64,000 nucleotides of DNA from Flavobacteriales bacterium (GTDB lineage: Bacteria; Bacteroidota; Bacteroidia; Flavobacteriales; BACL11): the NCBI GenBank assembly GCA_002705205.1, contig PAHP01000013.1, forward strand, positions 1 through 64,000, in the 5' to 3' direction. Shown here in pieces: positions 1 through 64,000 of this stretch (the first letter of the stretch is position 1; every line of letters begins with the position of its first letter). The position numbers and the translations under genes were made by a program. Under the pieces are notes generated by a model, which was not told the origin of the DNA, did no database searches, and saw only the letters and a list, made by a program, of their open reading frames with translations.

Positions 1-1
1 T

Positions 2-337
2 ACGAAGTTTGTAACAATTACAGATGAGTTCTGGGTATATATTCCAAATTCATTTACGCCAGATAATGATGGGGTAAATGATAAGTTCTGTATTGAATAC
101 AATGGAATAAGGGATAATACTTTTCTCTTTAAGATAATGGATTCTCAAGGTGTTTTGATGTATGAATCTAGATCTCCATCTGAATTAAAGTGTAGTGGTT
201 TAGATTTAGGATGGGATGGAAAACAGTATAAAACAAAATATGATCTACCATCAGACACCTATCTATATGAAGTGTCTTTTCAAGATTTTGAAGGATGGAA
301 ACATAAAGAGTATGGGACAATAATATTAGTTAGATAA
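2..337 (+). CDS. C-terminal end of a T9SS cargo protein (gliding-motility-associated, type B sorting domain), 5' truncated
   Basis: Only the last 111 codons lie in the window. The track starts this ORF at an internal ATG (137), but the frame is open from base 2 and the extra residues contain the diagnostic block IPNSFTPDNDGVND. That block is the start of the type B T9SS C-terminal domain (CHU_C / gliding-associated family). After it come the expected KIMDSQG strand, a GWDGK turn and a final YGTIILVR strand. In this family the roughly 90-residue domain directs a large secreted or surface protein through the outer membrane by the PorU-type sortase route. The functional part of the protein lies outside the window, so the cargo is unknown. 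Confidence 0.9.
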   Translation, partial: TKFVTITDEFWVYIPNSFTPDNDGVNDKFCIEYNGIRDNTFLFKIMDSQGVLMYESRSPSELKCSGLDLGWDGKQYKTKYDLPSDTYLYEVSFQDFEGWKHKEYGTIILVR

Positions 338-348
338 AATAATAAATT

Positions 349-1095
349 ATGATGTTACTAGAAGGAAAAAATATAATTATAACTGGCGCTAGCAGAGGGA
401 TTGGAACAGGAATTGCTCAGTTATTTAGTAAGCATGGAGCAAATATTGCATTTACTTATCGTTCTTCTGAGGAGAGTGCTAAAACACTAGAGAAAGAGTT
501 GTCAGAGAATGGTTTTAAAGCAAAGGGTTACAAATCAGATGCATCTGATTTTGAAGCAGCACAGAAGCTAGCTGATGATGTTATTAAAGACTTTGGAAGT
601 ATAGATGTCCTTGTAAATAATGCTGGAGTTACAAAAGACGGATTATTGATGAGAATGACTGAAGAGGATTTTGATATTGTAATGAATATTAATATGAAAT
701 CAGTCTTTAATATGACAAAAGCTGTTTTGCGCCCAATGTTAAAAGCTAAAGCTGGCTCTATTATAAATATGAGCTCAGTAGTTGGTTTAAAAGGGAATGC
801 AGGTCAAGCAAATTATTCTGCATCAAAAGCTGCAATTAATGGATTTACGAAATCTACAGCATTAGAGTTAGGCTCTCGTAATATAAGATGTAATTCAATT
901 GCTCCAGGATTTATTGAAACTGAGATGACTGAAGCATTAGGAGAAGAAACTGTAAAGGCGTGGAGAGAACAGATCCCTTTAAAAAGAGGAGGTACCCCTG
1001 AAGATATTGCAAATACAACATTATTTTTAGCATCTGATTTATCAGCTTATGTTACAGGACAAGTAATTAATGTATGTGGGGGGATGCTAACGTAG
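349..1095 (+). CDS. fabG: 3-oxoacyl-[acyl-carrier-protein] reductase (SDR family)
   Basis: NADPH-dependent reduction of 3-oxoacyl-ACP in cytosolic type II fatty acid synthesis. The 248-residue length is normal for classical short-chain dehydrogenases. Visible motifs are the cofactor loop TGASRGIG (residues 12-19), NNAG (90-93), the catalytic Ser in NMSSVVG (142-143) and YSASK with Tyr156 and Lys160. The C-terminal GQVINVCGGM is typical of FabG rather than of a general SDR. Two adjacent ATGs (349 and 352) are possible starts. The next gene begins 4 nt after the stop, so the two are probably co-transcribed. An acetoacetyl-CoA reductase is the main alternative. Confidence 0.88.
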   Translation: MMLLEGKNIIITGASRGIGTGIAQLFSKHGANIAFTYRSSEESAKTLEKELSENGFKAKGYKSDASDFEAAQKLADDVIKDFGSIDVLVNNAGVTKDGLLMRMTEEDFDIVMNINMKSVFNMTKAVLRPMLKAKAGSIINMSSVVGLKGNAGQANYSASKAAINGFTKSTALELGSRNIRCNSIAPGFIETEMTEALGEETVKAWREQIPLKRGGTPEDIANTTLFLASDLSAYVTGQVINVCGGMLT

Positions 1096-1099
1096 TTTT

Positions 1100-3103
1100 A
1101 TGTTAGAGATTAACACAGAATTACCATTTATTTATATTGTATTTTGTATTATATTAGGTCTTGCGTACGCTTATTTTTTATATAACAAAGAAAAGGGTAT
1201 TTCTCCAAATAAGCTTATTTGGACTTTATTTATATTTCGTAGTTTATTGATAAGTACTTTAGTTTTCTTATTGATGGAGCCTATTATAAAGACTTATGTT
1301 AATGTAATTGAGCAACCCATTGTTATAATTGTAAAAGATCATTCAGAGTCTATTAAAGAAAGGGTTGATCCTGAATTAAAAGTTTTAGAAGATGATTTAC
1401 AAGATTTTGATGTTCACAAGTATTCCTTCTCTGATAAGGTTGTCGAAGGGATTGTTCAGGATAACGATGGCCTAAAAACAAATTATTCAAATCTTTTCTA
1501 TGAGCTTAATAATAAGTATCAGAATAGAAATGTTTCAGCTATCGTTTTTGCTTCTGATGGCTGCTATAATACTGGTGTTAATCCAGAATTTATATCATAT
1601 GATTTTCCTGTTTACCCTATTGCTTTAGGAGATACAAATATATATAAGGATATCAGCATTGACAATGTATTAATAAATGAGATTTCTTTTCTAGGGAATT
1701 CTTTTCCCTTAGAAGTGTCTTTAGCATCTAAATTGGTTAATTCAGCGGAGAGTAGATTAACAATATGGAATCAAAGCAAGAAAGTACATGATCAGATAAT
1801 AAAATTTTCAGATATTGATGATTATAAGAGTGTTGTAGTTCAATTAACTGCTGAAAATATAGGATTGCAAACTTATACGATTAAACTTGAGGGGTTGCAA
1901 GGAGAGAAAAATTTAAGTAATAATATGTTTAAGGCATATATTGATATAATTGATTCTAGATATAATATACTTATATTAAAGGGGGGTAATCATCCTGATA
2001 TTTCAGCTTATAAGAGTGTTCTTGATAAAAATCAAAACTACAATGTAGATGTTAAAGATGTTAATGAGGGTATTATGCTAGATAAATATCAACTTGTTGT
2101 TTTATTTTCTTTAGATAAAATACCATCTGATTTAGTTAAAAGTGATCTTCCTTTAATCATTTTTAATTCAAAAAAAGATCACTATTCGGTTATGGAGACT
2201 AGTCTTAATTTTATTATTAAAGGAGGAATGGAAGATATTGCAGTTGCAATGCATGACGACTTTAGAAAGTTTACTTTTTCACCTAATCTTTCGTTGTTGA
2301 TCTCTTCTGCTCCGCCACTAAGTTCTTTATTTGGAGAGTATCGCAACACAGGAGCTGTTGATTATATCCTACATCAGAGAGTTGGTAGTTATATTTCTAA
2401 TAATCCTGTAATTTTTTTAGAAGAATCTAATGCAAGAAAGATAGCTTTTATTACGGCAGAAGGCTGGTGGAGGTGGAAATTATTTGATTTCTCAACTAAT
2501 CAAAACAATGAGGCTTTTGATGAGTTGTTCTCAAAGCTAAGTCAGTATTTATTATTACAAGAAGATAAGAGTCGTTTTAGAATAGATTATGCTAAGAAGA
2601 TTGATGAGAATTCTGATATTATTATGCGTGCCTCCTTGTATAATGATAGCTATGAGTTAGTAAATGATAAGGAGTTAGAGTTAAGAATCTATGATGTTAA
2701 CAATCATGAATATATTTTCCAATTTACAAAGAAAGGAGATCAATACATAGTAAATGCAGGAATATTGGAGTCAGGAGCTTATAATTTTATTGTTAAAGCT
2801 AAGAATAGTGATTTTATTAAAAAAGGAATTTTTGACGTTAAGAAATTGCAATTAGAGAAAATAAGTTTAGTGGCAAATCATCAAAATCTTAAGAAAATTG
2901 CATTAATAAGTGGTGGTAAATTATTTTATCAGAATAATATAGAAGGTTTGGTCAATACTCTAAATAAAAGTGAAAGAAATAAGAAACTCATACATACTAC
3001 AGAAAAACTTGATAGCTTGATAAATATTCCTTCGATTTTATTAATTTTGCTTGTTTTAATTTCTGTAGAGTGGATAACTAGAAGATATAACGGATTAGTT
3101 TAG
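1100..3103 (+). CDS. Membrane-anchored VWA-domain protein
   Basis: A 667-residue protein of a Bacteroidota family without an agreed function. It has two N-terminal transmembrane helices (about 5-28 and 38-60). A von Willebrand A-like domain follows, with a recognisable metal-site motif D-H-S-E-S at residues 80-84 and the later strand VFASDG around 149-154. A long periplasmic region (about 200-620) comes next, then a C-terminal helix (about 642-660) ending in a basic tail. The layout resembles large VWA proteins whose C-terminal half has a glutamine-amidotransferase-like fold, but no catalytic triad is evident. It lies 4 nt after fabG. The role is unknown; protein interaction at the inner membrane is a reasonable guess. 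Confidence 0.7.
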   Translation: MLEINTELPFIYIVFCIILGLAYAYFLYNKEKGISPNKLIWTLFIFRSLLISTLVFLLMEPIIKTYVNVIEQPIVIIVKDHSESIKERVDPELKVLEDDLQDFDVHKYSFSDKVVEGIVQDNDGLKTNYSNLFYELNNKYQNRNVSAIVFASDGCYNTGVNPEFISYDFPVYPIALGDTNIYKDISIDNVLINEISFLGNSFPLEVSLASKLVNSAESRLTIWNQSKKVHDQIIKFSDIDDYKSVVVQLTAENIGLQTYTIKLEGLQGEKNLSNNMFKAYIDIIDSRYNILILKGGNHPDISAYKSVLDKNQNYNVDVKDVNEGIMLDKYQLVVLFSLDKIPSDLVKSDLPLIIFNSKKDHYSVMETSLNFIIKGGMEDIAVAMHDDFRKFTFSPNLSLLISSAPPLSSLFGEYRNTGAVDYILHQRVGSYISNNPVIFLEESNARKIAFITAEGWWRWKLFDFSTNQNNEAFDELFSKLSQYLLLQEDKSRFRIDYAKKIDENSDIIMRASLYNDSYELVNDKELELRIYDVNNHEYIFQFTKKGDQYIVNAGILESGAYNFIVKAKNSDFIKKGIFDVKKLQLEKISLVANHQNLKKIALISGGKLFYQNNIEGLVNTLNKSERNKKLIHTTEKLDSLINIPSILLILLVLISVEWITRRYNGLV

Positions 3104-3192
3104 AATATTAGCGAAAAACAGATTGCTAAACACAAGAAAGATTAATAAATAAAAAATAATTAAAGTATTTAACTAACTAAAAAAAATAAATT

Positions 3193-4011
3193 ATGGAAAA
3201 TCAAGGATTGCCTAGGGCAATGGTAATGGGAGCAGTAGGTCTAATATTCATAGTCCTTTTTGGCTCAAGTATGTTTGTGACAATTGACTCAGGAGAGAAG
3301 GGGGTATTATTTAAAAAATTTGGAGGAGGATTAGAAAAGGATGTTATATATGGGCAGGGATTTCATGTTATAGCTCCATGGAATGACATGTTTGTCTATG
3401 ATGTTAAGATTCATGAGACATTTGAGAAAATGGAGGTGTTATCAAAAAATGGACTTTCGATTAAGATTGATTTATCATTTAGATATAATCCAGTTGAAGA
3501 AAAGATTGGATATCTTCATGATCAAATTGGTAGAGACTATGTAGAGCGTATAATTAAGCCTGAGATAAGATCGGTTACTCGAGAGGTTATTGGTAACTAT
3601 TTGCCAGAGGAATTGTATTCTACAAAAAGAGAAGCTATTGAAGATGAAATCGAGGAACTTACTAGGGTTAAGGTAGAAGCTAAATATTTAACCTTAGATG
3701 CAATCTTAATTAGAGATGTTACATTACCACAAACTCTTAGAAATGGTATAGAAAAGAAATTAGTTCAAGAGCAGGAATCTCTAGAGTATGAGTTTAAGAT
3801 AGATAAAGCTAGAAAAGAGGCAGAAAGAAAAGAGATTGAAGCAAAGGGTATTGCTAAATTTCAAAAAATTGTAAATCAAACCATTACTCCGCAATTGTTA
3901 AAGTGGAAAGGAGTAGAAGCAACGCAGGAAATATCAAAATCACCAAATAGTAAAGTTATAGTGATAGGTAATGGTGATGGTGATCTTCCAATTATTTTAG
4001 GAGGACAATAA
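3193..4011 (+). CDS. Prohibitin / SPFH-domain membrane protein
   Basis: A 272-residue member of the stomatin/prohibitin/flotillin/HflK family. A single N-terminal transmembrane helix (about 8-28) precedes the SPFH domain, which begins TIDSGEKGVLFKKFGG, a form characteristic of bacterial prohibitins. A charged helical stretch around 205-225 (KARKEAERKEIEAKG) is the usual oligomerising coiled coil. Family members form large ring-like membrane assemblies and often modulate proteases such as FtsH. No FtsH or HflK partner is adjacent. The start follows an AT-rich 89-bp gap without a clear promoter box. Confidence 0.85.
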   Translation: MENQGLPRAMVMGAVGLIFIVLFGSSMFVTIDSGEKGVLFKKFGGGLEKDVIYGQGFHVIAPWNDMFVYDVKIHETFEKMEVLSKNGLSIKIDLSFRYNPVEEKIGYLHDQIGRDYVERIIKPEIRSVTREVIGNYLPEELYSTKREAIEDEIEELTRVKVEAKYLTLDAILIRDVTLPQTLRNGIEKKLVQEQESLEYEFKIDKARKEAERKEIEAKGIAKFQKIVNQTITPQLLKWKGVEATQEISKSPNSKVIVIGNGDGDLPIILGGQ

Positions 4012-4058
4012 TATTTTGTATTATTGTACGTTTTATTATCTAATTAAAAAAATATAAA

Positions 4059-4487
4059 ATGAAAAAATTAATTTTATTAGTATTAGTAGCTATGGTTCCG
4101 TATTTTACTTTAGCACAAAAGAGAACTAAGAAAGGAAGTAAGAAATCAGAGAAAGTTGTTAAAACTAATGCTACTTATGAGTTTATGACAATTACTGGTT
4201 ATGAGATTGTGATAAATCAAGATAAAAAAATAGGTCTGAATCAGGTATTAACTCCACAGGATAAAGTGAAGCGATTACTGACCTCTAAGAGTAAACTCAT
4301 TGTTAAATTTGATCTAGGAAGGGTGTTAAATGATGAAGAGTCAACGGAGCTTAATGAACAGCCTTTTAAAACTATGGTTGGAGCAGTAAATGCTGCTGCT
4401 AATAAAGGTTGGGTTTTCCACAGCTCTAATATTGTCTCTGAAGGAGATGTAAAGATCCATTATTATTATATGAGAAGAGATAAGTAG
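4059..4487 (+). CDS. Secreted hypothetical protein
   Basis: A 142-residue protein I do not recognise. An N-terminal signal peptide is clear (MKKLILLVLVAMVPYFTLAQ, cleavage expected near residue 19-20). A very basic Lys/Arg/Ser segment follows (RTKKGSKKSEK), then a small folded region ending in YYYMRRDK. No cysteine pair, lipobox or catalytic motif is seen. It lies 47 nt downstream of the prohibitin gene and ahead of an intrinsic terminator, so it may be the last gene of that transcript. Periplasmic location is inferred from the signal peptide only. Confidence 0.6.
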   Translation: MKKLILLVLVAMVPYFTLAQKRTKKGSKKSEKVVKTNATYEFMTITGYEIVINQDKKIGLNQVLTPQDKVKRLLTSKSKLIVKFDLGRVLNDEESTELNEQPFKTMVGAVNAAANKGWVFHSSNIVSEGDVKIHYYYMRRDK

Positions 4488-4511
4488 TTTGTTATTTATG
4501 TTTTATAAATA

Positions 4512-4537
4512 AACCCTTCAGTAATGAGGGGTTTTTT
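4512..4537 (+). terminator. Intrinsic terminator between convergent genes
   Basis: Stem AACCCTTCA / TGAGGGGTT (one G-U pair) with a GTAA loop, followed by a run of T. It lies between the forward 142-residue protein and the reverse hutI gene and overlaps the hutI stop region, so it can serve the forward transcript and possibly both. Confidence 0.8.
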
Positions 4538-5780
4538 ATTGGATTTTACCATTTAAAATTACTCTATTAATAATATTTTGACCAAAGTTATATGGTAGGT
4601 ATGAATAACTTGGGATAGGTTTTGTTATGAATAAGTTAGCTTTCTTTCCAATACTAATGCTTCCTAAATCTTTTTCTAATCCCATTGCATAAGCTGAATT
4701 TATTGTAGCTGCATTAATAGCTTCTTCAGGCGTCATTTTTAGTTTTATGCATGCAAGTGATAATACAAAATTCATATTTCCTGAAGGTGAAGATCCAGGA
4801 TTGTAGTCAGTTGCTAAAGCTAAAGGCATACCTTGTTTTATGATTTCTTTTGCAGGGCTATATGGAATCCCTAAAAAGAAGGAGCAAGAAGGAAGAACAG
4901 TTGGCATACAATCAGAATTTTTCAATACTTCAAAGTCTTCTGTATTCATTTGTTCTAAGTGGTCTACTGATAGGGCTCCTAAATCAACAGATGCTTTTAC
5001 GCCACCAATAGCATTAAATTGATTGACATGTGTTTTTGCTTTTATGTTAAATTTATTTGCGGCTTTTAGCAATCTCTTTGTATCTTCTACTGTAAAGTAT
5101 CCAATTTCGCAGAAAATATCGACATAATCGGCTAATTTCTCTTCAGAAACTTTAGGTAATATTTCATTAATAATGAGATCCATATAAGCATCTTTATTAT
5201 CTTTAAATTTACTAGGTAATGCATGTGCTGCTAACAAGGTAGACTTAATAGTAATTTCAGATTCTTCTTTTAAACGTTTGATTACTCTCAGCATCTTAAG
5301 TTCAGCCTCTAAAGTTAATCCGTAACCACTTTTTATTTCAATAGCACCTGTACCTGTTTTGATGAGTGAATTTAAACGAATAAGCGCATCTTCAAATAAT
5401 TTATCTTCAGATGTTTGTTGTAATTTCTTTGCTGAATTTAAGATTCCACCACCTCTTTTAGCAATATCTTGATAGCTTAATCCATTTATTCTGTCAACAA
5501 ATTCATTTTCACGACTTTCCGCAAAAACTAAATGAGTGTGGCTATCGCAATAAGTAGGGAAGACCATCCCTCCTTCTGCATCAATGATTTTAGTATTATT
5601 CCAATCATCTATTCCTTGCCATTCCTCCATACTTCCATATCCTGTAATAATATTATTTTCAATTTCAACAAAAGCATCTTTTATGTTATTGAGCTTACTC
5701 ATATCCAAACCAGCTACCCATTTCTTAGGAGACTTCTCAGTTTGTACGAGCTCTGAAATATTCTTGATTACTACTTTCAT
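4536..5780 (-). CDS. hutI: Imidazolonepropionase
   Basis: Third step of histidine degradation: hydrolysis of 4-imidazolone-5-propanoate to N-formimidoyl-L-glutamate in the cytosol. The 414-residue length is standard. As an amidohydrolase-superfamily enzyme it shows the metal-binding H-x-H in CDSHTHLVF (His81, His83), the family signature FAESRENEF, a further metal histidine in THVNQFNAIGG, DHLE, and the late metal aspartate in ATDYNPGSSPSG. It stands alone here without hutH, hutU or hutG, so the rest of the pathway must lie elsewhere. A TACTTTTG promoter box sits 17 nt ahead of the ATG. Confidence 0.93.
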   Translation of the reverse strand: MKVVIKNISELVQTEKSPKKWVAGLDMSKLNNIKDAFVEIENNIITGYGSMEEWQGIDDWNNTKIIDAEGGMVFPTYCDSHTHLVFAESRENEFVDRINGLSYQDIAKRGGGILNSAKKLQQTSEDKLFEDALIRLNSLIKTGTGAIEIKSGYGLTLEAELKMLRVIKRLKEESEITIKSTLLAAHALPSKFKDNKDAYMDLIINEILPKVSEEKLADYVDIFCEIGYFTVEDTKRLLKAANKFNIKAKTHVNQFNAIGGVKASVDLGALSVDHLEQMNTEDFEVLKNSDCMPTVLPSCSFFLGIPYSPAKEIIKQGMPLALATDYNPGSSPSGNMNFVLSLACIKLKMTPEEAINAATINSAYAMGLEKDLGSISIGKKANLFITKPIPSYSYLPYNFGQNIINRVILNGKIQ

Positions 5781-5797
5781 AAGTAAATTTGATTCTG

Positions 5798-5805
5798 CAA
5801 AAGTA
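5798..5805 (-). promoter_or_regulatory. Putative -7 promoter box for hutI
   Basis: On the reverse strand this reads TACTTTTG, a full match to the Bacteroidota TAnnTTTG box, with a TTG-containing stretch about 16 nt further upstream as a possible -33 element. The hutI ATG follows 17 nt downstream, leaving a short leader. Confidence 0.5.
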
Positions 5806-5830
5806 CAAAATTCACTCTAACCAAATATGT

Positions 5831-5838
5831 TATATTTG
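5831..5838 (+). promoter_or_regulatory. Putative -7 promoter box for aroC (leaderless arrangement)
   Basis: TATATTTG matches TAnnTTTG and ends exactly 4 nt before the conserved aroC ATG at 5843. If transcription starts the usual few bases after the box, the mRNA begins at or next to the start codon. No clear -33 TTG was found. The box also argues against the longer ORF start at 5789, which lies upstream of it. Confidence 0.5.
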
Positions 5839-5842
5839 CCAT

Positions 5843-6916
5843 ATGGGAAATTCATTTGGTAGTATTTTCAAATTAACAACATTTGGGGAGTCGCACGGAA
5901 TAGCTATTGGAGGTGTAATTGATGGTTGTCCTTCATCAATGTCAGTGGATTTTGATTTTATACAAAAACAATTAGATAGAAGGCGCCCGGGTCAATCAGA
6001 AATTACTACTCAAAGAAAGGAGTCAGATAAAGTTGAGTTTTTGTCTGGTATATTTGAAGGAAAAACTACTGGAACACCTATTAGTTTTATTATTAAAAAT
6101 AAAGACTCTAAAAGCAACGATTATTCTCATTTAAAAGAATCTTTCCGACCATCTCATGCTGATTTTACTTATCAGAAAAAATATGGCATAAGAGATTATA
6201 GGGGTGGAGGGAGAGCTTCTGCTAGGGAAACTGCATGTAGAGTAGTTGCAGGTGCAATTGCACAACAGGTTTTAGCTACTATTGGAGTGCAAGTTAGCGC
6301 CTATGTAAGTGCAGTAGGTAGTGTTAGAATGAATAAATCTTATAATGAGATAAATTTATCTTTTATAGATAATAATGTTCTAAGGTGTCCTGACAATAAG
6401 TATGCTGAAATGATGAGAGCTGAAATAGAACAGCTAAAAAAAGAAGGGGATACTATTGGTGGTGAGATTACGGTAATCGCTACAGGAGTAGCTCCAGGAT
6501 GGGGTGAGCCGGTTTTTAGTAAGCTACATGCAGAATTAGGGAAAGCTATGTTAAGTATTAATGCAGTACATGCATTTAAATATGGTTTTGGGGGAGTGGA
6601 TATTTCATCTAGTAAAGGAAGCGTTTCTAATGATGTTATTATAGATGAATCTGGAACTACTAGGACTAATTTTTCTGGAGGTATACAAGGAGGCATAAGT
6701 AATGGAAATGATATTTATTGTGAAGTAGCTTTTAAGCCGGTTGCTACTATTATGAAAAAACAAGAAAGTATTGATCTTGATGGAAATCAAATTGAATTAG
6801 AATCAAAAGGCAGGCATGATACTTGTGTTGTTCCAAGAGCAGTACCTATTGTAGAAAGTATGATGGCTCTTACCTTAACTGATTATTATTTAAAAAGTAA
6901 AATAAATAAAATTTAA
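5843..6916 (+). CDS. aroC: Chorismate synthase
   Basis: Last step of the shikimate pathway: 5-enolpyruvylshikimate-3-phosphate to chorismate, using reduced FMN. The track begins at a TTG (5789), but the conserved N-terminus [19 protein letters not shown] starts at the ATG at 5843, giving 357 residues, a normal length. Other family signatures are [27 protein letters not shown] and GIQGGISNG with a C-terminal [14 protein letters not shown]. It is divergent from hutI with overlapping promoter regions. aroK lies about 10 kb away, so shikimate genes are scattered in this genome. Confidence 0.96.
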
Positions 6917-6920
6917 TATT

Positions 6921-8579
6921 ATGAAAAAATTGCTAATTATATTTCTTTGTCTGCCATTTATTGTTTTTTGTCAATTTACTGATAATTTCTCAGATGGTAA
7001 TTTTACAAATAATCCTATTTGGATGGGTGATGTTGGGAATTTTGAGGTAGACTCAAACAATATCTTGCATTTAAATGATTCTATTGCCAATACTTCTTCT
7101 TTAGTGACTTCAAGTTCAGCTGTTGCAAATAGTGAATGGGTATTTAACGTAAGATTAGATTTTCCCCCATCAGGCAATAATTATGCTAAGGTTTATTTAG
7201 TTTCTGATATGATAGATTTATCTAGTCCTCTTAATGGTATGTATGTAAGGATTGGACAAGCAGGTAGTGCGGATGGTGTTAGCTTATATACTCAAAATGG
7301 AACAAATAGTAATGAGATTATTGATGGTACTGATAGTTTGATTGCTAATAATCCTGATATTAGAGTAAAAGTTACAAGAGATTCTGTTGGAAATTGGGAG
7401 CTTTTTTTAGATACTAATGGAATTTTCTTTACACAAGGTACAGCTTTTGATAATAGCGTTACATCTTCTGATTATTTTGGGGTATTTTGTAAATATACAA
7501 TTACAAGAAGTAAAAAGTTCTGGTTTGATGATATTAATGTAAGTAGCTCTGCTGCTATTGTGTCAAAAACATATATCCCTGATGATAATTTTGAGAATTA
7601 TTTAGAAGCAAATGGAATGGGAGATGGTATTCCATTAAATGACTCTGTATTTATATCAGCTATCGACACAGTACTTGTTTTAGATATTCAGTCTCAAAAT
7701 ATTTCTGATTTAACAGGTATAGAAGATTTTACTGCTTTAACTTATTTTGTATGCGAAAGTAATAATATCACTAACCTTTATATCAGTCAAAATTCTAATT
7801 TAACTCATTTAAAAGCTAGATATAATCAGCTTACAAGCCTTGATATAAGTAATAATATTGCTTTAACTTATTTAGAGTGTGATTATAATCAGATAACAAA
7901 TTTAAATGTAAGTAACAATATTGCGCTAACTTCTTTAAGTTGCGCTGCTAATCAATTATCAACTCTAAATGTAAGTAATAATACTTCTTTAATTGAATTA
8001 GACTGTTATGATAACTATCTCACAAGTTTAGATGTAAGTAATAATATTAACTTAATAGCTCTACAGAACAGAGGCAATCAAATAACATCTCTAGATTTAA
8101 GTAATAATACTGCTTTAACTGAAATTGATTGCGGAGACAATCAGCTTACTATTTTGGATGTAAGTAATAATTCTGCTTTAGTTACTTTAGATTGTTATAG
8201 CAATCAGATAGCCACTCTTGATATAACTCAAAATATTGCTTTAACTTGGTTAGATTGCCATAGTAATCAACTTGTATTTCTTGATTTAAGAAATGGAAAT
8301 AATACAGCTATAGGTACTGATTTCTATGCTACAAATAATCCTGATTTAACTTGTATTAATGTAGATGATGTTTCTTTTTCTAATACTAATTGGACAGATA
8401 TAGACCCTCAACATTTCTTTAGTAATAACTGTACTGGAACAAGTGTGGAAGAATATATAACAAAAAAAGACCTTCTTAAAGTAACAGACCTATTAGGAAG
8501 AGAAACAAAAAATACAAATCAACCGCTGTTTTATATATACAATAATGGAATAGTAGAGAAAAGAATAGTTATAGAATAA
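6921..8579 (+). CDS. Secreted leucine-rich-repeat protein with T9SS type A sorting tail
   Basis: A 552-residue predicted surface protein. Residues 1-18 are a signal peptide (MKKLLIIFLCLPFIVFCQ). Residues about 20-210 form a jelly-roll-like domain of the kind found in secreted Bacteroidota glycan-binding proteins. From about 240 to 480 there are roughly nine leucine-rich repeats of about 21 residues with the consensus L-x-C-x-x-N-Q-[LI]-x-x-L-[DN]-[VL]-S-N-N, the BspA/Treponema-type LRR. The last 40 residues (LLKVTDLLGRETKNTNQP, then a final EKRIVIE) are a classic type A T9SS sorting domain. It begins 4 nt after aroC. A role in adhesion is likely from the family, but the ligand is unknown. Confidence 0.82.
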   Translation: MKKLLIIFLCLPFIVFCQFTDNFSDGNFTNNPIWMGDVGNFEVDSNNILHLNDSIANTSSLVTSSSAVANSEWVFNVRLDFPPSGNNYAKVYLVSDMIDLSSPLNGMYVRIGQAGSADGVSLYTQNGTNSNEIIDGTDSLIANNPDIRVKVTRDSVGNWELFLDTNGIFFTQGTAFDNSVTSSDYFGVFCKYTITRSKKFWFDDINVSSSAAIVSKTYIPDDNFENYLEANGMGDGIPLNDSVFISAIDTVLVLDIQSQNISDLTGIEDFTALTYFVCESNNITNLYISQNSNLTHLKARYNQLTSLDISNNIALTYLECDYNQITNLNVSNNIALTSLSCAANQLSTLNVSNNTSLIELDCYDNYLTSLDVSNNINLIALQNRGNQITSLDLSNNTALTEIDCGDNQLTILDVSNNSALVTLDCYSNQIATLDITQNIALTWLDCHSNQLVFLDLRNGNNTAIGTDFYATNNPDLTCINVDDVSFSNTNWTDIDPQHFFSNNCTGTSVEEYITKKDLLKVTDLLGRETKNTNQPLFYIYNNGIVEKRIVIE

Positions 8580-8594
8580 AATAATAGATTCATA

Positions 8595-9884
8595 ATGAAA
8601 AAATTAGCATTACACTGGAGAATAATAATTGGAATGGTATTAGGAATTGCATTTGGATTCTTAGCATCGAAAATGGGTTGGATTTCTTTTACAAATGATT
8701 GGATAAAGCCTTGGGGAATTATTTTTGTAAATCTATTGAAGCTAATAGCTGTGCCTCTTGTATTTGCCTCTCTTGTGAAAGGTGTTGCATCCTTGTCGGA
8801 TATTTCAAAATTAAGTAGAATAGGGGGGAAAACAATTGCAGTCTATCTAACATCAACAGTTATAGCGGTAACTATTGGTTTACTTTTAGTAAATACAGTA
8901 AGGCCTGGTTCTAATTTTGATAAAGAAAGTGTTGAGGTTACTGAAAGCACTCAGTCAGGTGCTAATAAAAAGATTGTAGATGCAGCTAATGTGAATGAAG
9001 ATGGTCCTATGCAATTTGCTGTTGATATTGTGCCTACTAATATTTTTTTATCTGCTAGTAGTAATCGTAACATGTTGCAGGTAATCTTTTTTGCAATTCT
9101 ATTTGGTATAGCTATGGTAATGTTGCCGAATGAGAAAACAAATTATGTAAAAGGGTTCTTTGATGGAATAAACGATATAATATTACAGATTGTTGATTTA
9201 ATTATGCTTGCAGCTCCTTACGGAGTATTTGCTTTACTTGCAGGGCTGGTAGTTGATTTCGGGGCAAGTGCATCTTTATTTATAGCTTTAGGTAAATATT
9301 CACTGACAGTATCTCTAGGTTTGTTGCTTATGATATTAGTAGTATATCCTCTTATTCTAAGGTTATTTACTAAAGTAAAATATTTAGATTTTTTTAAAGG
9401 TATATCTCCTGCGCAAATGCTGGCTTTCTCTACAAGTTCATCAGCAGCAACTTTGCCAGTTACTATGGAGAGATGTGAGGATCATTTAGGAGTTTCTGAG
9501 GAAGTTTCTTCTTTTGTATTGCCGCTGGGAGCAACTATTAATATGGATGGAACTTCTCTTTATCAGGCTATAGCGGCAGTTTTTATTGCTCAGGCGTTTG
9601 GTATTGAGTTGGATTTATCTCAACAACTTACAATTGTACTTACTGCTACTTTAGCATCTATTGGTGCCGCAGCAGTTCCTGGAGCAGGTATGGTTATGTT
9701 GGTAATTGTATTGGGTGCAATTGATGTGCCAACTGAAGGATTGGCGCTTATATTTGGAGTTGACAGAATTCTAGATATGATGCGTACTGTTGTAAATGTA
9801 ACTGGAGACGCAACTGTTGCAACTGTTGTTGCTTCTACTGAAGGAGAGTTAAGAGAAGTTACAGAGGAAGATTTAATGAGTTAA
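8595..9884 (+). CDS. Dicarboxylate/amino acid:cation symporter (DAACS family)
   Basis: A 429-residue inner-membrane transporter of the glutamate/dicarboxylate family (GltP/GltT/DctA). The family landmarks are intact: the serine-rich hairpin STSSSAATLPVTM, the PLGATINMDGTSLYQ segment including the NMDGT cation-site motif, hairpin 2 GAAAVPGAGMVM, and DRILDMMRTVVNVTGDA near the end, whose Asp and Asn residues bind substrate and cation. The N-terminus MKKLALHWRIIIGMVLG is typical. The substrate (glutamate, aspartate or C4-dicarboxylate) cannot be fixed from sequence. The stop is one base from the next ATG, so translation is probably coupled to the PorE-like gene. Confidence 0.9.
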   Translation: MKKLALHWRIIIGMVLGIAFGFLASKMGWISFTNDWIKPWGIIFVNLLKLIAVPLVFASLVKGVASLSDISKLSRIGGKTIAVYLTSTVIAVTIGLLLVNTVRPGSNFDKESVEVTESTQSGANKKIVDAANVNEDGPMQFAVDIVPTNIFLSASSNRNMLQVIFFAILFGIAMVMLPNEKTNYVKGFFDGINDIILQIVDLIMLAAPYGVFALLAGLVVDFGASASLFIALGKYSLTVSLGLLLMILVVYPLILRLFTKVKYLDFFKGISPAQMLAFSTSSSAATLPVTMERCEDHLGVSEEVSSFVLPLGATINMDGTSLYQAIAAVFIAQAFGIELDLSQQLTIVLTATLASIGAAAVPGAGMVMLVIVLGAIDVPTEGLALIFGVDRILDMMRTVVNVTGDATVATVVASTEGELREVTEEDLMS

Positions 9885-9885
9885 A

Positions 9886-11787
9886 ATGCGAGTTGCTCTA
9901 CTTTTATTAGGTCTTTTATGCTTTAATCTAATTGACGCTCAAGAATGTTATCCGGAAACAAGTAAGGAAAAAAGAGTGGTAAGAAAGGTTCAGCGACTGA
10001 TTAAGGAAAGAGCTTATTATGATGCGTTTGATAGATTACGAGGTGTTAGTGAGTCAGCTATATTCCATTCATTAAGATCAGAAATATTATGGAGGAGAGC
10101 TGATTATTTTAATGCAGAGAAGGAAGCATTAAAAGCCATTGCTATTTGTCCGCAGAATTCTGCAGAGGCATATTATTTCATAGGTGAGATCGCTTATAAT
10201 AGAAAGGATTATTTAAATGCAGATGCTTATTTAAAAATTGCTATTGATATAGGTATTGGTGATCCATATTATTCTGATGCTATTATGCTTTATCAGAATG
10301 CTAGTATTCTTGCTGGTATTATAAGTCAGCCTGTTAAGTTTAATCCTGTAATAGTTAAAGGGGTTTCGACTAAATATGATGAGTACTTGCCAATCTTGTC
10401 TGCTGATCAGGAGCTTTTGTTTTTCACTAGAAGGTCAATTAAGAAGACTAGGCAAAGTATTACTTCAAATATTATTGAAGAATTTGTTTTCAGTACAAAG
10501 CAAGATAAGATGTTTAGTATAGGTGCTGCTCTGAGTTATCCGTTTAATCAAGAGGCAAATGAGGGTGGCGCTAGTTTAACTATTGACAATAAGATTTTAT
10601 ATTATACAAAGTGTCAGCTTAATGGTAAGGGGTATAGAAATTGTGATATATTTTACGTGTTTAATAATAATGGTTCTTGGTCGGAAGTGCAGAGCTTTCC
10701 GGATAATATATCAATGCTTGATTCTTGGGAGTCTCAACCTACTGTCTCTTCAGATGGAAAAACAATTATCTTCTCTAGTGACAGGAAGGGTGGTTATGGT
10801 AAGATGGACTTGTATGAGATAAATTATAATGATGGTCAATGGAGTGCCCCTAAGAATCTAGGAGACAAGATAAATAGTAGTGAGTATGAAAAATCACCAT
10901 ATTTACATACAGATGGGAAAACATTGTTCTTTGCTTCAACTAATTTCCCTTCTTTAGGAGGGTTTGATGTTTTTTATTCTAGGAAAGATTCTCTAGGCTA
11001 TTGGCAGACTCCTATTAATATAGGATATCCTATTAACACTGTTTCTGATGAGATCTCTTTGTTTGTTAGTACTGATGGTGATAAAGCGTATTTCGCATCA
11101 AATCAATTAAAGGGTGTAGGAGGTTGGGATATTTATTCTTTTGATTTGCATGATAATGCTAGGCCAGAAAGAGTTTTGTTTTTAAAAGGTGATTTACTTA
11201 AAGAAGATGGTCAGATTTTAGATAATATTGAGGTAGAGATTAAAAACATTAATACGAAAGAGATTATTAAGGTAAGGGTTGATTCAGGATCTTATATTTC
11301 TTCATTGACTTTAGGTAAAGATGATGATGTTCTAGTTACTGTTAAGAAAGAAGGTTTAGCATTTAGCTCTACATATATTTCTTCTGATGATACATCTTAT
11401 TCTTCTCCATCTAATCTTCATATTAGTATGCAGGTTTTAGAGAAAGGAAAATCATTTAATATACATGATGTGTATTTTGACAATAACTCTTTTGAGATTA
11501 AGGATATGACTAAAGAGGTTTTAGTTGAGTTTGCAAAATATCTAAGAGTGAATAAGACATTGATAATTGAAATTAATGGATTCACTGATAATGTTGGTGA
11601 GATGATAGATAATCAGTTGTTGTCAGAAAATAGGGCTAAGGTAGTGGTTCAGCTTCTTTTGTCAGAGGGTATTTCTAGTGATAGAATGTCATTTAATGGT
11701 TATGGAGAGTCGTATCCTGTAGCAGACAATTCTACTGAGGAAGGAAGGTCTAAAAATAGAAGGACAGAATTTAAGATTATTGAGTAA
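9886..11787 (+). CDS. PorE-like outer-membrane protein: TPR, PD40 propeller, regulatory-like domain and OmpA domain
   Basis: A 633-residue protein with a signal peptide (cleavage near residue 18, LIDAQ). An N-terminal helical TPR-like region (about 25-145) comes first. PD40/WD40-like propeller blades follow (about 160-420; for example GKTIIFSSDRKGGYGKMDLY). A small beta domain resembling the carboxypeptidase regulatory fold is next (about 430-510). The C-terminal OmpA-type peptidoglycan-binding domain contains NGFTDNVG and ends KNRRTEFKII. This order is that of PorE of the T9SS, which links the secretion apparatus to peptidoglycan. A second copy of the architecture lies at 14272. A role in T9SS or gliding is inferred, and other Bacteroidota proteins share this layout. 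Confidence 0.8.
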   Translation: MRVALLLLGLLCFNLIDAQECYPETSKEKRVVRKVQRLIKERAYYDAFDRLRGVSESAIFHSLRSEILWRRADYFNAEKEALKAIAICPQNSAEAYYFIGEIAYNRKDYLNADAYLKIAIDIGIGDPYYSDAIMLYQNASILAGIISQPVKFNPVIVKGVSTKYDEYLPILSADQELLFFTRRSIKKTRQSITSNIIEEFVFSTKQDKMFSIGAALSYPFNQEANEGGASLTIDNKILYYTKCQLNGKGYRNCDIFYVFNNNGSWSEVQSFPDNISMLDSWESQPTVSSDGKTIIFSSDRKGGYGKMDLYEINYNDGQWSAPKNLGDKINSSEYEKSPYLHTDGKTLFFASTNFPSLGGFDVFYSRKDSLGYWQTPINIGYPINTVSDEISLFVSTDGDKAYFASNQLKGVGGWDIYSFDLHDNARPERVLFLKGDLLKEDGQILDNIEVEIKNINTKEIIKVRVDSGSYISSLTLGKDDDVLVTVKKEGLAFSSTYISSDDTSYSSPSNLHISMQVLEKGKSFNIHDVYFDNNSFEIKDMTKEVLVEFAKYLRVNKTLIIEINGFTDNVGEMIDNQLLSENRAKVVVQLLLSEGISSDRMSFNGYGESYPVADNSTEEGRSKNRRTEFKIIE

Positions 11788-11791
11788 TAAA

Positions 11792-11813
11792 AAATCCTGC
11801 AATTGCAGGATTT
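11792..11813 (+). terminator. Bidirectional intrinsic terminator
   Basis: A perfect 22-nt palindrome, AAATCCTGC-AATT-GCAGGATTT, with flanking A and T tracts on both sides. It lies between the convergent PorE-like gene and rplS and can terminate both transcripts. Confidence 0.85.
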
Positions 11814-11836
11814 ATTGAAAAATTTTTATTTTGAGC

Positions 11837-12181
11837 TTATTTTTCTTCTCTAATTCTTGCTTTCTTGCCAGTTAATTCTCTTAAATAAAATATTCTTGCT
11901 CTTCTTACTCTACCTACTTTATTGATTTCAATTTTTTCAATTAATGGGGAGTTGATCGGAAAGATTCTTTCTACTCCAATTGAATGGGATATTTTTCTAA
12001 TAGTAAATGTTTCGGTTGCTCCACTTCCTTTCCTTTGGATTACATCTCCTTTAAAGAATTGAGTTCTTTGCTTGTCTCCCTCTTTAATTGTATAATAAAC
12101 AGTAATATTATCCCCAGCCTTAAATGATGGTAAATCTCTATTTTTGGTTAATTCCTTAGCGATTGTTTCGGTAATGTTCAT
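11837..12181 (-). CDS. rplS: 50S ribosomal protein L19
   Basis: A 114-residue ribosomal protein at the 30S-50S interface. Recognisable features are FKAGDNITVYYTIKEGDKQR, FKGDVIQRKGSG, the signature IFPINSPLIEKIE and RRARIFYLRELTGKKARI. It follows trmD by 79 nt, the common trmD-rplS order, although rpsP and rimM are absent from this stretch. A weak box-like TAATATTG on the reverse strand in the gap could give rplS an extra promoter, but I do not call it. Confidence 0.96.
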   Translation of the reverse strand: MNITETIAKELTKNRDLPSFKAGDNITVYYTIKEGDKQRTQFFKGDVIQRKGSGATETFTIRKISHSIGVERIFPINSPLIEKIEINKVGRVRRARIFYLRELTGKKARIREEK

Positions 12182-12260
12182 GTTTCTAATATTGGGTTTA
12201 AAAATCGGTTTGCAATATTACGGATATTTTTTCATTCACGATTAAATAGCTTAAATAATT

Positions 12261-12935
12261 TTATTCTAATAAGTCAGGCCTTTTCTCTTTGGTTTTCTTT
12301 AGGGACTCCTGTTCTTTCCATTCTGAAATAAGTTTTTGATTTCCAGAGAGTAGTATTTTTGGAACTTTCATTCCTTTGTATTCAGATGGTCGGGTGTATA
12401 TTGGTGGTGCTAGTAGATTGTCTTGAAAAGAGTCTGTTAGTGCTGAAGTCTCATTATTTATTACTCCTGGTATCAATCTTACAATTGCGTCTGTTAATAT
12501 TGCTGCTGCTGCTTCTCCTCCTGTAAGTACAAAGTCACCAATACTTATATCTCTTGTTATATGCAGGTCTCTGGCTCTTTGGTCGATTCCTTTGTAGTGT
12601 CCGCAAAGTAAGATTATATTTTCATATGTTGATAGAGTATTGCAGATCTGCTGTGTTAATTGGTCTCCGTCAGGAGATAGGTAGATTATTTCTTCGTACT
12701 GTCTTTCTGATTTTAGTCTTGTTATTAGGTTGTCAATCGGCTGTATGGTCATCACCATGCCTGCTCCTCCTCCAAATTGATAGTCGTCAACACTTTTTTG
12801 ATTGTTAGCGGAATAGTCTCTAAGGTTGTGTATATTGATGCTTGCTTTGTTAAATTCTTGCGCTCTTTTTAATATTGAATATTCAAAGAAGCTGTTGAAG
12901 AAATTGGGAAATATTGTAATAATGTCTATTCTCAT
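12261..12935 (-). CDS. trmD: tRNA (guanine37-N1)-methyltransferase
   Basis: SAM-dependent methylation of G37 next to the anticodon, which prevents +1 frameshifting. I place the start at the ATG at 12935 ([13 protein letters not shown], the conserved TrmD N-terminus) rather than the track start seven codons upstream, because a TATTTTTG promoter box ends 4 nt before that ATG. This gives 224 residues, normal for TrmD. SPOUT trefoil-knot signatures are [34 protein letters not shown] and [16 protein letters not shown]. Downstream is rplS. Confidence 0.95.
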
Positions 12936-12939
12936 TTTG

Positions 12940-12947
12940 CAAAAATA
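12940..12947 (-). promoter_or_regulatory. Putative -7 promoter box for trmD (leaderless arrangement)
   Basis: The reverse-strand sequence TATTTTTG matches TAnnTTTG and is followed by CAAA and then the trmD ATG, so the spacing is exactly 4 nt as in aroC. A -33 TTG is not obvious. Confidence 0.5.
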
Positions 12948-13184
12948 CAAAATCATAATAAGATATATTTCATGTTAAATGACTGAAATATTCGATATGA
13001 CATAGTGTCATGGTAAATTCTTAATTACCTGTTACTCAATATTAATATAAATCTTAAGTTAACTTAAGCTTTATGTTTTTTTTTGTTTGATTTAATAATG
13101 ATAAATGTTGATATCTATTTTATTATAACCTTAATTTTGTTCTTGTAATTTTGTTTTTTTATTGAATTAAAAAATTATTATTTT
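12948..13184 (+). promoter_or_regulatory. Divergent intergenic region with two inverted repeats and candidate promoters
   Basis: 237 bp between trmD (reverse) and the TPR/PorE-like operon (forward). It contains ATGACA-TAG-TGTCAT (12997-13011) and a 16-bp perfect palindrome CTTAAGTTAACTTAAG (13053-13068) followed by a T-rich stretch. Two TAATTTTG boxes lie at 13132-13139 and 13146-13153, both matching TAnnTTTG. The first has a TTG about 21 nt upstream. The repeats are candidate operators for the forward operon; the second could instead be a weak terminator-like hairpin. Confidence 0.4.
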
Positions 13185-14285
13185 ATGAATAGGGATCTCT
13201 TCTTAATATTTGTGTTAATTATAGGTTTTCAATGTGTATTTTCCCAGAATTCTGATAGTATAATGCTTGATACAACTTTGACGGATTCAGAAATAAACTT
13301 CAAAGATTCTATAAATCTATTGAATGAACATAATAATATGCTAATAGCTTCAAGGAATGCCTATAATGATGGATTGGTCTTTTTTGAGAATTTAGATATT
13401 GAACAAGCGATAAATAGTTTTTCAAATGCAATTACGATTGACTCAACTTTCTCAGATGCTTATTTTTACAGGGCTCAATGCTATAAAAATATTAATATTG
13501 AATTAGCAATATCTGATTATAATAGTGCCTATCAATTAGATTCTTTAGATTTTACTCCATTATATTTCCTTGCTACGATTTATTCAGATAAGGCTCTTGC
13601 TATTAAAATTTATGAATTTATTATTTCAGAAGACCCTAAACAATCGAAAGCATATTATGAAAAGGGTATTATTTTTTATCTAAATGGGAATATTGATAAT
13701 GCTATTATTTCTTTTACAGAATCAATTGCAATTAATAACGAAGCAAGATCATTTAATGACCGAGGAAGTTGTTACCGTAAATTAGGAAAATATGAGCTAG
13801 CTATTGAGGATTATCTTGCTGCAATTAATCTCAATCCAGATTTAGCATTTATTTACAATAATCTCGCTAGTACTTATCGAAAAAAAGGAAATTCAGAGGA
13901 TGCATTAAATTATTATTCTCTTGCTATCAGTAAGGATGAAAGTTATGCTGTTGCTTTTAATAATAGAGGTAGTCTTTATCTTGAGTTAAATGATTTTGAT
14001 AATGCTAAGAATGATATTGATCAAGCAATCTTATTAAATAGTAATTATGCTCCTGCATATAATAATAGGGGTGTTATTCTGCATCAAAAAAAACGATATA
14101 AAGATGCTCTAGCTGCTTTTGACAAAGCAATTTTATTAAATAATAATTATGCAAAAGCTTATCTAAATAGAGGTATAACGCGGCAAATGAATAGGGATGA
14201 AGATGGAGCTTGTAGTGATTGGGATAAAGCCAAAGAATTAGGAATTAACTTAGCAAATAAATATTTAGTAAATGATTGTAATTAA
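13185..14285 (+). CDS. Secreted TPR protein
   Basis: A 366-residue protein with a signal peptide (MNRDLFLIFVLIIGFQCVFS, cleavage before QN). About eight tetratricopeptide repeats follow from residue 60 to the end, many with the canonical A-x-x-x-Y-N-N-R-G and AI-x-x-N-P pattern (YNNRGVILHQKKRYKDAL, YAKAYLNRG). TPR arrays are protein-binding scaffolds, here in the periplasm or at the outer membrane. The next gene, a PorE-like protein, starts 14 nt before this stop, so the two are translationally coupled. The TPR protein is therefore likely to work with that envelope protein, perhaps in the T9SS. It has no enzymatic motif. Confidence 0.78.
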   Translation: MNRDLFLIFVLIIGFQCVFSQNSDSIMLDTTLTDSEINFKDSINLLNEHNNMLIASRNAYNDGLVFFENLDIEQAINSFSNAITIDSTFSDAYFYRAQCYKNINIELAISDYNSAYQLDSLDFTPLYFLATIYSDKALAIKIYEFIISEDPKQSKAYYEKGIIFYLNGNIDNAIISFTESIAINNEARSFNDRGSCYRKLGKYELAIEDYLAAINLNPDLAFIYNNLASTYRKKGNSEDALNYYSLAISKDESYAVAFNNRGSLYLELNDFDNAKNDIDQAILLNSNYAPAYNNRGVILHQKKRYKDALAAFDKAILLNNNYAKAYLNRGITRQMNRDEDGACSDWDKAKELGINLANKYLVNDCN

Positions 14286-16365
14286 GATAAAACGAGGTTT
14301 ATTCTTTTTGACCTTATTAGTACTCCCACATTTATTATTATCTCAGAATATTGATTTTAAGGTTTCTAACTTCAAAAAAGATAAAGAAGAGTTAAAGATA
14401 GCAAAAGATAATATAAAAACTGCTGATGATTTTAGGCAGAAGGCTCTGTTAATGATTATTAATATGCAAGATGCAAATATTGTCTTTGAGAAGGCAATTT
14501 TTTATTACCAGAAGGCGCAGATGTTTAATTCAAGCAATGCTGAGCTCAATTACAAGATTGGAAGTTGCTTGTTATTTACAAATAGAAAAGAAATGGCGAA
14601 AGCATATCTTGATAGAGCTAGTATGCTTTCTGATAATATCTCTGATGATTTCTCATTCTTTTATGGAATGTGCTTACAATTAGATGGTGAGTATCAAAAG
14701 GCTATTGATAGTTATCAGTATTTTAGAGAAAATGCAAAAAAGAAGATAATTGAGAAATATGAAACTCTTACTACAAAATATATAAAAGAATGTACATTAG
14801 CACCAGATCTATTATCTCAGAATAATAGGATTTGGATTGATAATCTAGTAATAAATTCGGAGTTTGATGATTGGAGTCCTTGTTTGACTGCTGATGGTAG
14901 TTTATTGATTTTCACCTCTAATAGACCAAATAAGAATCAATCAAATGAGTTTGGGTTATTTGATCAGAATATTTATTTTTCTTCTTTAGAAGGTAGAAGT
15001 TTTAAATCGATTTCATTATTATCAGAATTAAATACAGTTAATGATGATGTTTCAGGAGGGTTGTCGTATGATGGTCAAAGATTATTGATATTTAAAGATG
15101 AGGATGGGGATTCAGATGTATATGAGTCAACTCTTAATGGAAAGTATTGGGGGGAGCCAAAAAGAAAAATGGGAGAAAGATATAGAGGAGGAAATACTGA
15201 AAAGAATGAAACATTTGCTTCTTTTGATCCACCAGATATAAAGGTATATTATATTACTGATGGGGGGTATAGTGGTAATAAGAATATTTATTTTTCAGGA
15301 GTAATGAATAGAGAAAGAAATATTTGGGGAAAAGGGCAAAGTGCAGGAGTAGTTAATACAAAATTTCAAGAAGGATCTGTCTATATTCATCCAGATGGTA
15401 GAACAATGTATTTCTCGTCCAAAGGCCATAACTCTTTAGGAGGATATGATATTTTTGTTTCTTATGTCGATGATCTAGGGCATTGGGGCAAACCGATAAA
15501 TTTAGGATATCCTATTAATACTCCTTATGATGATCTTTTTTATAGTGCTACTGCTAGTGGAAGATATGCATATATTGCTTCAAATAGGAGGGGAGGTAAA
15601 GGTGGCTTAGACTTGTATAAAATAACTTATTGGGGTGCAGATAAGCCAATGACTAATGATTTTGAAGATCAGTTAATGGCAAGTATTGCCAGTCCTGTTT
15701 CTGACAATTTTGTAGCAGAACCTATTACTATTGAAGAGAAGTCTCTTACTGTTTTTAAAGGAAGAATAATTGATATAGTTACGAAGAATCCTATTACTGC
15801 TAAAATTGAGATTATAATTAATAAGACAGGAAAGATATATACTTCATTTACTTCAAATAGTGCAACAGGTAAGTTTCTTCTTTCTTTACCTTCAGGCGAA
15901 AATTATGGGATAGCAGTTGCTGCTGAGGGGTATTTATTCCATTCAGAGAATTTTGACTTACCGAAAGGAGATGGTTTTAATATGGTAAACAAGGATATTG
16001 AGCTTAAGAATATACAAGTCGGAAGTAATATTACCTTAAAAAATGTCTTTTTTAATACAGGTAAATCGGATGTGAAAAGTGATTCTTATGCTGAACTTGA
16101 TAGACTAGTATCCCTTCTTTCTGATATTACAAGTCTAAAGATTGAAATCTCTGGTCATACTGATAATGTCGGCACCAAGTCTTTTAATGAGTTATTATCT
16201 CAAAGAAGAGCTGATGCAGTTGTGAATTACTTGGTAAGTAAGGGTGTAGATAGGGGCAGATTGATTTCAAAAGGTTATGGGCAGTCTAGACCTGTTCAAT
16301 CTAATGAAACTGATGAAGGAAGAGCCCAAAATAGAAGAACGGAATTTGAGATTATTGAAAATTAG
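14272..16365 (+). CDS. PorE-like outer-membrane protein (TPR, PD40, regulatory-like, OmpA)
   Basis: 697 residues with the same domain order as the protein at 9886. There is a signal peptide (cleavage near residue 25, LLLSQ), TPR-like helices (about 30-180) and PD40 propeller blades (about 200-455; GRTMYFSSKGHNSLGGYDIF). A carboxypeptidase-regulatory-like beta domain (about 490-570; VFKGRIIDIVTKNPI) follows. The C-terminal OmpA domain carries ISGHTDNVGT and ends NRRTEFEIIE. The full four-domain architecture and length agree best with PorE of the type IX secretion system, of the two copies in this window. It overlaps the TPR gene upstream by 14 nt. Confidence 0.82.
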   Translation: MIVIKIKRGLFFLTLLVLPHLLLSQNIDFKVSNFKKDKEELKIAKDNIKTADDFRQKALLMIINMQDANIVFEKAIFYYQKAQMFNSSNAELNYKIGSCLLFTNRKEMAKAYLDRASMLSDNISDDFSFFYGMCLQLDGEYQKAIDSYQYFRENAKKKIIEKYETLTTKYIKECTLAPDLLSQNNRIWIDNLVINSEFDDWSPCLTADGSLLIFTSNRPNKNQSNEFGLFDQNIYFSSLEGRSFKSISLLSELNTVNDDVSGGLSYDGQRLLIFKDEDGDSDVYESTLNGKYWGEPKRKMGERYRGGNTEKNETFASFDPPDIKVYYITDGGYSGNKNIYFSGVMNRERNIWGKGQSAGVVNTKFQEGSVYIHPDGRTMYFSSKGHNSLGGYDIFVSYVDDLGHWGKPINLGYPINTPYDDLFYSATASGRYAYIASNRRGGKGGLDLYKITYWGADKPMTNDFEDQLMASIASPVSDNFVAEPITIEEKSLTVFKGRIIDIVTKNPITAKIEIIINKTGKIYTSFTSNSATGKFLLSLPSGENYGIAVAAEGYLFHSENFDLPKGDGFNMVNKDIELKNIQVGSNITLKNVFFNTGKSDVKSDSYAELDRLVSLLSDITSLKIEISGHTDNVGTKSFNELLSQRRADAVVNYLVSKGVDRGRLISKGYGQSRPVQSNETDEGRAQNRRTEFEIIEN

Positions 16366-16422
16366 TTTAATGTTTTTTAGTTTTATTTTCTGATTTAATA
16401 ATGTATGTTCCTTGGTTTATTT

Positions 16423-16430
16423 TATATTTG
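16423..16430 (+). promoter_or_regulatory. Putative -7 promoter box for the phosphoribosyltransferase gene (leaderless arrangement)
   Basis: TATATTTG matches TAnnTTTG and ends exactly 4 nt before the ATG at 16435, the same spacing as at aroC and trmD. It also argues for the shorter start of that gene. Confidence 0.5.
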
Positions 16431-16434
16431 CTTT

Positions 16435-16938
16435 ATGGCAACAAGATCAAAGATATTAAACACCCAAGAGATTAATCAAAAGCTAAATAGATTAGCTTGG
16501 CAGGTTTATGAGAAAAACTTATATGAAAAAGATATAGTTATTGTAGGGATCTCAACAAGAGGTCTGATATTAGCAAAGCAGCTTTCAGCTCATATTAATG
16601 CTATATCTAAGATTAAAACTAAATTAGCTCATCTGAATTTAGATAAAGATAATCCCTATGGTAAAGAAGTTGATTTAAACTTGGAAGTAACAGAATATGC
16701 AAATAAAGTAGTTGTGCTTGTAGATGATGTCTTGAATTCAGGAAAAACCTTAATGTATGCTGCAAAACATTTTTTAGGAACACCCCTTAAACGTTTGGCT
16801 ATTATGGTGCTTATAGATCGTAATCATAATCGCTATCCAGTGAAAGCAGATTATGTAGGGCTTTCTTTAGCTACTACTTTACAGGAATATATTTCTGTAA
16901 TTTTAGAGGGAGATGGGCAAGGTGTGTATCTCTCGTAA
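16435..16938 (+). CDS. Phosphoribosyltransferase family protein (PyrR/Hpt-like)
   Basis: 167 residues from the ATG at 16435 (MATRSKIL). The track start at 16405 lies upstream of the promoter box and adds a hydrophobic stretch that does not belong to the family. The PRPP-binding motif VVVLVDDVLNSGKTL is intact around residues 90-104, and IVGISTRGLILAKQL is the usual upstream loop. Such enzymes transfer phosphoribose to a purine or pyrimidine base, or act as regulators (PyrR). The substrate cannot be assigned. Its 3' end overlaps the convergent aroK gene by 36 bp. Confidence 0.82.
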   Translation: MATRSKILNTQEINQKLNRLAWQVYEKNLYEKDIVIVGISTRGLILAKQLSAHINAISKIKTKLAHLNLDKDNPYGKEVDLNLEVTEYANKVVVLVDDVLNSGKTLMYAAKHFLGTPLKRLAIMVLIDRNHNRYPVKADYVGLSLATTLQEYISVILEGDGQGVYLS

Positions 16939-17409
16939 TATGTGCTCTTTTTTTAGATTATCTATATTGATGGTGTGATCAGCTTTTTTATATACAACTT
17001 CTCGGATTTTTAGATTCTTTTTTATAAATTCTTTCAGTTCATCATCTGATTTGTTGAAGATAAGTGGCCTTATATTAATTCTTTTTTTAAGCCTTCTGTA
17101 AAGAGTTTTCTCAGATGCTTTTAAATAAATAGAGTTCCCTTGACTCTGAAGGTACTGTATATTATTATTTGATAGTGGTAATCCACCCCCACAAGCAATA
17201 ATACTTTTTTGTTTAATATTTCTTATAATAATACTTTCAATATTCCTAAAGTAGTTCTCACCCTTTGTCTTAAAGATGTTTGCAATATCCTTCCCCTCTC
17301 TTTTTTCAATTTCTTTATCAGTATCAATAAAAGGCAAGTTACATTGCTTAGCAAGTTCTAGTCCAATTGTAGACTTTCCTACTCCCATAAAACCGATAAG
17401 ATAGAGCAT
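16903..17409 (-). CDS. aroK: Shikimate kinase
   Basis: ATP-dependent 3-phosphorylation of shikimate in aromatic amino acid synthesis. From the ATG at 17409 (MLYLIGFMGVGKS) it is 168 residues, the usual size. A GTG six codons upstream (17427) is the track start and remains possible. Motifs are the P-loop GFMGVGKSTIG, the shikimate-binding DTDKEIE, ACGGGLPL in the central part, and the LID region RINIRPLI. A near-consensus box, TTTATTTG, lies just upstream on the reverse strand. Its 3' end overlaps the convergent phosphoribosyltransferase gene. Confidence 0.92.
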   Translation of the reverse strand: MLYLIGFMGVGKSTIGLELAKQCNLPFIDTDKEIEKREGKDIANIFKTKGENYFRNIESIIIRNIKQKSIIACGGGLPLSNNNIQYLQSQGNSIYLKASEKTLYRRLKKRINIRPLIFNKSDDELKEFIKKNLKIREVVYKKADHTINIDNLKKEHILREIHTLPISL

Positions 17410-17529
17410 TATATTAAATTTTTTCACTGCAAATAAACAGATTTTTTTATCATAAAGTAGTGTTATATGTAATCAAGATTCTTTTGGTAAAATTATGTCT
17501 AAGAAAATTTTCTTCTTAATTAAAAGTAA

Positions 17530-17537
17530 TATATTTG
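17530..17537 (+). promoter_or_regulatory. Putative -7 promoter box for tRNA-Lys
   Basis: TATATTTG followed by CAG, 15 nt before the first base of tRNA-Lys. It is a full match to TAnnTTTG at a distance that gives a short 5' leader. Confidence 0.55.
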
Positions 17538-17552
17538 CAGCCAATTTTGAAA

Positions 17553-17625
17553 GACCTGGTAGCTCAGTTGGTAGAGCATCTCCCTTTTAAGGAGAGGGTC
17601 CTGGGTTCGAGCCCCAGCCAGGTCA
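17553..17625 (+). tRNA. tRNA-Lys (anticodon UUU)
   Basis: The 73-nt cloverleaf is complete. The acceptor pairs GACCTGG with CCAGGTC, the D arm is AGCTCAGTTGGTAGAGC, the anticodon loop CTTTTAA carries TTT, and the T arm is CTGGGTTCGAGCCCCAG with discriminator A. CCA is not encoded. An intrinsic terminator follows 10 nt later. Confidence 0.96.
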
Positions 17626-17635
17626 CAAATAATCA

Positions 17636-17662
17636 AATCCCGCATTTGCGGGATTCTTTTTT
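17636..17662 (+). terminator. Intrinsic terminator between two tRNA genes
   Basis: Stem AATCCCGCA / TGCGGGATT with a two-base TT centre, followed by CTTTTTT. It ends only one base before tRNA-Leu, so the two tRNAs are probably separate transcripts unless read-through occurs. Confidence 0.8.
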
Positions 17663-17663
17663 C

Positions 17664-17746
17664 GCCCAGGTGCTGAAATTGGTAGACAGGCATGATTGAG
17701 GGTCATGTGTCTTACGGACGTGCGGGTTCGAATCCCGCTCTGGGCA
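17664..17746 (+). tRNA. tRNA-Leu (anticodon GAG)
   Basis: An 83-nt class II tRNA with a long variable arm (TGTCTTACGGACG). The acceptor pairs GCCCAGG with TCTGGGC (one G-U). The anticodon stem CATGA/TCATG encloses TTGAGGG, giving GAG for CUU/CUC leucine codons. The T arm is GCGGGTTCGAATCCCGC and the discriminator is A. CCA is not encoded. Confidence 0.96.
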
Positions 17747-17765
17747 CAAAGTCTAATCAAATAAA

Positions 17766-17781
17766 TTACTTTTTAAAGTAA
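17766..17781 (-). terminator. Weak hairpin at the end of the SUI1 operon
   Basis: TTACTTT-TT-AAAGTAA inverted repeat, AT-only except for one pair, directly after the SUI1 stop on the reverse strand and followed there by TTTATTT. It is a plausible but weak terminator shared with the tRNA side. Confidence 0.4.
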
Positions 17782-17785
17782 GATA

Positions 17786-18124
17786 TTATCCTCCAACTCT
17801 TTTATAATTATACCCTTCATTCTCTAGAATTCCTATCACTTTTTCTCTTATGTCTCCTTGTATAATTATTTCTCCATTCTTAGCACTTCCCCCAACTCCA
17901 CATTGCTTTTTTAGTAGTTTTTCTAATGTTCTTAAATCACCCGATGACCCTATAAATCCTTTTATTATTATAGCAATCTTGCCGGCTCTATGTTTTTCAA
18001 TACATACTCTGAGATTTTGTTCAATATTAGGAATAGTTTTAAATGTTTCTTCCTCATATTGATATTTGAAGTTAGTATCAGTTGAATACATAATACCTTT
18101 TCTTTTCTTTTTATTTTTTTTCAT
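17786..18124 (-). CDS. SUI1/eIF1-family translation factor (YciH-like)
   Basis: A 112-residue cytosolic protein. A basic leader (MKKNKKKRKGIMYSTD) precedes the SUI1 fold, with the conserved block LLKKQCGVGGSAKNGEIIIQGD and the terminal GYNYKRVGG. Bacterial members resemble eukaryotic eIF1 and are thought to influence initiation fidelity, but their physiological role is not settled. The start ATG lies inside the 3' end of the lipid kinase gene (14-nt overlap), showing translational coupling in the operon. MYSTD at residue 12 would be the alternative start; the longer one matches the coupling. Confidence 0.9.
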   Translation of the reverse strand: MKKNKKKRKGIMYSTDTNFKYQYEEETFKTIPNIEQNLRVCIEKHRAGKIAIIIKGFIGSSGDLRTLEKLLKKQCGVGGSAKNGEIIIQGDIREKVIGILENEGYNYKRVGG

Positions 18125-18977
18125 CTGGCATAAATATGTTTAAACTCTGTTCTTTAATTTTAATATTGAGTGGGGAATTATAGCAATGAGGTTCTCCATC
18201 AAGATGTATTAGTTCTTCTTTAGAATGGATTGTAAGTTCTCTTGCTTGAATAATATCAATATGATTTGATAGATGTATACGGCCCTTTATAATGTTAAAT
18301 AATATTAATGGGATTTTCCATTTTGGAAATTCTTTCATTATAACAAAATCTATTAGTCCGTCTTCTGTATTTGCAAGAGGAGAAATCATAGCATTATTTC
18401 CATATTGACTAGCATTTGCAAAAGCAATTAGATATGCCTTTACTGTTCTAGATCCTCCTTCATATTTAATTGTATATGTTTTTGATTTATATTTTAGTTC
18501 TTTGAGAATTAGTTTTAAATAATTAATAAAGCCTCTTTTATCTTTTTTTGCAAATAAACTTGCTATATGAGCGTCAAAACCTATTCCAGATACATTTACA
18601 AAGGGTATATTATTTACAGTGCCTGAGTCAATAGTTCTAATTTGACATGTATTAAGTTGTTGTATTGATCTAGAAATGTTTTTATGCATTCCAAGATGAT
18701 AGGCAAAACCATTTCCTGATCCGCAAGGAATTACGCCAAGAGCTGTATTATTATCAATTAGGGCCTTTGCACATTCGTTTACAGTGCCATCACCACCAAC
18801 AGCGATAACGATACCAATACCTTCTTGAACCGCCTGCTTACTTAGAATAGTTGCTTCACCACTTTTTTTTGTGTATAGAATATCGTAAGGATGTTTGATA
18901 TACTTTTTAATTAAAGAGTCAATATTTCTTTGCTTACCATTTCCTGCAAAAGGGTTAATAATAAATCTAATCTTCAT
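18111..18977 (-). CDS. Diacylglycerol-kinase-like lipid kinase (DagK/YegS family)
   Basis: A 288-residue cytosolic or membrane-peripheral lipid kinase. The N-terminal catalytic lobe begins INPFAGNGK (residues 7-15). The nucleotide loop is VGGDGTVNE (about 61-69), and IPCGSGNGFAYHLG follows near 85. The C-terminal beta lobe carries ANTEDGLID and LIHLDGEP. The family phosphorylates diacylglycerol, and sometimes other lipids, with ATP. It overlaps the LTA-synthase-like gene by 11 nt. That enzyme class releases diacylglycerol from phosphatidylglycerol, so recycling of diacylglycerol to phosphatidate is a sensible inferred role. Confidence 0.87.
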   Translation of the reverse strand: MKIRFIINPFAGNGKQRNIDSLIKKYIKHPYDILYTKKSGEATILSKQAVQEGIGIVIAVGGDGTVNECAKALIDNNTALGVIPCGSGNGFAYHLGMHKNISRSIQQLNTCQIRTIDSGTVNNIPFVNVSGIGFDAHIASLFAKKDKRGFINYLKLILKELKYKSKTYTIKYEGGSRTVKAYLIAFANASQYGNNAMISPLANTEDGLIDFVIMKEFPKWKIPLILFNIIKGRIHLSNHIDIIQARELTIHSKEELIHLDGEPHCYNSPLNIKIKEQSLNIFMPDEKK

Positions 18978-20802
18978 ATTCCAATTTATTGTTTAGCATT
19001 CTATGATTATACTGTTGTTTAATAGCCTTTAATAGGTTCAGATCCTTAGTCTCTATATTGATGTTATTTTTTGTTTCAGAATCAGAAGAAGATGAATAGT
19101 TTTCCTGTGTATTGACAATTATTTTTCCTTCAGATATAAAACGATATTTATTTTGAAGAAAATTAACTGCCCAACTTTCATCAAACATTGACTTTCCAAA
19201 AGCAAAGTACGGTTTATTATAATTAATTAGATCATAAACAGTAGGCATGATATCTATCTGCTGTACAGTATTTGTATTGATTCCTTTTAGTGTGCTATCT
19301 CCTTTAAAGATAATAAGTGGAATTGAATATCTGCTGATACTACTTTTATATGCATTATTAAAGCTTTCAGGAGATGTGTGGTCTGCTGTGATTATAAATA
19401 TTGTATTTTTCATCCAATTATATTTTTGTATCTCTTTAAAAAATTTACTCATTGCAATGTCAGAATATTCTATAGTTTCTTTTATTCCAATATTTTTAGT
19501 ATGATTCGTTATTTTTTGTTTGTAATCATCAGGAAGCGTGTATGGAGGATGGGAACTTAGAGAAAAGAATGTGCTAAAGAATGGTTCCTCTTTTATGTTT
19601 AGATCATTCGCAAAATATTGCATAAATGGGACATCGTATATTCCCCAGCTTCCATCAAAATCAGAATCATTGCCATATTCTTCCATCCCAAAATAATCTT
19701 TGAATCTAGCTTTTTTACTGAAACTATAGAATCCCATTGTTCCTCTAATTCCACCATGGTAGAAAGAAGTATTATAGCCTATATTATTTAGATGTGAAGC
19801 CATACTTTCAAAATTATTTTGAGCATAATCTGATGTTATAAATGGATTAGTCATCAGTGTGGGGATCGAGCTAGTAATAGCAGGGAGTGCTTCAATAGAT
19901 TTTAATCCATTAGCATATGCATTAGTAAAAACTAAGCTATACTCCATTAAACTATCTAGAAAAGGAGTGTATCCTTTTCCATTATTATAAAACCCTACAA
20001 ATTCCTTTGAATAGCTCTCCATAATTAAGATTACAATATTCTCTTTTATTATTAGCTTATTTGAACTATCATGTAATGGTGAATAAATAGTTTTCAGTTC
20101 TTCGTTATTAAAATAATTATAATCTCTTAACTGTTTATTCTTTAATGAATGCAGAATGCAGAATGGTGTGTTTAGAATTAATCCGCTATTCTTAGAGTTA
20201 ATTAGCTCTCCAGCATTTATTGGTTTAATAGGTTTTAGTTGTAAGCCTCCTCTTGCTCCAACAATAAAGATCCCTAATGAAATAATTAATAAGTTTAAAG
20301 GTAATATAGCTGACCTTAGATTTAATTTTAGTTTGTTGTGCGGAATCTTTCTTATTTTAAATACTAACCAGCATTGTAGTGTAGTAAAAACCGTAATACC
20401 CCAATAACTTTTCATGTATTGAGGGATAATATTTTTTGAGTCTTCTCCTAATTGGAGTAATTGGAGGAAATCAATTGTGGAGCGTTTTTGTGTAAATCTG
20501 AAATACTCTATATCAATATTATTTAATAGTATAAATGGGATATTTGTTATATAAAAAATCCAGTTAGTAATCTTATGGAAATATTTATTTACCCTAAGGT
20601 TATGAGGAAGCATTAGTAGTAACAGTAGTGGAATATTAATATATACTAAAGCCGAGATGTCAAACCTTATACCTTCAATAAATTCAAGAAATGACGAATC
20701 TATAAACGTATGAGTATTATTTATGTAAAAAAAAATCCTGCTAGTTGTATAAATTACTAGTAAGTAGCCTAAACGTTTAATATAGGTGTTAAAAAATTGC
20801 AT
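18967..20802 (-). CDS. LTA-synthase-like phosphoglycerol transferase (sulfatase fold)
   Basis: A 611-residue inner-membrane protein of the LtaS/MdoB group. There are about five N-terminal transmembrane helices (residues about 5-190), then a periplasmic alkaline-phosphatase-fold domain. Metal and active-site elements visible are LIMESYSKEF (acidic ligand), NGLKSIEALPA, where Ser takes the place of the nucleophilic Thr of LtaS, FDGSWGIYDVPF, and ITADHTSP (late Asp-His ligands). These enzymes transfer phosphoglycerol from phosphatidylglycerol to a glycan or lipid acceptor. The acceptor in a Gram-negative Bacteroidota is unknown. The microprotein stop upstream directly abuts this ATG and the lipid kinase overlaps its end. 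Confidence 0.85.
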   Translation of the reverse strand: MQFFNTYIKRLGYLLVIYTTSRIFFYINNTHTFIDSSFLEFIEGIRFDISALVYINIPLLLLLMLPHNLRVNKYFHKITNWIFYITNIPFILLNNIDIEYFRFTQKRSTIDFLQLLQLGEDSKNIIPQYMKSYWGITVFTTLQCWLVFKIRKIPHNKLKLNLRSAILPLNLLIISLGIFIVGARGGLQLKPIKPINAGELINSKNSGLILNTPFCILHSLKNKQLRDYNYFNNEELKTIYSPLHDSSNKLIIKENIVILIMESYSKEFVGFYNNGKGYTPFLDSLMEYSLVFTNAYANGLKSIEALPAITSSIPTLMTNPFITSDYAQNNFESMASHLNNIGYNTSFYHGGIRGTMGFYSFSKKARFKDYFGMEEYGNDSDFDGSWGIYDVPFMQYFANDLNIKEEPFFSTFFSLSSHPPYTLPDDYKQKITNHTKNIGIKETIEYSDIAMSKFFKEIQKYNWMKNTIFIITADHTSPESFNNAYKSSISRYSIPLIIFKGDSTLKGINTNTVQQIDIMPTVYDLINYNKPYFAFGKSMFDESWAVNFLQNKYRFISEGKIIVNTQENYSSSSDSETKNNINIETKDLNLLKAIKQQYNHRMLNNKLEYED

Positions 20803-20913
20803 TTAGTAATAATAATTACCATTATTATCATTCTTTGTCTTTGTATAATGCTTAGTAAGATATAATAGTGTAGTTACTAGAATAAGAATAATCGTTATCT
20901 CTTGCCAACCCAT
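20803..20913 (-). CDS. 36-residue single-pass membrane microprotein
   Basis: Not in the ORF track because of its length. Translation from the ATG at 20913 gives MGWQEITIILILVTTLLYL, a clear membrane helix, then a short hydrophilic tail rich in Lys, Asn and Tyr (KTKNDNNGNYYY). The TAA stop is immediately followed, with no spacer, by the ATG of the LTA-synthase-like gene, which suggests translational coupling and a joint role. The layout of one short helix and a polar tail recalls small membrane proteins such as the FeoB-associated ones, but the Cys-rich tail of those is missing. Its function is unknown. A non-coding upstream region is the alternative. Confidence 0.5.
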   Translation of the reverse strand: MGWQEITIILILVTTLLYLTKHYTKTKNDNNGNYYY

Positions 20914-21234
20914 CTTTTTAATTTTTAACAAAGAAAAGAAAATATTAAGTAGTAATTATGATAAAAAGAGATTAAAGAAATTTTATATCTCAAACTATTG
21001 ATAAATATCAATCTAATTGATTTAATTTTATGCATAATAATATGTAAATAGTAACAAGAATAGGAGTGTATTATTATTTTAAGAATTAGAATAAATCCTT
21101 TTTAGTAGCAATTTTTAGCAATAAATATTACTCTTATGTATTTGTTTTATTCTTATCATTTTTTCTTCTCTGGATTCTATCTGGAAAAAAAGTGCGATAT
21201 TTGTACAGTTGAAATAAGTGAAGAAAGTAAATTT
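20914..21234 (+). other. Divergent intergenic region ahead of the polysaccharide locus
   Basis: 321 bp of very AT-rich sequence between the reverse microprotein/LTA-synthase-like operon and the Wza-like gene. It contains a perfect inverted repeat ATTGATA-AA-TATCAAT (20997-21012) and, near the forward gene, a near-consensus box GATATTTG (21196-21203), 31 nt before the chosen ATG. The open frame from 21136 to 21234 lacks any export-signal character and is treated as leader. No RNA gene or further ORF is recognisable. Confidence 0.45.
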
Positions 21235-21999
21235 ATGAAAACATATTTAGTTTTAGATATAAGGCTTATAGTATTGTTCGTAGTTGTTATACTATCTTCT
21301 TGTATTACTAATAGTGATCTAGAGTATATACGATCAAATAAAGAGATAAAGAAAGAAAAAGTTAATATAGAGGATTATCGCTTACAGATTGGTGATTTGG
21401 TCTCAGTACAGATAAGTACTATTACTGAACAGCAACATGACTTCTTTAATAAGGAAAGTAGTTCAAATTCACAATTAATGATGCAGAATCCTTATCTCTA
21501 TGGTTACATTATTAAAGAAGATGGTAGTTTAGAATTACCTTCTTTGGGTGTTATAAAGGCTTCTGGCTTTACACTAAGGGAGCTTGAAAGTGTTATTAAG
21601 AATATAGCTGATTCATATTTTGAAAGCCCTGTAGTCAAGTTAAATATAATTAATTTTGAGATTACTGTTTTGGGTGAGGTTAATGACCCTGGAACTTTTA
21701 AAATTGTTGACCCAGAGGTAAATATACTTTACGCACTGAGTTTATCTGGTGATATGACTCAGTTCGGAAATAGAAAGAAAGTGAAAGTGATCAGGAATGA
21801 GAATGATCTGAATAGAGTGTTTTATGTTGATTTAACAAAAGAAGGTGTGCTAAATAATCCTGATTTTATGTTACAACCTCATGATATAATCTATGTAGCT
21901 CCACTTAGAAAGAAATTCTATGCATTTAATAATATAACCAATCTGGTTTCACTAACACTTTCTGTAGTTACTCTTTCTATACTGATTAATAAGAATTAA
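21235..21999 (+). CDS. Polysaccharide export lipoprotein (Wza-like)
   Basis: 254 residues from the ATG at 21235 (MKTYLVLDIRLIVL). The track start 33 codons upstream would bury the signal peptide behind a non-export sequence. A lipobox LSSC ends the signal, so the mature protein is an outer-membrane lipoprotein. A Poly_export domain follows (YRLQIGDLVSVQIST, then GYIIKEDGSLELPSLGVI), then SLBB-like strands (ITVLGEVNDPGTFKI). A C-terminal hydrophobic helix (about 230-250) could span the outer membrane as in Wza. It opens the polysaccharide locus; the Wzc-like kinase begins 3 nt later. Confidence 0.9.
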   Translation: MKTYLVLDIRLIVLFVVVILSSCITNSDLEYIRSNKEIKKEKVNIEDYRLQIGDLVSVQISTITEQQHDFFNKESSSNSQLMMQNPYLYGYIIKEDGSLELPSLGVIKASGFTLRELESVIKNIADSYFESPVVKLNIINFEITVLGEVNDPGTFKIVDPEVNILYALSLSGDMTQFGNRKKVKVIRNENDLNRVFYVDLTKEGVLNNPDFMLQPHDIIYVAPLRKKFYAFNNITNLVSLTLSVVTLSILINKN

Positions 22000-22002
22000 A
22001 TT

Positions 22003-24348
22003 ATGCAAAATCAATTAGATGATATTATAGATTTTAGACAGTTTTTCTTCAAGGTAGTTAAAAACTGGTTTTTATTTTTTATTTCTCTTTTAGTTACTAT
22101 GGTTATTGCTTTTGCATATAATAGATACACCCATGAACTCTTTCGTGTTGAAACCTCAATATTAATTAAAGAAGAGAATAATATATCTTCTGCATCTGAC
22201 TTACTTTATGACAAAGGTCAATCAAATAAAAGGAGCTTAGAGAATCAAGAGTTATTAATTAAATCTTTTCCTAATGTTTTTAAGACTTTAGAAGATTTAA
22301 GATTTGATATTACATATTATATTGAAGGTAAGATTAAAGTTACAGAGACTTATACGTCACCAATAGTTGTTAAATGCGCTAATAGTAAAGGGCTTAATTC
22401 TCATAGTTTTAAGGTCCAAATAATTGATAGGAATCGTTTTTATTTAATAGACATAAATTCTAAGAAGGAATACGAAAGAAAGTTTAATGATACGTTTCTG
22501 TTTAATGATGTTGAGATGAGTATTGAATACAATACAAATTTTAAGTTTGATAAAGAAGTTGGATTACCAGTAACTATTGTAAAGTTTAATGATATTAGAT
22601 CTCTTGCGCAATCATATCAGAGTAAGATTGTTATTTCTCAAGAAGATAAAAAATCTACAGTAATGAATATTTCAATGCTTACTGAGGATCAATTAAAAGG
22701 GGTTGTATTTTTAAATAAATTAACTGAGAATTATATTAATAGTGAGATTAATGAGAAGAATATTGCTTCAATAAATACTGTGAGGTTTATAAATAATCAA
22801 TTAGTTGAGATGAGTGATTCTTTAGCTCTCATCGAGCAGAAGATAGAAGAGTATAAGAACAGTAATAAAATTACAGATCTAAGTTTAAAGGCACAGAGTA
22901 TATATACCAATATTGTTAATTTAGAAACAGAACTTGCTAAAAGTAAAACAATAAATAGTTATTATAACTATTTGTCTGAGTATCTTAATCAAGGAGAGAA
23001 TCTAGAAGGTGTATCAGTGCCTGCATCATTTGGGGTAAATGATGTATCTTTAAACTCGTTAATTAGTCAATTGATAGAGGCGCAAATCAAAAAGAACATG
23101 CTAATTTCCGGGGGTCAAATAAATAACCCTGCTATTTCACAATATAATAGAAAAAGTGATCAATTAATTCTTAATTTACAGGAGGCAATTAAGACAAGTA
23201 AATCAGCAAACAATTTGTTGTTATCTGATTATACTAATCGAATTGATAAGATGGAAAAGTCTCTGAGTGATATTCCTCATATTGAAAGAGAGCTTTTGAA
23301 TATAGAAAGGCTCCAATCAATTAGTGAGAATATTTATATATTCTTACTTCAGAAAAGAGCAGAGGCTAAGATTACTTCTTCCTCAAATATTTCAGATAGC
23401 AGAGTGCTTGAGCCTGCAATGTTTACTTATAAAAAACCAGTAAGCCCAGATAAGAGGAAGAGTTATGTACTAGCTTTACTTTTTGGCTTATTATTACCTA
23501 CTTTGTATCTTTTAATTTCTGAAATACTTAATGATACTATTGTTTTAAGATCAGACTTAGAAAGATTCTGTTCTATACCAATATTAGCAATTATAGGAAA
23601 GAATTATAGTGGTCACAACCTTCTTTCAGAGCAAAGTCCAAAATCTTCAGTTTTTGAAGGATTTCGAGCATTAAGATCAAACCTTAATTTTATTAATCTG
23701 AATAAAAAGAGCATGGTTTATCTGGTCACTTCATCAATTAGTGGTGAGGGGAAGACCTATATTGCTGAGAATCTAGCGATTGTTTATGCTAAGTCCGGAA
23801 AAAGAACTTTGCTTATAGGTGCTGATTTAAGGCGACCAAAGATTTATGCTGATTTTGGTTTTGATAATACTCTTGGGATCTCAAATCATTTGTTGTCTGA
23901 TAAATCTCTCTCTGAGGTTATCTTAGAATCAGAAATAGATGGTCTTGATATTTTAACTTCAGGGCCATTGCCGCAGAATCCTGCCGATGCTTTACTTACA
24001 GATAAATTTATTAAAATGATGGAGTATCTCAAAAATCAGTATGATATAATTATACTAGATACCCCTCCTTTAGGATTAGTTGCGGATGCTTTGACTCTTA
24101 TGAAATATTCTGATGTTAATTTATATGTAGTAAGACAGAATTACACGAAAAAAGGCTTACTTACTTATGTAAATGAAATGCAGAAGAAAGATAGATTAGG
24201 TGATCTGCATCTTGTTTTTAATGATATTAAAGAGGGTAGCGGTGCTTATGGCTATGGAGAAGGCTATGGCTATGGCTATGGCTATGGCTATGGTTATGGC
24301 AATAGTTATGGTTATTCACAAGGAGGTGAGTATTTTGAGAATGATTAA
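22003..24348 (+). CDS. Wzc-like tyrosine autokinase / chain-length co-polymerase
   Basis: A 781-residue inner-membrane protein. The N-terminal Wzz domain has a first helix at about 20-40. Periplasmic coiled coils fill about 250-440, and a second helix lies near 485-505. The cytoplasmic BY-kinase domain has Walker A SSISGEGKTY (about 577-586), Walker A' GADLRRPK (about 606) and Walker B IILDTPPLG (about 682). The tail is a Tyr/Gly cluster made of GY repeats (about 747-775), the usual site of trans-autophosphorylation. It controls polymer length and export together with the Wza-like lipoprotein upstream. The tail is encoded by a perfect hexanucleotide repeat. Confidence 0.92.
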   Translation: MQNQLDDIIDFRQFFFKVVKNWFLFFISLLVTMVIAFAYNRYTHELFRVETSILIKEENNISSASDLLYDKGQSNKRSLENQELLIKSFPNVFKTLEDLRFDITYYIEGKIKVTETYTSPIVVKCANSKGLNSHSFKVQIIDRNRFYLIDINSKKEYERKFNDTFLFNDVEMSIEYNTNFKFDKEVGLPVTIVKFNDIRSLAQSYQSKIVISQEDKKSTVMNISMLTEDQLKGVVFLNKLTENYINSEINEKNIASINTVRFINNQLVEMSDSLALIEQKIEEYKNSNKITDLSLKAQSIYTNIVNLETELAKSKTINSYYNYLSEYLNQGENLEGVSVPASFGVNDVSLNSLISQLIEAQIKKNMLISGGQINNPAISQYNRKSDQLILNLQEAIKTSKSANNLLLSDYTNRIDKMEKSLSDIPHIERELLNIERLQSISENIYIFLLQKRAEAKITSSSNISDSRVLEPAMFTYKKPVSPDKRKSYVLALLFGLLLPTLYLLISEILNDTIVLRSDLERFCSIPILAIIGKNYSGHNLLSEQSPKSSVFEGFRALRSNLNFINLNKKSMVYLVTSSISGEGKTYIAENLAIVYAKSGKRTLLIGADLRRPKIYADFGFDNTLGISNHLLSDKSLSEVILESEIDGLDILTSGPLPQNPADALLTDKFIKMMEYLKNQYDIIILDTPPLGLVADALTLMKYSDVNLYVVRQNYTKKGLLTYVNEMQKKDRLGDLHLVFNDIKEGSGAYGYGEGYGYGYGYGYGYGNSYGYSQGGEYFEND
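24262..24297 (+). repeat. Hexanucleotide tandem repeat (GGCTAT) encoding the Wzc tyrosine tail
   Basis: Five perfect GGCTAT copies followed by one GGTTAT, encoding consecutive Gly-Tyr pairs. A 6-bp unit keeps the frame when copies are gained or lost, so only the number of tyrosines would change. Confidence 0.9.
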
Positions 24349-24365
24349 GTGTAAAATCAAAAAGC

Positions 24366-25235
24366 ATGATTTATAATAAACCTAAAGTAATTGCAGAGAT
24401 TGGATGTAACCATAAAGGAAATATTGATATTGCTAAGCAATTATTGAAGGTTGCTGCTGATAGTGGAGTTAAAGTTGCAAAATTTCAAAAAAGAAATAAT
24501 AAGGAGTTACTTACAGAACAGCAGTATGGTTCTCCTCATCCGAATCCTATAAATTCATATGGAGATACTTATGGCGCACATAGAGAATTCTTAGAGTTTG
24601 ATCTTGCCCAGCATCAAGAATTAAAGGAATATGCTGAGAGTTTGAATCTTATTTATTCTACATCTGTTTGGGACATCACTTCTGCTAAGGAAATTATATG
24701 TCTTAATCCAGAACTTATAAAAGTTCCATCTGCTTGTAATAATCATTTTGACATGCTAAAAGTATTAAGAGATGAGTATAATGGTGAAGTTCATGTTTCT
24801 TTTGGAATGACAACTAAAAATGAGGAAGAAGATATTGTTGCATTCTTTGAAGAAAATGATCAAGCAAGAAGATTAGTGCTTTATTCTTGTACTTCTGGAT
24901 ATCCCGTTCCATTTAATAATATCTGTATGCTAGAGATTATTAGAATAAAAGAGAAGTTTCAGAATAGAGTTAAATCAATTGGTTTTTCTGGTCATCATTT
25001 AGGAATCGCAGTTGATATAGCTGCATATACTTTAGGAGCAGAATGGATTGAAAGACATTTTACTTTAGATAGAACTTGGAAAGGAACTGATCACTCTGCT
25101 TCCTTAGAACCAACAGGTCTTAGAAAATTATCTAGAGATTTAAAAGCTACATATCAAGCTCTTTCGTATAAGAAAGTAGAAATTTTAGATATTGAGAAAG
25201 TACAAAGAGAAAAACTTAAATTTAGAAAAAGATGA
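24366..25235 (+). CDS. neuB: Nonulosonic acid synthase, NeuB family, without SAF domain
   Basis: A TIM-barrel enzyme that condenses phosphoenolpyruvate with an N-acylmannosamine-type sugar, or its 6-phosphate, to form a sialic-acid-like nonulosonate. Family motifs are VIAEIGCNHKGNIDIAK, KFQKRN, IYSTSVWD, LIKVPSACNNHFDML, IGFSGHHLGIAVDIAAY, ERHFTLDRTWKGTDHSASL and the end LRKLSRDL. At 289 residues it stops where the C-terminal SAF (antifreeze-like) domain of typical 340-350 residue NeuB proteins would begin. The synthetase gene overlaps its stop by 4 nt (ATGA). The exact sugar is not determined by sequence. Confidence 0.85.
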   Translation: MIYNKPKVIAEIGCNHKGNIDIAKQLLKVAADSGVKVAKFQKRNNKELLTEQQYGSPHPNPINSYGDTYGAHREFLEFDLAQHQELKEYAESLNLIYSTSVWDITSAKEIICLNPELIKVPSACNNHFDMLKVLRDEYNGEVHVSFGMTTKNEEEDIVAFFEENDQARRLVLYSCTSGYPVPFNNICMLEIIRIKEKFQNRVKSIGFSGHHLGIAVDIAAYTLGAEWIERHFTLDRTWKGTDHSASLEPTGLRKLSRDLKATYQALSYKKVEILDIEKVQREKLKFRKR

Positions 25236-26374
25236 GTGTAATTGCATTTGTGCCTGCTAGAGGTGGTAGTAAATCAATTCCAGAGAAGAATATTCAATCT
25301 TTTTGTGGCAAGCCGCTTATTTATTGGAATCTACATGAACTTCAAAGGTCTGATGTAGACAAGATAGTAGTTGCTACTGATTCAGAGAGGATAAAATCAG
25401 TTGTAGAATCATTTAACTTTCCAAAGGTAATGGTTTATGATAGAGATCCTGAGAATTCTCAGGATACTTCTTCTACAGAGTCCGTGATGCTAGAATATAT
25501 TGATTATTCTAATTTATTAGATTCTGATGTGTTTATATTAGTACAGGTGACTTCCCCTTTTACTCAAGCTATTCATTTTAATGAGGGCTTAGAATTGTTT
25601 AAATCTCATGATTCAATACTTTCTTGTTGTGTTTCTAGAAGATTTATTTGGAGAGAAGATGGGAAGGCTTTGAATTATGATATTTATAATAGACCAAGAA
25701 GACAAGACCATAAAGGTCATCTAATTGAAAATGGTGCATTTTATATAAGTTCAGTTGCTAAGATTATAGAAAAAGAGACTAGAATTTCTGGTAATATTGG
25801 TCTTTATGAGATGCCTGAATATACATCTGTAGAGATTGATGAAGTAGAAGATTGGATTGTTGCTGAATCCTTAATGAAGAGGTTGGTTTTAGATCAGAGA
25901 GATCGAGACTTTTCAGATATTAAAATATTACTTTCTGATGTAGATGGGGTGCTTACAGATGCAGGTATGTATTACACAGAAGATGGAGATGAATTTAAGA
26001 AATTTTGCACTTATGATGGTATGGGAATGCAACTTCTACAGAATTATGGCATTAAAGTAGGAATACTTACTAGTGAAGATAAACAGTTAAATAGAAGAAG
26101 GGCTCAGAAGCTTAAATTAGATTTTGATTTTCATGGGGCTACAGATAAATTGCAAATTGTAAAAGATTTATGTAAAAGCGAGCACATTACATTAAATGAG
26201 GTTGCATATATTGGTGATGATGTGAATTGCTTTGAACTTTTATCTAATGTTGGTGTTGCTGCATGTCCTAGCAATGCTATGCAAAAAATCAAATCTATTC
26301 CAAATATAATACAACTAAGTAAAAAAGGAGGACAAGGTGTTGTACGAGAGTTAGTTGAATTAATTCTTCTATAA
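25232..26374 (+). CDS. neuA: CMP-nonulosonate synthetase fused to a HAD phosphatase
   Basis: 380 residues in two domains. Residues 1-215 are a CMP-sialic-acid-synthetase-type cytidylyltransferase (FVPARGGSKSIPEKNI, VATDSERI, LVQVTSPFT, GAFYISS). Residues about 225-380 are a KdsC-like HAD phosphatase with motif I LLSDVDGVLTD, motif II ILTSED, motif III Lys in GATDKLQ, and motif IV YIGDDVNC, all apparently catalytic. The same order occurs in animal CMAS. The activated sugar would feed a transferase later in the locus. A C3-type 9-phosphate removal by the HAD domain is possible. It overlaps both neighbours (4 nt and 1 nt). Confidence 0.85.
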   Translation: MSVIAFVPARGGSKSIPEKNIQSFCGKPLIYWNLHELQRSDVDKIVVATDSERIKSVVESFNFPKVMVYDRDPENSQDTSSTESVMLEYIDYSNLLDSDVFILVQVTSPFTQAIHFNEGLELFKSHDSILSCCVSRRFIWREDGKALNYDIYNRPRRQDHKGHLIENGAFYISSVAKIIEKETRISGNIGLYEMPEYTSVEIDEVEDWIVAESLMKRLVLDQRDRDFSDIKILLSDVDGVLTDAGMYYTEDGDEFKKFCTYDGMGMQLLQNYGIKVGILTSEDKQLNRRRAQKLKLDFDFHGATDKLQIVKDLCKSEHITLNEVAYIGDDVNCFELLSNVGVAACPSNAMQKIKSIPNIIQLSKKGGQGVVRELVELILL

Positions 26375-27771
26375 TGGATTTTAATTCTGATGATTTATTG
26401 GAATTGAAGAAGTATCTAGATGTGAATAGTATTCCAAAAGAAAAGATTTGTATTGTTGGATCTGCTACTTTATCATTAATTGGAATAAGAGAGCATAATG
26501 ATATAGATATTGTATTGCATTCTGATGTGTCTGCAAGATTATCATATCACCCATTTATCGATAGAGTTGATAAACCTTGGAGTACATTATTTTCTGATGA
26601 TATTTTAGTAGAAAATCCGGATTTCCATATAATTTTTAAAGGGTTTAAATTTGTGATACCTGAGCTTATTTATCATAGAAAATATTGGCATAATAGAATT
26701 AAAGATGCTAATGATATTTTAGAATTAAATGAATATGCAAAGATGCATAATGATTGGCAATGGGGGTTAATAAATAACTATCTCCCTAAAAAACATTTCC
26801 TTAAAAGATTTATAAAAAGATTTTTCAGTAAGCTAAGTTCCTATAGTAAATTAAAGAATTTTTTTTATAGTAATAATCCTATTCATCCTGATTGCTTTCA
26901 AGTTATTCCAACTAACTTTTTATTGTCTAAACAATATGTAAATAATCAATTTAATCGTTTTGATATTATTGTGAGATATAATGCGATTCATTCATATTTA
27001 AATGATGATAATTTAGGTATAGATGTATATAAAAGGATGCAGGAGCAAAGAGGTGGTTCTGTATATAAGAATCCTTGGAAGCACTTTAAGTTATTAATTG
27101 ACAATTATAGATCTGTAGGCTTTTCATCAGATTGCCCTGTCTTCGTTAACCATGATCTTCATATTATAGATGGAGCTCATAGATTAGCTTGTGCTTTATA
27201 TTTTAAGAGCCCTTTTGTTTATGTAAAAGTAAATCGTAATTCTGGTTATGCTAATTATGGTTTAGACTGGTTTAAGAAATTAAGTTTTACTACTGAAGAG
27301 ATTTTATTTTTATCAAAAAAGAAGCAAGATATTTTTACCGAGAACTTTCTGTACTTTCACGTTATTCTTTGGCCATCTGTTTCGAAATATTTTGACGAGA
27401 TATCTAATCATATTAATAATCAATATAGGATTCTTGAATCTAAAAAATTTAGTAGCATAAAAAACCTAAATATTTTCATAGAAAGACTATATAAGATTGA
27501 TGATATAAAGGATTGGAAGGTTAATATGAAGATAAAAGGATTGTCCTCTTATAAACAAGATATAAGAGTATTGAAAATAGATATTCCAGAGCCTGATTTT
27601 AGAAGAAAAATGAACGATAAATTAATTTCACAAAAGGTTGAGCGACTTAAGAGAGAAATTAGAGAGAAATACTCTAGTAAGATTAATAACTATTTTCATG
27701 ATATTATTATTCATATTGGAGATAACTATGAACATAGTAGGCAATCATCTAACTTAGAAATTGAAGTTTAA
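26374..27771 (+). CDS. Nucleotidyltransferase-like / ParB-like fusion protein of unknown function
   Basis: A 465-residue protein with no known full-length match that I recognise. The N-terminus (about 20-110) resembles a nucleotidyltransferase fold, with GSATLSLIGIREHNDIDIVL supplying the Gly-Ser and Asp-x-Asp pattern. A region around 255-290 has VNHDLHIIDGAHRLACAL, which resembles the DGxHR core of ParB/sulfiredoxin-type folds. The C-terminal 160 residues are charged, Lys-rich and unassigned, ending in IIHIGDNYEHSRQ. It sits between the CMP-sugar synthetase (1-nt overlap) and a GT-B protein, so it is probably a glycan assembly or phosphate-modifying enzyme. No membrane segment is seen. Confidence 0.55.
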   Translation: MDFNSDDLLELKKYLDVNSIPKEKICIVGSATLSLIGIREHNDIDIVLHSDVSARLSYHPFIDRVDKPWSTLFSDDILVENPDFHIIFKGFKFVIPELIYHRKYWHNRIKDANDILELNEYAKMHNDWQWGLINNYLPKKHFLKRFIKRFFSKLSSYSKLKNFFYSNNPIHPDCFQVIPTNFLLSKQYVNNQFNRFDIIVRYNAIHSYLNDDNLGIDVYKRMQEQRGGSVYKNPWKHFKLLIDNYRSVGFSSDCPVFVNHDLHIIDGAHRLACALYFKSPFVYVKVNRNSGYANYGLDWFKKLSFTTEEILFLSKKKQDIFTENFLYFHVILWPSVSKYFDEISNHINNQYRILESKKFSSIKNLNIFIERLYKIDDIKDWKVNMKIKGLSSYKQDIRVLKIDIPEPDFRRKMNDKLISQKVERLKREIREKYSSKINNYFHDIIIHIGDNYEHSRQSSNLEIEV

Positions 27772-27775
27772 GGAG

Positions 27776-28894
27776 ATGAATTTATTAAAGTCATGCTGGT
27801 TTTTCATGTGTGGTATTTTTATAAAAAGAGAATATGATGTTGTTTTTTATTATCCACAACATTTCAATAGAGGTAGTCAAGATGAAAACATGTATTTCAG
27901 TCATTTGATTAATGCATGCAAGCAAGAGGGGCGTTCATATACTGTTTTTGAGGAGCCTGATTTTTCTCTCAATTCAAATAGAAATAAGAATGCAACTCCA
28001 TTTGATTTTATATTTGTATTAATTATCTTACTAAGAAGAATGTTTAATTCTGAGATGGATGCTAGAACAAAAGATGTCAGAATTGGAGTTTTTTTGTCAA
28101 AAACATTCTTTAGGTGTATGAGCTTTAATAATGTAGTGACAATTTCACAAAGTATGGTTAGTATTTTTAGAGGTATTAATTCAAATTGTATAATATTTGA
28201 TGTCCAGCATGGTATTATACACCCAAATAAGAAAAATTATTTAATAGAAAAATATCCAGATAAGAATATTATATATAATAAAATGCAACTTTTATTAAGT
28301 GGAGATTCTTATAAGCAACTGATGATCGAAAATGATTACACAAAATATTTTAAGAATAATTCGCATGTTATTGGTAGTTATATTATTAGAGAGGATTTAA
28401 AGCATGACTCGTTTAATAGAAATATTTTAGTTTCATTACAATTTACACATGATCATTCTAATGCTGAAAATATTCTTCTTCTTCAAAATTTAGAGCAAGT
28501 AATCAATTCTAATGATGACGAAACAATCACTTTTTATCTAAAAGATCATCCTAGGTTTAATTTTGATGTTAATCTAACAGATCTATTGAGTTTAAAAAAT
28601 GTAAAACCTGCCCCTATTGACATTGATGATTGTTTTAAATTATGTAGTTTGCAAATAACAGCTTATTCAACCTTGGTATTTGAAGCTGCATTGAAAGGTA
28701 TACCAACTATATTAGTTAACCCACTTTCAAAATATGACTATTTTAATAAATATTTCTCATATCCGTTTTCTAATGAAATTATAGATTTCTCGGATAAATT
28801 ATTCTATAAAAAGAGCTCATTTATGGTACAAGAGTGGGCTTCATCGTATTATAGTGATTTTGATAAAGAAACCTTTATAGACTTGTTGAAATGA
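27776..28894 (+). CDS. GT-B-type glycosyl/phosphoryl-transferase, unassigned family
   Basis: 372 residues from the ATG at 27776. The TTG at 27761 used in the track lies inside the previous gene, and AAGGAG directly precedes the ATG. The C-terminal half has features of GT-B capsule enzymes: DVQHGIIHP (about 139-147), a KDHPRF segment resembling the HP motif of bacterial sialyltransferases and glycerophosphotransferases, and ITAYSTLVFEAALKGIPTIL resembling their Ser/Thr motif. It follows the CMP-nonulosonate module, so a CMP-sugar transferase is one option and a CDP-glycerol-type or KpsS-like transferase another. The next gene overlaps its stop by 4 nt. Confidence 0.6.
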   Translation: MNLLKSCWFFMCGIFIKREYDVVFYYPQHFNRGSQDENMYFSHLINACKQEGRSYTVFEEPDFSLNSNRNKNATPFDFIFVLIILLRRMFNSEMDARTKDVRIGVFLSKTFFRCMSFNNVVTISQSMVSIFRGINSNCIIFDVQHGIIHPNKKNYLIEKYPDKNIIYNKMQLLLSGDSYKQLMIENDYTKYFKNNSHVIGSYIIREDLKHDSFNRNILVSLQFTHDHSNAENILLLQNLEQVINSNDDETITFYLKDHPRFNFDVNLTDLLSLKNVKPAPIDIDDCFKLCSLQITAYSTLVFEAALKGIPTILVNPLSKYDYFNKYFSYPFSNEIIDFSDKLFYKKSSFMVQEWASSYYSDFDKETFIDLLK

Positions 28895-29928
28895 TAAAAA
28901 TAAAGATCTTTTTAGGGGCATATGTAAATTATATTAATGCGCAGAATATAAATTGTAAGGCTATTGCAAAACATTTAGATAAAGAAAGATTTGAGGTTTT
29001 GTCTCTTGCAAATTATTTTGGTAATGAGGATACTCCTGATGTAAAGATCTTTTATTGTTTTAAACCATTTAGTATTTCAAAACATATTGGATTCTTATGG
29101 GGTATATTAAATTGTGATATTGCTTATTTCCCAAAACATGTTGATACACCTGTATGGATTTTAAAACTAGCTAGACTATTTAAGAAGCCAGTCTTCTCTA
29201 CAATTGAAGGTAATGTGACAGATAAATCTTTACCAAACCTTATTGATTTATTTGGGTCAGAAAACAAGATTAAGAACCACTTTTCACTTATTAATAAGAT
29301 ATTTCCTATCACTACTTTCTTGCAGATTAATGCATCTAGCTTACTTCCAGTGCAAGAGAGTGTCTTACAGCTTGGTGTTGATATTAATCAGTTCTCAGTT
29401 TCTAAAAAATTAAAATTAGAATCCATTGTATTTGTTGGTAGTATTATTAAAAGAAAGCAGGTGCAAGAATTTATTCATTTAGCTCACACGTATCCTCAGC
29501 TATATTTTAATTTAATTGGTGATGGAGAGGAGAGAGAATCTTTAAAGAAAACGTCTCCCAAGAATATTATTTTTCATGGTTTATTATCACATAGTGAGAT
29601 TGATGAAATCTTTAATTGTTCTGATTTAATGTTCTTGCCTTCAAGATCAGAAGGCTTTCCAAAGGTTATCTTAGAAGCGGCTTCTGCAGGTATACCATCT
29701 ATTCTTTATGACTCCTACGGTGCCTCTGATTGGATGCAGCATTATAAAGATGGATTTATAGTTAATGATATTTCAGAGGTTAAGGCAGTAATTAATACAC
29801 TTATAGAAAGACCTTCCGTATTGAAAGAAACTTCAAGAAATGCAGTGAAGTTAGCTGAGAAGTTTAATTGGAGACTTGTGATTAAGAGTTGGGAGAAAGA
29901 AATTGAAGATTTGTATTATGGTAGATAA
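28891..29928 (+). CDS. Glycosyltransferase, family 4 (GT-B)
   Basis: A 345-residue cytoplasmic glycosyltransferase. The C-terminal nucleotide-sugar domain starts at IVFVGSIIKRKQV, contains LIGDGEERESL, the HGLLSHSEIDEIF loop and LPSRSEGFPKVILEAASAGIPSI, the E-x7-E region of the GT4 retaining fold. The N-terminal half is divergent, as usual for acceptor-binding domains. It is translationally coupled (ATGA overlap) to the GT-B gene upstream. Donor and linkage cannot be deduced. Confidence 0.85.
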   Translation: MIKIKIFLGAYVNYINAQNINCKAIAKHLDKERFEVLSLANYFGNEDTPDVKIFYCFKPFSISKHIGFLWGILNCDIAYFPKHVDTPVWILKLARLFKKPVFSTIEGNVTDKSLPNLIDLFGSENKIKNHFSLINKIFPITTFLQINASSLLPVQESVLQLGVDINQFSVSKKLKLESIVFVGSIIKRKQVQEFIHLAHTYPQLYFNLIGDGEERESLKKTSPKNIIFHGLLSHSEIDEIFNCSDLMFLPSRSEGFPKVILEAASAGIPSILYDSYGASDWMQHYKDGFIVNDISEVKAVINTLIERPSVLKETSRNAVKLAEKFNWRLVIKSWEKEIEDLYYGR

Positions 29929-31069
29929 TACGTATATAATTATTACACCTTATTTCCCTAGTAAAGAATGTTATATGGGAAGTTATGTATATGATCAGGC
30001 TAAAGCAATAAATAATACTCCAGCATATAAGGTTAGAATAATAAAGTTAGTTTCTTTTTTCTCAAAAGAGGAAGATTATATCTTCCAAGATTTTGATGTT
30101 AAGATATTTAAAGTGTTTGACTTACCATTTTTTATTCTTCCAGGTGTTTTTAATTTCTTTAATGCTATTAGATTTAGAGAATTTTTTAGGACTAACAGAT
30201 TATTAGAAAATTCCTCTGTAATTCATTCTCATGTTAGTTACCCATCAGCATATTTAGCTAATGCAATTGCATCAATTTTAGACACTAAGACAATTATTCA
30301 ACATCATGGAATTGACGCATTACAGCTTCTTAATGGAAGATTTAAATTGCTAAGAAGACTTCAACAAAGTTTTATTAAAAGAAGATCAATTAAACAACTT
30401 AATAAGATTGGATTGAGTGTATATGTTTCTAATAGGGTAAGGAATGAAATTCATTCTTATAATGCATATATTTCTAAGGATGAATATGTTTTATATAATG
30501 GCGTCGATAGAACTAAATTCTATAATACAGGTAAAAAAAAGAATAGTAATATTTACAAGATCGGATGTGTTGCTAATTTCTGGCCAATTAAAGATCAAAT
30601 ATCACTAATAAAAGCTGTACATCTATTAGTGAAGAGTGGTGTTAATGATATAAGGTTAAACCTTATTGGTTCTGGAAAAACCTTAGATAGTTGCAAAGAA
30701 TATGTTAAGTCTAATGTTCTAGATTTATATGTTTACTTTAAGGAAGAGATGCCTCATCATAAATTAAATGATTTTTATAACTCATTAGATTTATTTGTGC
30801 TCCCATCATATTATGAGGCCTTAGGCTGTGTGTTTCTAGAAGCTTGGGCTACAGATATACCTATAATTGCTGTTAGAAATCAAGGAATTTCTGAGTTAAT
30901 TCCAGAAGATGAGGTAAATAATTTATTGTCTGAAGAAAGAAATCCAGAATCATTAAAAGAAAAGATCTTAGCAGAATATAAGAAGAGAAGATCATATGAA
31001 TTTGATTCTAAATATGATATTAAGAATACTATTTCAGAATTTCTAAAACTCCCATTCTTTAATGATTAA
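29918..31069 (+). CDS. Glycosyltransferase, family 4 (GT-B)
   Basis: 383 residues from the ATG at 29918 (MVDNTYIIITPYFPS); the track start at a TTG (29903) adds residues from within the previous gene. The N-terminal Rossmann domain has the typical YDQAKAI helix and IHSHVSYPSAYLA, then IIQHHGIDA. The C-terminal domain has YNGVDRTKFY, IGCVANFWPIKDQISLIKA, LIGSGKTL and LPSYYEALGCVFLEAWATDIPIIA, the donor-binding E-x7-E segment. One of four GT4 enzymes in the locus, probably adding one sugar each to the lipid-linked repeat unit. It overlaps both neighbours. Confidence 0.88.
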   Translation: MVDNTYIIITPYFPSKECYMGSYVYDQAKAINNTPAYKVRIIKLVSFFSKEEDYIFQDFDVKIFKVFDLPFFILPGVFNFFNAIRFREFFRTNRLLENSSVIHSHVSYPSAYLANAIASILDTKTIIQHHGIDALQLLNGRFKLLRRLQQSFIKRRSIKQLNKIGLSVYVSNRVRNEIHSYNAYISKDEYVLYNGVDRTKFYNTGKKKNSNIYKIGCVANFWPIKDQISLIKAVHLLVKSGVNDIRLNLIGSGKTLDSCKEYVKSNVLDLYVYFKEEMPHHKLNDFYNSLDLFVLPSYYEALGCVFLEAWATDIPIIAVRNQGISELIPEDEVNNLLSEERNPESLKEKILAEYKKRRSYEFDSKYDIKNTISEFLKLPFFND

Positions 31070-31673
31070 TAGCAAAATATTAGACATAATAATAGCAAAT
31101 GATATTCCATTTGCTGTAATTGATGGTAAATATAATATTGAGTCCTATGATGATGAGGCGCAGTGTTTTTTACCTGATTTGGATATAGTATTAAAATCTG
31201 ATTCAGCAGGTATAATTGATGATATTAGGAATAATAAGGAGTTTAAATCATTAGAGCTCCTTTCATTCAAAGAAAAAGAAACAAATACTAGAGTTGATTT
31301 ATATCTCAATTCACTAAATGTAGGTTACTATCACTTTTTAAATATTGATGAGAACTCATTTGTAAACCATAGAGTTTCAGAAGAGGAGTATATAATTTAT
31401 CAGTTAATAGATCCATTATTAAAATTTTCAAAATACCTACCTAGGCATAAATATCGATTGCAGAAGTATTTTGCTGAAGGGATACCAGAAAATATTTTTT
31501 ACAAGTTGCAGAGAATCATTGGATATAATCTTACTTCCATATTATTAGATCAAATATTGAAAGGGAAATTTAGTGTCTCACAATTATTTATTAGAAGATG
31601 CAAAATCAATATTCTATTTATAAATGGTAACTTTGTAAGAATGATAAAAAAAAGATTACTAGATCATGTGTAA
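31062..31673 (+). CDS. Small nucleotidyltransferase-like protein
   Basis: A 203-residue protein. The first 60 residues have a nucleotidyltransferase-like pattern (IPFAVIDG followed by LPDLDIVLKSD, the latter giving Asp-x-Asp), and RVDLYLNSL could supply a third acidic strand. The rest is helical and basic. It overlaps a following HPr-kinase-like gene by 8 nt. Nucleotidyltransferase-fold genes beside HprK-related kinases occur in several bacterial biosynthetic loci, which supports the assignment, but no substrate is known. A degenerate or non-catalytic domain is possible because the Gly-Ser loop is weak. Confidence 0.5.
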   Translation: MINSKILDIIIANDIPFAVIDGKYNIESYDDEAQCFLPDLDIVLKSDSAGIIDDIRNNKEFKSLELLSFKEKETNTRVDLYLNSLNVGYYHFLNIDENSFVNHRVSEEEYIIYQLIDPLLKFSKYLPRHKYRLQKYFAEGIPENIFYKLQRIIGYNLTSILLDQILKGKFSVSQLFIRRCKINILFINGNFVRMIKKRLLDHV

Positions 31674-32766
31674 CTATAGACATCATAATTCTGCATTTTC
31701 AATATCTACTTCTTGTATTAAGAATAGAAGCTTAAAAAGAAAGGTAGATTTTGCTATTAAAGATGTATTTAAGGGATTCTTGTTAAGTGAAACGGAGGAA
31801 GTGGTAATAGAATTTATTTTTACTGATGAAATAGATAATTTTATTATAGATGATCAATGTATGAGGGTTAAGGATATTAAGGTCAGTAATCTTCAAACAC
31901 ATTTTAAAGATAATGAGCTGGAATTCTTAGTAAACAATGAGAATATATTTAAAGTATATATTAATGTTTCTAATAATGAAAGTTTTAAATCTTCAGTAAG
32001 ATTTTTTAATAAATCATTTAAGAATAAGATTGAGCAACAGATAACGACATTCTATTATCGTATTTTCTTACTTTTCTCTCAGCTTTGGAATATTAAAAAT
32101 GATCTTTCATACTTGCATTCTTCATCAGTTGAAATTAGTGGAGAGTCAATTGTTTTTACTGCAGATTCAGGTGTAGGTAAAAGTTCGTTATTATTTAGAC
32201 TATCTGAGGAGAAGGCTGTTAGCTTTATTGCTGATGATCTAACAATCCTTTCTTCAGAATCAGAAGTGTTTTATCAAGGGAGAAGCTTAAGTGTGAAACC
32301 TTATCATTTAAGATACTTTAGTTTTTTAGAAGATAAATTAAAAAAAATAATGCTTAGAGGGCAAAAATTTCAGTGGAAGCTTATAAATGATAATAGGCTA
32401 ACATACCGTATTACTCCAAATCATTTATTTGATAATATTGTTACATCAAGCAAAATAAAAAGAGTTATTCACCTCTGTAATCATTCAGATAGAGACTTTA
32501 AAATTTCTGAGATTTCCTGTAAAGATTTGGTGAAGTATACAAACTCTATTTTGATAAATGAGTTGTATTTAGCAAACAGTAAGCTTAATGCAGTTGCCTC
32601 ATTACCTAATTCACCATTTATTTATTCATCTGAGCTGTACAATAAGGTCTCTCAGATTTACTTAAAAGCATTTGATAATATTGAGATAATATTAGTTCTG
32701 GTTCCTTTTATGTCAGATCCCAACGAATTATATGAATTCTTAAAAACTGAAGGATGCTTAGATTAA
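31666..32766 (+). CDS. HPr-kinase/phosphorylase-like protein (HprK-related)
   Basis: A 366-residue protein. The C-terminal half carries the HPr-kinase-type P-loop: LHSSSVEISG, then FTADSGVGKSSLLFRL (about 164-179) and the second-strand motif FIADDLTIL (about 186-194), equivalent to the GDSGIGKS ... ADD pattern of HprK. No HPr or PTS gene is near, and the N-terminal 150 residues are unrelated to HprK. The HprK-related kinases known outside PTS regulation phosphorylate small molecules or peptides in biosynthetic loci. Its substrate here is unknown. It overlaps the small nucleotidyltransferase gene (8 nt) and the flippase gene (13 nt). Confidence 0.72.
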   Translation: MCNYRHHNSAFSISTSCIKNRSLKRKVDFAIKDVFKGFLLSETEEVVIEFIFTDEIDNFIIDDQCMRVKDIKVSNLQTHFKDNELEFLVNNENIFKVYINVSNNESFKSSVRFFNKSFKNKIEQQITTFYYRIFLLFSQLWNIKNDLSYLHSSSVEISGESIVFTADSGVGKSSLLFRLSEEKAVSFIADDLTILSSESEVFYQGRSLSVKPYHLRYFSFLEDKLKKIMLRGQKFQWKLINDNRLTYRITPNHLFDNIVTSSKIKRVIHLCNHSDRDFKISEISCKDLVKYTNSILINELYLANSKLNAVASLPNSPFIYSSELYNKVSQIYLKAFDNIEIILVLVPFMSDPNELYEFLKTEGCLD

Positions 32767-34199
32767 TTATTAGACAAGCAAATTGGGGTATATTGGGGGC
32801 ATTATTCGGATTTTTAATTGGATTTTTTGTAAAGATTTACCTCATTGATATTGTAGGTCTTCCGGCTTGGGGGAAATATGTAACTGCTCAAACATTTAGT
32901 TCAATGTCTGAGACCTTTTTATCTATTGGAATCCCTTTTGTAATAATTAAATTCATACCTTCATTTGTTAGTGTTAATAAAGAAAAAGCTAGTAGGATTG
33001 CTAATATATTTATTAGATATGCTTTAATTGTCGGTGGGGTTTTTCTAGTGCTTATTTATTTCAGTTCTGATTATATTAATAGTTTTATTTATAGCGATAT
33101 AGATGATCTAAGTTGGATTTTATTTGTTATGTGTATACATGTGCCAATTAGTATGCTTTTTGGTGTTATCGTTTCATTGTATCGCTCTATATTAAAAATA
33201 AAGGAAATTGTATTGTATGGTACATTTATTACTGTTTCATTAAGGGCAATATTAACTGTTATTATATTCCAATACACATCAGATATAAGTCATTTTATCA
33301 TGATAGAGGTTGTTACTCAAATTATTGTATTATCTGTTTTGCTGTATTTATTTAACAAGAATGAGTTCTCATTATTTGTTAAATCAGATATAAAAGAAGT
33401 TACTAGTGATACAAGAATTATTGCTTATGGTAAAAAGATGTTTTATAATTCAGTAGTGACTTTTATTTCAGCTCAGGCTCTTAGTTTTATTATTAGTATT
33501 ACATTACCAATTCAGGATGTGGGTGCCTATAATATATTATTAACCCTTACAGGTTTAACAACATTTTTATTAGTAAACTTAAATAAAGTATTTGCTCCAG
33601 CAATTTCTAAACTTTTCTATGAGAATAAAATTTCAGCATTAAATAAATTATATAAAAAAACTACTTTCTTTATTAATCTTCTCACTATTCCTTTGGTGAT
33701 AATAATAGCAATTTTTGCTGATGAGATCTTAGGGCTTTATACTTCTGAAATGCTTAATTATAGAGAGTATTTATTTTTTATGCTTGCTGCTGGGATGCTG
33801 TCATTAGCGGCAGGTAGTTCAGGTACTTTTATGGTCATGGCAGGGTTGGAAAAACAAAACTTATATATACAAATCATTAGATCAATTTTACTAGTTACTC
33901 TTTCATTAATACTTATACCTGAATTTGGCTTATTCAGTGTTGTTATTCTGTATGTTGTTTTTATGTTGTTTGTAAATTTGTTTCAAGTTATCTATATCTC
34001 AAAATATATTAATATCTCTCCTTTCTCAAAGGAATTGATTATACTATTTTTTCTGACTATTTTTGGTATGTATTTTGCTATATCACAGCAATTTGAGTTT
34101 GAGGTATATCATTATTTTATTATTCCAATCAGTATTTATGTATTATATTTTTCAATTATGTATTATCCTTTTAAGAAGATAGTTAAAGAAATATTTTAA
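32754..34199 (+). CDS. Wzx-type flippase (polysaccharide transporter family)
   Basis: A 481-residue inner-membrane protein with about 12-14 transmembrane helices spread over its whole length. The N-terminus (LRLIIRQANWGILGALFGFLIG) and the ETFLSIGIPFVIIKFIP loop resemble MOP-superfamily O-antigen flippases. Its expected task is to move the undecaprenyl-linked repeat unit to the periplasmic face for Wzy. The start overlaps the HprK-like gene by 13 nt and its TAA overlaps the next ATG by one base. Confidence 0.88.
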   Translation: MLRLIIRQANWGILGALFGFLIGFFVKIYLIDIVGLPAWGKYVTAQTFSSMSETFLSIGIPFVIIKFIPSFVSVNKEKASRIANIFIRYALIVGGVFLVLIYFSSDYINSFIYSDIDDLSWILFVMCIHVPISMLFGVIVSLYRSILKIKEIVLYGTFITVSLRAILTVIIFQYTSDISHFIMIEVVTQIIVLSVLLYLFNKNEFSLFVKSDIKEVTSDTRIIAYGKKMFYNSVVTFISAQALSFIISITLPIQDVGAYNILLTLTGLTTFLLVNLNKVFAPAISKLFYENKISALNKLYKKTTFFINLLTIPLVIIIAIFADEILGLYTSEMLNYREYLFFMLAAGMLSLAAGSSGTFMVMAGLEKQNLYIQIIRSILLVTLSLILIPEFGLFSVVILYVVFMLFVNLFQVIYISKYINISPFSKELIILFFLTIFGMYFAISQQFEFEVYHYFIIPISIYVLYFSIMYYPFKKIVKEIF

Positions 34200-35047
34200 T
34201 GAGATATACATTTGTATCATTAGGAAGATTAGAGAGCTTGGGAGTTCGTTTGGGTGGTGCTGGATTAGGTAACATTCTATTTCCATGGGCGAGAGCTATT
34301 CTTTATGCAAAAAGAAATAATTTACAGAGGATTCAGACAACATGGAGGACACTAAAAATTGGTACTTTTCTGAGGTGTGAAAGAGATAAAAGAATGTATT
34401 TTGATTTATTTACTGGTAAAGATGGGATAAGTGGTATTAAAAAGTTTCTATTACTTAATTTTTCTAATAAAGTAAAGATATTCTCTGGAATGGATGGCCT
34501 ATTTGCGCCATTTAAAAATGAACATGCTTTTATTAAGTCAGAGCTATTTAAGATAATAAACCCTTCTCATATAAACAAAGTAAGTGGGTTCAATAAGAAG
34601 TCGATAGGTATTCATATAAGAATGGGTGACTTTGAGGTCCCTCAGGATGAGCAGATATTAAGGGATGGGAACTGGAATTATCGACTGCCAATAAAATGGT
34701 ATGTTGCAATTATTGAGCAGATCAGATTAATTAGCAACTTGCCTATTTGTATTTTCTCAGATGCTTCTGATCAAGAACTCGAAGATATCTTAACTATTAG
34801 TAATTGTAGAAGGGCTTATTTTGGTTCTGCCATTTCAGATGTCATTGCATTAAGTCGCTGTAAAGTTTTAGTTTCTTCTGCAAGTACATTTAGTATGTGG
34901 GCTTCATTTTTAGGTCAAATGCCAACAATTTGGTTTCCTGGTCAGTTGCGTCAGAAGCTAATTATTGATCATAATATTTTTGAAGGCGAAATTGATTATA
35001 CTGATAAGCTTCCCGCTACTATAATTAAAACTATAGCTAATGCTTAG
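34199..35047 (+). CDS. GT11-like (alpha-1,2-fucosyltransferase family) glycosyltransferase
   Basis: A 282-residue protein. The N-terminal GGAGLGNILFPWARA corresponds to the GLGNQLFQYA block of GT11 enzymes. The central IGIHIRMGDFEVP corresponds to the donor-binding H-x-R-x-G-D motif. ICIFSDASDQEL and SSASTFSMWASFLGQMP match the later conserved strands. The donor is normally GDP-fucose, but this sequence is divergent enough that another deoxysugar is possible. No GDP-fucose synthesis gene is present in the window. It overlaps the flippase by one base and Wzy by 8 nt. Confidence 0.72.
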   Translation: MRYTFVSLGRLESLGVRLGGAGLGNILFPWARAILYAKRNNLQRIQTTWRTLKIGTFLRCERDKRMYFDLFTGKDGISGIKKFLLLNFSNKVKIFSGMDGLFAPFKNEHAFIKSELFKIINPSHINKVSGFNKKSIGIHIRMGDFEVPQDEQILRDGNWNYRLPIKWYVAIIEQIRLISNLPICIFSDASDQELEDILTISNCRRAYFGSAISDVIALSRCKVLVSSASTFSMWASFLGQMPTIWFPGQLRQKLIIDHNIFEGEIDYTDKLPATIIKTIANA

Positions 35048-36176
35048 ATGGCTTTTTAAATATGCTGCAGCAGTTTTTATTTTCAATACAATATTATTGT
35101 CTATTGAGGTGACAATGAAGATTGGGAATCTAATCTTTTTTGGGTTAATGGCTTTATATAGTATAGCGTTATTAATTAATCCCAATCAGATGAGAAAGAT
35201 TATTTTTCATAAGTCTTTTTATTTTTTGTTGATCATTAATATATTAAATATAATTTATTTTTTCTTATTCCATTCTATTGCTGATATTGAGGCTGTAAAA
35301 TACTTATTAGCCAGAGCTGTGAAGTTTGCAATTATTTCAGGATCTATTTATTTTCACCTAGATTATTATAAGATAAAGTTTCTTGATCATATTATATATT
35401 TAACCTTATTTATTATTTCTATTAGCTTAATATTAGATCCTAATATATTCATAGGGAGATATAGTGGTATTATTTGGAATCCTAATATGTTGTCTTCTCT
35501 TGTTACAATATCCTTCGCAATTTTATTTCTTAAATATAAGAATTATGATAAAGTTAATATTTTTCTTCTTATTTTATTCCTTGCGATTTCTTTAGCAACA
35601 GGTTCAAGAGGTTCACTAGTAGGTATATTGCTAGTTTTCTTATTTAAATATAGTTTTTCAAGAAGGAATATTTTCTATGCAATATTAGCTATTGCTGCTA
35701 TTTTTATTATTTCAAACATTCAGCTTTCAACTAGTATTAATAGGTTCTCAGATCAATCATTATTTAACGATAGAATTCTCCAATATGAATATGCTTTTAA
35801 ATCAATTTATAGTAAGTTATATACAGGATATGGTCTTGATAAATATTCTTATATAGATAAAAGCCTAGTTCCTATATTTTTAAAAGGTAAAATTATAGGA
35901 GCTCACAATGCCTATTTAGCCATATTAACTCAATATGGGATAGTTTTTGGAAGTTTAGTGCTTTATATCATATTTCAGAAGTCTTATAGTGCTATTTTAT
36001 TCTTCCGAAATTCATCAGGTAATGAAAAGGTTTATTTATTTATTATTATTTACACGTTAATTGCTTCAATATATGAAACGCTTATTACAGGAGTTAATGA
36101 ATTCCAAACATCTCTTTTCTGGTTTTCATTAGCGATATTGTCATATTCTAAATACAAAATAGAAAATGCAAATTAA
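35040..36176 (+). CDS. Wzy-type polysaccharide polymerase (O-antigen ligase/polymerase superfamily)
   Basis: A 378-residue inner-membrane protein with about 10-12 hydrophobic helices. Between them is a larger periplasmic loop that carries the Wzy_C-type motif TGSRGSLVGILLV near residues 190-202. The later region YTGYGLDKYSY and GAHNAYLAILTQYGIVFG matches the conserved H-N-x-x-L-x-x-x-x-x-x-G pattern of O-antigen polymerases. In a Wzx/Wzy system it polymerises the repeat unit, under length control by the Wzc-like kinase upstream. A ligase function is the alternative. Confidence 0.85.
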   Translation: MLRWLFKYAAAVFIFNTILLSIEVTMKIGNLIFFGLMALYSIALLINPNQMRKIIFHKSFYFLLIINILNIIYFFLFHSIADIEAVKYLLARAVKFAIISGSIYFHLDYYKIKFLDHIIYLTLFIISISLILDPNIFIGRYSGIIWNPNMLSSLVTISFAILFLKYKNYDKVNIFLLILFLAISLATGSRGSLVGILLVFLFKYSFSRRNIFYAILAIAAIFIISNIQLSTSINRFSDQSLFNDRILQYEYAFKSIYSKLYTGYGLDKYSYIDKSLVPIFLKGKIIGAHNAYLAILTQYGIVFGSLVLYIIFQKSYSAILFFRNSSGNEKVYLFIIIYTLIASIYETLITGVNEFQTSLFWFSLAILSYSKYKIENAN

Positions 36177-37206
36177 GATATTTAATAATATAGAAGATTT
36201 TCTGCTCATCAAAGATGATTGGGATAGGTTATTTGCCAGTGGAAATTATAGTGTTTTTCAAGAGTTTCATTTTAATTATCTCTCCTGGAAGCATGAGTTA
36301 ATAACTGATAGTCGAAATCAATTAGCTATTACTGTTAGTATAGTAGATAACCATATCTCATCAATATTCCCATTTTATCTTGATTCTAATAAGAGATTAA
36401 GATTTATTAATGATCAACATTTTGATTTTTGTGACTGTATTTCTAATGATGCGATTAATTTTTTAGAAGTCTATAATTATTTAAGAAATGAGATCACTTT
36501 TAAATCAATGAGATTAATAAATATAAAGAAAACCGCATTTATTTATAAGGCAGTAGATGAGGTGAACATAAAGAATAAAGCTTTTTTACCTATATCAGAG
36601 TATTCAGAACTAAATGTAGATCAAGGAGATTTCCCTTATAACGTCCCTCATTATCGATCTCATCAGAAGCACAGAATTAATAAGGCTATCCGCAAGAATT
36701 CATTAAATGAATCTATAGTTCTAACAAAAAATAATAATTGTTTTCCAAAGAAAGATATCTTACTGTTAAAGGATAAAATGATTAATTCTGGCATTAGAAA
36801 AAAGAACTTTCTAAATAATAATAGATTATTGTTAATAGAAGATTTATATAATTTGGGTATTGTGACTTTGCATGTGATGAGAGATAAGGAAGGATTTAAT
36901 TCTGTAAATATTTTGCTTAATGAATCGTCTAATAGTTTTATTTTCTGGATTGATGTTTTTGATGAGAAACAGATGATTAATCTTAGTTCTTATTGTAATG
37001 TTATTAGATCTTCTTCATCTATTGGATCAATAAATATAAATTTCGGTAGAGGTAGGTATTTTTATAAAGAATCAAATTTTGCTCCAGAATTTCATACGTT
37101 GTATCAGGTCCTTTTATTTTCTAGTAGCTTGCAGAAGCTGTCATTTTTTATTTCGTATAACTTAAGGAGAAAACTAATGTTAGTTTATAAAATAATAAAA
37201 AAATGA
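36166..37206 (+). CDS. CelD/FemAB-like (BioF2-like) acyltransferase
   Basis: A 346-residue cytoplasmic protein resembling GNAT-fold acyltransferases of the CelD/BcsL group found in polysaccharide loci. The N-terminal lobe contains FQEFHFNYLSWKHEL. The second GNAT lobe contains NILLNESSNSFIFWIDVFDE, then SININFGRGRYFYKESNFAP, where the FGRG-Y-K-F pattern is a family landmark. It may acetylate or otherwise acylate a sugar or a nucleotide sugar. It overlaps Wzy by 11 nt and the next glycosyltransferase by 4 nt. Confidence 0.68.
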   Translation: MQIKIFNNIEDFLLIKDDWDRLFASGNYSVFQEFHFNYLSWKHELITDSRNQLAITVSIVDNHISSIFPFYLDSNKRLRFINDQHFDFCDCISNDAINFLEVYNYLRNEITFKSMRLINIKKTAFIYKAVDEVNIKNKAFLPISEYSELNVDQGDFPYNVPHYRSHQKHRINKAIRKNSLNESIVLTKNNNCFPKKDILLLKDKMINSGIRKKNFLNNNRLLLIEDLYNLGIVTLHVMRDKEGFNSVNILLNESSNSFIFWIDVFDEKQMINLSSYCNVIRSSSSIGSININFGRGRYFYKESNFAPEFHTLYQVLLFSSSLQKLSFFISYNLRRKLMLVYKIIKK

Positions 37207-38258
37207 AAGTATTTTGTTATTTTGTTGAGCCAGCATCATATACGCTAGATCTAGCCAATCATATTTATGATGATCTGCGTATAGAGTACTGTTTTATTAA
37301 ATCAGAAACTTTAGCGCGCTCTAGCAAGAGATCTAAGAAGCCTTTTCTTGATAAGATGTCATTATTTAGCAGGGTTTTATTTATATTCTCACAATATAGA
37401 AAAAATGATTTTATAATAATTAATGGATATAATAATTATCCTTTTGTTCTTACATTTATCTTAAATTTATTTTCTTTTAGAAAAAGGTTTATTGCATCTG
37501 ATTCTGACACCCAATTGAGAATCCCTACTAGTCTCTTCAAGAGGTTCATTAAATGGTTTTATTTATCAATAATCTTCAAGAATAAATATGTGTTGGGTTT
37601 TGCTGGAGGAAGTAACTCACATAAAGATTTATTTAGAAATTATGGTATGAACGAGGAGCGGATTTTTTTAATGCCATTGATGGTTGATAATAGAAAGTTT
37701 TTACAAGAAGACAAGCGATTTCCCAAAATCTTTACTTTTTTGTATGTTGGCAGACTAGTAAAGCATAAGAATGTGGAGGGCTTAATTCAACAATTTAACG
37801 CCCGTTTTATAGATGAGCCTGCTGTATTAAGAATTGTTGGTAGTGGTGATAGAGAAGAGTATTTGGAGGATAGATATTCATCTTCTAAAGTTATTTTTAC
37901 AGGAAAGAAGTTTAATAGTGATTTAGAAACAGAATTCCAGAATGCTAGTTGTTTTGTTTGTCCATCTGCATTTGAACCGTGGGGGCTGGTTGTAAATGAA
38001 GCACTGTCTTCTTCGTTACCTGTAATAGCTACTAATAAGGTAGGTGCCTCTTTTGATTTAATTAAAGATAAGAATACGGGTTTTGTTGTAGATAATATGA
38101 ATGATTTTGGAAATAGAATGCTCGAGCTTTATAATGATTCTGATTTACTATTAGAATATGCTGAAAATGCATGTACATTAATGAAAGATCATTGGAATTA
38201 TGATTTTTATCATAAATGCTTAATTACTGCAATTAAAAAGGTAAAGAAATGTCAATAA
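37203..38258 (+). CDS. Glycosyltransferase, family 4 (GT-B)
   Basis: A 351-residue cytoplasmic glycosyltransferase. Its short, divergent N-terminal domain (YFVEPASYTLDLANH) precedes a clear C-terminal GT4 domain: FLYVGRLVKHKNVEGLIQQF, RIVGSGDREEYLE and VCPSAFEPWGLVVNEALSSSLPVIA, whose FEPWGLVVNEAL segment is the E-x7-E donor site. The overall form resembles rhamnosyl- or glucosyl-transferases of capsule loci, but neither donor nor acceptor can be stated. It shares 4 nt with the gene before and 10 nt with the gene after. Confidence 0.87.
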   Translation: MKVFCYFVEPASYTLDLANHIYDDLRIEYCFIKSETLARSSKRSKKPFLDKMSLFSRVLFIFSQYRKNDFIIINGYNNYPFVLTFILNLFSFRKRFIASDSDTQLRIPTSLFKRFIKWFYLSIIFKNKYVLGFAGGSNSHKDLFRNYGMNEERIFLMPLMVDNRKFLQEDKRFPKIFTFLYVGRLVKHKNVEGLIQQFNARFIDEPAVLRIVGSGDREEYLEDRYSSSKVIFTGKKFNSDLETEFQNASCFVCPSAFEPWGLVVNEALSSSLPVIATNKVGASFDLIKDKNTGFVVDNMNDFGNRMLELYNDSDLLLEYAENACTLMKDHWNYDFYHKCLITAIKKVKKCQ

Positions 38259-38980
38259 TTTCACTTTTTAGGATTTTAATTATCAGAGTTTCTTCTTTTT
38301 TTTATATTAGTAGAAGAAGTAAAGTGATTTTTTACCATGATATTCATTCAAACACTAAGTATACTGATATGTCAACGCCTGTTGATCTTTTTAAGAAACA
38401 TATTCAGATGATTCGAGAGGATGGATATGAGATTGTTTCCGAGATTACTCAACTAAAAGGACAGATTGAAATATCGTTTGATGATGCTTTTTTAGGATTG
38501 TATGATAATATTGAATTAATAAAAGAATTAAATATTCCTGTTCGTTTATTTGTTATTTCTTCTTATTTGGATAAGGCGGGTCATATAAATAGGAAGCAGC
38601 TTATAGAATTAAATCAATTACCACAAATAATAGTTGCCTCACACACTCACTCACATCAAACTCTCGCTAAGATGGATTTAGATGAGATTAAATTTGAGTT
38701 AAAAAGCTCAAAAGATCAGTTAGAAAGAATATTGGCTTCCAAAGTTGATTCTATCTGTTTTCCTGAAGGAAATTTTAATAGAGCTTCTGTTTTCTTGTCA
38801 GAAGCGGTAGGATATGTTAAGATTTACTCTTCATTGCCAGGTTTTTATTATGATGATTTTATAGGAGTGAAAAAGAGGAGTTTGGTGCAATTTGCACAAG
38901 AAAGAGAATTTAAGGCTATTTTAAAAGGTGGAGATCACTGTTTGTTGTTCTGGTATAAAAGAAAACATTATAATAAATGA
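38249..38980 (+). CDS. Polysaccharide deacetylase (NodB homology domain)
   Basis: A 243-residue protein. The metal-site motifs of carbohydrate esterase family 4 are visible: ISFDDAFLG (MT1, with the Asp-Asp pair) and IIVASHTHSHQTL (MT2, H-x-x-x-H). SICFPEGNF replaces the RxPxG of MT3. An N-terminal hydrophobic segment (about 1-22) may anchor it in the membrane. It would remove an N- or O-acetyl group from the glycan or its lipid-linked precursor. It overlaps the glycosyltransferases on both sides. Confidence 0.82.
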   Translation: MSIISLFRILIIRVSSFFYISRRSKVIFYHDIHSNTKYTDMSTPVDLFKKHIQMIREDGYEIVSEITQLKGQIEISFDDAFLGLYDNIELIKELNIPVRLFVISSYLDKAGHINRKQLIELNQLPQIIVASHTHSHQTLAKMDLDEIKFELKSSKDQLERILASKVDSICFPEGNFNRASVFLSEAVGYVKIYSSLPGFYYDDFIGVKKRSLVQFAQEREFKAILKGGDHCLLFWYKRKHYNK

Positions 38981-40128
38981 AAATCTGTATAGTTTCCTCT
39001 TCATTTTTCCCAGCTACTTTTTATGGTGGTCCTATCTCTTCTACATGGGGTATTTCTAGGCAGATAGTTAGAAATGGCATTAAGGTTTATGTCTCAACTA
39101 CTAATGCTAATGGTAAAGAGAAACTTGATATTAAGACTAATGAATATATAAAAAAGGAAGGTGTCTTTATAAAATATTATCGGGAAGAGATTATTAATAG
39201 ATTTTCTTTGTCATTTATTCTTGGAATTTATTCTGATATTAAAAAGGCTGATGTAGTTTATATCCAGTATCTTTTTCATTATACGGTTTTATTTTCGTTA
39301 ATCTATTCAGTTTTTTTAAATAAAAAGATAATTCTTTGCGCTAGAGGTAGTCTCTCAGGATTTACTTTGTCAAATCAACACAAACTATTAAAATTAGTTT
39401 GGTTGCGTTTATTTATCAGACCATTCTCCAGAAAAATAATTTGGCAAGCTTCTTCATATTTAGAAAAAGAGGATATAAAAAGAAGATTTCCTAATGCTAT
39501 AGTTGAAGTAATTCCTGATGGTGTTGACTTTTCTTCTTTTCAAAATTCTAAAATTATTTCAAAAGAGGATATGTTCTTTCGATATACCTCAAAGAGAGTC
39601 AATAATTTATCATCAATATTCTTCTCAATGGGAAGGCTGCATGAGATAAAAGGTTTTGATGTGCTAATCGATGCTTTTTCATTATATCTAAATAAGGATC
39701 AGGCTGCTAAGCTAATCATTGCTGGTGGTGATGATGGATTCAGAAGTAAACTTGAGAGTCAGATAGAAGATTTAAGAGTGCAAGAATCTGTTTTCTTGAT
39801 TGGAGAAGTAAGCTTTGATGATAAAAAGGTATTACTAAATAATTGTGACTATTTTACATTAGCCTCTAGATTTGAAAGTTTTGGGATTGTTATTGCCGAG
39901 GCATTATCTTGTGGGAAGCCAATTATTCTTTCTAACAAAACACCTTGGCATGATTTAGAAGAAAATAAATGTGGTATTTTAGCCGATAACAATAAAAGTA
40001 GTTTTTCTTATGCTTTTACAAGAATCGTACATGAAAAATACGATAGTAAAGAGATAAGGAAATATGTTAGGTCTAATTATGATTGGAAAGTGATTGTTGG
40101 TAGATTTATTAAGATTCTAAGAAGTTAA
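38977..40128 (+). CDS. Glycosyltransferase, family 4 (GT-B)
   Basis: A 383-residue cytoplasmic enzyme. The N-terminal domain opens MKICIVSSSFFPATFYGGP, with the glycine-rich acceptor loop typical of GT4, and contains VVYIQYLFHY and IILCARGSLS. The C-terminal domain has PDGVDFSSF, SMGRLHEIKGFDVLIDAF, IAGGDDGFRSKL and LASRFESFGIVIAEALSCGKPII (donor-binding E-x7-E). The start overlaps the deacetylase gene by 4 nt, and a 3-nt gap separates it from the carbamoyltransferase. Confidence 0.9.
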   Translation: MKICIVSSSFFPATFYGGPISSTWGISRQIVRNGIKVYVSTTNANGKEKLDIKTNEYIKKEGVFIKYYREEIINRFSLSFILGIYSDIKKADVVYIQYLFHYTVLFSLIYSVFLNKKIILCARGSLSGFTLSNQHKLLKLVWLRLFIRPFSRKIIWQASSYLEKEDIKRRFPNAIVEVIPDGVDFSSFQNSKIISKEDMFFRYTSKRVNNLSSIFFSMGRLHEIKGFDVLIDAFSLYLNKDQAAKLIIAGGDDGFRSKLESQIEDLRVQESVFLIGEVSFDDKKVLLNNCDYFTLASRFESFGIVIAEALSCGKPIILSNKTPWHDLEENKCGILADNNKSSFSYAFTRIVHEKYDSKEIRKYVRSNYDWKVIVGRFIKILRS

Positions 40129-40131
40129 TAG

Positions 40132-41856
40132 ATGTATATTCTAGGTATTAATGCGTATCATGGGGATTCATCAGCTTGCTTGTTGAAAGATGGTGTTGTT
40201 ATTTGTGCTGCTGAAGAAGAGCGATTTAGAAGAATTAAACATTGGGCTGGATTCCCGTCAGAAGCGGTTAGATTCTGTCTAGAAGATGAAGAAATTTCAA
40301 TTGCTCAAATAGATTATATCACTATCTCAAGAGATCCTAAGGCAAATCTGTATAAGAAGATCTTATATTCATTATGCAATACAATAAGTTTATCAGCCAT
40401 ATGCGATAGGTTGATAAATTTAAAGAAGGTTAATTCTGTCAAAACAGAAATAGCAAGATTATTTAATATTCCTGAGCGACTAATTAAAGCCCAAGTATAT
40501 AATATTGAACATCACAGGAGTCATATTGCATCTTCTTTTTTTGCATCAAGATTTGAGAAATCTGCAATTTTATCCATTGATGGTTTTGGTGATTTCACTT
40601 CTACCATGACAGCTATTGGTGATGGAAATAAATTTGAGGTTTTAGAAGAGGTTAATTTCCCTCATTCTTTAGGCCTTTTTTATACTGCTGTCACACAATT
40701 TCTAGGCTTCCCTAATTATGGTGATGAGTATAAGGTTATGGGGCTAGCTCCTTATGGCGAGCCAAGATTCTTAAAAGAGCTAGGAGAAATATTATCAATC
40801 ACAGAGGGTGGTTTCTTCAAATTAAATAAAAAATATTTTAAGCATTTTAAAGAGGGTGTTAATATGGATTGGAAAGGGGGGGCTCCTTCAATTGAACCAC
40901 TATTTACTAAGGAATGGAATAAATGTTTTGGGAAAAATAGAGAAAATGGTGATAAGTTAGAGAAGTGGCATATTGATTTAGCAAGTTCTGTTCAGAAGTT
41001 TACAGAAAAGGTAATTTTTCATATGTTGAATAATTTACAGAAAAAGACTGGCGCTGAAAATATTTGCCTTACTGGTGGGATTGCCCAGAATTCTGTTGTA
41101 AATGGAAGAATTTTAGAGAACACTAATTTTAAGAATATTTATATACCACCAGCAGGTCATGATGCCGGAACATCTATTGGCTCTGCATTATATTTATATA
41201 ATCAGATATTAGGACACTCTAGGATGCCTGAGATTTCTTCTGCTTATTTTGGTAAGAAATCAACACAAGATGAGGTTATGAGAATTTTAAATAAATTAGG
41301 GGTTAAATATTCGATTCTTTCTGATGATGAATTATTTGAGAAAGTGTCAGAAAGACTAATTTCAGGAGGTGTTATTGGTTGGTTTCAGGGTAGAGCAGAA
41401 TTTGGGTCTAGGGCTTTAGGGCATAGATCAATTCTTGTAGATCCTAGAAGAAAGGATGCTAAGGAACTACTAAATAAAAAAATAAAAAAGAGAGAGAGTT
41501 TTAGGCCATTTGCCCCTTCAATATTAAGAGAATCTATTAAGGATTATTTTATGCAGGATGGTTCAGTCCCTTTTATGGAAAAGGTATTTCATATTAAAAC
41601 TGAGAAGCATGCCGAGATTCCAGCGGTTACTCATGTTGATGGGACGGGAAGGCTTCAATCAGTTGATTCGAAAGTTTCTCCTAGATATTATAAGCTAATT
41701 AGTAAGTTTGCTGAGAAGTCTGGCACCCCTATTCTGTTAAATACTTCATTTAATGAGAATGAACCAATTGTAAATAAGCCTGAGGAGGCTTTAGATTGTT
41801 TCTTTAGAACAAATATGGATATGTTGGTAATGGAAAATATAGTTGTTGAACGATAA
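40132..41856 (+). CDS. Sugar O-carbamoyltransferase (NodU/TobZ family)
   Basis: A 574-residue enzyme. The N-terminal ASKHA/Kae1-like domain begins GINAYHGDSSACLLKDG, has EEERFRRIKHW and the metal-binding histidines in IEHHRSHIASSFF (about 124-136), then LTGGIAQNSVVNGRI. The C-terminal YrdC-like domain has QGRAEFGSRALGHRSIL and ESFRPFAPSIL, with TSFNENEPIV close to the end. The family makes carbamoyl-adenylate from carbamoyl phosphate and ATP and transfers the carbamoyl group to a sugar hydroxyl. Within this locus it probably decorates the polysaccharide. The methyltransferase gene abuts it directly. Confidence 0.92.
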   Translation: MYILGINAYHGDSSACLLKDGVVICAAEEERFRRIKHWAGFPSEAVRFCLEDEEISIAQIDYITISRDPKANLYKKILYSLCNTISLSAICDRLINLKKVNSVKTEIARLFNIPERLIKAQVYNIEHHRSHIASSFFASRFEKSAILSIDGFGDFTSTMTAIGDGNKFEVLEEVNFPHSLGLFYTAVTQFLGFPNYGDEYKVMGLAPYGEPRFLKELGEILSITEGGFFKLNKKYFKHFKEGVNMDWKGGAPSIEPLFTKEWNKCFGKNRENGDKLEKWHIDLASSVQKFTEKVIFHMLNNLQKKTGAENICLTGGIAQNSVVNGRILENTNFKNIYIPPAGHDAGTSIGSALYLYNQILGHSRMPEISSAYFGKKSTQDEVMRILNKLGVKYSILSDDELFEKVSERLISGGVIGWFQGRAEFGSRALGHRSILVDPRRKDAKELLNKKIKKRESFRPFAPSILRESIKDYFMQDGSVPFMEKVFHIKTEKHAEIPAVTHVDGTGRLQSVDSKVSPRYYKLISKFAEKSGTPILLNTSFNENEPIVNKPEEALDCFFRTNMDMLVMENIVVER

Positions 41857-42594
41857 ATGATAGAGAAAACATTTTATGATAATACTCCCTTTGAGTATGG
41901 TTATTCGTCAAAAGATGAGTTAATTTCTAATATGAATCCATTATTAAAGAAACTAATGGAGCTTAATAAAGGAAAAGTCTTTTGTGACATTGGTTGTGGT
42001 TGTGGAAGAAACTTAGTTTACGCATGCAGACTCGCTAAAGAAGTGATTGGCATTGATTTGAGTAAAGAATCTCTTGATTTTGCGAGTAATTTTGTGAAAA
42101 GTGATAATTTACATTTAAAACAAGGAGATAATTTAGATATCCCCTTAGAGAGCTCTATTGCTGATGTAGTTATTAGTGATGGTGTTTGTCATCATACTGG
42201 AGATACAGTAAAAGCTTTTTCTGAGTGTGTCAGGATATTAAGGGCAGGTGGTAGCTTATACCTTGCTGTCTATAAGAGGTACCGTTATTATCCTTTTATT
42301 TATTATGTATTTGGGGGTATGTTTAGATTGATGAATAGGTCAAAGTTTGGGAATTTCTTAGTTGAAACAGTTTTTGTTTTTATGCATCATTTAATGTATA
42401 GAATATTTAAGAAACAGAAGTTAAATAAAATTGAGACGCGTAATATTTTTTATGACTATTTTATAACACCTATTGCTACTTTTCAATCAAAAAGTGATGT
42501 AAGAGATTGGTGTAAAGAGTTTGGATGTGTTATTGAAGATTATTCAAGAACTTTAGGTAATTGCCATGTTTTTATTATAAAGAAGCATGGGTGA
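41857..42594 (+). CDS. Class I SAM-dependent methyltransferase
   Basis: A 245-residue cytosolic enzyme. The SAM-binding motif I VFCDIGCGCGRNLVYA (about 41-56), acidic GIDLSKESLDFA and the motif IV region ADVVISDGVCHHTGD (about 102-116) form a Methyltransf_11-type core. The C-terminal 120 residues are basic and aromatic, with a hydrophobic stretch near 145-160. It sits between the carbamoyltransferase (no gap) and a GT2 enzyme (8-nt overlap), so an O-methylation of the glycan or a nucleotide sugar is likely. The acceptor is unknown. Confidence 0.85.
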   Translation: MIEKTFYDNTPFEYGYSSKDELISNMNPLLKKLMELNKGKVFCDIGCGCGRNLVYACRLAKEVIGIDLSKESLDFASNFVKSDNLHLKQGDNLDIPLESSIADVVISDGVCHHTGDTVKAFSECVRILRAGGSLYLAVYKRYRYYPFIYYVFGGMFRLMNRSKFGNFLVETVFVFMHHLMYRIFKKQKLNKIETRNIFYDYFITPIATFQSKSDVRDWCKEFGCVIEDYSRTLGNCHVFIIKKHG

Positions 42595-43357
42595 TCATCT
42601 TAAAATATCAGTTATTACTGTGGCTCTTAATAGTCAGAGCACAATAAAACATACTGTTGATAGTGTTAGCTCGCAGGATTATCCAAATATAGAATATATC
42701 CTCATTGATGGGGCGTCAAAAGACTGGACTTTAGATGTATTAAGTTATTGTAAAGATAAGATTGATTATTTTGTCTCAGAAAAGGATCATGGAATATATG
42801 ATGCTATGAATAAAGGAATAAGAGCTTCTTCTGGAGACATTATAGGGATCTTAAATTCTGATGATTTCTATTTTAATGATAAAGTGATTTCTAATGTGGT
42901 AAAGGTGTTTGAGGATACAAATTGTGATTGTTTGTATGGTGATCTTCTTTATGTAAATAAAGGTGATGCTCGTAAAACTGTTCGTTATTGGAAGTCAGGA
43001 ATGTTTAGCCCTTTAAAATTAAGAAGGGGCTGGATGCTGCCACATCCAACATTTTTTGTAAAAAAAGAGATTTATGAAAAATATGGGTTATATAATACTA
43101 CACTAAGAACTGCAGCTGATTATGAGATGATATTAAGGCTTCTTCATAAAGATGATATTTCTGTTGAGTATATTCCTGATATTTTGATCAAGATGAGAAT
43201 AGGGGGAGAAAGTAATTCTTCTTTTTTTAATAGGTTAAGAGGAAATAATGAAGATAATATGGCATGGGATATAAATAATTTGAGGAAGCCAAGATTTATA
43301 AGATTCTTAAAACCATTACGAAAGGTGCAGCAGTTTTTCTTAAAACCTAAGATTTAG
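42587..43357 (+). CDS. Glycosyltransferase, family 2 (GT-A)
   Basis: A 256-residue glycosyltransferase of the WcaA type. The opening KISVITVALNSQSTIKHTVD, the acceptor loop YILIDGASKDWTLDVL and EKDHGIYDAMNKGIRASSGDIIGILNSDDFY, containing the GT-A D-x-D equivalent SDD, are characteristic. W-x-GW-x-x-PHPTFF and RTAADYEMILRL follow, as in colanic-acid-type enzymes. It is likely to be the initiating or an early transferase, or one of the later ones; no separate phosphoglycosyl transferase (WecA or WbaP type) was seen in the locus. The next gene starts immediately at its stop. Confidence 0.9.
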   Translation: MGDHLKISVITVALNSQSTIKHTVDSVSSQDYPNIEYILIDGASKDWTLDVLSYCKDKIDYFVSEKDHGIYDAMNKGIRASSGDIIGILNSDDFYFNDKVISNVVKVFEDTNCDCLYGDLLYVNKGDARKTVRYWKSGMFSPLKLRRGWMLPHPTFFVKKEIYEKYGLYNTTLRTAADYEMILRLLHKDDISVEYIPDILIKMRIGGESNSSFFNRLRGNNEDNMAWDINNLRKPRFIRFLKPLRKVQQFFLKPKI

Positions 43358-43921
43358 TTGAAGATACTGATAATAGATAATAATGATTCCTTTTCTTATA
43401 ATCTGATGCATTATGTAAATCAGTTTACGGAATTTATTACAGTTATAAGAGGGGATTCTTTGCAGGTCTCTGAAGTAAATAAGTATGATAAGATAATCTT
43501 TTCTCCAGGCCCAGGTTTACCTAAAGAACATCCTATATTAGAAAGTGTTCTAGAACGTTTTCATTCTTGTAAGCCTATCTTAGGAATTTGTTTAGGGCAT
43601 CAGGCAATTGCAGAATATTTTGGCGCTACACTTTTAAATTTGTCTAATGTCAAGCATGGAGTTTCTTCTGTTTTGAGTCATTCAGATAATTGTAGTTTAT
43701 TTAAAAATATTAAAAGAAATTTTAATATTGGCCACTATCATTCTTGGGTAATCTCCAAGAAAGATTTTCCAGAGGAGCTAGAATTAACCTCAGAGAATTC
43801 AGAAGGCTTAATTATGTCAATAAGGCATAAGAGATATGATATTACTGGACTTCAGTTTCATCCTGAATCAATTTTAACAGAGAATGGTATTAAGTTAATT
43901 GAGAATTGGGTGAGGGGTTAG
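43358..43921 (+). CDS. pabA: Glutamine amidotransferase, PabA/TrpG family
   Basis: A 187-residue class I glutaminase that supplies ammonia to aminodeoxychorismate or anthranilate synthase. The reading begins with TTG directly after the stop of the GT2 gene. The conserved N-terminus MKILIIDNNDSFSYNLMHYV decides this start. Motifs are SPGPGLP (about 49-55), the nucleophile in GICLGHQAIAEYFG (Cys78), GHYHSWV and the His/Glu pair in QFHPESIL. No trpE or pabB partner is adjacent, so PabA (folate) or TrpG cannot be decided. Its end overlaps the reverse lptD gene by 4 nt. It is the last gene of the polysaccharide operon. Confidence 0.85.
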   Translation: MKILIIDNNDSFSYNLMHYVNQFTEFITVIRGDSLQVSEVNKYDKIIFSPGPGLPKEHPILESVLERFHSCKPILGICLGHQAIAEYFGATLLNLSNVKHGVSSVLSHSDNCSLFKNIKRNFNIGHYHSWVISKKDFPEELELTSENSEGLIMSIRHKRYDITGLQFHPESILTENGIKLIENWVRG

Positions 43922-46497
43922 TCGTATTCAGGTGTAAACCAGTCTTTTTTCTTTTCATATTTTAAATCTCTTAATGATGCTGCTTTTACACGTATTGTTA
44001 GCGTATAGCTTTTGTGGTATCCTAATGGTATCCAATGAAAAAGCATTTCCCAGCAATGTAGGTCTCTGTAGATATCTACAGATGAATACGTAAGTTCCTT
44101 TTCATCAAAATCATATCCAGAACGGAAGCCGATCTTCCACTTCTTAGTAAGTTTAATATTTCCTGAGAATGTAAGAGATTGTGTAGTATCTGAAAATTTA
44201 GCGATATTATGTCCTTTATTATAAGAAAGTGAGTAATTGGCATTTAAGTTCCATGGTATTGAGTAGAAGTCCCTTTCTTTATTTTCTTCACTTTCATTAC
44301 TCTCTTCTTTCTTAGATCGGAAACTTTTGTCATTAATATTTAATCCAATTGATGTTGTGAATGACTTTAGTCTAGCAAGTCTCTTATTGGTAAGTAGTTC
44401 AAATCTATTTATTCTATTATTTCTTAGTAGGTTAGCATTGTAGGGGTCATAATTACTAGAGAAGGTGATGTCAAATATATTTAGTAATCTTGTTCTAGCG
44501 CTGAGTGAGATGTTACTGAAATGTAATGAGTCAGCAAAGATATTATACGAGCCGTTTATGCCCAAGCTCTCAATCAGTGTAATTTTTTTTATAGTTTCTG
44601 CGGTGTCTTTTGTGTTTCTAATTTTCATGTCAAGAATATTCCCTAAACTAAGTCTTATGTTCCCAGTTTCTTTATTTGATGGACTTCCATAAATTCCATT
44701 ATTCATTATTGAGTATGATTCAGATTCTCCGTTTTCATTCTTTTGAACAGTTTTGTAGTATCCATATTTTTCATCAGAGAAGTCAGGATGATAAGTGAAA
44801 GATAAGTTTGGAGAGATTACATGTCTTATTCCAGCAATTTTACTCTTTTTAAACTCTACTAGTCCATATACCTTTGTATTTAAACTTGTTGATAGTCTAT
44901 AGTCATGAGCTCTAGTAAATTTATGAATAGTATCTGTATATAGAGTAGCGTCATTATTACTCCATCTTTTTTCAATCTGATTCAGATACCATCTTTCAGT
45001 GATATTTATGCTAGGGCTTAAGTTAAAATGTTTTAAGACTCTAATTGATGTGCTGATAGGGACATTATGTTTCATTCCATTTCTGAATTGTGATAAAGAA
45101 TTCTTAGAGAATAAAAGAGAATCTTTTGTTGCAATTGTATTTTTTGTATTCATTCCATATTTAATAGATACTTTATCATACCATTGAGTTTTTGCTTTAT
45201 TTCCAATTAGTTTAAAAGGATATATCCTTTTTGAATTTAAAGAAATGTCTGGTATTGTTAGATTTACATTCTTATTTGTAGTATTTTGACTGTGCCTTAA
45301 GCTTAGGTTTAGGTTATTGAAGAAACCTTCACTCCATGATTTAGAAAGATTAACATTTGATGACATTGTGTTTTTCAGGTATTCATTCGCATTAAAAGAG
45401 TTGTTTCTGTGGTAGGTACTACTACCTGCCTCGACATTTGCTGAGAAATTTAATGAAGGATTTGCTTTAGCATCTTGTTTGTGTGACCATTTAATATGAA
45501 AGTCCTTCTTTTCACTATAATTAGGAAATCCACGGTAACTGTTTTTCATATTTCCATAGCTAAGGTTTAAGGATCCATTATATCTATATCTTTTTTTATA
45601 ACGTAGATTTGATTTAAGGTTCCAGCTTCCTTGTGTGTAAATATCACTTTTAATTGATAGGTCCATTTTATTTCCTAATGCTAGATAATAGCCTCCATCC
45701 TTGAGGAAGAAGCCCATATTTGCTGACTCTCCATATGAAGGTATGATTAAACCAGAACTCTCTTTATCATTATTAGGAAAATATCCAAATGGAAAAATAA
45801 GTGGTGTGGGGATTCTAAAAAAAGTCAGATATGCAGGACCTGTAATTATTTTTTCCCCAGGAATAACTTTAATTTTATTTGCTCTAATTGAGAAGTGTGG
45901 TTTCTCTGCATCACAGGTAGTATAATCTCCTTTATTTAGATAGAAGATATCATCATCTACTTTTTTGACAGTTTTACCTAATATATATCCTTCATTTTCT
46001 TTAGTTACTATTTTTTTTACACTACACTTTTTTGTTTTAAAGTTGTATGTCATTTCTTCAGCTTTAAAAGTGTCCTTTCCTTCTTTAAAGACTGGTTTTC
46101 CTATTTTATTGCCTGATGAATCAGTGGTGAAACTTGCGTATATAGTGTTGTTATTCCAGTCAATCTCAATATAAGAAGCTGTAATAGTAGTTTGTTGATA
46201 TTCAATCTTAGCTTTTCCAAAAAGGAAAGCGTGTTTGCCATCAATGCTTAACTTTAAAGAGTCATCCGCGAATTGTTTGATTTCATCATCTAATAAGTTT
46301 TTACTTATTTTAATAGAGTCTTGCTTAAAAGTAATAGAGTCTTGCTTAAAAGCAATAGAGTCTTGCTTAAAAGCAATAGAGTCTTGCTTAAAAGCAATAG
46401 GGTCTTGCTTAAAAGCAATAGGGTCTGCAGAAGATTTATTAAAAAATCCTGTTAATAAGAATAAGAATAGAAGTAACTTTTGTGTTTTCAGGTTCAA
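43918..46497 (-). CDS. lptD: LPS assembly outer-membrane protein, LptD family
   Basis: An 859-residue protein that receives lipopolysaccharide from the Lpt bridge and inserts it in the outer membrane. A signal peptide (about 1-24) is followed by tandem heptads PIAFKQD/SIAFKQD (residues 25-60). An OstA-like jelly roll follows (about 70-210, KAKIEYQQTTITASYIEID), with the LptD signature FPFGYFPN near 235-245. A long C-terminal beta-barrel full of alternating strands completes it. The frame opens with a TTG (46497) and no ATG or better start precedes the signal peptide; the true start is uncertain by a few codons. It is divergent from the amidase gene by 42 bp. Confidence 0.87.
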   Translation of the reverse strand: MNLKTQKLLLFLFLLTGFFNKSSADPIAFKQDPIAFKQDSIAFKQDSIAFKQDSITFKQDSIKISKNLLDDEIKQFADDSLKLSIDGKHAFLFGKAKIEYQQTTITASYIEIDWNNNTIYASFTTDSSGNKIGKPVFKEGKDTFKAEEMTYNFKTKKCSVKKIVTKENEGYILGKTVKKVDDDIFYLNKGDYTTCDAEKPHFSIRANKIKVIPGEKIITGPAYLTFFRIPTPLIFPFGYFPNNDKESSGLIIPSYGESANMGFFLKDGGYYLALGNKMDLSIKSDIYTQGSWNLKSNLRYKKRYRYNGSLNLSYGNMKNSYRGFPNYSEKKDFHIKWSHKQDAKANPSLNFSANVEAGSSTYHRNNSFNANEYLKNTMSSNVNLSKSWSEGFFNNLNLSLRHSQNTTNKNVNLTIPDISLNSKRIYPFKLIGNKAKTQWYDKVSIKYGMNTKNTIATKDSLLFSKNSLSQFRNGMKHNVPISTSIRVLKHFNLSPSINITERWYLNQIEKRWSNNDATLYTDTIHKFTRAHDYRLSTSLNTKVYGLVEFKKSKIAGIRHVISPNLSFTYHPDFSDEKYGYYKTVQKNENGESESYSIMNNGIYGSPSNKETGNIRLSLGNILDMKIRNTKDTAETIKKITLIESLGINGSYNIFADSLHFSNISLSARTRLLNIFDITFSSNYDPYNANLLRNNRINRFELLTNKRLARLKSFTTSIGLNINDKSFRSKKEESNESEENKERDFYSIPWNLNANYSLSYNKGHNIAKFSDTTQSLTFSGNIKLTKKWKIGFRSGYDFDEKELTYSSVDIYRDLHCWEMLFHWIPLGYHKSYTLTIRVKAASLRDLKYEKKKDWFTPEYD
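46312..46426 (-). repeat. 21-bp tandem repeat in the 5' part of lptD
   Basis: Five full copies and one 10-nt partial copy of a 21-bp unit (forward strand AATAGAGTCTTGCTTAAAAGC) with only three single-base variants. It encodes a heptapeptide array with the core AFKQDSI/PIAFKQD. Being a multiple of 3, copy changes keep lptD in frame. It is not a CRISPR: there are no spacers. Confidence 0.92.
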
Positions 46498-46506
46498 TCT
46501 TAGTGT

Positions 46507-46514
46507 TATATTTG
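46507..46514 (+). promoter_or_regulatory. Putative -7 promoter box for the amidase-mlaD operon
   Basis: TATATTTG matches TAnnTTTG and lies 25 nt before the GTG start at 46540, inside the 42-bp gap between divergent lptD and amidase genes. A possible TTTTG -33 element is about 24 nt upstream, slightly farther than usual. Confidence 0.45.
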
Positions 46515-46539
46515 TGTCAATTGCTACAATAGAAAAATC

Positions 46540-47715
46540 GTGTCAAAACTAATTAAATTATATAATATAATTTTATCAAACGTAGGATGGTTATTTTTAT
46601 TTGTAATATTTCTTTTTAATAGTGCATTTAGTTATAATAAAGATAATACAAATAACAGGTTAAAGGTTGTGGTGATTGATCCCGGACATGGAGGTAAGGA
46701 TTCGGGAACTATGGGAACTAAACGATTTTCTATTTATGAAAAACATGTTGCTTTAGCTGTTTCGCTTAGATTAGGAAAGTATATAACTAATGCTTTTCCT
46801 GATATTGAGGTGGTTTATACTAGGAGTGATGATGTATTCCTTGAGTTAAATGAACGGACTGATATTGCAAATAATATTAATGCAGATCTGTTTATATCTA
46901 TTCATTGTGATGGTTTTACAAATCCGACCCCTTCTGGAGCAAGTGTTTTTGTTATGGGTATGAGTAAGCTTAAAGCGAATATGGATGTTGCTATTAGGGA
47001 GAACTCTGCAATTTATTTAGAAGATAATTATGAGGAAAAGTATGATGGTTTTGATCCAAAATCTGCAGAGAGTTATATTGTATTTAGCTTAATGCAGAAT
47101 ACACATCTTAATCAAAGTATAAAAATTGCCACAGAAGTTGAGAAAGAGCTTTCTACTAGAGCTAATCGTAGAAGTAGAGGTGTTAAACAGGCTCCTTTCT
47201 ATGTTATAAGTAGAACAAATATGCCTAGTATTTTGATTGAATGTGGTTTTCTTACTAATCCAAAAGAAGAAGTGTTTTTACATTCTGAAGAAGGTCAAGA
47301 CTATTTAGCTTCAGCGATTTTTAGTGGATTTAAAGATTATAAAGAAAGTTTAGAAGCTCTTGGTTCTAATAAAAAAGAAAAAGAAAATATTGACATAAAA
47401 CAAGAATTTTCTAATTTGGATTCTACAGACATTAACTTAGATAAGGTTGTTTTTAAGGTCCAGATAGGGACTTATTTGAGTTCAATGTTGAACAATAGAC
47501 TTTTTATTGATATTAAGGCTCAAGAACATAAGATTAATGATACATTTAAATATTATGTTGGTTTAGAAATAGATAAACAGAAAGCAGATATTTTAAAAAA
47601 TAAGATGATCGCAAATGGTTTTAAAGGTGCATTTGTAGTAGCTTTTCATAAAGAAAGAAGGATTTCTATGAAAGAAGCCTTAGATTTGCAAACGAAAACA
47701 AATAATAATGAATAA
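46540..47715 (+). CDS. N-acetylmuramoyl-L-alanine amidase with SPOR-like domain
   Basis: A 391-residue periplasmic enzyme that cleaves the amide between N-acetylmuramic acid and the stem peptide. It starts with GTG. A signal-anchor is at about 12-32. The Amidase_3 domain has the zinc-site motifs VIDPGHGGKDSG (about 45-56), a catalytic Glu in IYEKHVALAV, ISIHCDGF (about 126-133) and the late Glu in SILIECGFLTNP. The C-terminal 75 residues (about 300-375; VVFKVQIGTYLSS) look like a SPOR domain, which targets septal peptidoglycan. This points to cell separation. The mlaD-like gene overlaps its stop by 8 nt. Confidence 0.9.
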   Translation: MSKLIKLYNIILSNVGWLFLFVIFLFNSAFSYNKDNTNNRLKVVVIDPGHGGKDSGTMGTKRFSIYEKHVALAVSLRLGKYITNAFPDIEVVYTRSDDVFLELNERTDIANNINADLFISIHCDGFTNPTPSGASVFVMGMSKLKANMDVAIRENSAIYLEDNYEEKYDGFDPKSAESYIVFSLMQNTHLNQSIKIATEVEKELSTRANRRSRGVKQAPFYVISRTNMPSILIECGFLTNPKEEVFLHSEEGQDYLASAIFSGFKDYKESLEALGSNKKEKENIDIKQEFSNLDSTDINLDKVVFKVQIGTYLSSMLNNRLFIDIKAQEHKINDTFKYYVGLEIDKQKADILKNKMIANGFKGAFVVAFHKERRISMKEALDLQTKTNNNE

Positions 47716-48667
47716 AGAACTTAAGATAGGATTTGTTGCAATTGTAACGATTGCTTTGTTGTTTATAGGTATAAATTTTCTTAAAGGTTTAAATGTATTA
47801 AACTCAGCTAGAAAATTTTATTCTCTTTATGAGAATATTGGAGGCTTACAGGTAGGGAGTTCAGTACTGGTAAATGGTTACCAAGTTGGTATGGTTTCAG
47901 ATATTAATTTATTAACTGAGGAGAGTCAGAGATTACTTGTAGAAATTAGTATTGAGAAGGACTTTAATATACCCTCTAATTCAATTTGTAAGATTGTTAA
48001 TCAGGATCTTATGGGTACAAAAGGGATATCCTTATTAATTGGAAATGATGAGATTTTTGCTTTAGATGGAGATACATTAAGAACTGATATTGAGGGGACC
48101 CTCCAAGATGAGGTGAATGCTCAGATTCTACCTTTGAAACATAAGGCTGAGGAATTAATTGGCTCTATTGATTCCGTTATGGTAATAATAACTGCTGTTT
48201 TAAATAAGGATACAAGGGAGAATCTACGGAATAGTCTTCAGAGTTTAGATAAGACTTTTGCTTTAATGTCAGAAACAATGTCAAAAGTAGATAGTTTGGT
48301 ATTAGTAAATGATGAAAGATTAACAAAAATAATCTTCAATCTAGAATCGATCACTAGCAACCTAGCAGGTGGGAATAATGAGATTAGAACTATCTTAACA
48401 AATTTTGCCTCAATATCTGATTCCCTTGCTAAAGCAGATATCACATCTGTTGTTGAAGATGTTAATCATATTGTATCCAGCATAAATGAAGGTGAAGGTA
48501 GTATAGGTTTATTGTTGAAAGATGAGAAGGTATATGCAAATCTAGAGCAGTCAACGAAGCAGTTAGCAGAGTTGATTGAAGATATTAAAAAGAACCCAAG
48601 CAGATACGTGAATTTCTCTATTATTGGAGGAAGTAAAGGTTATAAAACTCCAAAAACAAGAAAATAA
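47708..48667 (+). CDS. MCE-domain protein (MlaD-like lipid-transport component)
   Basis: A 319-residue protein with one N-terminal membrane helix (about 8-25, IGFVAIVTIALLFIGINFLKG) and a single MCE domain (about 35-115; SLYENIGGLQVGSSVLVNGYQVG). A long helical C-terminal stretch (about 150-300) follows, as in proteins that form a tunnel between membranes. MCE proteins form hexameric rings for phospholipid transport between the inner and outer membrane, normally with an ABC permease (MlaE/MlaF). No such partner is adjacent. Its position after the amidase is conserved in Bacteroidota as far as I know. Confidence 0.88.
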   Translation: MNKELKIGFVAIVTIALLFIGINFLKGLNVLNSARKFYSLYENIGGLQVGSSVLVNGYQVGMVSDINLLTEESQRLLVEISIEKDFNIPSNSICKIVNQDLMGTKGISLLIGNDEIFALDGDTLRTDIEGTLQDEVNAQILPLKHKAEELIGSIDSVMVIITAVLNKDTRENLRNSLQSLDKTFALMSETMSKVDSLVLVNDERLTKIIFNLESITSNLAGGNNEIRTILTNFASISDSLAKADITSVVEDVNHIVSSINEGEGSIGLLLKDEKVYANLEQSTKQLAELIEDIKKNPSRYVNFSIIGGSKGYKTPKTRK

Positions 48668-49980
48668 TGGGGATGTCAAATATTGTTTTTTTAGCAGTAT
48701 TTCTTACATTCCTCATATTCTTTATAAAGAATCTCAGAAGGATTATCTCAAATATTAGATTAGGAAGAAGTATCGATAGATCTGACAGAAAATTAGATAG
48801 ATTCAAGAATATGATTAGAGTTGCTCTTGGACAGTCAAAAATGACTAGACGACCAATTGCCGGAATCTTACATATTATAGTTTATCTAGGATTTCTAATT
48901 ATCAATATAGAAATGATTGAGATTATAGTTGATGGTATTTTTGGAACTCATAGATTTCTTGCAACGATTATTCCTGTAGGTTTATATAACTTTCTAATTG
49001 GGTCGTTTGAGATATTAGCTTTACTTGTCTTAGTTGCTTGTATTATCTTCTTTATTAGAAGAAATTTTATTAAGATTAAGCGTTTTTGGAGTAAGGAAAT
49101 GACTTCTTGGCCAAGAACAGACGCAAATCTAATCTTAATTTTTGAAGTTTTGTTAATGTCAGCTTTTCTTGTAATGAATGCTGCAGATTCTATTCTATTT
49201 ACTAAAGATATTTCTCATTATGCAGTTGCTTTTTCTAACCCTGTTTCACAGTTATTAGTTCCTTTATTTGATGGAATGAGTACGAATGCACTTTACTTAT
49301 TAGAAAGATTTACATGGTGGTTTCATATTATTGGTATTTTAGGATTTATGAATTATGTTTTAATATCAAAACATCTTCATATATTCTTTGCATTCCCTAG
49401 TACTTTTTATGCAAATTTAGATCCTTTAGGGAAATTTAATAATTTAGAATCAGTGACTAAAGAAGTAAGACTAATGATGGATCCGAATGCAGATCCTTAT
49501 GCAGCGCCTTCAGAACCATCAGAAGCAACGCAATCATTCGGAGCTAAAGATGTAACAGATTTGAACTGGGTTCAATTATTAAATGCATATAGTTGTACAG
49601 AGTGTGGTAGATGTAGTTCAAATTGCCCTGCCAATCAGACTGGTAAATTACTTTCGCCAAGAAAGATATTGATGGATACTAGAGATAGGATCACTGAGTT
49701 TGCAAATAACAAAAGAAAAAAGATACAAGATAATAAATCTCTATTGGGAGATTATATTACTGCAGAAGAGTTATGGGCATGTACATCATGTAATGCATGT
49801 ACTGATTCTTGCCCTATCGAATTAGACCCTTTATCTATAATACTAGATATGAGGAGATATTTGGTTATGGAACAATCAGCTGCTCCAACCGAATTAAACA
49901 TGATGTTTACTAATGTGGAGAATAATGGGGCACCATGGCAATTTCCTGCAGCTGACAGATTAAATTGGAAACATGACTAA
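48667..49980 (+). CDS. Membrane (Fe-S) oxidoreductase, HdrC/HdrE-like fusion
   Basis: A 437-residue protein. The N-terminal half has five or so transmembrane helices (about 5-25, 60-85, 100-125, 155-180, 210-235) resembling a cytochrome b/NarI-like subunit. The C-terminal half has two 4Fe-4S motifs, CTECGRCSSNCPANQTG (about 310-326) and CTSCNACTDSCPIE (about 371-384). The second partner of such heterodisulfide-reductase-type complexes is the CCG-domain protein at 50394. Electron donor and acceptor are unknown; a quinone link is plausible. It overlaps the mlaD gene by one base. Confidence 0.85.
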   Translation: MGMSNIVFLAVFLTFLIFFIKNLRRIISNIRLGRSIDRSDRKLDRFKNMIRVALGQSKMTRRPIAGILHIIVYLGFLIINIEMIEIIVDGIFGTHRFLATIIPVGLYNFLIGSFEILALLVLVACIIFFIRRNFIKIKRFWSKEMTSWPRTDANLILIFEVLLMSAFLVMNAADSILFTKDISHYAVAFSNPVSQLLVPLFDGMSTNALYLLERFTWWFHIIGILGFMNYVLISKHLHIFFAFPSTFYANLDPLGKFNNLESVTKEVRLMMDPNADPYAAPSEPSEATQSFGAKDVTDLNWVQLLNAYSCTECGRCSSNCPANQTGKLLSPRKILMDTRDRITEFANNKRKKIQDNKSLLGDYITAEELWACTSCNACTDSCPIELDPLSIILDMRRYLVMEQSAAPTELNMMFTNVENNGAPWQFPAADRLNWKHD

Positions 49981-50389
49981 ATTAGTAAAAAAGATAGTGG
50001 ATGGAGAAAATATTTCTCCTGTATTACCTAATGAGATTAAGAATTACTTAATAGATATTGATGGTACTATTTGTGATGATATACCAAACGAGGAACCTGA
50101 GAGGATGGTGACAGCGAAGTTATATCCTGACGCTTTAGAAACTTTGAATAAATGGTATGAAGAGGGACATTATATTACTTTCTTTACATCTAGAGTAGAA
50201 GAACATAGAGAAGTTACTGAAACATGGTTAAAAGAGAATGGATTTAAGTACCATGGACTTTTGATGGGGAAGCCAAGAGGAGGAAACTATCATTGGGTAG
50301 ATAATCATATTGTAAGAGCAACTCGATTTGATGGTAAGTTTACAGATTTAGTAGATAAAGAGGTTAAAATTCAAGTGTTTAAATCTTAA
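49973..50389 (+). CDS. HAD-superfamily hydrolase-like protein
   Basis: A 138-residue cytosolic protein. Motif I YLIDIDGTICDD (about 26-37) gives the nucleophile Asp and the general acid Asp. FFTSRVEEHREVTETWL (about 69-85) supplies motif II Ser/Thr. GLLMGKPRGGNYHWVDNHIV supplies Lys and the late acidic residues. The size and cap-less form resemble small HAD phosphatases for sugar or nucleotide phosphates. It sits between, and overlaps or nearly touches, the two iron-sulfur genes, which is not an obvious functional partner. The substrate is unknown. Confidence 0.78.
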   Translation: MTKLVKKIVDGENISPVLPNEIKNYLIDIDGTICDDIPNEEPERMVTAKLYPDALETLNKWYEEGHYITFFTSRVEEHREVTETWLKENGFKYHGLLMGKPRGGNYHWVDNHIVRATRFDGKFTDLVDKEVKIQVFKS

Positions 50390-50393
50390 TAAG

Positions 50394-51170
50394 ATGACTG
50401 GATTGAAGGTAAAGACTATGGCCGAGTTTATGGCAGAAGGCAAAGAGCCTGATATTCTTTTTTGGGTAGGTAGTGCTGGAAGTTTTGATGATAGAGCTAA
50501 GAAAATTACGAGAGCATTTGTTCGGATACTTAATAGTGCAGGAGTTAGTTTTGGAGTTTTAGGTTCTGAAGAATCATCAAGTGGAGATGCAGCAAAGCGT
50601 GCTGGAAATGAATTCTTATTCCAAATGCAAGCTATAATGAATATTGAGGTAATGAATGCATATAATGTAAAACGGATTGTCACTACTTGTCCTCACTCTT
50701 ATAATACTATTAAAAACGAATACAAAGGTTTAGGAGGAGATTATAAGGTTCAGCATCATACAGAGTTTATTTCAGAGCTTTTATCTAAGGGTAAGCTAGA
50801 TATTACAGGTAATTTAAGTGGTAAAAGAGTTACTTATCATGACCCTTGTTATTTGGGTAGAGCAAATAATGTGTATGAACCCCCAAGAGAGTTAATTAAA
50901 TCATTAGGAGTAGAATTAGTTGAAATGAAAAGAAGTAAAAGACGTTCATTTTGTTGTGGGGCAGGAGGGGCACAGATGTTTAAGGAACCAGAGAATGGAA
51001 CCCAAGATATTAATATTAATCGTACGGAAGAGGCCTTGGGATTAAATCCAGATATTATAGCAACAGGTTGTCCTTTTTGTAATACTATGATGTCTGATGG
51101 AGTAAAATCAGTAAATGAAGGGGCAGCTGAGGTATTAGATATTGCCGAGTTAATAGCAGACAATATATAA
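50394..51170 (+). CDS. (Fe-S)-binding CCG-domain protein, HdrB/GlpC-like
   Basis: A 258-residue cytosolic or peripheral protein. It has two cysteine-rich CCG-type segments: TTCPHSYNTIKNEY (about 99-112) with YHDPCYLGR (about 149-157), and SFCCGAGGAQMF (about 185-196) with ATGCPFCNTMM (about 222-232). These bind the noncubane or 4Fe-4S clusters used by heterodisulfide-reductase-type subunits, here probably paired with the membrane protein at 48667. The N-terminal 40 residues lack a CCG repeat. It follows the HAD gene by 4 nt and overlaps the next gene by one base. Confidence 0.87.
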   Translation: MTGLKVKTMAEFMAEGKEPDILFWVGSAGSFDDRAKKITRAFVRILNSAGVSFGVLGSEESSSGDAAKRAGNEFLFQMQAIMNIEVMNAYNVKRIVTTCPHSYNTIKNEYKGLGGDYKVQHHTEFISELLSKGKLDITGNLSGKRVTYHDPCYLGRANNVYEPPRELIKSLGVELVEMKRSKRRSFCCGAGGAQMFKEPENGTQDININRTEEALGLNPDIIATGCPFCNTMMSDGVKSVNEGAAEVLDIAELIADNI

Positions 51171-51637
51171 TGTTAGTTGATTTTAATACTATTTCAGATG
51201 AATCTCGTTTGTGGGTATATGGATCTGAATCTAATTTAACTAATGATCAACAAGCGGTTATCAGTAGTAAGATTTCAGAATATCTTAAAACTTGGGATTA
51301 TCACAAGAATCCTTTAACTGCATCTTTAATAATAAAAGAAGATAGATTTATTATTATAGCATTAGATGACTCTGAATTTGGAGTAGGAGGTTGCTCTATT
51401 GATTCTTTACAAAGGATTATTCAAGAATTAGAGCAAGAGCTTTCTATTTCTTTGTTAAATCGATTGAATATCTTTTTTAGGATAGATAATATGATAAGAT
51501 GTGTATCTACTCTTAAATTATCAGAACATGCAAATAATGAGACATTATTTTACGATCTTACAATACAGAAAAAGAATGAGCTTTCTAATTGGTTGAAACC
51601 AATAGAGGAGGGTTGGTGTGCTAATTTTATTCAATAA
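51170..51637 (+). CDS. Conserved Bacteroidota protein, often labelled ABC transporter ATPase
   Basis: A 155-residue cytosolic protein. The sequence has the general pattern WVYGSESNLTNDQQ, FIIIALDDSEFGVGGCSIDSLQ and IFFRIDN, which I recognise as a small conserved family in Bacteroidota. It contains no Walker A, no Walker B and no ABC signature, so the database label ABC transporter ATPase is unsupported. It is translationally coupled to the iron-sulfur gene upstream (1-nt overlap). Its 3' end overlaps an orphan T9SS tail on the other strand. Its function is unknown. Confidence 0.68.
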   Translation: MLVDFNTISDESRLWVYGSESNLTNDQQAVISSKISEYLKTWDYHKNPLTASLIIKEDRFIIIALDDSEFGVGGCSIDSLQRIIQELEQELSISLLNRLNIFFRIDNMIRCVSTLKLSEHANNETLFYDLTIQKKNELSNWLKPIEEGWCANFIQ

Positions 51638-51752
51638 TTATTCTTTCATCTACTGTTCCATCATCGTATAAGTAGATAAGGGGTGTATTTTTTCTGTAAG
51701 GGGTTTCTCTACCAAGAAGATATGTTACTTTAAGAAGTTTTTTGTTTCTTAT
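51627..51752 (-). pseudogene. Orphan T9SS type A C-terminal sorting tail (gene remnant)
   Basis: An open reverse-strand stretch of 41 codons between an upstream TAG (51753-51755) and a TAA, with no start codon. Its translation, IRNKKLLKVTYLLGRETPYR continuing to DERIIIE, matches the type A T9SS sorting-tail consensus and the tail of the leucine-rich protein at 6921 (LLKVTDLLGRETKNTNQP, EKRIVIE). The body of the cargo protein is missing. The tail is not in frame with the kdsA stop, which it overlaps by 4 bp, so no fusion is made. This looks like the last piece of a lost or displaced gene. Confidence 0.78.
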
Positions 51753-52561
51753 CTAGATGCTTGTTGTATCTTTATTAGCTTAATAAGAAGTGCTTCTAAT
51801 TGATCTAAAGGAAGCATATTTTCTCCATCTGATTTTGCATTTTTAGGTTTAGGATGTGTCTCAAGAAAAATACCATCAGAGCCAGCTGCAATGCCTGCTT
51901 TGGCTATTGTTTCAATCATAGCTGGTTTACCTCCTGTTATACCACTATTTTGATTAGGTTGTTGCAATGAATGGGTGACATCTAAGATTACTGGAACATC
52001 AAACTGTTGCATAGTAGGAATTCCTCTAAAGTCTACTACCATATCTTGATAGCCAAACATAGTTCCTCTTTCGGTTATCATAACTGCATTATTTCCGCTT
52101 TCTTTTACTTTATTTACTGCATGAATCATGCTTTCAGGAGAAAGAAATTGCCCTTTTTTAATATTTACAACCTTACCTGTTTGTGCTGCTGCTACTATTA
52201 GGTCAGTCTGTCTACATAAGAAAGAAGGTATCTGCAATATATCAACATATTGTGCAGTAATAGCAGCTTCCTCAGCGGCATGTATATCGGTTATTGTAGG
52301 TATATTAAAGCGTTCTCCCACTGTCTTTAGGATTTTCAGGGCCTCTATATCACCAATGCCACTAAAAGAATCTAAGCGGCTTCTATTTGCTTTTCGATAA
52401 CTCGCCTTAAAGATGAAGGGAATTTCGAGTTTATTTGTAATGCTGAGTATTTTCTCAGCAATTTTTATTGTAATATCTTCACCTTCAATAGCACAAGGCC
52501 CTGCAATAAGAAAGAAATTCCCGCTTCTTTGATGTTGTATTTTATTTATTTTGGCTAACAT
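51749..52561 (-). CDS. kdsA: 3-deoxy-8-phosphooctulonate synthase (KDO-8-P synthase)
   Basis: A 270-residue cytosolic enzyme that condenses arabinose-5-phosphate with phosphoenolpyruvate, the first committed step towards Kdo of the lipopolysaccharide core. Family signatures are FFLIAGPCAIEGED, FKASYRKANRSR, ITDIHAAEEA, IPSFLCRQTDLI, NIKKGQFLSPESM, ITERGTMFGYQDMVVDFR, FDVPVILDVTHSLQQPN and the late THPKPKNAKSDG. It lies one base downstream of the DUF5723-like barrel gene. It is separate from the nonulosonate locus, whose synthase is a different family. Confidence 0.95.
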   Translation of the reverse strand: MLAKINKIQHQRSGNFFLIAGPCAIEGEDITIKIAEKILSITNKLEIPFIFKASYRKANRSRLDSFSGIGDIEALKILKTVGERFNIPTITDIHAAEEAAITAQYVDILQIPSFLCRQTDLIVAAAQTGKVVNIKKGQFLSPESMIHAVNKVKESGNNAVMITERGTMFGYQDMVVDFRGIPTMQQFDVPVILDVTHSLQQPNQNSGITGGKPAMIETIAKAGIAAGSDGIFLETHPKPKNAKSDGENMLPLDQLEALLIKLIKIQQASR

Positions 52562-52562
52562 A

Positions 52563-53804
52563 TTAAAATTGCAATAGTAGATTAAGGTAGATACTTATAG
52601 CTTTTGCTGTTTCACCTGATAAAGCATCTTCTAGATGTTGAGTCCCTAATATTAATTTATTTTTATATCCTTTAGATAATGCCAAACCTAAATTAAAATC
52701 ATTACTATAACCTCCATAGGATAAAGTTGGTAGTATGTCAAAATATTTTAATTGACTTGAAGCTGAGATCCAATAAAGAGGCGAGTAGTTTGACTCCTTA
52801 ATTCCTTGCTCTATTTTAGAGAAAGTTAGTGGGCTATTATCATAATAAGGTTGCCATTTTATATTTATTCCTGCAGATATAGTCTTAAAATGCTCTAAAG
52901 AACTAGCAGTTGTTAAAGCAAAACCAAAGTTAGCAGGTATATAGGTTTTAAATGATTTATTTTCTGTTTCTAAATCATCCACTGAGTTATAGTCTTCTAT
53001 TAGAGAGTCGTTAAATGACAATATATCATTGATTTCAATGCCAGTAAAGCTAAAGCTACTATCTGTATTTAAAATGATTGATTTAGTATTCCACATAATA
53101 AAACCTAGATCTTCTAGATACATGTTAACGTTATAATCTTTTATCATAAAATCTAATGATATATCAAGTGCCATACCATTTCCATTTCTAGCTAAAGGGT
53201 TAAATGATGAGGTGTCTGTTGCTAATGCATTGATGTCATAGGAGATATCTAATTTCACCCCATTAGAAGCAGTAAATAAAGATCCATCATTTACGAAAAA
53301 AGAGGCATGATGATTCCCTGCTAAGAATGAACCTCCAACTGTGACCTTTGCTTTAGTAAAGTTTAAAGTATAATTTAGTTTGTATTGCTGGAATCGATCA
53401 ATGCGGATATTTGTATTTGAGAAGTCTAAAGTTTCATTTTGATAATTGAAGTTTCCAAAAAAAGATAAGCGCATCAAGTCATCAGAGAATGACATATTTA
53501 GAATATTTCTGTCAGCTATGCTAAAACCAATATTATATTTAGTGTTTGTATAGCTTAATCCATTACTTACTTCTGAGTAAAGTACATTATTAGCATCCCC
53601 TGTATTTATCCAGTTACTTTTCATGCTATCTGTTATAAAACCTCCATAAAGCATAGAATTGAGGAATTTTTTATTTAATCCATTACTTTCAAATAATAGA
53701 TTTGTATTCCATTGTAGTTGATTGTTGAAAGTTCTATTATTCTCTATTTCTTCTTGAGAAAGTAATAAAAGAGGAGTACAGAGGATTAAAATTATATTCT
53801 TCAT
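52563..53804 (-). CDS. DUF5723-like outer-membrane beta-barrel protein
   Basis: A 413-residue protein with a signal peptide (about 1-16) and many alternating-residue amphipathic strands, ending in a terminal aromatic residue (YLNLLLQF), a usual barrel end. The pattern NWINTGDANNVLYSEVSNGLSY and ADRNILNMSFSDDLMRL resembles the DUF5723 family of Bacteroidota. Its function is unknown; it may be a structural or transport barrel. It starts inside the stop of the lipoprotein gene upstream (1-nt overlap), so the two are probably expressed together. Confidence 0.65.
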   Translation of the reverse strand: MKNIILILCTPLLLLSQEEIENNRTFNNQLQWNTNLLFESNGLNKKFLNSMLYGGFITDSMKSNWINTGDANNVLYSEVSNGLSYTNTKYNIGFSIADRNILNMSFSDDLMRLSFFGNFNYQNETLDFSNTNIRIDRFQQYKLNYTLNFTKAKVTVGGSFLAGNHHASFFVNDGSLFTASNGVKLDISYDINALATDTSSFNPLARNGNGMALDISLDFMIKDYNVNMYLEDLGFIMWNTKSIILNTDSSFSFTGIEINDILSFNDSLIEDYNSVDDLETENKSFKTYIPANFGFALTTASSLEHFKTISAGINIKWQPYYDNSPLTFSKIEQGIKESNYSPLYWISASSQLKYFDILPTLSYGGYSNDFNLGLALSKGYKNKLILGTQHLEDALSGETAKAISIYLNLLLQF

Positions 53805-55831
53805 TATCCTCCTATTATTCTGTTAAATTTTGCGCTTATTTTAATATCTATCTTATAATCCGAGTAGATATTAATAAACTCATTGTTAGGTTCTGTACTA
53901 AAAGATGAAATGCTTACAATCTTCTTAACATCTTCAAAGGAATGGTAGTCTAATACTAATGTTGATTCTTTACTCTCAGAGACCATCCCATCAATCATAG
54001 ATGCAGCTAATATTGTCTGATTTTCTAGAAGTATTCCAATTTCTTGATTGTTCTCATCTAATAGGCGTAATTCAAGGCTTGCTGAGAATGGTAGACCATT
54101 ATTAATTGTAATATATATTTTTTCAATTTCAAGATCATTACCACCTGTAATATTTACATTATTAGTATCTGTAAAGGTAAGGTTATTTGCAATAAAACGT
54201 AAAGGAATATCAATACTAAGAGATGCTTCTAAAGGATATTCAGGATACAGAAAATCAAGGGTAGAAGATTGCCCATTAGGATTTATATAGAAGTTTGCTT
54301 GACTAATTATTTTATTGGGTAATATCTCAATAAATTCATTTGCATCAATAGTGGTTTCTGATAGCGTAGAGTTTATTGGCAGTTGATTGTTGGTGAGACT
54401 CGCTCTATCAATATTGATCGAGTAATTCTCGAATAAATCTATAAAATCTCCATTTTCATTCTCACTTCTGAGTTTGATTATATCAAGTTGCGCATCAGCC
54501 CCAATATAATTCTTGATATTAAGTTTAAGTTCTACTTCGTCTAAATCAAGATTATCAATATTTATCTTGTTCATTACATCAAAATTAATTTCATTTTCAG
54601 TAACCTCAACAGTATCTTGACCTAGGTATCCAATAGCATATTCTGGTATGAGATTAAATTCAATAAATGAATAAAAACTATCTGTATAATTTATTGTTTC
54701 CAATGTTCCAGAAGAGTCAATATAAGTGTAAGCTTCAGAATAAAGTGTATTTACTGTGTCTCCTCCTAGGCGTCCATTTTGCCCAGTTAGATCAAGTATA
54801 TATCCCTCAAAATCAAAAGGAATGGTTGTAAGATCTGAACTCGTTGCTTGAGGTACAATCATATCTCCACTCATAAATGGAATTCCGTTTTTTGTTAAAG
54901 ATGGGATGTTATATATCATCTTTCCATTTGGTAATGTACTTAGTACATTGACTTTAACCGTTCCTGATTTAATTCCAATTTCTTTTATTTGTGCGCTCCC
55001 TAAGTCAAAAGAATGTTCTTTTAAAGTTTCTGTTAATTGTTGCTCAGGGAAAATTGCTGTAGCTTCTGTAACGCCAATGTCAGCTAGAATAATTTCAGTA
55101 ATTATTGCATCGTCATAATTAATTAATACATTGCCATTACTTGCCTCAATATCTAAATTATGAACAATCGCAGATAAGTTTTTGTCAAGAGATTTCCCAG
55201 ATACATCTGCACTGTCAGTGGCAATAGTTCCACTTGGGATTAGTGGGAAATTAAAACTTGCAATAACATCTTGATTAGTTTCATTGATCAATGATAGACT
55301 AACATTAGAGATGTCTACAGGAAAGTTATTTATTAAATTAATAATAAGCCAACCTCTATATAAGGACATGTTCTCGAAATATTCACTAGCATTAATTGTT
55401 ATTGTTCTATTATTCATTATACTAGGCATTGCAGGAATATCACTTTGACTTCCGTTAGGGAAAAGAATAAGGCCTATATCATTAACAGTGTCTAATTCTG
55501 CTATTGCTTGTCCAATTGTTGCTGTATCAGCAATAACTACATCGGCAAAAGTTACTGAATCAAGTGTATGTACTTGTTCATCTGCGATAGCATCAACTTT
55601 AATTAAAGAATCAACATTTAAGTTAATAAATTTTTGCTCATAAACTAGAGTGATAAAATTATCTTCATCTATATTAATAGAGAGATTACTATCAGGCAAT
55701 AAATTATTAATATCCATTTCTGCATGAGCGATAGGAATAATCATATTAACATCCCAGCTTGGCTTCTCAAGATCATGTTTACATGAAATAAGTATACATG
55801 AAATGAGAGTAATTAAGAATATTCTTTTCAT
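53804..55831 (-). CDS. Large surface or periplasmic lipoprotein of unknown function
   Basis: A 675-residue protein with a lipoprotein signal (MKRIFLITLISCILISC, Cys17). The mature protein begins KHDLEKPSWDVNMIIPIAHAE, a W-D-V-x-x-x-x-P-I segment frequent in a family of Bacteroidota lipoproteins with no assigned role. The remainder is acidic and rich in Asp, Asn and Ser with long beta stretches and no recognisable catalytic motif. A TATATTTG box ends 4 nt before its ATG, so it has its own promoter although it lies 14 nt after rarA. The next gene codes for the barrel protein, possibly a partner. Confidence 0.72.
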   Translation of the reverse strand: MKRIFLITLISCILISCKHDLEKPSWDVNMIIPIAHAEMDINNLLPDSNLSINIDEDNFITLVYEQKFINLNVDSLIKVDAIADEQVHTLDSVTFADVVIADTATIGQAIAELDTVNDIGLILFPNGSQSDIPAMPSIMNNRTITINASEYFENMSLYRGWLIINLINNFPVDISNVSLSLINETNQDVIASFNFPLIPSGTIATDSADVSGKSLDKNLSAIVHNLDIEASNGNVLINYDDAIITEIILADIGVTEATAIFPEQQLTETLKEHSFDLGSAQIKEIGIKSGTVKVNVLSTLPNGKMIYNIPSLTKNGIPFMSGDMIVPQATSSDLTTIPFDFEGYILDLTGQNGRLGGDTVNTLYSEAYTYIDSSGTLETINYTDSFYSFIEFNLIPEYAIGYLGQDTVEVTENEINFDVMNKINIDNLDLDEVELKLNIKNYIGADAQLDIIKLRSENENGDFIDLFENYSINIDRASLTNNQLPINSTLSETTIDANEFIEILPNKIISQANFYINPNGQSSTLDFLYPEYPLEASLSIDIPLRFIANNLTFTDTNNVNITGGNDLEIEKIYITINNGLPFSASLELRLLDENNQEIGILLENQTILAASMIDGMVSESKESTLVLDYHSFEDVKKIVSISSFSTEPNNEFINIYSDYKIDIKISAKFNRIIGG

Positions 55832-55835
55832 TTTG

Positions 55836-55843
55836 CAAATATA
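55836..55843 (-). promoter_or_regulatory. Putative -7 promoter box for the large lipoprotein gene (leaderless arrangement)
   Basis: Reverse-strand TATATTTG followed by CAAA and the ATG at 55831, exactly 4 nt as at aroC, trmD and the phosphoribosyltransferase. It lies in the 14-bp gap after the rarA stop, so it gives the lipoprotein-barrel-kdsA genes an internal promoter. Confidence 0.5.
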
Positions 55844-55845
55844 AT

Positions 55846-57117
55846 TTAATAATTGTATTTCTTTTTCCAGATATTTTTTAGTCCTTCTTTAAATGCATTT
55901 TCCTTTACATTATTTGAGGGCTTATAGAAAGATGTATTACTTATTTCTTCAGGAAGAAATTCTTGGGGTTTAGTTGGTTCGTTATGTGAATATTCATAAT
56001 CTTTTCCGTACCCTAACTCTTTCATTAGTTTGCTAGGTGCATTTCTAAGGTGTAAAGGAACAGATAGATCACCGCTTGTTTTTACTATTTCCTGGGCATC
56101 ATTTATGGCTATGTATGCTGAGTTACTTTTAGAAGAACAGGCTAAATAAATTACAGTTTGAGAGAGCGTGATCCTAGCCTCTGGAAAACCAATTACATTT
56201 ACTGCTTGAAAGCAGTTGTTAGCAATTACTAGTGCAGTTGGATTTGCATTTCCAATATCTTCTGAAGCTAATATTAATAATCTTCTTGCTATGAATTTCA
56301 TATCTTCACCTCCCTCAATCATTCTGGCTAGCCAATAAATAGCCCCATTAGGGTCACTGCCTCTTATTGATTTTATAAAAGCAGAGATAATGTCATAGTG
56401 TTGCTCTCCATTTTTATCATAACGAACAATATTTTGCTGGGTCTTTTCTATAACTATATTGTTAGTAATTTCTATTTTTTCCTGATCTATTGAGCTAATA
56501 ACTATTTCTAGAATATTTAATAATTTCCTAGCATCTCCTCCAGATATCTGCATAAGAGATTCAGTTTCTTTTAATTTGATGTCTTGATTTTTTAGGATCT
56601 CATCTTTACTTATCGCTCTTTCCAGCATTTCTTGCAGATCATCTTTTGATAATGATTCTAATACATATACCTGAGATCTTGAGAGTAGAGCAGAAATAAC
56701 TTCAAATGAGGGATTCTCTGTTGTTGCGCCAATTAAAGTAATTGTTCCTTTCTCAACAGCTCCTAATAAAGAATCTTGCTGAGCTTTACTAAATCTATGA
56801 ATTTCATCTATAAAAAGTATTGGTATATCTTTTCCGAAGAGTCCTAATGAGGATGCTTTTTGTATTACTTCTCTTACATCTTTCACTCCTGAATTTATAG
56901 CTGAAAGGGTGTAAAATGGACGTCTTAACTCTTGAGCAATTAAATTAGATAAAGTAGTTTTTCCAACTCCGGGTGGACCCCAAAAAATCATTGAAGGTAT
57001 AAGCTTGTTTTTTATTGCGATTTTAATTGTGCCTTTTTCTCCAATAAGATGCTTCTGACCAATAAATTCAGATAGTTTTCTAGGTCTTACTCTTTCAGCT
57101 AAGGGTATATTCTGCAT
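55846..57117 (-). CDS. rarA: Replication-associated recombination protein A (MgsA/RarA AAA+ ATPase)
   Basis: A 423-residue clamp-loader-like AAA+ protein acting at stalled replication forks. It opens PLAERVRPRKLSEFIGQKHL. The Walker A motif is WGPPGVGKTTL (about 46-56), Walker B is ILFIDEIHRFSKAQQD and sensor 1 is IGATTENPSFEV. An arginine-finger block ALLSRSQVYVL follows. The C-terminal MgsA oligomerisation domain includes SIRGSDPNGAIYWLARMIEGGEDMKFIARRL. It lies one base after the NlpC/P60 gene. Confidence 0.95.
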   Translation of the reverse strand: MQNIPLAERVRPRKLSEFIGQKHLIGEKGTIKIAIKNKLIPSMIFWGPPGVGKTTLSNLIAQELRRPFYTLSAINSGVKDVREVIQKASSLGLFGKDIPILFIDEIHRFSKAQQDSLLGAVEKGTITLIGATTENPSFEVISALLSRSQVYVLESLSKDDLQEMLERAISKDEILKNQDIKLKETESLMQISGGDARKLLNILEIVISSIDQEKIEITNNIVIEKTQQNIVRYDKNGEQHYDIISAFIKSIRGSDPNGAIYWLARMIEGGEDMKFIARRLLILASEDIGNANPTALVIANNCFQAVNVIGFPEARITLSQTVIYLACSSKSNSAYIAINDAQEIVKTSGDLSVPLHLRNAPSKLMKELGYGKDYEYSHNEPTKPQEFLPEEISNTSFYKPSNNVKENAFKEGLKNIWKKKYNY

Positions 57118-57118
57118 C

Positions 57119-57883
57119 TCAACAAATGCTTTTTATAAGTCTTAATTTATGAGTATGTTTTCCTAGATCTTTATTGAATATTCCTTGCTGATCAATTCTG
57201 TCGATTCTTACCTTCCCTGATGCATGAATAATATAGTTGTTTTCCATAATAATACCAACATGAATAACTTTCCCTTCATTATTATCAAAGAAAGCTAAAT
57301 CTCCAGGCTCTGATTCTTCAACAAAACTTAGTGTAGTTCCTATCTCTGCCTGTTGATATGCGTCTCTTGGTAAATCAACCCCTTGCAAACGATAAACCAT
57401 CTGTGTGAGTCCTGAGCAATCAATCCCTAATGGAGATCGGCCACCCCATAAATATGGTGCATTTAGATATATTAATGCATTCTCAATTAATTTATCTTTT
57501 TGAGTAAAGCCTGGTGTTGTAAGTCCATCAAATTGATACATCTCAGTATTAAAGATGGCATGTCCGCTTTTAAATGATGGGAGGATACTCCCAATAACTA
57601 TTGGTTGATGAAGGTCTTTTGAAATAATATCTAGAATATCTGTTGTTATTGTTGAAACCTCTTGATCTAATTTTTTGTAATTATCTTCTTCGATCTCAAT
57701 CCATTGTTTGTTGCATATCCATCCTTCATAACTATCGTGTGCAAGACGTATTTTACTCCATTTTTTTCTACTTTCTAGAATCTTAAAATGTTCTCCAAAT
57801 AGTATTTGATTTACCATCTCTGATTGATCAGAGGCTTCATGCCTCATAGGGATAATTGAAAGATTAGAGATGCCGTATTTCAT
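57119..57883 (-). CDS. SH3-domain NlpC/P60 (C40) cysteine peptidase
   Basis: A 254-residue protein resembling gamma-D-glutamyl-diamino acid endopeptidases that recycle peptidoglycan peptides. N-terminal SH3b domain: MRHEASDQSEMVNQILFGEHFKI, WICNKQWIEI. The catalytic NlpC/P60 domain begins LWGGRSPLGIDCSGLTQMVY (Cys about 156) and has PGDLAFFDN, then HVGIIMENNYIIHASG with the catalytic His. No signal peptide is visible, so it may act in the cytosol like YkfC. The ATG overlaps the thiolase stop by one base. Confidence 0.9.
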   Translation of the reverse strand: MKYGISNLSIIPMRHEASDQSEMVNQILFGEHFKILESRKKWSKIRLAHDSYEGWICNKQWIEIEEDNYKKLDQEVSTITTDILDIISKDLHQPIVIGSILPSFKSGHAIFNTEMYQFDGLTTPGFTQKDKLIENALIYLNAPYLWGGRSPLGIDCSGLTQMVYRLQGVDLPRDAYQQAEIGTTLSFVEESEPGDLAFFDNNEGKVIHVGIIMENNYIIHASGKVRIDRIDQQGIFNKDLGKHTHKLRLIKSIC

Positions 57884-59061
57884 TATAATAGTTCGATTAC
57901 CATTGCTGAAGCACCACCACCACCATTACAAATGCCTGCTGCACCAATTTTACCTCCATTTTGTTTTAATACATTAATTAATGTTATAATTATTCTAGAT
58001 CCAGAGCTTCCTAGAGGATGTCCTAACGATACAGCTCCTCCATTTACATTAACAATCTTAGGATCAAGTCCTAAGATTTGCATGTTTGCTAGCCCAACAA
58101 CTGAGAAAGCTTCATTTAGTTCATAGTAATCAACATCGGCGCTAGAAAGTCCAGCTTTTTTTAATGCAATTGGAAGTGCTTTTGCAGGAGCCGTTGTAAA
58201 ATATTGAGGATCTTGTGCTGCATCAGCATAACTTTTGATTTTTGCAATGGGTTTGATATTTAATTCTGTAGCTTTCTCAGCACTCATTAATATTAGTGCA
58301 GAAGCACCATCATTTAATGTAGAGGCATTTGCAGCAGTAATTGTTCCTTCTTTGTCAAAGACTGGTCTCAATGTTGGAATTTTTTCCATTCGAACATTCT
58401 TATATTCTTCATCTTCTGATATTACAATGTCATCACCTTTTCGTTGAGGAACAGAAACAGGCACTATTTCATTAGAAAATTTTCCCTCTTTCCAAGCATT
58501 TGCACTTCTTTTATAAGATTCAATAGCAAAAGTATCCTGATCTTCTCTACTAATATTCATGTCTTTTGCACAGATCTCAGCACAAACACCCATATGCACT
58601 TTTCCATAAACATCAGTAAGACCATCTTTTACCATTCCATCAACTAGCTTCATGTCACCTAATTTTTGTCCAACTCGACCTTTTTGAAGGTAATGAGGTA
58701 CATTTGACATATTTTCCATCCCTCCAGCAATAACAATATCATTATCTCCAGAGATAATTGTTTGTGCAGCTAACATAATTGATTTCATTCCTGAAGAACA
58801 AACTTTATTAATAGTAGTACATGGTACCTCATGAGGAATTCCTGCAAAGACTGCAGCTTGCCTTGCTGGGGCTTGACCTAAGTTTGCTTGCAATACATTA
58901 CCCATGAATACCTCATTAATCATGTCTGCACTAATGTTTGCCTTTAGCATAGCTCCCTTGATAGCAGTCGCACCTAGTTTTGTGGTTAATACTGATGATA
59001 ATGCCCCTCCAAAACTTCCCATAGGAGTACGGACAGCTGAAACAATTACTACCTCTTTCAT
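57883..59061 (-). CDS. Acetyl-CoA C-acetyltransferase (thiolase)
   Basis: A 392-residue cytosolic thiolase that joins two acetyl-CoA molecules to form acetoacetyl-CoA or works in reverse. The nucleophile Cys88 lies in NKVCSSGMKSI, GGMENMSN follows, then the catalytic His in NGGAVSLGHPLGSSGSRI and the second Cys in GICNGGGGASAMV. The length is standard. It heads the thiolase-NlpC-rarA reverse operon and is divergent from the 7TM-HD gene. A broader 3-ketoacyl-CoA thiolase activity cannot be excluded, but lack of a neighbouring FadB-like gene favours the acetyl-CoA type. Confidence 0.9.
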   Translation of the reverse strand: MKEVVIVSAVRTPMGSFGGALSSVLTTKLGATAIKGAMLKANISADMINEVFMGNVLQANLGQAPARQAAVFAGIPHEVPCTTINKVCSSGMKSIMLAAQTIISGDNDIVIAGGMENMSNVPHYLQKGRVGQKLGDMKLVDGMVKDGLTDVYGKVHMGVCAEICAKDMNISREDQDTFAIESYKRSANAWKEGKFSNEIVPVSVPQRKGDDIVISEDEEYKNVRMEKIPTLRPVFDKEGTITAANASTLNDGASALILMSAEKATELNIKPIAKIKSYADAAQDPQYFTTAPAKALPIALKKAGLSSADVDYYELNEAFSVVGLANMQILGLDPKIVNVNGGAVSLGHPLGSSGSRIIITLINVLKQNGGKIGAAGICNGGGGASAMVIELL

Positions 59062-59142
59062 TTTATAAATTTTTAAGATTTTGAATTAGGTGCGAATTTA
59101 GGTAAATTATACTTATTTTCGCTATTGATATTAAACCTAATA

Positions 59143-61248
59143 ATGAAAAAAGTTTTATCAAAAATTAGAAATAATCATGAGAGAATCTTTAGATTCTTCT
59201 TGTTTGTAGCTACACTTGTTATTATTTTATTTTCTTATCCTAGACAAGTCAAGTTCAAATATGAATTTACAAAAGGAAAGCCATGGATGCATGAGTCAAT
59301 TATTAGTCCTTTTGATTTTTCTGTATTAAAGTCTGATAATGAAATAAATAAGGAAAAAGAGATTATAGAATCTCAACACCTACCCGTGTTTAATTATTCT
59401 AATGAAATTTTTCAAATTAAGGCAGAAGAGTTTGTAAATACCTTTGAGAAGAAGTGGTCTGAAAAGAAGGGGGTGAAAAGAGATAATAGATTTACCTTCT
59501 CTATTTTATTTAAGAATAAGAATAAGCTAGCTAGAAACAAAAAGAATGATCTAGTTAATTTCGGATATAATTTCTTGCAGGATATTTATTCAAAAGGAAT
59601 CATTCAGTACAATAATCAATATAGTTCTGACGAGAATATTGAAGTATTGTTGAAGTCAGAATCAGTAGCAGAAAGAAGAAGTATTAATGAGTTTTACACT
59701 GTAAATTCTGCTGCGAATAAGATAAATCTAATAAATAAGTTGTCAGATGATGATTTTGAGTTCTTAGTACCACTTTTATTATCTTCATTAGAACAAAATA
59801 TTGTTTATGATAGAGTTGCAAGTAATGAATTATTAAGTAGTGAATTACAGAATATAAGTTTAACAAAAGGTTTAATAATCTCTGGCCAGGTTATTGTTAA
59901 TAAAGGAGAATTGGTGAACTCTGATAAATATCAAGTTCTATTAAGTTTAAAACATAAGTATGAGGGTATAAAATGGGATACAGGATCATACTTTTTAGTG
60001 TTATTTGGTCAATTTATTTTATTAGGACTCTCTTTATTAATTCTATGGCTATTTCTTAAACAATATAGGAGTGAGGTATTAGATAATACAACAAAGATCA
60101 GTATGATCTTATCACTGATTTTAATCATGGTTTTAGTTTCAAATTTAGTGATCTCATATGCTTTAGATTGGGTTTATTTGATTCCTTTCTGTGTATCACC
60201 AATAATACTCAAAGCATTTTTTGATAATAGGGTAGCATTATTTGTACACTTAATTACTATACTCATTATTGGTTTTATTATGCCAAATGGGTTTGAATTT
60301 GTATTTCTACAACTTATAGCAGGAATAGTTTCAATCCTTACAGTACTTAAAATGTATAAGAGAGCACAGCTATTTATGTCAGTTGCAAAAGTGATTGGAG
60401 TTTATTTATTGGTGTATATAGCTTTATCATTCATTCATGATGGATCTTTTAGAGGTATTGAGGATGTAAAACTATTACAATTTGCAATTAGTGGTGCACT
60501 AACATTATTTGCCTATCCTATTATCTTTATATTCGAGAAGGTTTTCTCATTAGTATCAGATGTTTCTTTATTAGAGCTGACAGATACAAATAGTAAGCTC
60601 CTTCGAAGACTTTCAGAAGAAGCCCCAGGAACCTTTCAGCACTCATTGCAAGTAGCGAATCTAGCTGAGATGGGTGCTCTTGAAGTTAATGCTAACGCTT
60701 TACTTACAAGAGCAGGGGCTATTTATCATGATATTGGAAAATTAAGAAATCCAATGTATTTTATTGAGAATCAAAGTTCAAATATTAATCCTCATGATGA
60801 TATTAAATTTCATGAAAGTGCTGAGATCATTATTAATCATGTTCTTATTGGTATTGATATAGCAAAAGAAAATAACTTACCTGATGAACTGATCGATTTT
60901 ATAAGAACGCATCATGGAACTTCAACCGTACAATATTTCTACAAGCAATATATTACAGATTTCCCAGAAGAAGACTTTGATATTAAGGATTTTACTTATC
61001 CAGGTCCAAAACCATTCTCAAAAGAAACGGCAATACTTATGATGGCAGATTCTTGTGAGGCAGCTTCCAGAAGTCTAAAGAACCCTACTTCAGAAAATAT
61101 AGATGTACTCATTGAGAAGGTAATTAATAAGCAGATTAATGATAATCAGTTTGTAAATGCTCCAATTACATTAAAAGAAATTACTCAGCTAAAGAAACTC
61201 TTTAAGAATAAATTAGGAAATATTCATCATGCAAGGGTTGAATATTAG
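59143..61248 (+). CDS. 7TM-HD (PgpH-like) HD-domain phosphohydrolase
   Basis: 701 residues from the ATG at 59143; the track starts at a TTG six codons earlier. An N-terminal membrane helix (about 15-35) precedes an extracytoplasmic region of about 240 residues (7TMR-HDED type). Seven hydrophobic helices follow (about 280-475) and then a cytoplasmic HD domain with TFQHSLQVANLAEMGA, the His-Asp pair in IYHDIGKLRNP (about 528-529), RTHHGTS and MMADSCEAASRS. The architecture is that of PgpH, which hydrolyses cyclic di-AMP. No regulator is adjacent. Activity against c-di-AMP is inferred from family. Confidence 0.88.
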   Translation: MKKVLSKIRNNHERIFRFFLFVATLVIILFSYPRQVKFKYEFTKGKPWMHESIISPFDFSVLKSDNEINKEKEIIESQHLPVFNYSNEIFQIKAEEFVNTFEKKWSEKKGVKRDNRFTFSILFKNKNKLARNKKNDLVNFGYNFLQDIYSKGIIQYNNQYSSDENIEVLLKSESVAERRSINEFYTVNSAANKINLINKLSDDDFEFLVPLLLSSLEQNIVYDRVASNELLSSELQNISLTKGLIISGQVIVNKGELVNSDKYQVLLSLKHKYEGIKWDTGSYFLVLFGQFILLGLSLLILWLFLKQYRSEVLDNTTKISMILSLILIMVLVSNLVISYALDWVYLIPFCVSPIILKAFFDNRVALFVHLITILIIGFIMPNGFEFVFLQLIAGIVSILTVLKMYKRAQLFMSVAKVIGVYLLVYIALSFIHDGSFRGIEDVKLLQFAISGALTLFAYPIIFIFEKVFSLVSDVSLLELTDTNSKLLRRLSEEAPGTFQHSLQVANLAEMGALEVNANALLTRAGAIYHDIGKLRNPMYFIENQSSNINPHDDIKFHESAEIIINHVLIGIDIAKENNLPDELIDFIRTHHGTSTVQYFYKQYITDFPEEDFDIKDFTYPGPKPFSKETAILMMADSCEAASRSLKNPTSENIDVLIEKVINKQINDNQFVNAPITLKEITQLKKLFKNKLGNIHHARVEY

Positions 61249-63296
61249 TATCTAAAAATCTCTTCTATTTTAGCACTTATTTTTTCTGTATTAGGTAGCA
61301 TGGTAGATTCTAATATGCTATTCAGAGGTATTGCTGGTAAATTTTCAGACCCTAAAACAAAAATAGGAGCATCCAAATGCTTGAAAGTATTCTCTTGAAT
61401 TCTTCCTGATAAAGCTTGAGCAAAGGAGTTATTATATGGTTCTTCTGTAAGTACTAAGCATTTGCCGTGTTTCTTTACTCTTTCAAAAACTAAATTATCA
61501 TCAATAGGATTAATAGTCCTTAAATCTATAATTTCTATTTTTCCTTTGTATGAATTAGCAGCATTTAAAGCCCAATGAACTCCCATCCCATAAGTGATAA
61601 TACAGAGAGAGTTTTGTTCATTCTCATCTGATTCTAATACTATTCTTCCTTTCCCAAATGGTATGACATATTCAGATGAAGGTTCAATAGTTTTAGCATT
61701 CTCTGTTCCTTTCATTTTACTCCAATATAATCCTTTATGCTCTAGAATCACTACAGGGTTTGGGTCGTAATATGCAGATTTCATGAGTCCTTTTAAATCT
61801 GCACCATTAGAAGGATAGGCAATTTTTATTCCTTTAATATTTGTTAATACTGATTCTACTGAAGAAGAATGATAAGGTCCTCCACTTCCATAAGCCCCAA
61901 TAGGGACCCGGATGATACAGCTCACAGGCCATTTCCCATTTGACAAATAATTTGAACGACTTACTTCTGTAAATAACTGGTTTAATCCTGGCCAGATATA
62001 ATCAGCAAATTGTACTTCTACAATTGGTTTTAGACCTACCGCAGACATACCTACAGTACTTCCAATAATAAATGCTTCTTGGATTGGAGTGTTAAATACT
62101 CTATTCTTTCCAAAGGTTTCAGCAAGTGTTGCTGCTTCACGAAAAACCCCACCTAATTTTTCTCCAACATCTTGTCCATATAATAAACATTCAGGGTGCT
62201 TAGTCATTAACTCTTTTATAGCAAAAAGTGCAGAGTCTACCATTAAAGTAGGCTCTTTATCTTTTGGAGATCTTTCTCCTTTTTCTTCTAATATTGTAGT
62301 AGGGGAATAGTCATGTAAAAACAAATCTTCTGGATTTGGGTCTTTAGCATTTAATGCTTTATCATAATCTGATTTTACTAGTTTTTTGGCAGTTTCTTCT
62401 ATTTTAGATAAATCCTTGTTTGTGAAGCCATTCTTTAAAAGTAGTTCTTTTAGTTTTGGCAATGGATCTCTACTTTTTGCTTCATCTAGATCATCTCTAT
62501 ACCATTCCATTCTTACTCCTGATGTATGGTGATTAAGCAGTGGTACTTTGGCGTGAACTAAAATAGGGCTTCGTTTTTCTCTAATCTCTTTAATAGCCTT
62601 ATTAATGCAATTATAAGATTCTGTAAAATCTGTTCCGTCAATAGTATAGGTTTTTAATCCAAATCCCTTTGCATAATGTGTAGCGTCAACTGCTCTTGTC
62701 TCAGAAGAGTGAGCTGAGATGTCCCATTCATTATCTTGCACTAAATATAAGATTGGAAGTTGTTTAAGTGCTGCCATTTGAAATGCTTCAGCTACTTCTC
62801 CTTCTGTAATTGCTGCATCTCCAAAAGAACATATAGTTACGGGCTCTTCACCTTCTTTATATTTAACTAAACTTTCTTTTTCTTTATACTGGATTCCCAT
62901 GGCTACTCCAGTTGTTGGGATTCCTTGCATTCCAGTCGCTGATGATTGATGTGGTATTTTTGGTAAATTCTCTCGCTTTAAAGAAGGATGGGAATAATAA
63001 GTCCTTCCTCCAGAAAATGGATCATCCTTTTTACAAAAAAGCTGAAGCATTAGCTCGTAAGGAGTTATTCCAATTCCTAGAAGCATAGCATCATCCCTGT
63101 AGTAAGGAGCTACCCAGTCATTTTTAGTAAGCTGTAATCCAACGGCTAATTGAATCGCCTCATGTCCTTTTGAAGTAGCATGAACATATTTTGAGGTAAC
63201 CTCTTTATTCTCTTCATAGATACTGCTTAATTCACGAGCAGTGCAGATTAAGGAATAACCCTTTTCTAATATATCTTTATGAAGTTTCTTACTCAT
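61245..63296 (-). CDS. Fused E1 alpha/beta subunit of a 2-oxoacid dehydrogenase
   Basis: A 683-residue thiamine-diphosphate enzyme combining both E1 subunits in one chain, as is common in Bacteroidota. Residues about 1-310 are the alpha part: YYRDDAMLLGIG, HQSSATGMQGIPTTGVA and the ThDP motif CSFGDAAITEGEVAEAF through LVQDNEWDIS. Residues about 335-683 are the beta part: LYGQDVGEKLGGVFREAATL, FADYIWPGLNQL and VLTEEPYNNSFAQAL. The substrate is probably a branched-chain 2-oxoacid or pyruvate. No E2 or E3 is adjacent in the window. The enoyl-CoA hydratase gene upstream ends one base into its start. Confidence 0.9.
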   Translation of the reverse strand: MSKKLHKDILEKGYSLICTARELSSIYEENKEVTSKYVHATSKGHEAIQLAVGLQLTKNDWVAPYYRDDAMLLGIGITPYELMLQLFCKKDDPFSGGRTYYSHPSLKRENLPKIPHQSSATGMQGIPTTGVAMGIQYKEKESLVKYKEGEEPVTICSFGDAAITEGEVAEAFQMAALKQLPILYLVQDNEWDISAHSSETRAVDATHYAKGFGLKTYTIDGTDFTESYNCINKAIKEIREKRSPILVHAKVPLLNHHTSGVRMEWYRDDLDEAKSRDPLPKLKELLLKNGFTNKDLSKIEETAKKLVKSDYDKALNAKDPNPEDLFLHDYSPTTILEEKGERSPKDKEPTLMVDSALFAIKELMTKHPECLLYGQDVGEKLGGVFREAATLAETFGKNRVFNTPIQEAFIIGSTVGMSAVGLKPIVEVQFADYIWPGLNQLFTEVSRSNYLSNGKWPVSCIIRVPIGAYGSGGPYHSSSVESVLTNIKGIKIAYPSNGADLKGLMKSAYYDPNPVVILEHKGLYWSKMKGTENAKTIEPSSEYVIPFGKGRIVLESDENEQNSLCIITYGMGVHWALNAANSYKGKIEIIDLRTINPIDDNLVFERVKKHGKCLVLTEEPYNNSFAQALSGRIQENTFKHLDAPIFVLGSENLPAIPLNSILESTMLPNTEKISAKIEEIFRY

Positions 63297-64000
63297 TACT
63301 TTGTTTTAAATCTTTCTATAGCTTTTTTTGTGAAATCAGATAAGACTAGTTCTCCACTATTTTCAGCTCTTTCTATTAAAAGAGTATCCCAATGATCAGT
63401 CCCTTCCCACATTATTTTTTTTAGACCTTCCATTGCCTCTGGGTTTGATAGAGATAGGGTAGAAGCTAATTTTTTGATTTCCATATCCATTTCCTCTGTT
63501 GTGTCAAACACTTCAGTATATAATCCTTTTTCACGAGCCCAAGATGCATCAAACCATTTCGTTGCATTTATGGTCATTGATGAAAAAGCTGAATTTCCTA
63601 CTTTACGCTCTACAGCAGGACCAACAACAAAAGGACCAATTCCAATTGCTAATTCTGATAGTTTTACTGATGAGAATCTAGTCGCAAAGCAGTAATCAGT
63701 TGCAGATGCCATACCTACTCCACCACCAACTGCCTTGCCTTGTATTCGTCCAATAATAAACTTAGGACATTTACGAGCCGCATTAATTACATTGGCAAAA
63801 CCAGAGAAGAATTGCTTGCCTGTAGCTTTATTGTCAATTGCAACTAATTCATCAAAGGATGCTCCTGCACAGAATGCTCTTTCTCCTTTACTCTTAATGA
63901 TAATCACCTTAATTTCATCATCTTTTCCAGCATCTGTAATTGTATTAGCTAATTTCTCTAAGATATGATTTGGTAATGAGTTAGATTGTGGATGAAAGAA
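63296..64000 (-). CDS. Enoyl-CoA hydratase/isomerase family protein, 5' truncated
   Basis: The track starts at an internal GTG (63907), but the frame is open to the window edge and the extra residues FFHPQSNSLPNHILEKLA are the usual N-terminal strand and helix of the crotonase family. So the gene begins beyond position 64000. Visible motifs are ERAFCAGASFDEL (oxyanion-hole loop 1) and GKAVGGGVGMASATDYCFA (loop 2, with the second oxyanion Gly). It belongs to beta-oxidation or to branched-chain catabolism. Its last base overlaps the start of the E1 gene, so they are probably co-expressed. Confidence 0.88.
   Translation of the reverse strand, partial: FFHPQSNSLPNHILEKLANTITDAGKDDEIKVIIIKSKGERAFCAGASFDELVAIDNKATGKQFFSGFANVINAARKCPKFIIGRIQGKAVGGGVGMASATDYCFATRFSSVKLSELAIGIGPFVVGPAVERKVGNSAFSSMTINATKWFDASWAREKGLYTEVFDTTEEMDMEIKKLASTLSLSNPEAMEGLKKIMWEGTDHWDTLLIERAENSGELVLSDFTKKAIERFKTK

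Follow-up and report, generated by a model that had tools for sequence, protein, structure and literature searches.

A kinase with the HprK/PEPCK fold and a nucleotidyltransferase-like partner exchange with a sulfotransferase gene in capsule operons of Flavobacteriales

What might a kinase with the P-loop of HPr kinase phosphorylate when it is encoded within a capsule operon? This question is raised by two genes of a Flavobacteriales bacterium (assembly GCA_002705205.1, contig PAHP01000013.1, positions 1-64,000; GTDB Bacteroidota, Flavobacteriales, BACL11). We refer to the whole 64,000-nucleotide stretch as the window; the genome from which it comes is 1.2 Mb in size and 73% complete. An earlier note on this DNA had described two overlapping genes at 31062-32766, encoding proteins of 203 and 366 residues, and had placed them between glycosyltransferases and Wzx in a capsule locus. 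Both open reading frames were confirmed, and the Pfam matches agree with the placement (Table 1). Up to and including Wzx, the operon encodes, in order, Wza, Wzc, NeuB, NeuA-HAD, a 465-aa protein, ORF377, two GT4 glycosyltransferases, the nucleotidyltransferase-like protein (NTase), the kinase and Wzx; after Wzx come GT11, Wzy, ORF346, GT4, a deacetylase, GT4, a carbamoyltransferase, a methyltransferase and GT2. The NTase gene overlaps the preceding GT4b gene by 8 bases and the kinase gene by a further 8, and the kinase gene overlaps wzx by 13; these overlaps suggest that the genes may be translationally coupled. (Note that promoter-like sites near the GT4b-Wzx interval showed no excess over background.)

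Table 1. Coordinates of the kinase-NTase pair, its neighbors and the related loci discussed in the text (positions are those of the window unless a locus is named).
Feature	Position	Strand	Basis
Capsule operon containing the kinase-NTase pair (Wza, Wzc, NeuB, NeuA-HAD, GTs, Wzx, Wzy, tailoring genes)	21136..43357	+	
465-aa protein, nucleotidyltransferase-like start (GS...NDID) and DGAHR	26374..27771	+	Synteny, alignment, weak NTP_transf_2 in 2/5 members
GT4b glycosyltransferase, left border of exchange slot	29903..31069	+	Pfam, synteny, breakpoint
203-aa protein, probable nucleotidyltransferase fold	31062..31673	+	ORF, conserved DxD (D39, D41) and third Asp (D79), fold, weak in-register NTP_transf_5 match
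366-aa HprK/PEPCK-fold kinase	31666..32766	+	ORF, H151, P-loop 165-174, D190-D191, fold, sequence match to solved HprK
Wzx flippase, right border of exchange slot	32754..34199	+	Pfam, synteny, breakpoint
GT11-family glycosyltransferase	34199..35047	+	Pfam, synteny
Copies of the 465-aa protein	window 26374-27771; L012 5762-7153; L014 2899-4314; L060 1091-2488; L075 10898-12295		
HprK_rel_A-like kinase/NTP_transf_5 loci	L017 7040-13900; L018 10304-14941; L038 4553-9300		

Both sequence features that had been attributed to the 366-residue protein, a P-loop (TADSGVGKSS) and an ADD strand, are indeed present. When the window kinase is aligned with four homologues, each 48-57% identical to it, H151, ADSG[V/I]GKS, D190 and D191 are invariant, so that the loss of P-loop and Asp residues in homologues, raised earlier as a way in which the idea could fail, did not occur. 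In a sequence alignment the His, Lys and Asp-Asp coincide with those of solved HprK, and an AlphaFold model (pLDDT 82) matched PEPCK (E 7.7e-8) and HprK (E 4.4e-6) in the PDB. Beyond the P-loop, the His and Asp-Asp positions and the fold, however, the likeness to HPr kinase/phosphorylase (HprK/P) ends. The protein scored below the cut-offs of PF07475 (22.9 bits against 33.3), TIGR00679 (23.6 against 240) and HprK-related kinase A, TIGR04352 (16.4 against 200), and the N-terminal HprK domain was unmatched in Pfam. The EIRG-G signature of HprK, present in two HprKs of the same phylum, was missing from all five capsule kinases in a motif check. Moreover, in the kinase phylogeny that the earlier note had proposed, the capsule kinases form a single clade (100/100) well apart from HprK, and consistent with the statement that the kinase has no HPr partner, there was no match to HPr (PF00381) in its own genome, which is 73% complete. 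Thus the description "HPr-kinase-like" is right with respect to fold and active site and wrong with respect to membership of the HPr kinases, for which signature, scores and tree all speak against it.

For its 203-residue neighbor the picture is less sharp. D39, D41 and D79 are invariant, as DxD...D, in the five sequences, and in a structural model D39/D41 and D79 sit on strands 39-44 and 77-82; the glycine that follows the first strand is conserved in four of the five. The best PDB fold matches of this model (pLDDT 80) are nucleotidyltransferase-superfamily proteins, JHP933 and MenT1 among them, with marginal E-values (2.5e-3 at best) and low TM-scores. A sequence search against the PDB returned nothing, and none of the five family members has a match to PF14907 or any meaningful Pfam match. 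A profile comparison with NTP_transf_5 (PF14907) gave a weak match, with a probability of 14%, that is in register at KG...DxD. Beyond its own family, only two weak, stop-containing matches were found in 395 genomes of the class. We assign a nucleotidyltransferase fold to this protein with moderate confidence.

Among 198 related genomes, the complete kinase occurs in five, all of one family (G000, G033, G047, G013 and G003), and a C-terminal piece of it lies at a contig end in a sixth (G004). The NTase was found in exactly the five genomes with a complete kinase. In all five, that is, in the window and in four other genera, the order is GT4b-NTase-kinase-Wzx, and in all five the kinase gene overlaps wzx. 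(The contigs with homologous loci are labelled as Flavobacteriales MAGs.) That four other genera have the identical gene order argues against a chance reading. The neighborhood survey that had been called for thus found the pair not at random but always in one slot, between GT4b and Wzx.

We then asked what this slot holds elsewhere. Homologues of Wzx are present in 26 of the 198 genomes; all 26 loci were read, and the capsule operon is largely collinear among them. Five slots contain the pair and one contains the contig-cut kinase; 18 contain a sulfotransferase of the Sulfotransfer_2 family and two (G048 and G035) are empty. In none of the 26 loci do pair and sulfotransferase occur together in the slot (Fisher test across loci, p = 4e-4, with relatedness ignored). 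The slot sulfotransferases are about 222 aa in length; five were scanned and all scored above the Pfam cut-off for Sulfotransfer_2. Seven that were aligned keep PKTAG and RNP...R, which we take to be the motifs expected for PAPS binding. (Note that in G106 an ORF346-like gene is also present in the slot, alongside a sulfotransferase of about 222 aa.)

The sharpest comparison is between G047 and G046, which belong to the same genus. Here a 9.7 kb stretch of 86.7% DNA identity runs as far as the GT4b stop codon, and a second stretch, 81% identical over 5.4 kb, begins at the start of Wzx; between the two breakpoints lie the 1.7 kb pair in G047 and a 0.66 kb sulfotransferase in G046. Pair and sulfotransferase have therefore been exchanged cleanly as genes. 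(The G046 Wzx, L077 5448-6663, contains several stops in the assembly, which may reflect sequencing error or decay.) In a Wzx tree made for counting swaps, in which few inner branches are well supported, the pair loci are nested in a clade that also holds the sulfotransferase loci G005, G002 and G016, which argues that flippase type alone does not determine slot content. GT11 follows Wzx in five of six pair-type loci as opposed to one of 17 readable sulfotransferase-type loci, again with relatedness ignored. Since GT11 tends to accompany the pair, the repeat unit or backbone may differ between the two types, and the substituents need not share one residue. We also entertained the idea that the pair is present because PAPS synthesis was lost. 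This was rejected: APS kinase is present in 30 of 34 genomes, the window's included, and the window's genome holds seven other Sulfotransfer_1 matches. The retention of APS kinase and of other sulfotransferases argues against any such simple cause.

Occupation of a common slot is not proof of equivalent function, and the two occupants are unrelated proteins that would draw on different donors, PAPS in the one case and ATP or another NTP in the other. What they have in common is the operon position and, presumably, an anionic decoration as the outcome. On balance we favor the view that the pair decorates the glycan of a Wzx/Wzy-assembled capsule and, at one site, takes the place of a carbohydrate sulfotransferase. 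The earlier note had left the target as a glycan, a lipid carrier or a protein; the exchange with a sulfotransferase lends support to the glycan and makes the other two less likely. In a marine Vibrio whose capsule is sulfated, the capsule cluster contains sulfotransferase genes (PMC11641403). For the pair there is a precedent: in the biosynthesis of the lasso peptide pseudomycoidin, PsmK phosphorylates a serine and PsmN attaches a hexose to the phosphate (PMC9266682, PMC8498205). PsmK and PsmN, together with PadeK/ThcoK (paeninodin), resemble the window pair in combining a kinase that has the HprK-like His-Lys-Asp-Asp set with a nucleotidyltransferase-like partner that elaborates the phosphate (PMC9266682, PMC8498205). 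Unlike them, the window pair lies in a capsule operon and is swapped with a sulfotransferase; no lasso precursor, B or C gene was present among the operon proteins scanned with Pfam, which are products of polysaccharide genes. A partnership of HprK-like kinase and nucleotidyltransferase was already known, and the capsule pair would be a new form of it.

With this precedent in mind, we infer what the substrate is (a glycan), what the product is, and that the kinase and the NTase work one after the other. The pair would act at the cytoplasmic face, once GT4b has done its work and while the lipid-linked repeat unit still awaits flipping by Wzx. By means of the P-loop K172, the D190-D191 metal site and H151, the kinase would transfer phosphate from ATP to a sugar hydroxyl; the nucleotidyltransferase would extend this phosphate with a nucleotidyl or sugar group, so that the substituent becomes a phosphodiester. 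In the capsule, a phosphate-type anionic group would then occupy the place that sulfate has in relatives; in most of the other loci, the slot enzyme would sulfate the repeat unit before export by Wzx. The order of the two steps, with the kinase first and the nucleotidyltransferase second, is tentative, and we regard it as somewhat doubtful.

The strongest alternative is that the two proteins belong to an activated-donor pathway, in which the kinase acts on a free small molecule (an alcohol or a sugar), and the nucleotidyltransferase either synthesizes a nucleotide-activated donor or transfers from one, in the style of LicA/LicC/LicD and phosphocholine. A kinase with a nucleotidyltransferase is the usual pair for activated-donor synthesis, the capsule would still gain a phosphodiester substituent, and, as far as the end result goes, replacement of a sulfotransferase would be explained just as well. 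The swap between G047 and G046, however, brings in two genes only, which leaves no separate transferase unless the NTase is itself the transferase, and HprK-fold kinases of known target act on a serine of a protein or peptide rather than on small alcohols (PMC9266682). We consider this alternative unlikely.

That same preference for serine, shared by HPr kinase and the lasso-peptide kinases (PMC9266682), would suit a regulatory protein kinase that targets Wzc, Wzx, a glycosyltransferase or the NTase and thereby controls export or chain length, with the NTase perhaps sharing its target. The overlap of the kinase gene with wzx in five of five loci would suit it too. No HPr match was found in the genome (73% complete), however, and the fact that the pair is swapped for a sulfotransferase, or for nothing, while Wzc, Wzx and Wzy are retained fits a decorating function better than a regulatory one. 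A regulatory role therefore seems to us quite improbable. Still less probable, and very unlikely in our view, is a role in initiation, in which phosphorylation of the lipid carrier or of the first sugar by the kinase would allow assembly to begin. The kinase gene does lie next to that of the flippase, and no initiating sugar-phosphate transferase was recognized among the operon proteins scanned, but the sulfotransferase-type loci likewise lack one in the parts that were read, which places initiation elsewhere in both types, and a sulfotransferase could not replace such a kinase. Least likely of all is a passenger pair, such as a toxin-antitoxin or defense module in a variable operon position: JHP933 and MenT1 do appear among the fold matches of the NTase, and small nucleotidyltransferases include toxins of the MenT and AbiE types, but PADLOC gave no match, no viral or plasmid homologue was found, and the constant slot, the coupled frames in five genera and the exact swap with a biosynthetic gene all argue against it.

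Returning to the decoration module that we favor, we find that its kinase has relatives beyond the five genomes. A profile of the five kinases detected a distant homologue in G497 (E 2e-16), and a profile that included the G497 kinase detected eight further kinases (E <1e-28) in other families of the phylum. As a raw count, eight of the nine distant kinases (at L037, L108-L113 and L115; about 370 aa in length and from several other Bacteroidota families) adjoin a GT4 enzyme and/or a Wzx-type protein, without an NTase; the ninth, in G812, has a glycosyltransferase a few kb away. The distant Wzx-associated kinases share with the window kinase the invariant H, GK and DD and the glycosyltransferase or flippase neighbors, but they are only 15-22% identical to it and have no NTase partner. 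The NTase thus appears to be dispensable for this wider group, of which we know of no characterized member.

A second type of pair points in another direction. Three Flavobacteriales genomes encode an NTP_transf_5 protein together with an HprK_rel_A-like kinase directly after a large secreted protein that bears a type IX sorting tail; this suggests a different target. Like the window pair, the HprK-related kinase A (TIGR04352) and NTP_transf_5 (PF14907) proteins form a kinase-nucleotidyltransferase gene pair, and the kinases share a fold (profile match, 98%). They differ in that the window kinase reaches 16 bits where the TIGR04352 cut-off is 200, in that the window NTase is far shorter and has no Pfam match, and in that the capsule kinases form a separate clade.

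It is quite possible, although we hold this with less assurance than the role of the pair itself, that HprK-fold kinases make up an unrecognized class of polysaccharide kinases in Bacteroidota, and that marine Flavobacteriales swap the module and the sulfotransferase, switching between sulfate-based and phosphate-based decoration. To our knowledge, kinases that phosphorylate capsule or O-antigen glycans directly are few and come from other folds. A literature search for "HprK-related kinase" returned nothing, and for HPr kinase with exopolysaccharide, flippase or capsule none of the matches listed was relevant. If the proposal is correct, an HprK-fold enzyme would be a glycan kinase, and many "HPr kinase" labels on proteins encoded beside glycosyltransferases or flippases would be wrong. 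The slot would present a natural allelic swap of sulfate for phosphate chemistry, with one gene exchanged for two, and this would bear on how marine capsules are recognized by phages, grazers and polysaccharide-degrading enzymes.

A second slot of the operon, between NeuA-HAD and ORF377, shows a similar alternation. Most relatives have a Sulfotransfer_1 protein there, and the 465-aa protein is found instead in G000, G013, G003, G005 and G048. A sequence search of this protein against the PDB gave nothing, and a weak NTP_transf_2 match was obtained for two of its five members; to us its DGAHR motif recalls kinases of the ParB/sulfiredoxin type. If these assignments are right, there would be two positions in the operon at which modules combining nucleotidyltransferase-like and kinase-like parts replace sulfotransferases.

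Two repeats in the window were also observed. The Wzc gene has a hexanucleotide repeat at its 3' end (24247-24315), which encodes a Tyr/Gly-rich tail of the autokinase. At 46312-46426, a 21-base repeat in 5.5 near-perfect copies (97% matches) falls within the opening part of LptD (43918-46497, minus strand) and gives rise to a repeated 7-residue stretch near the N-terminus.
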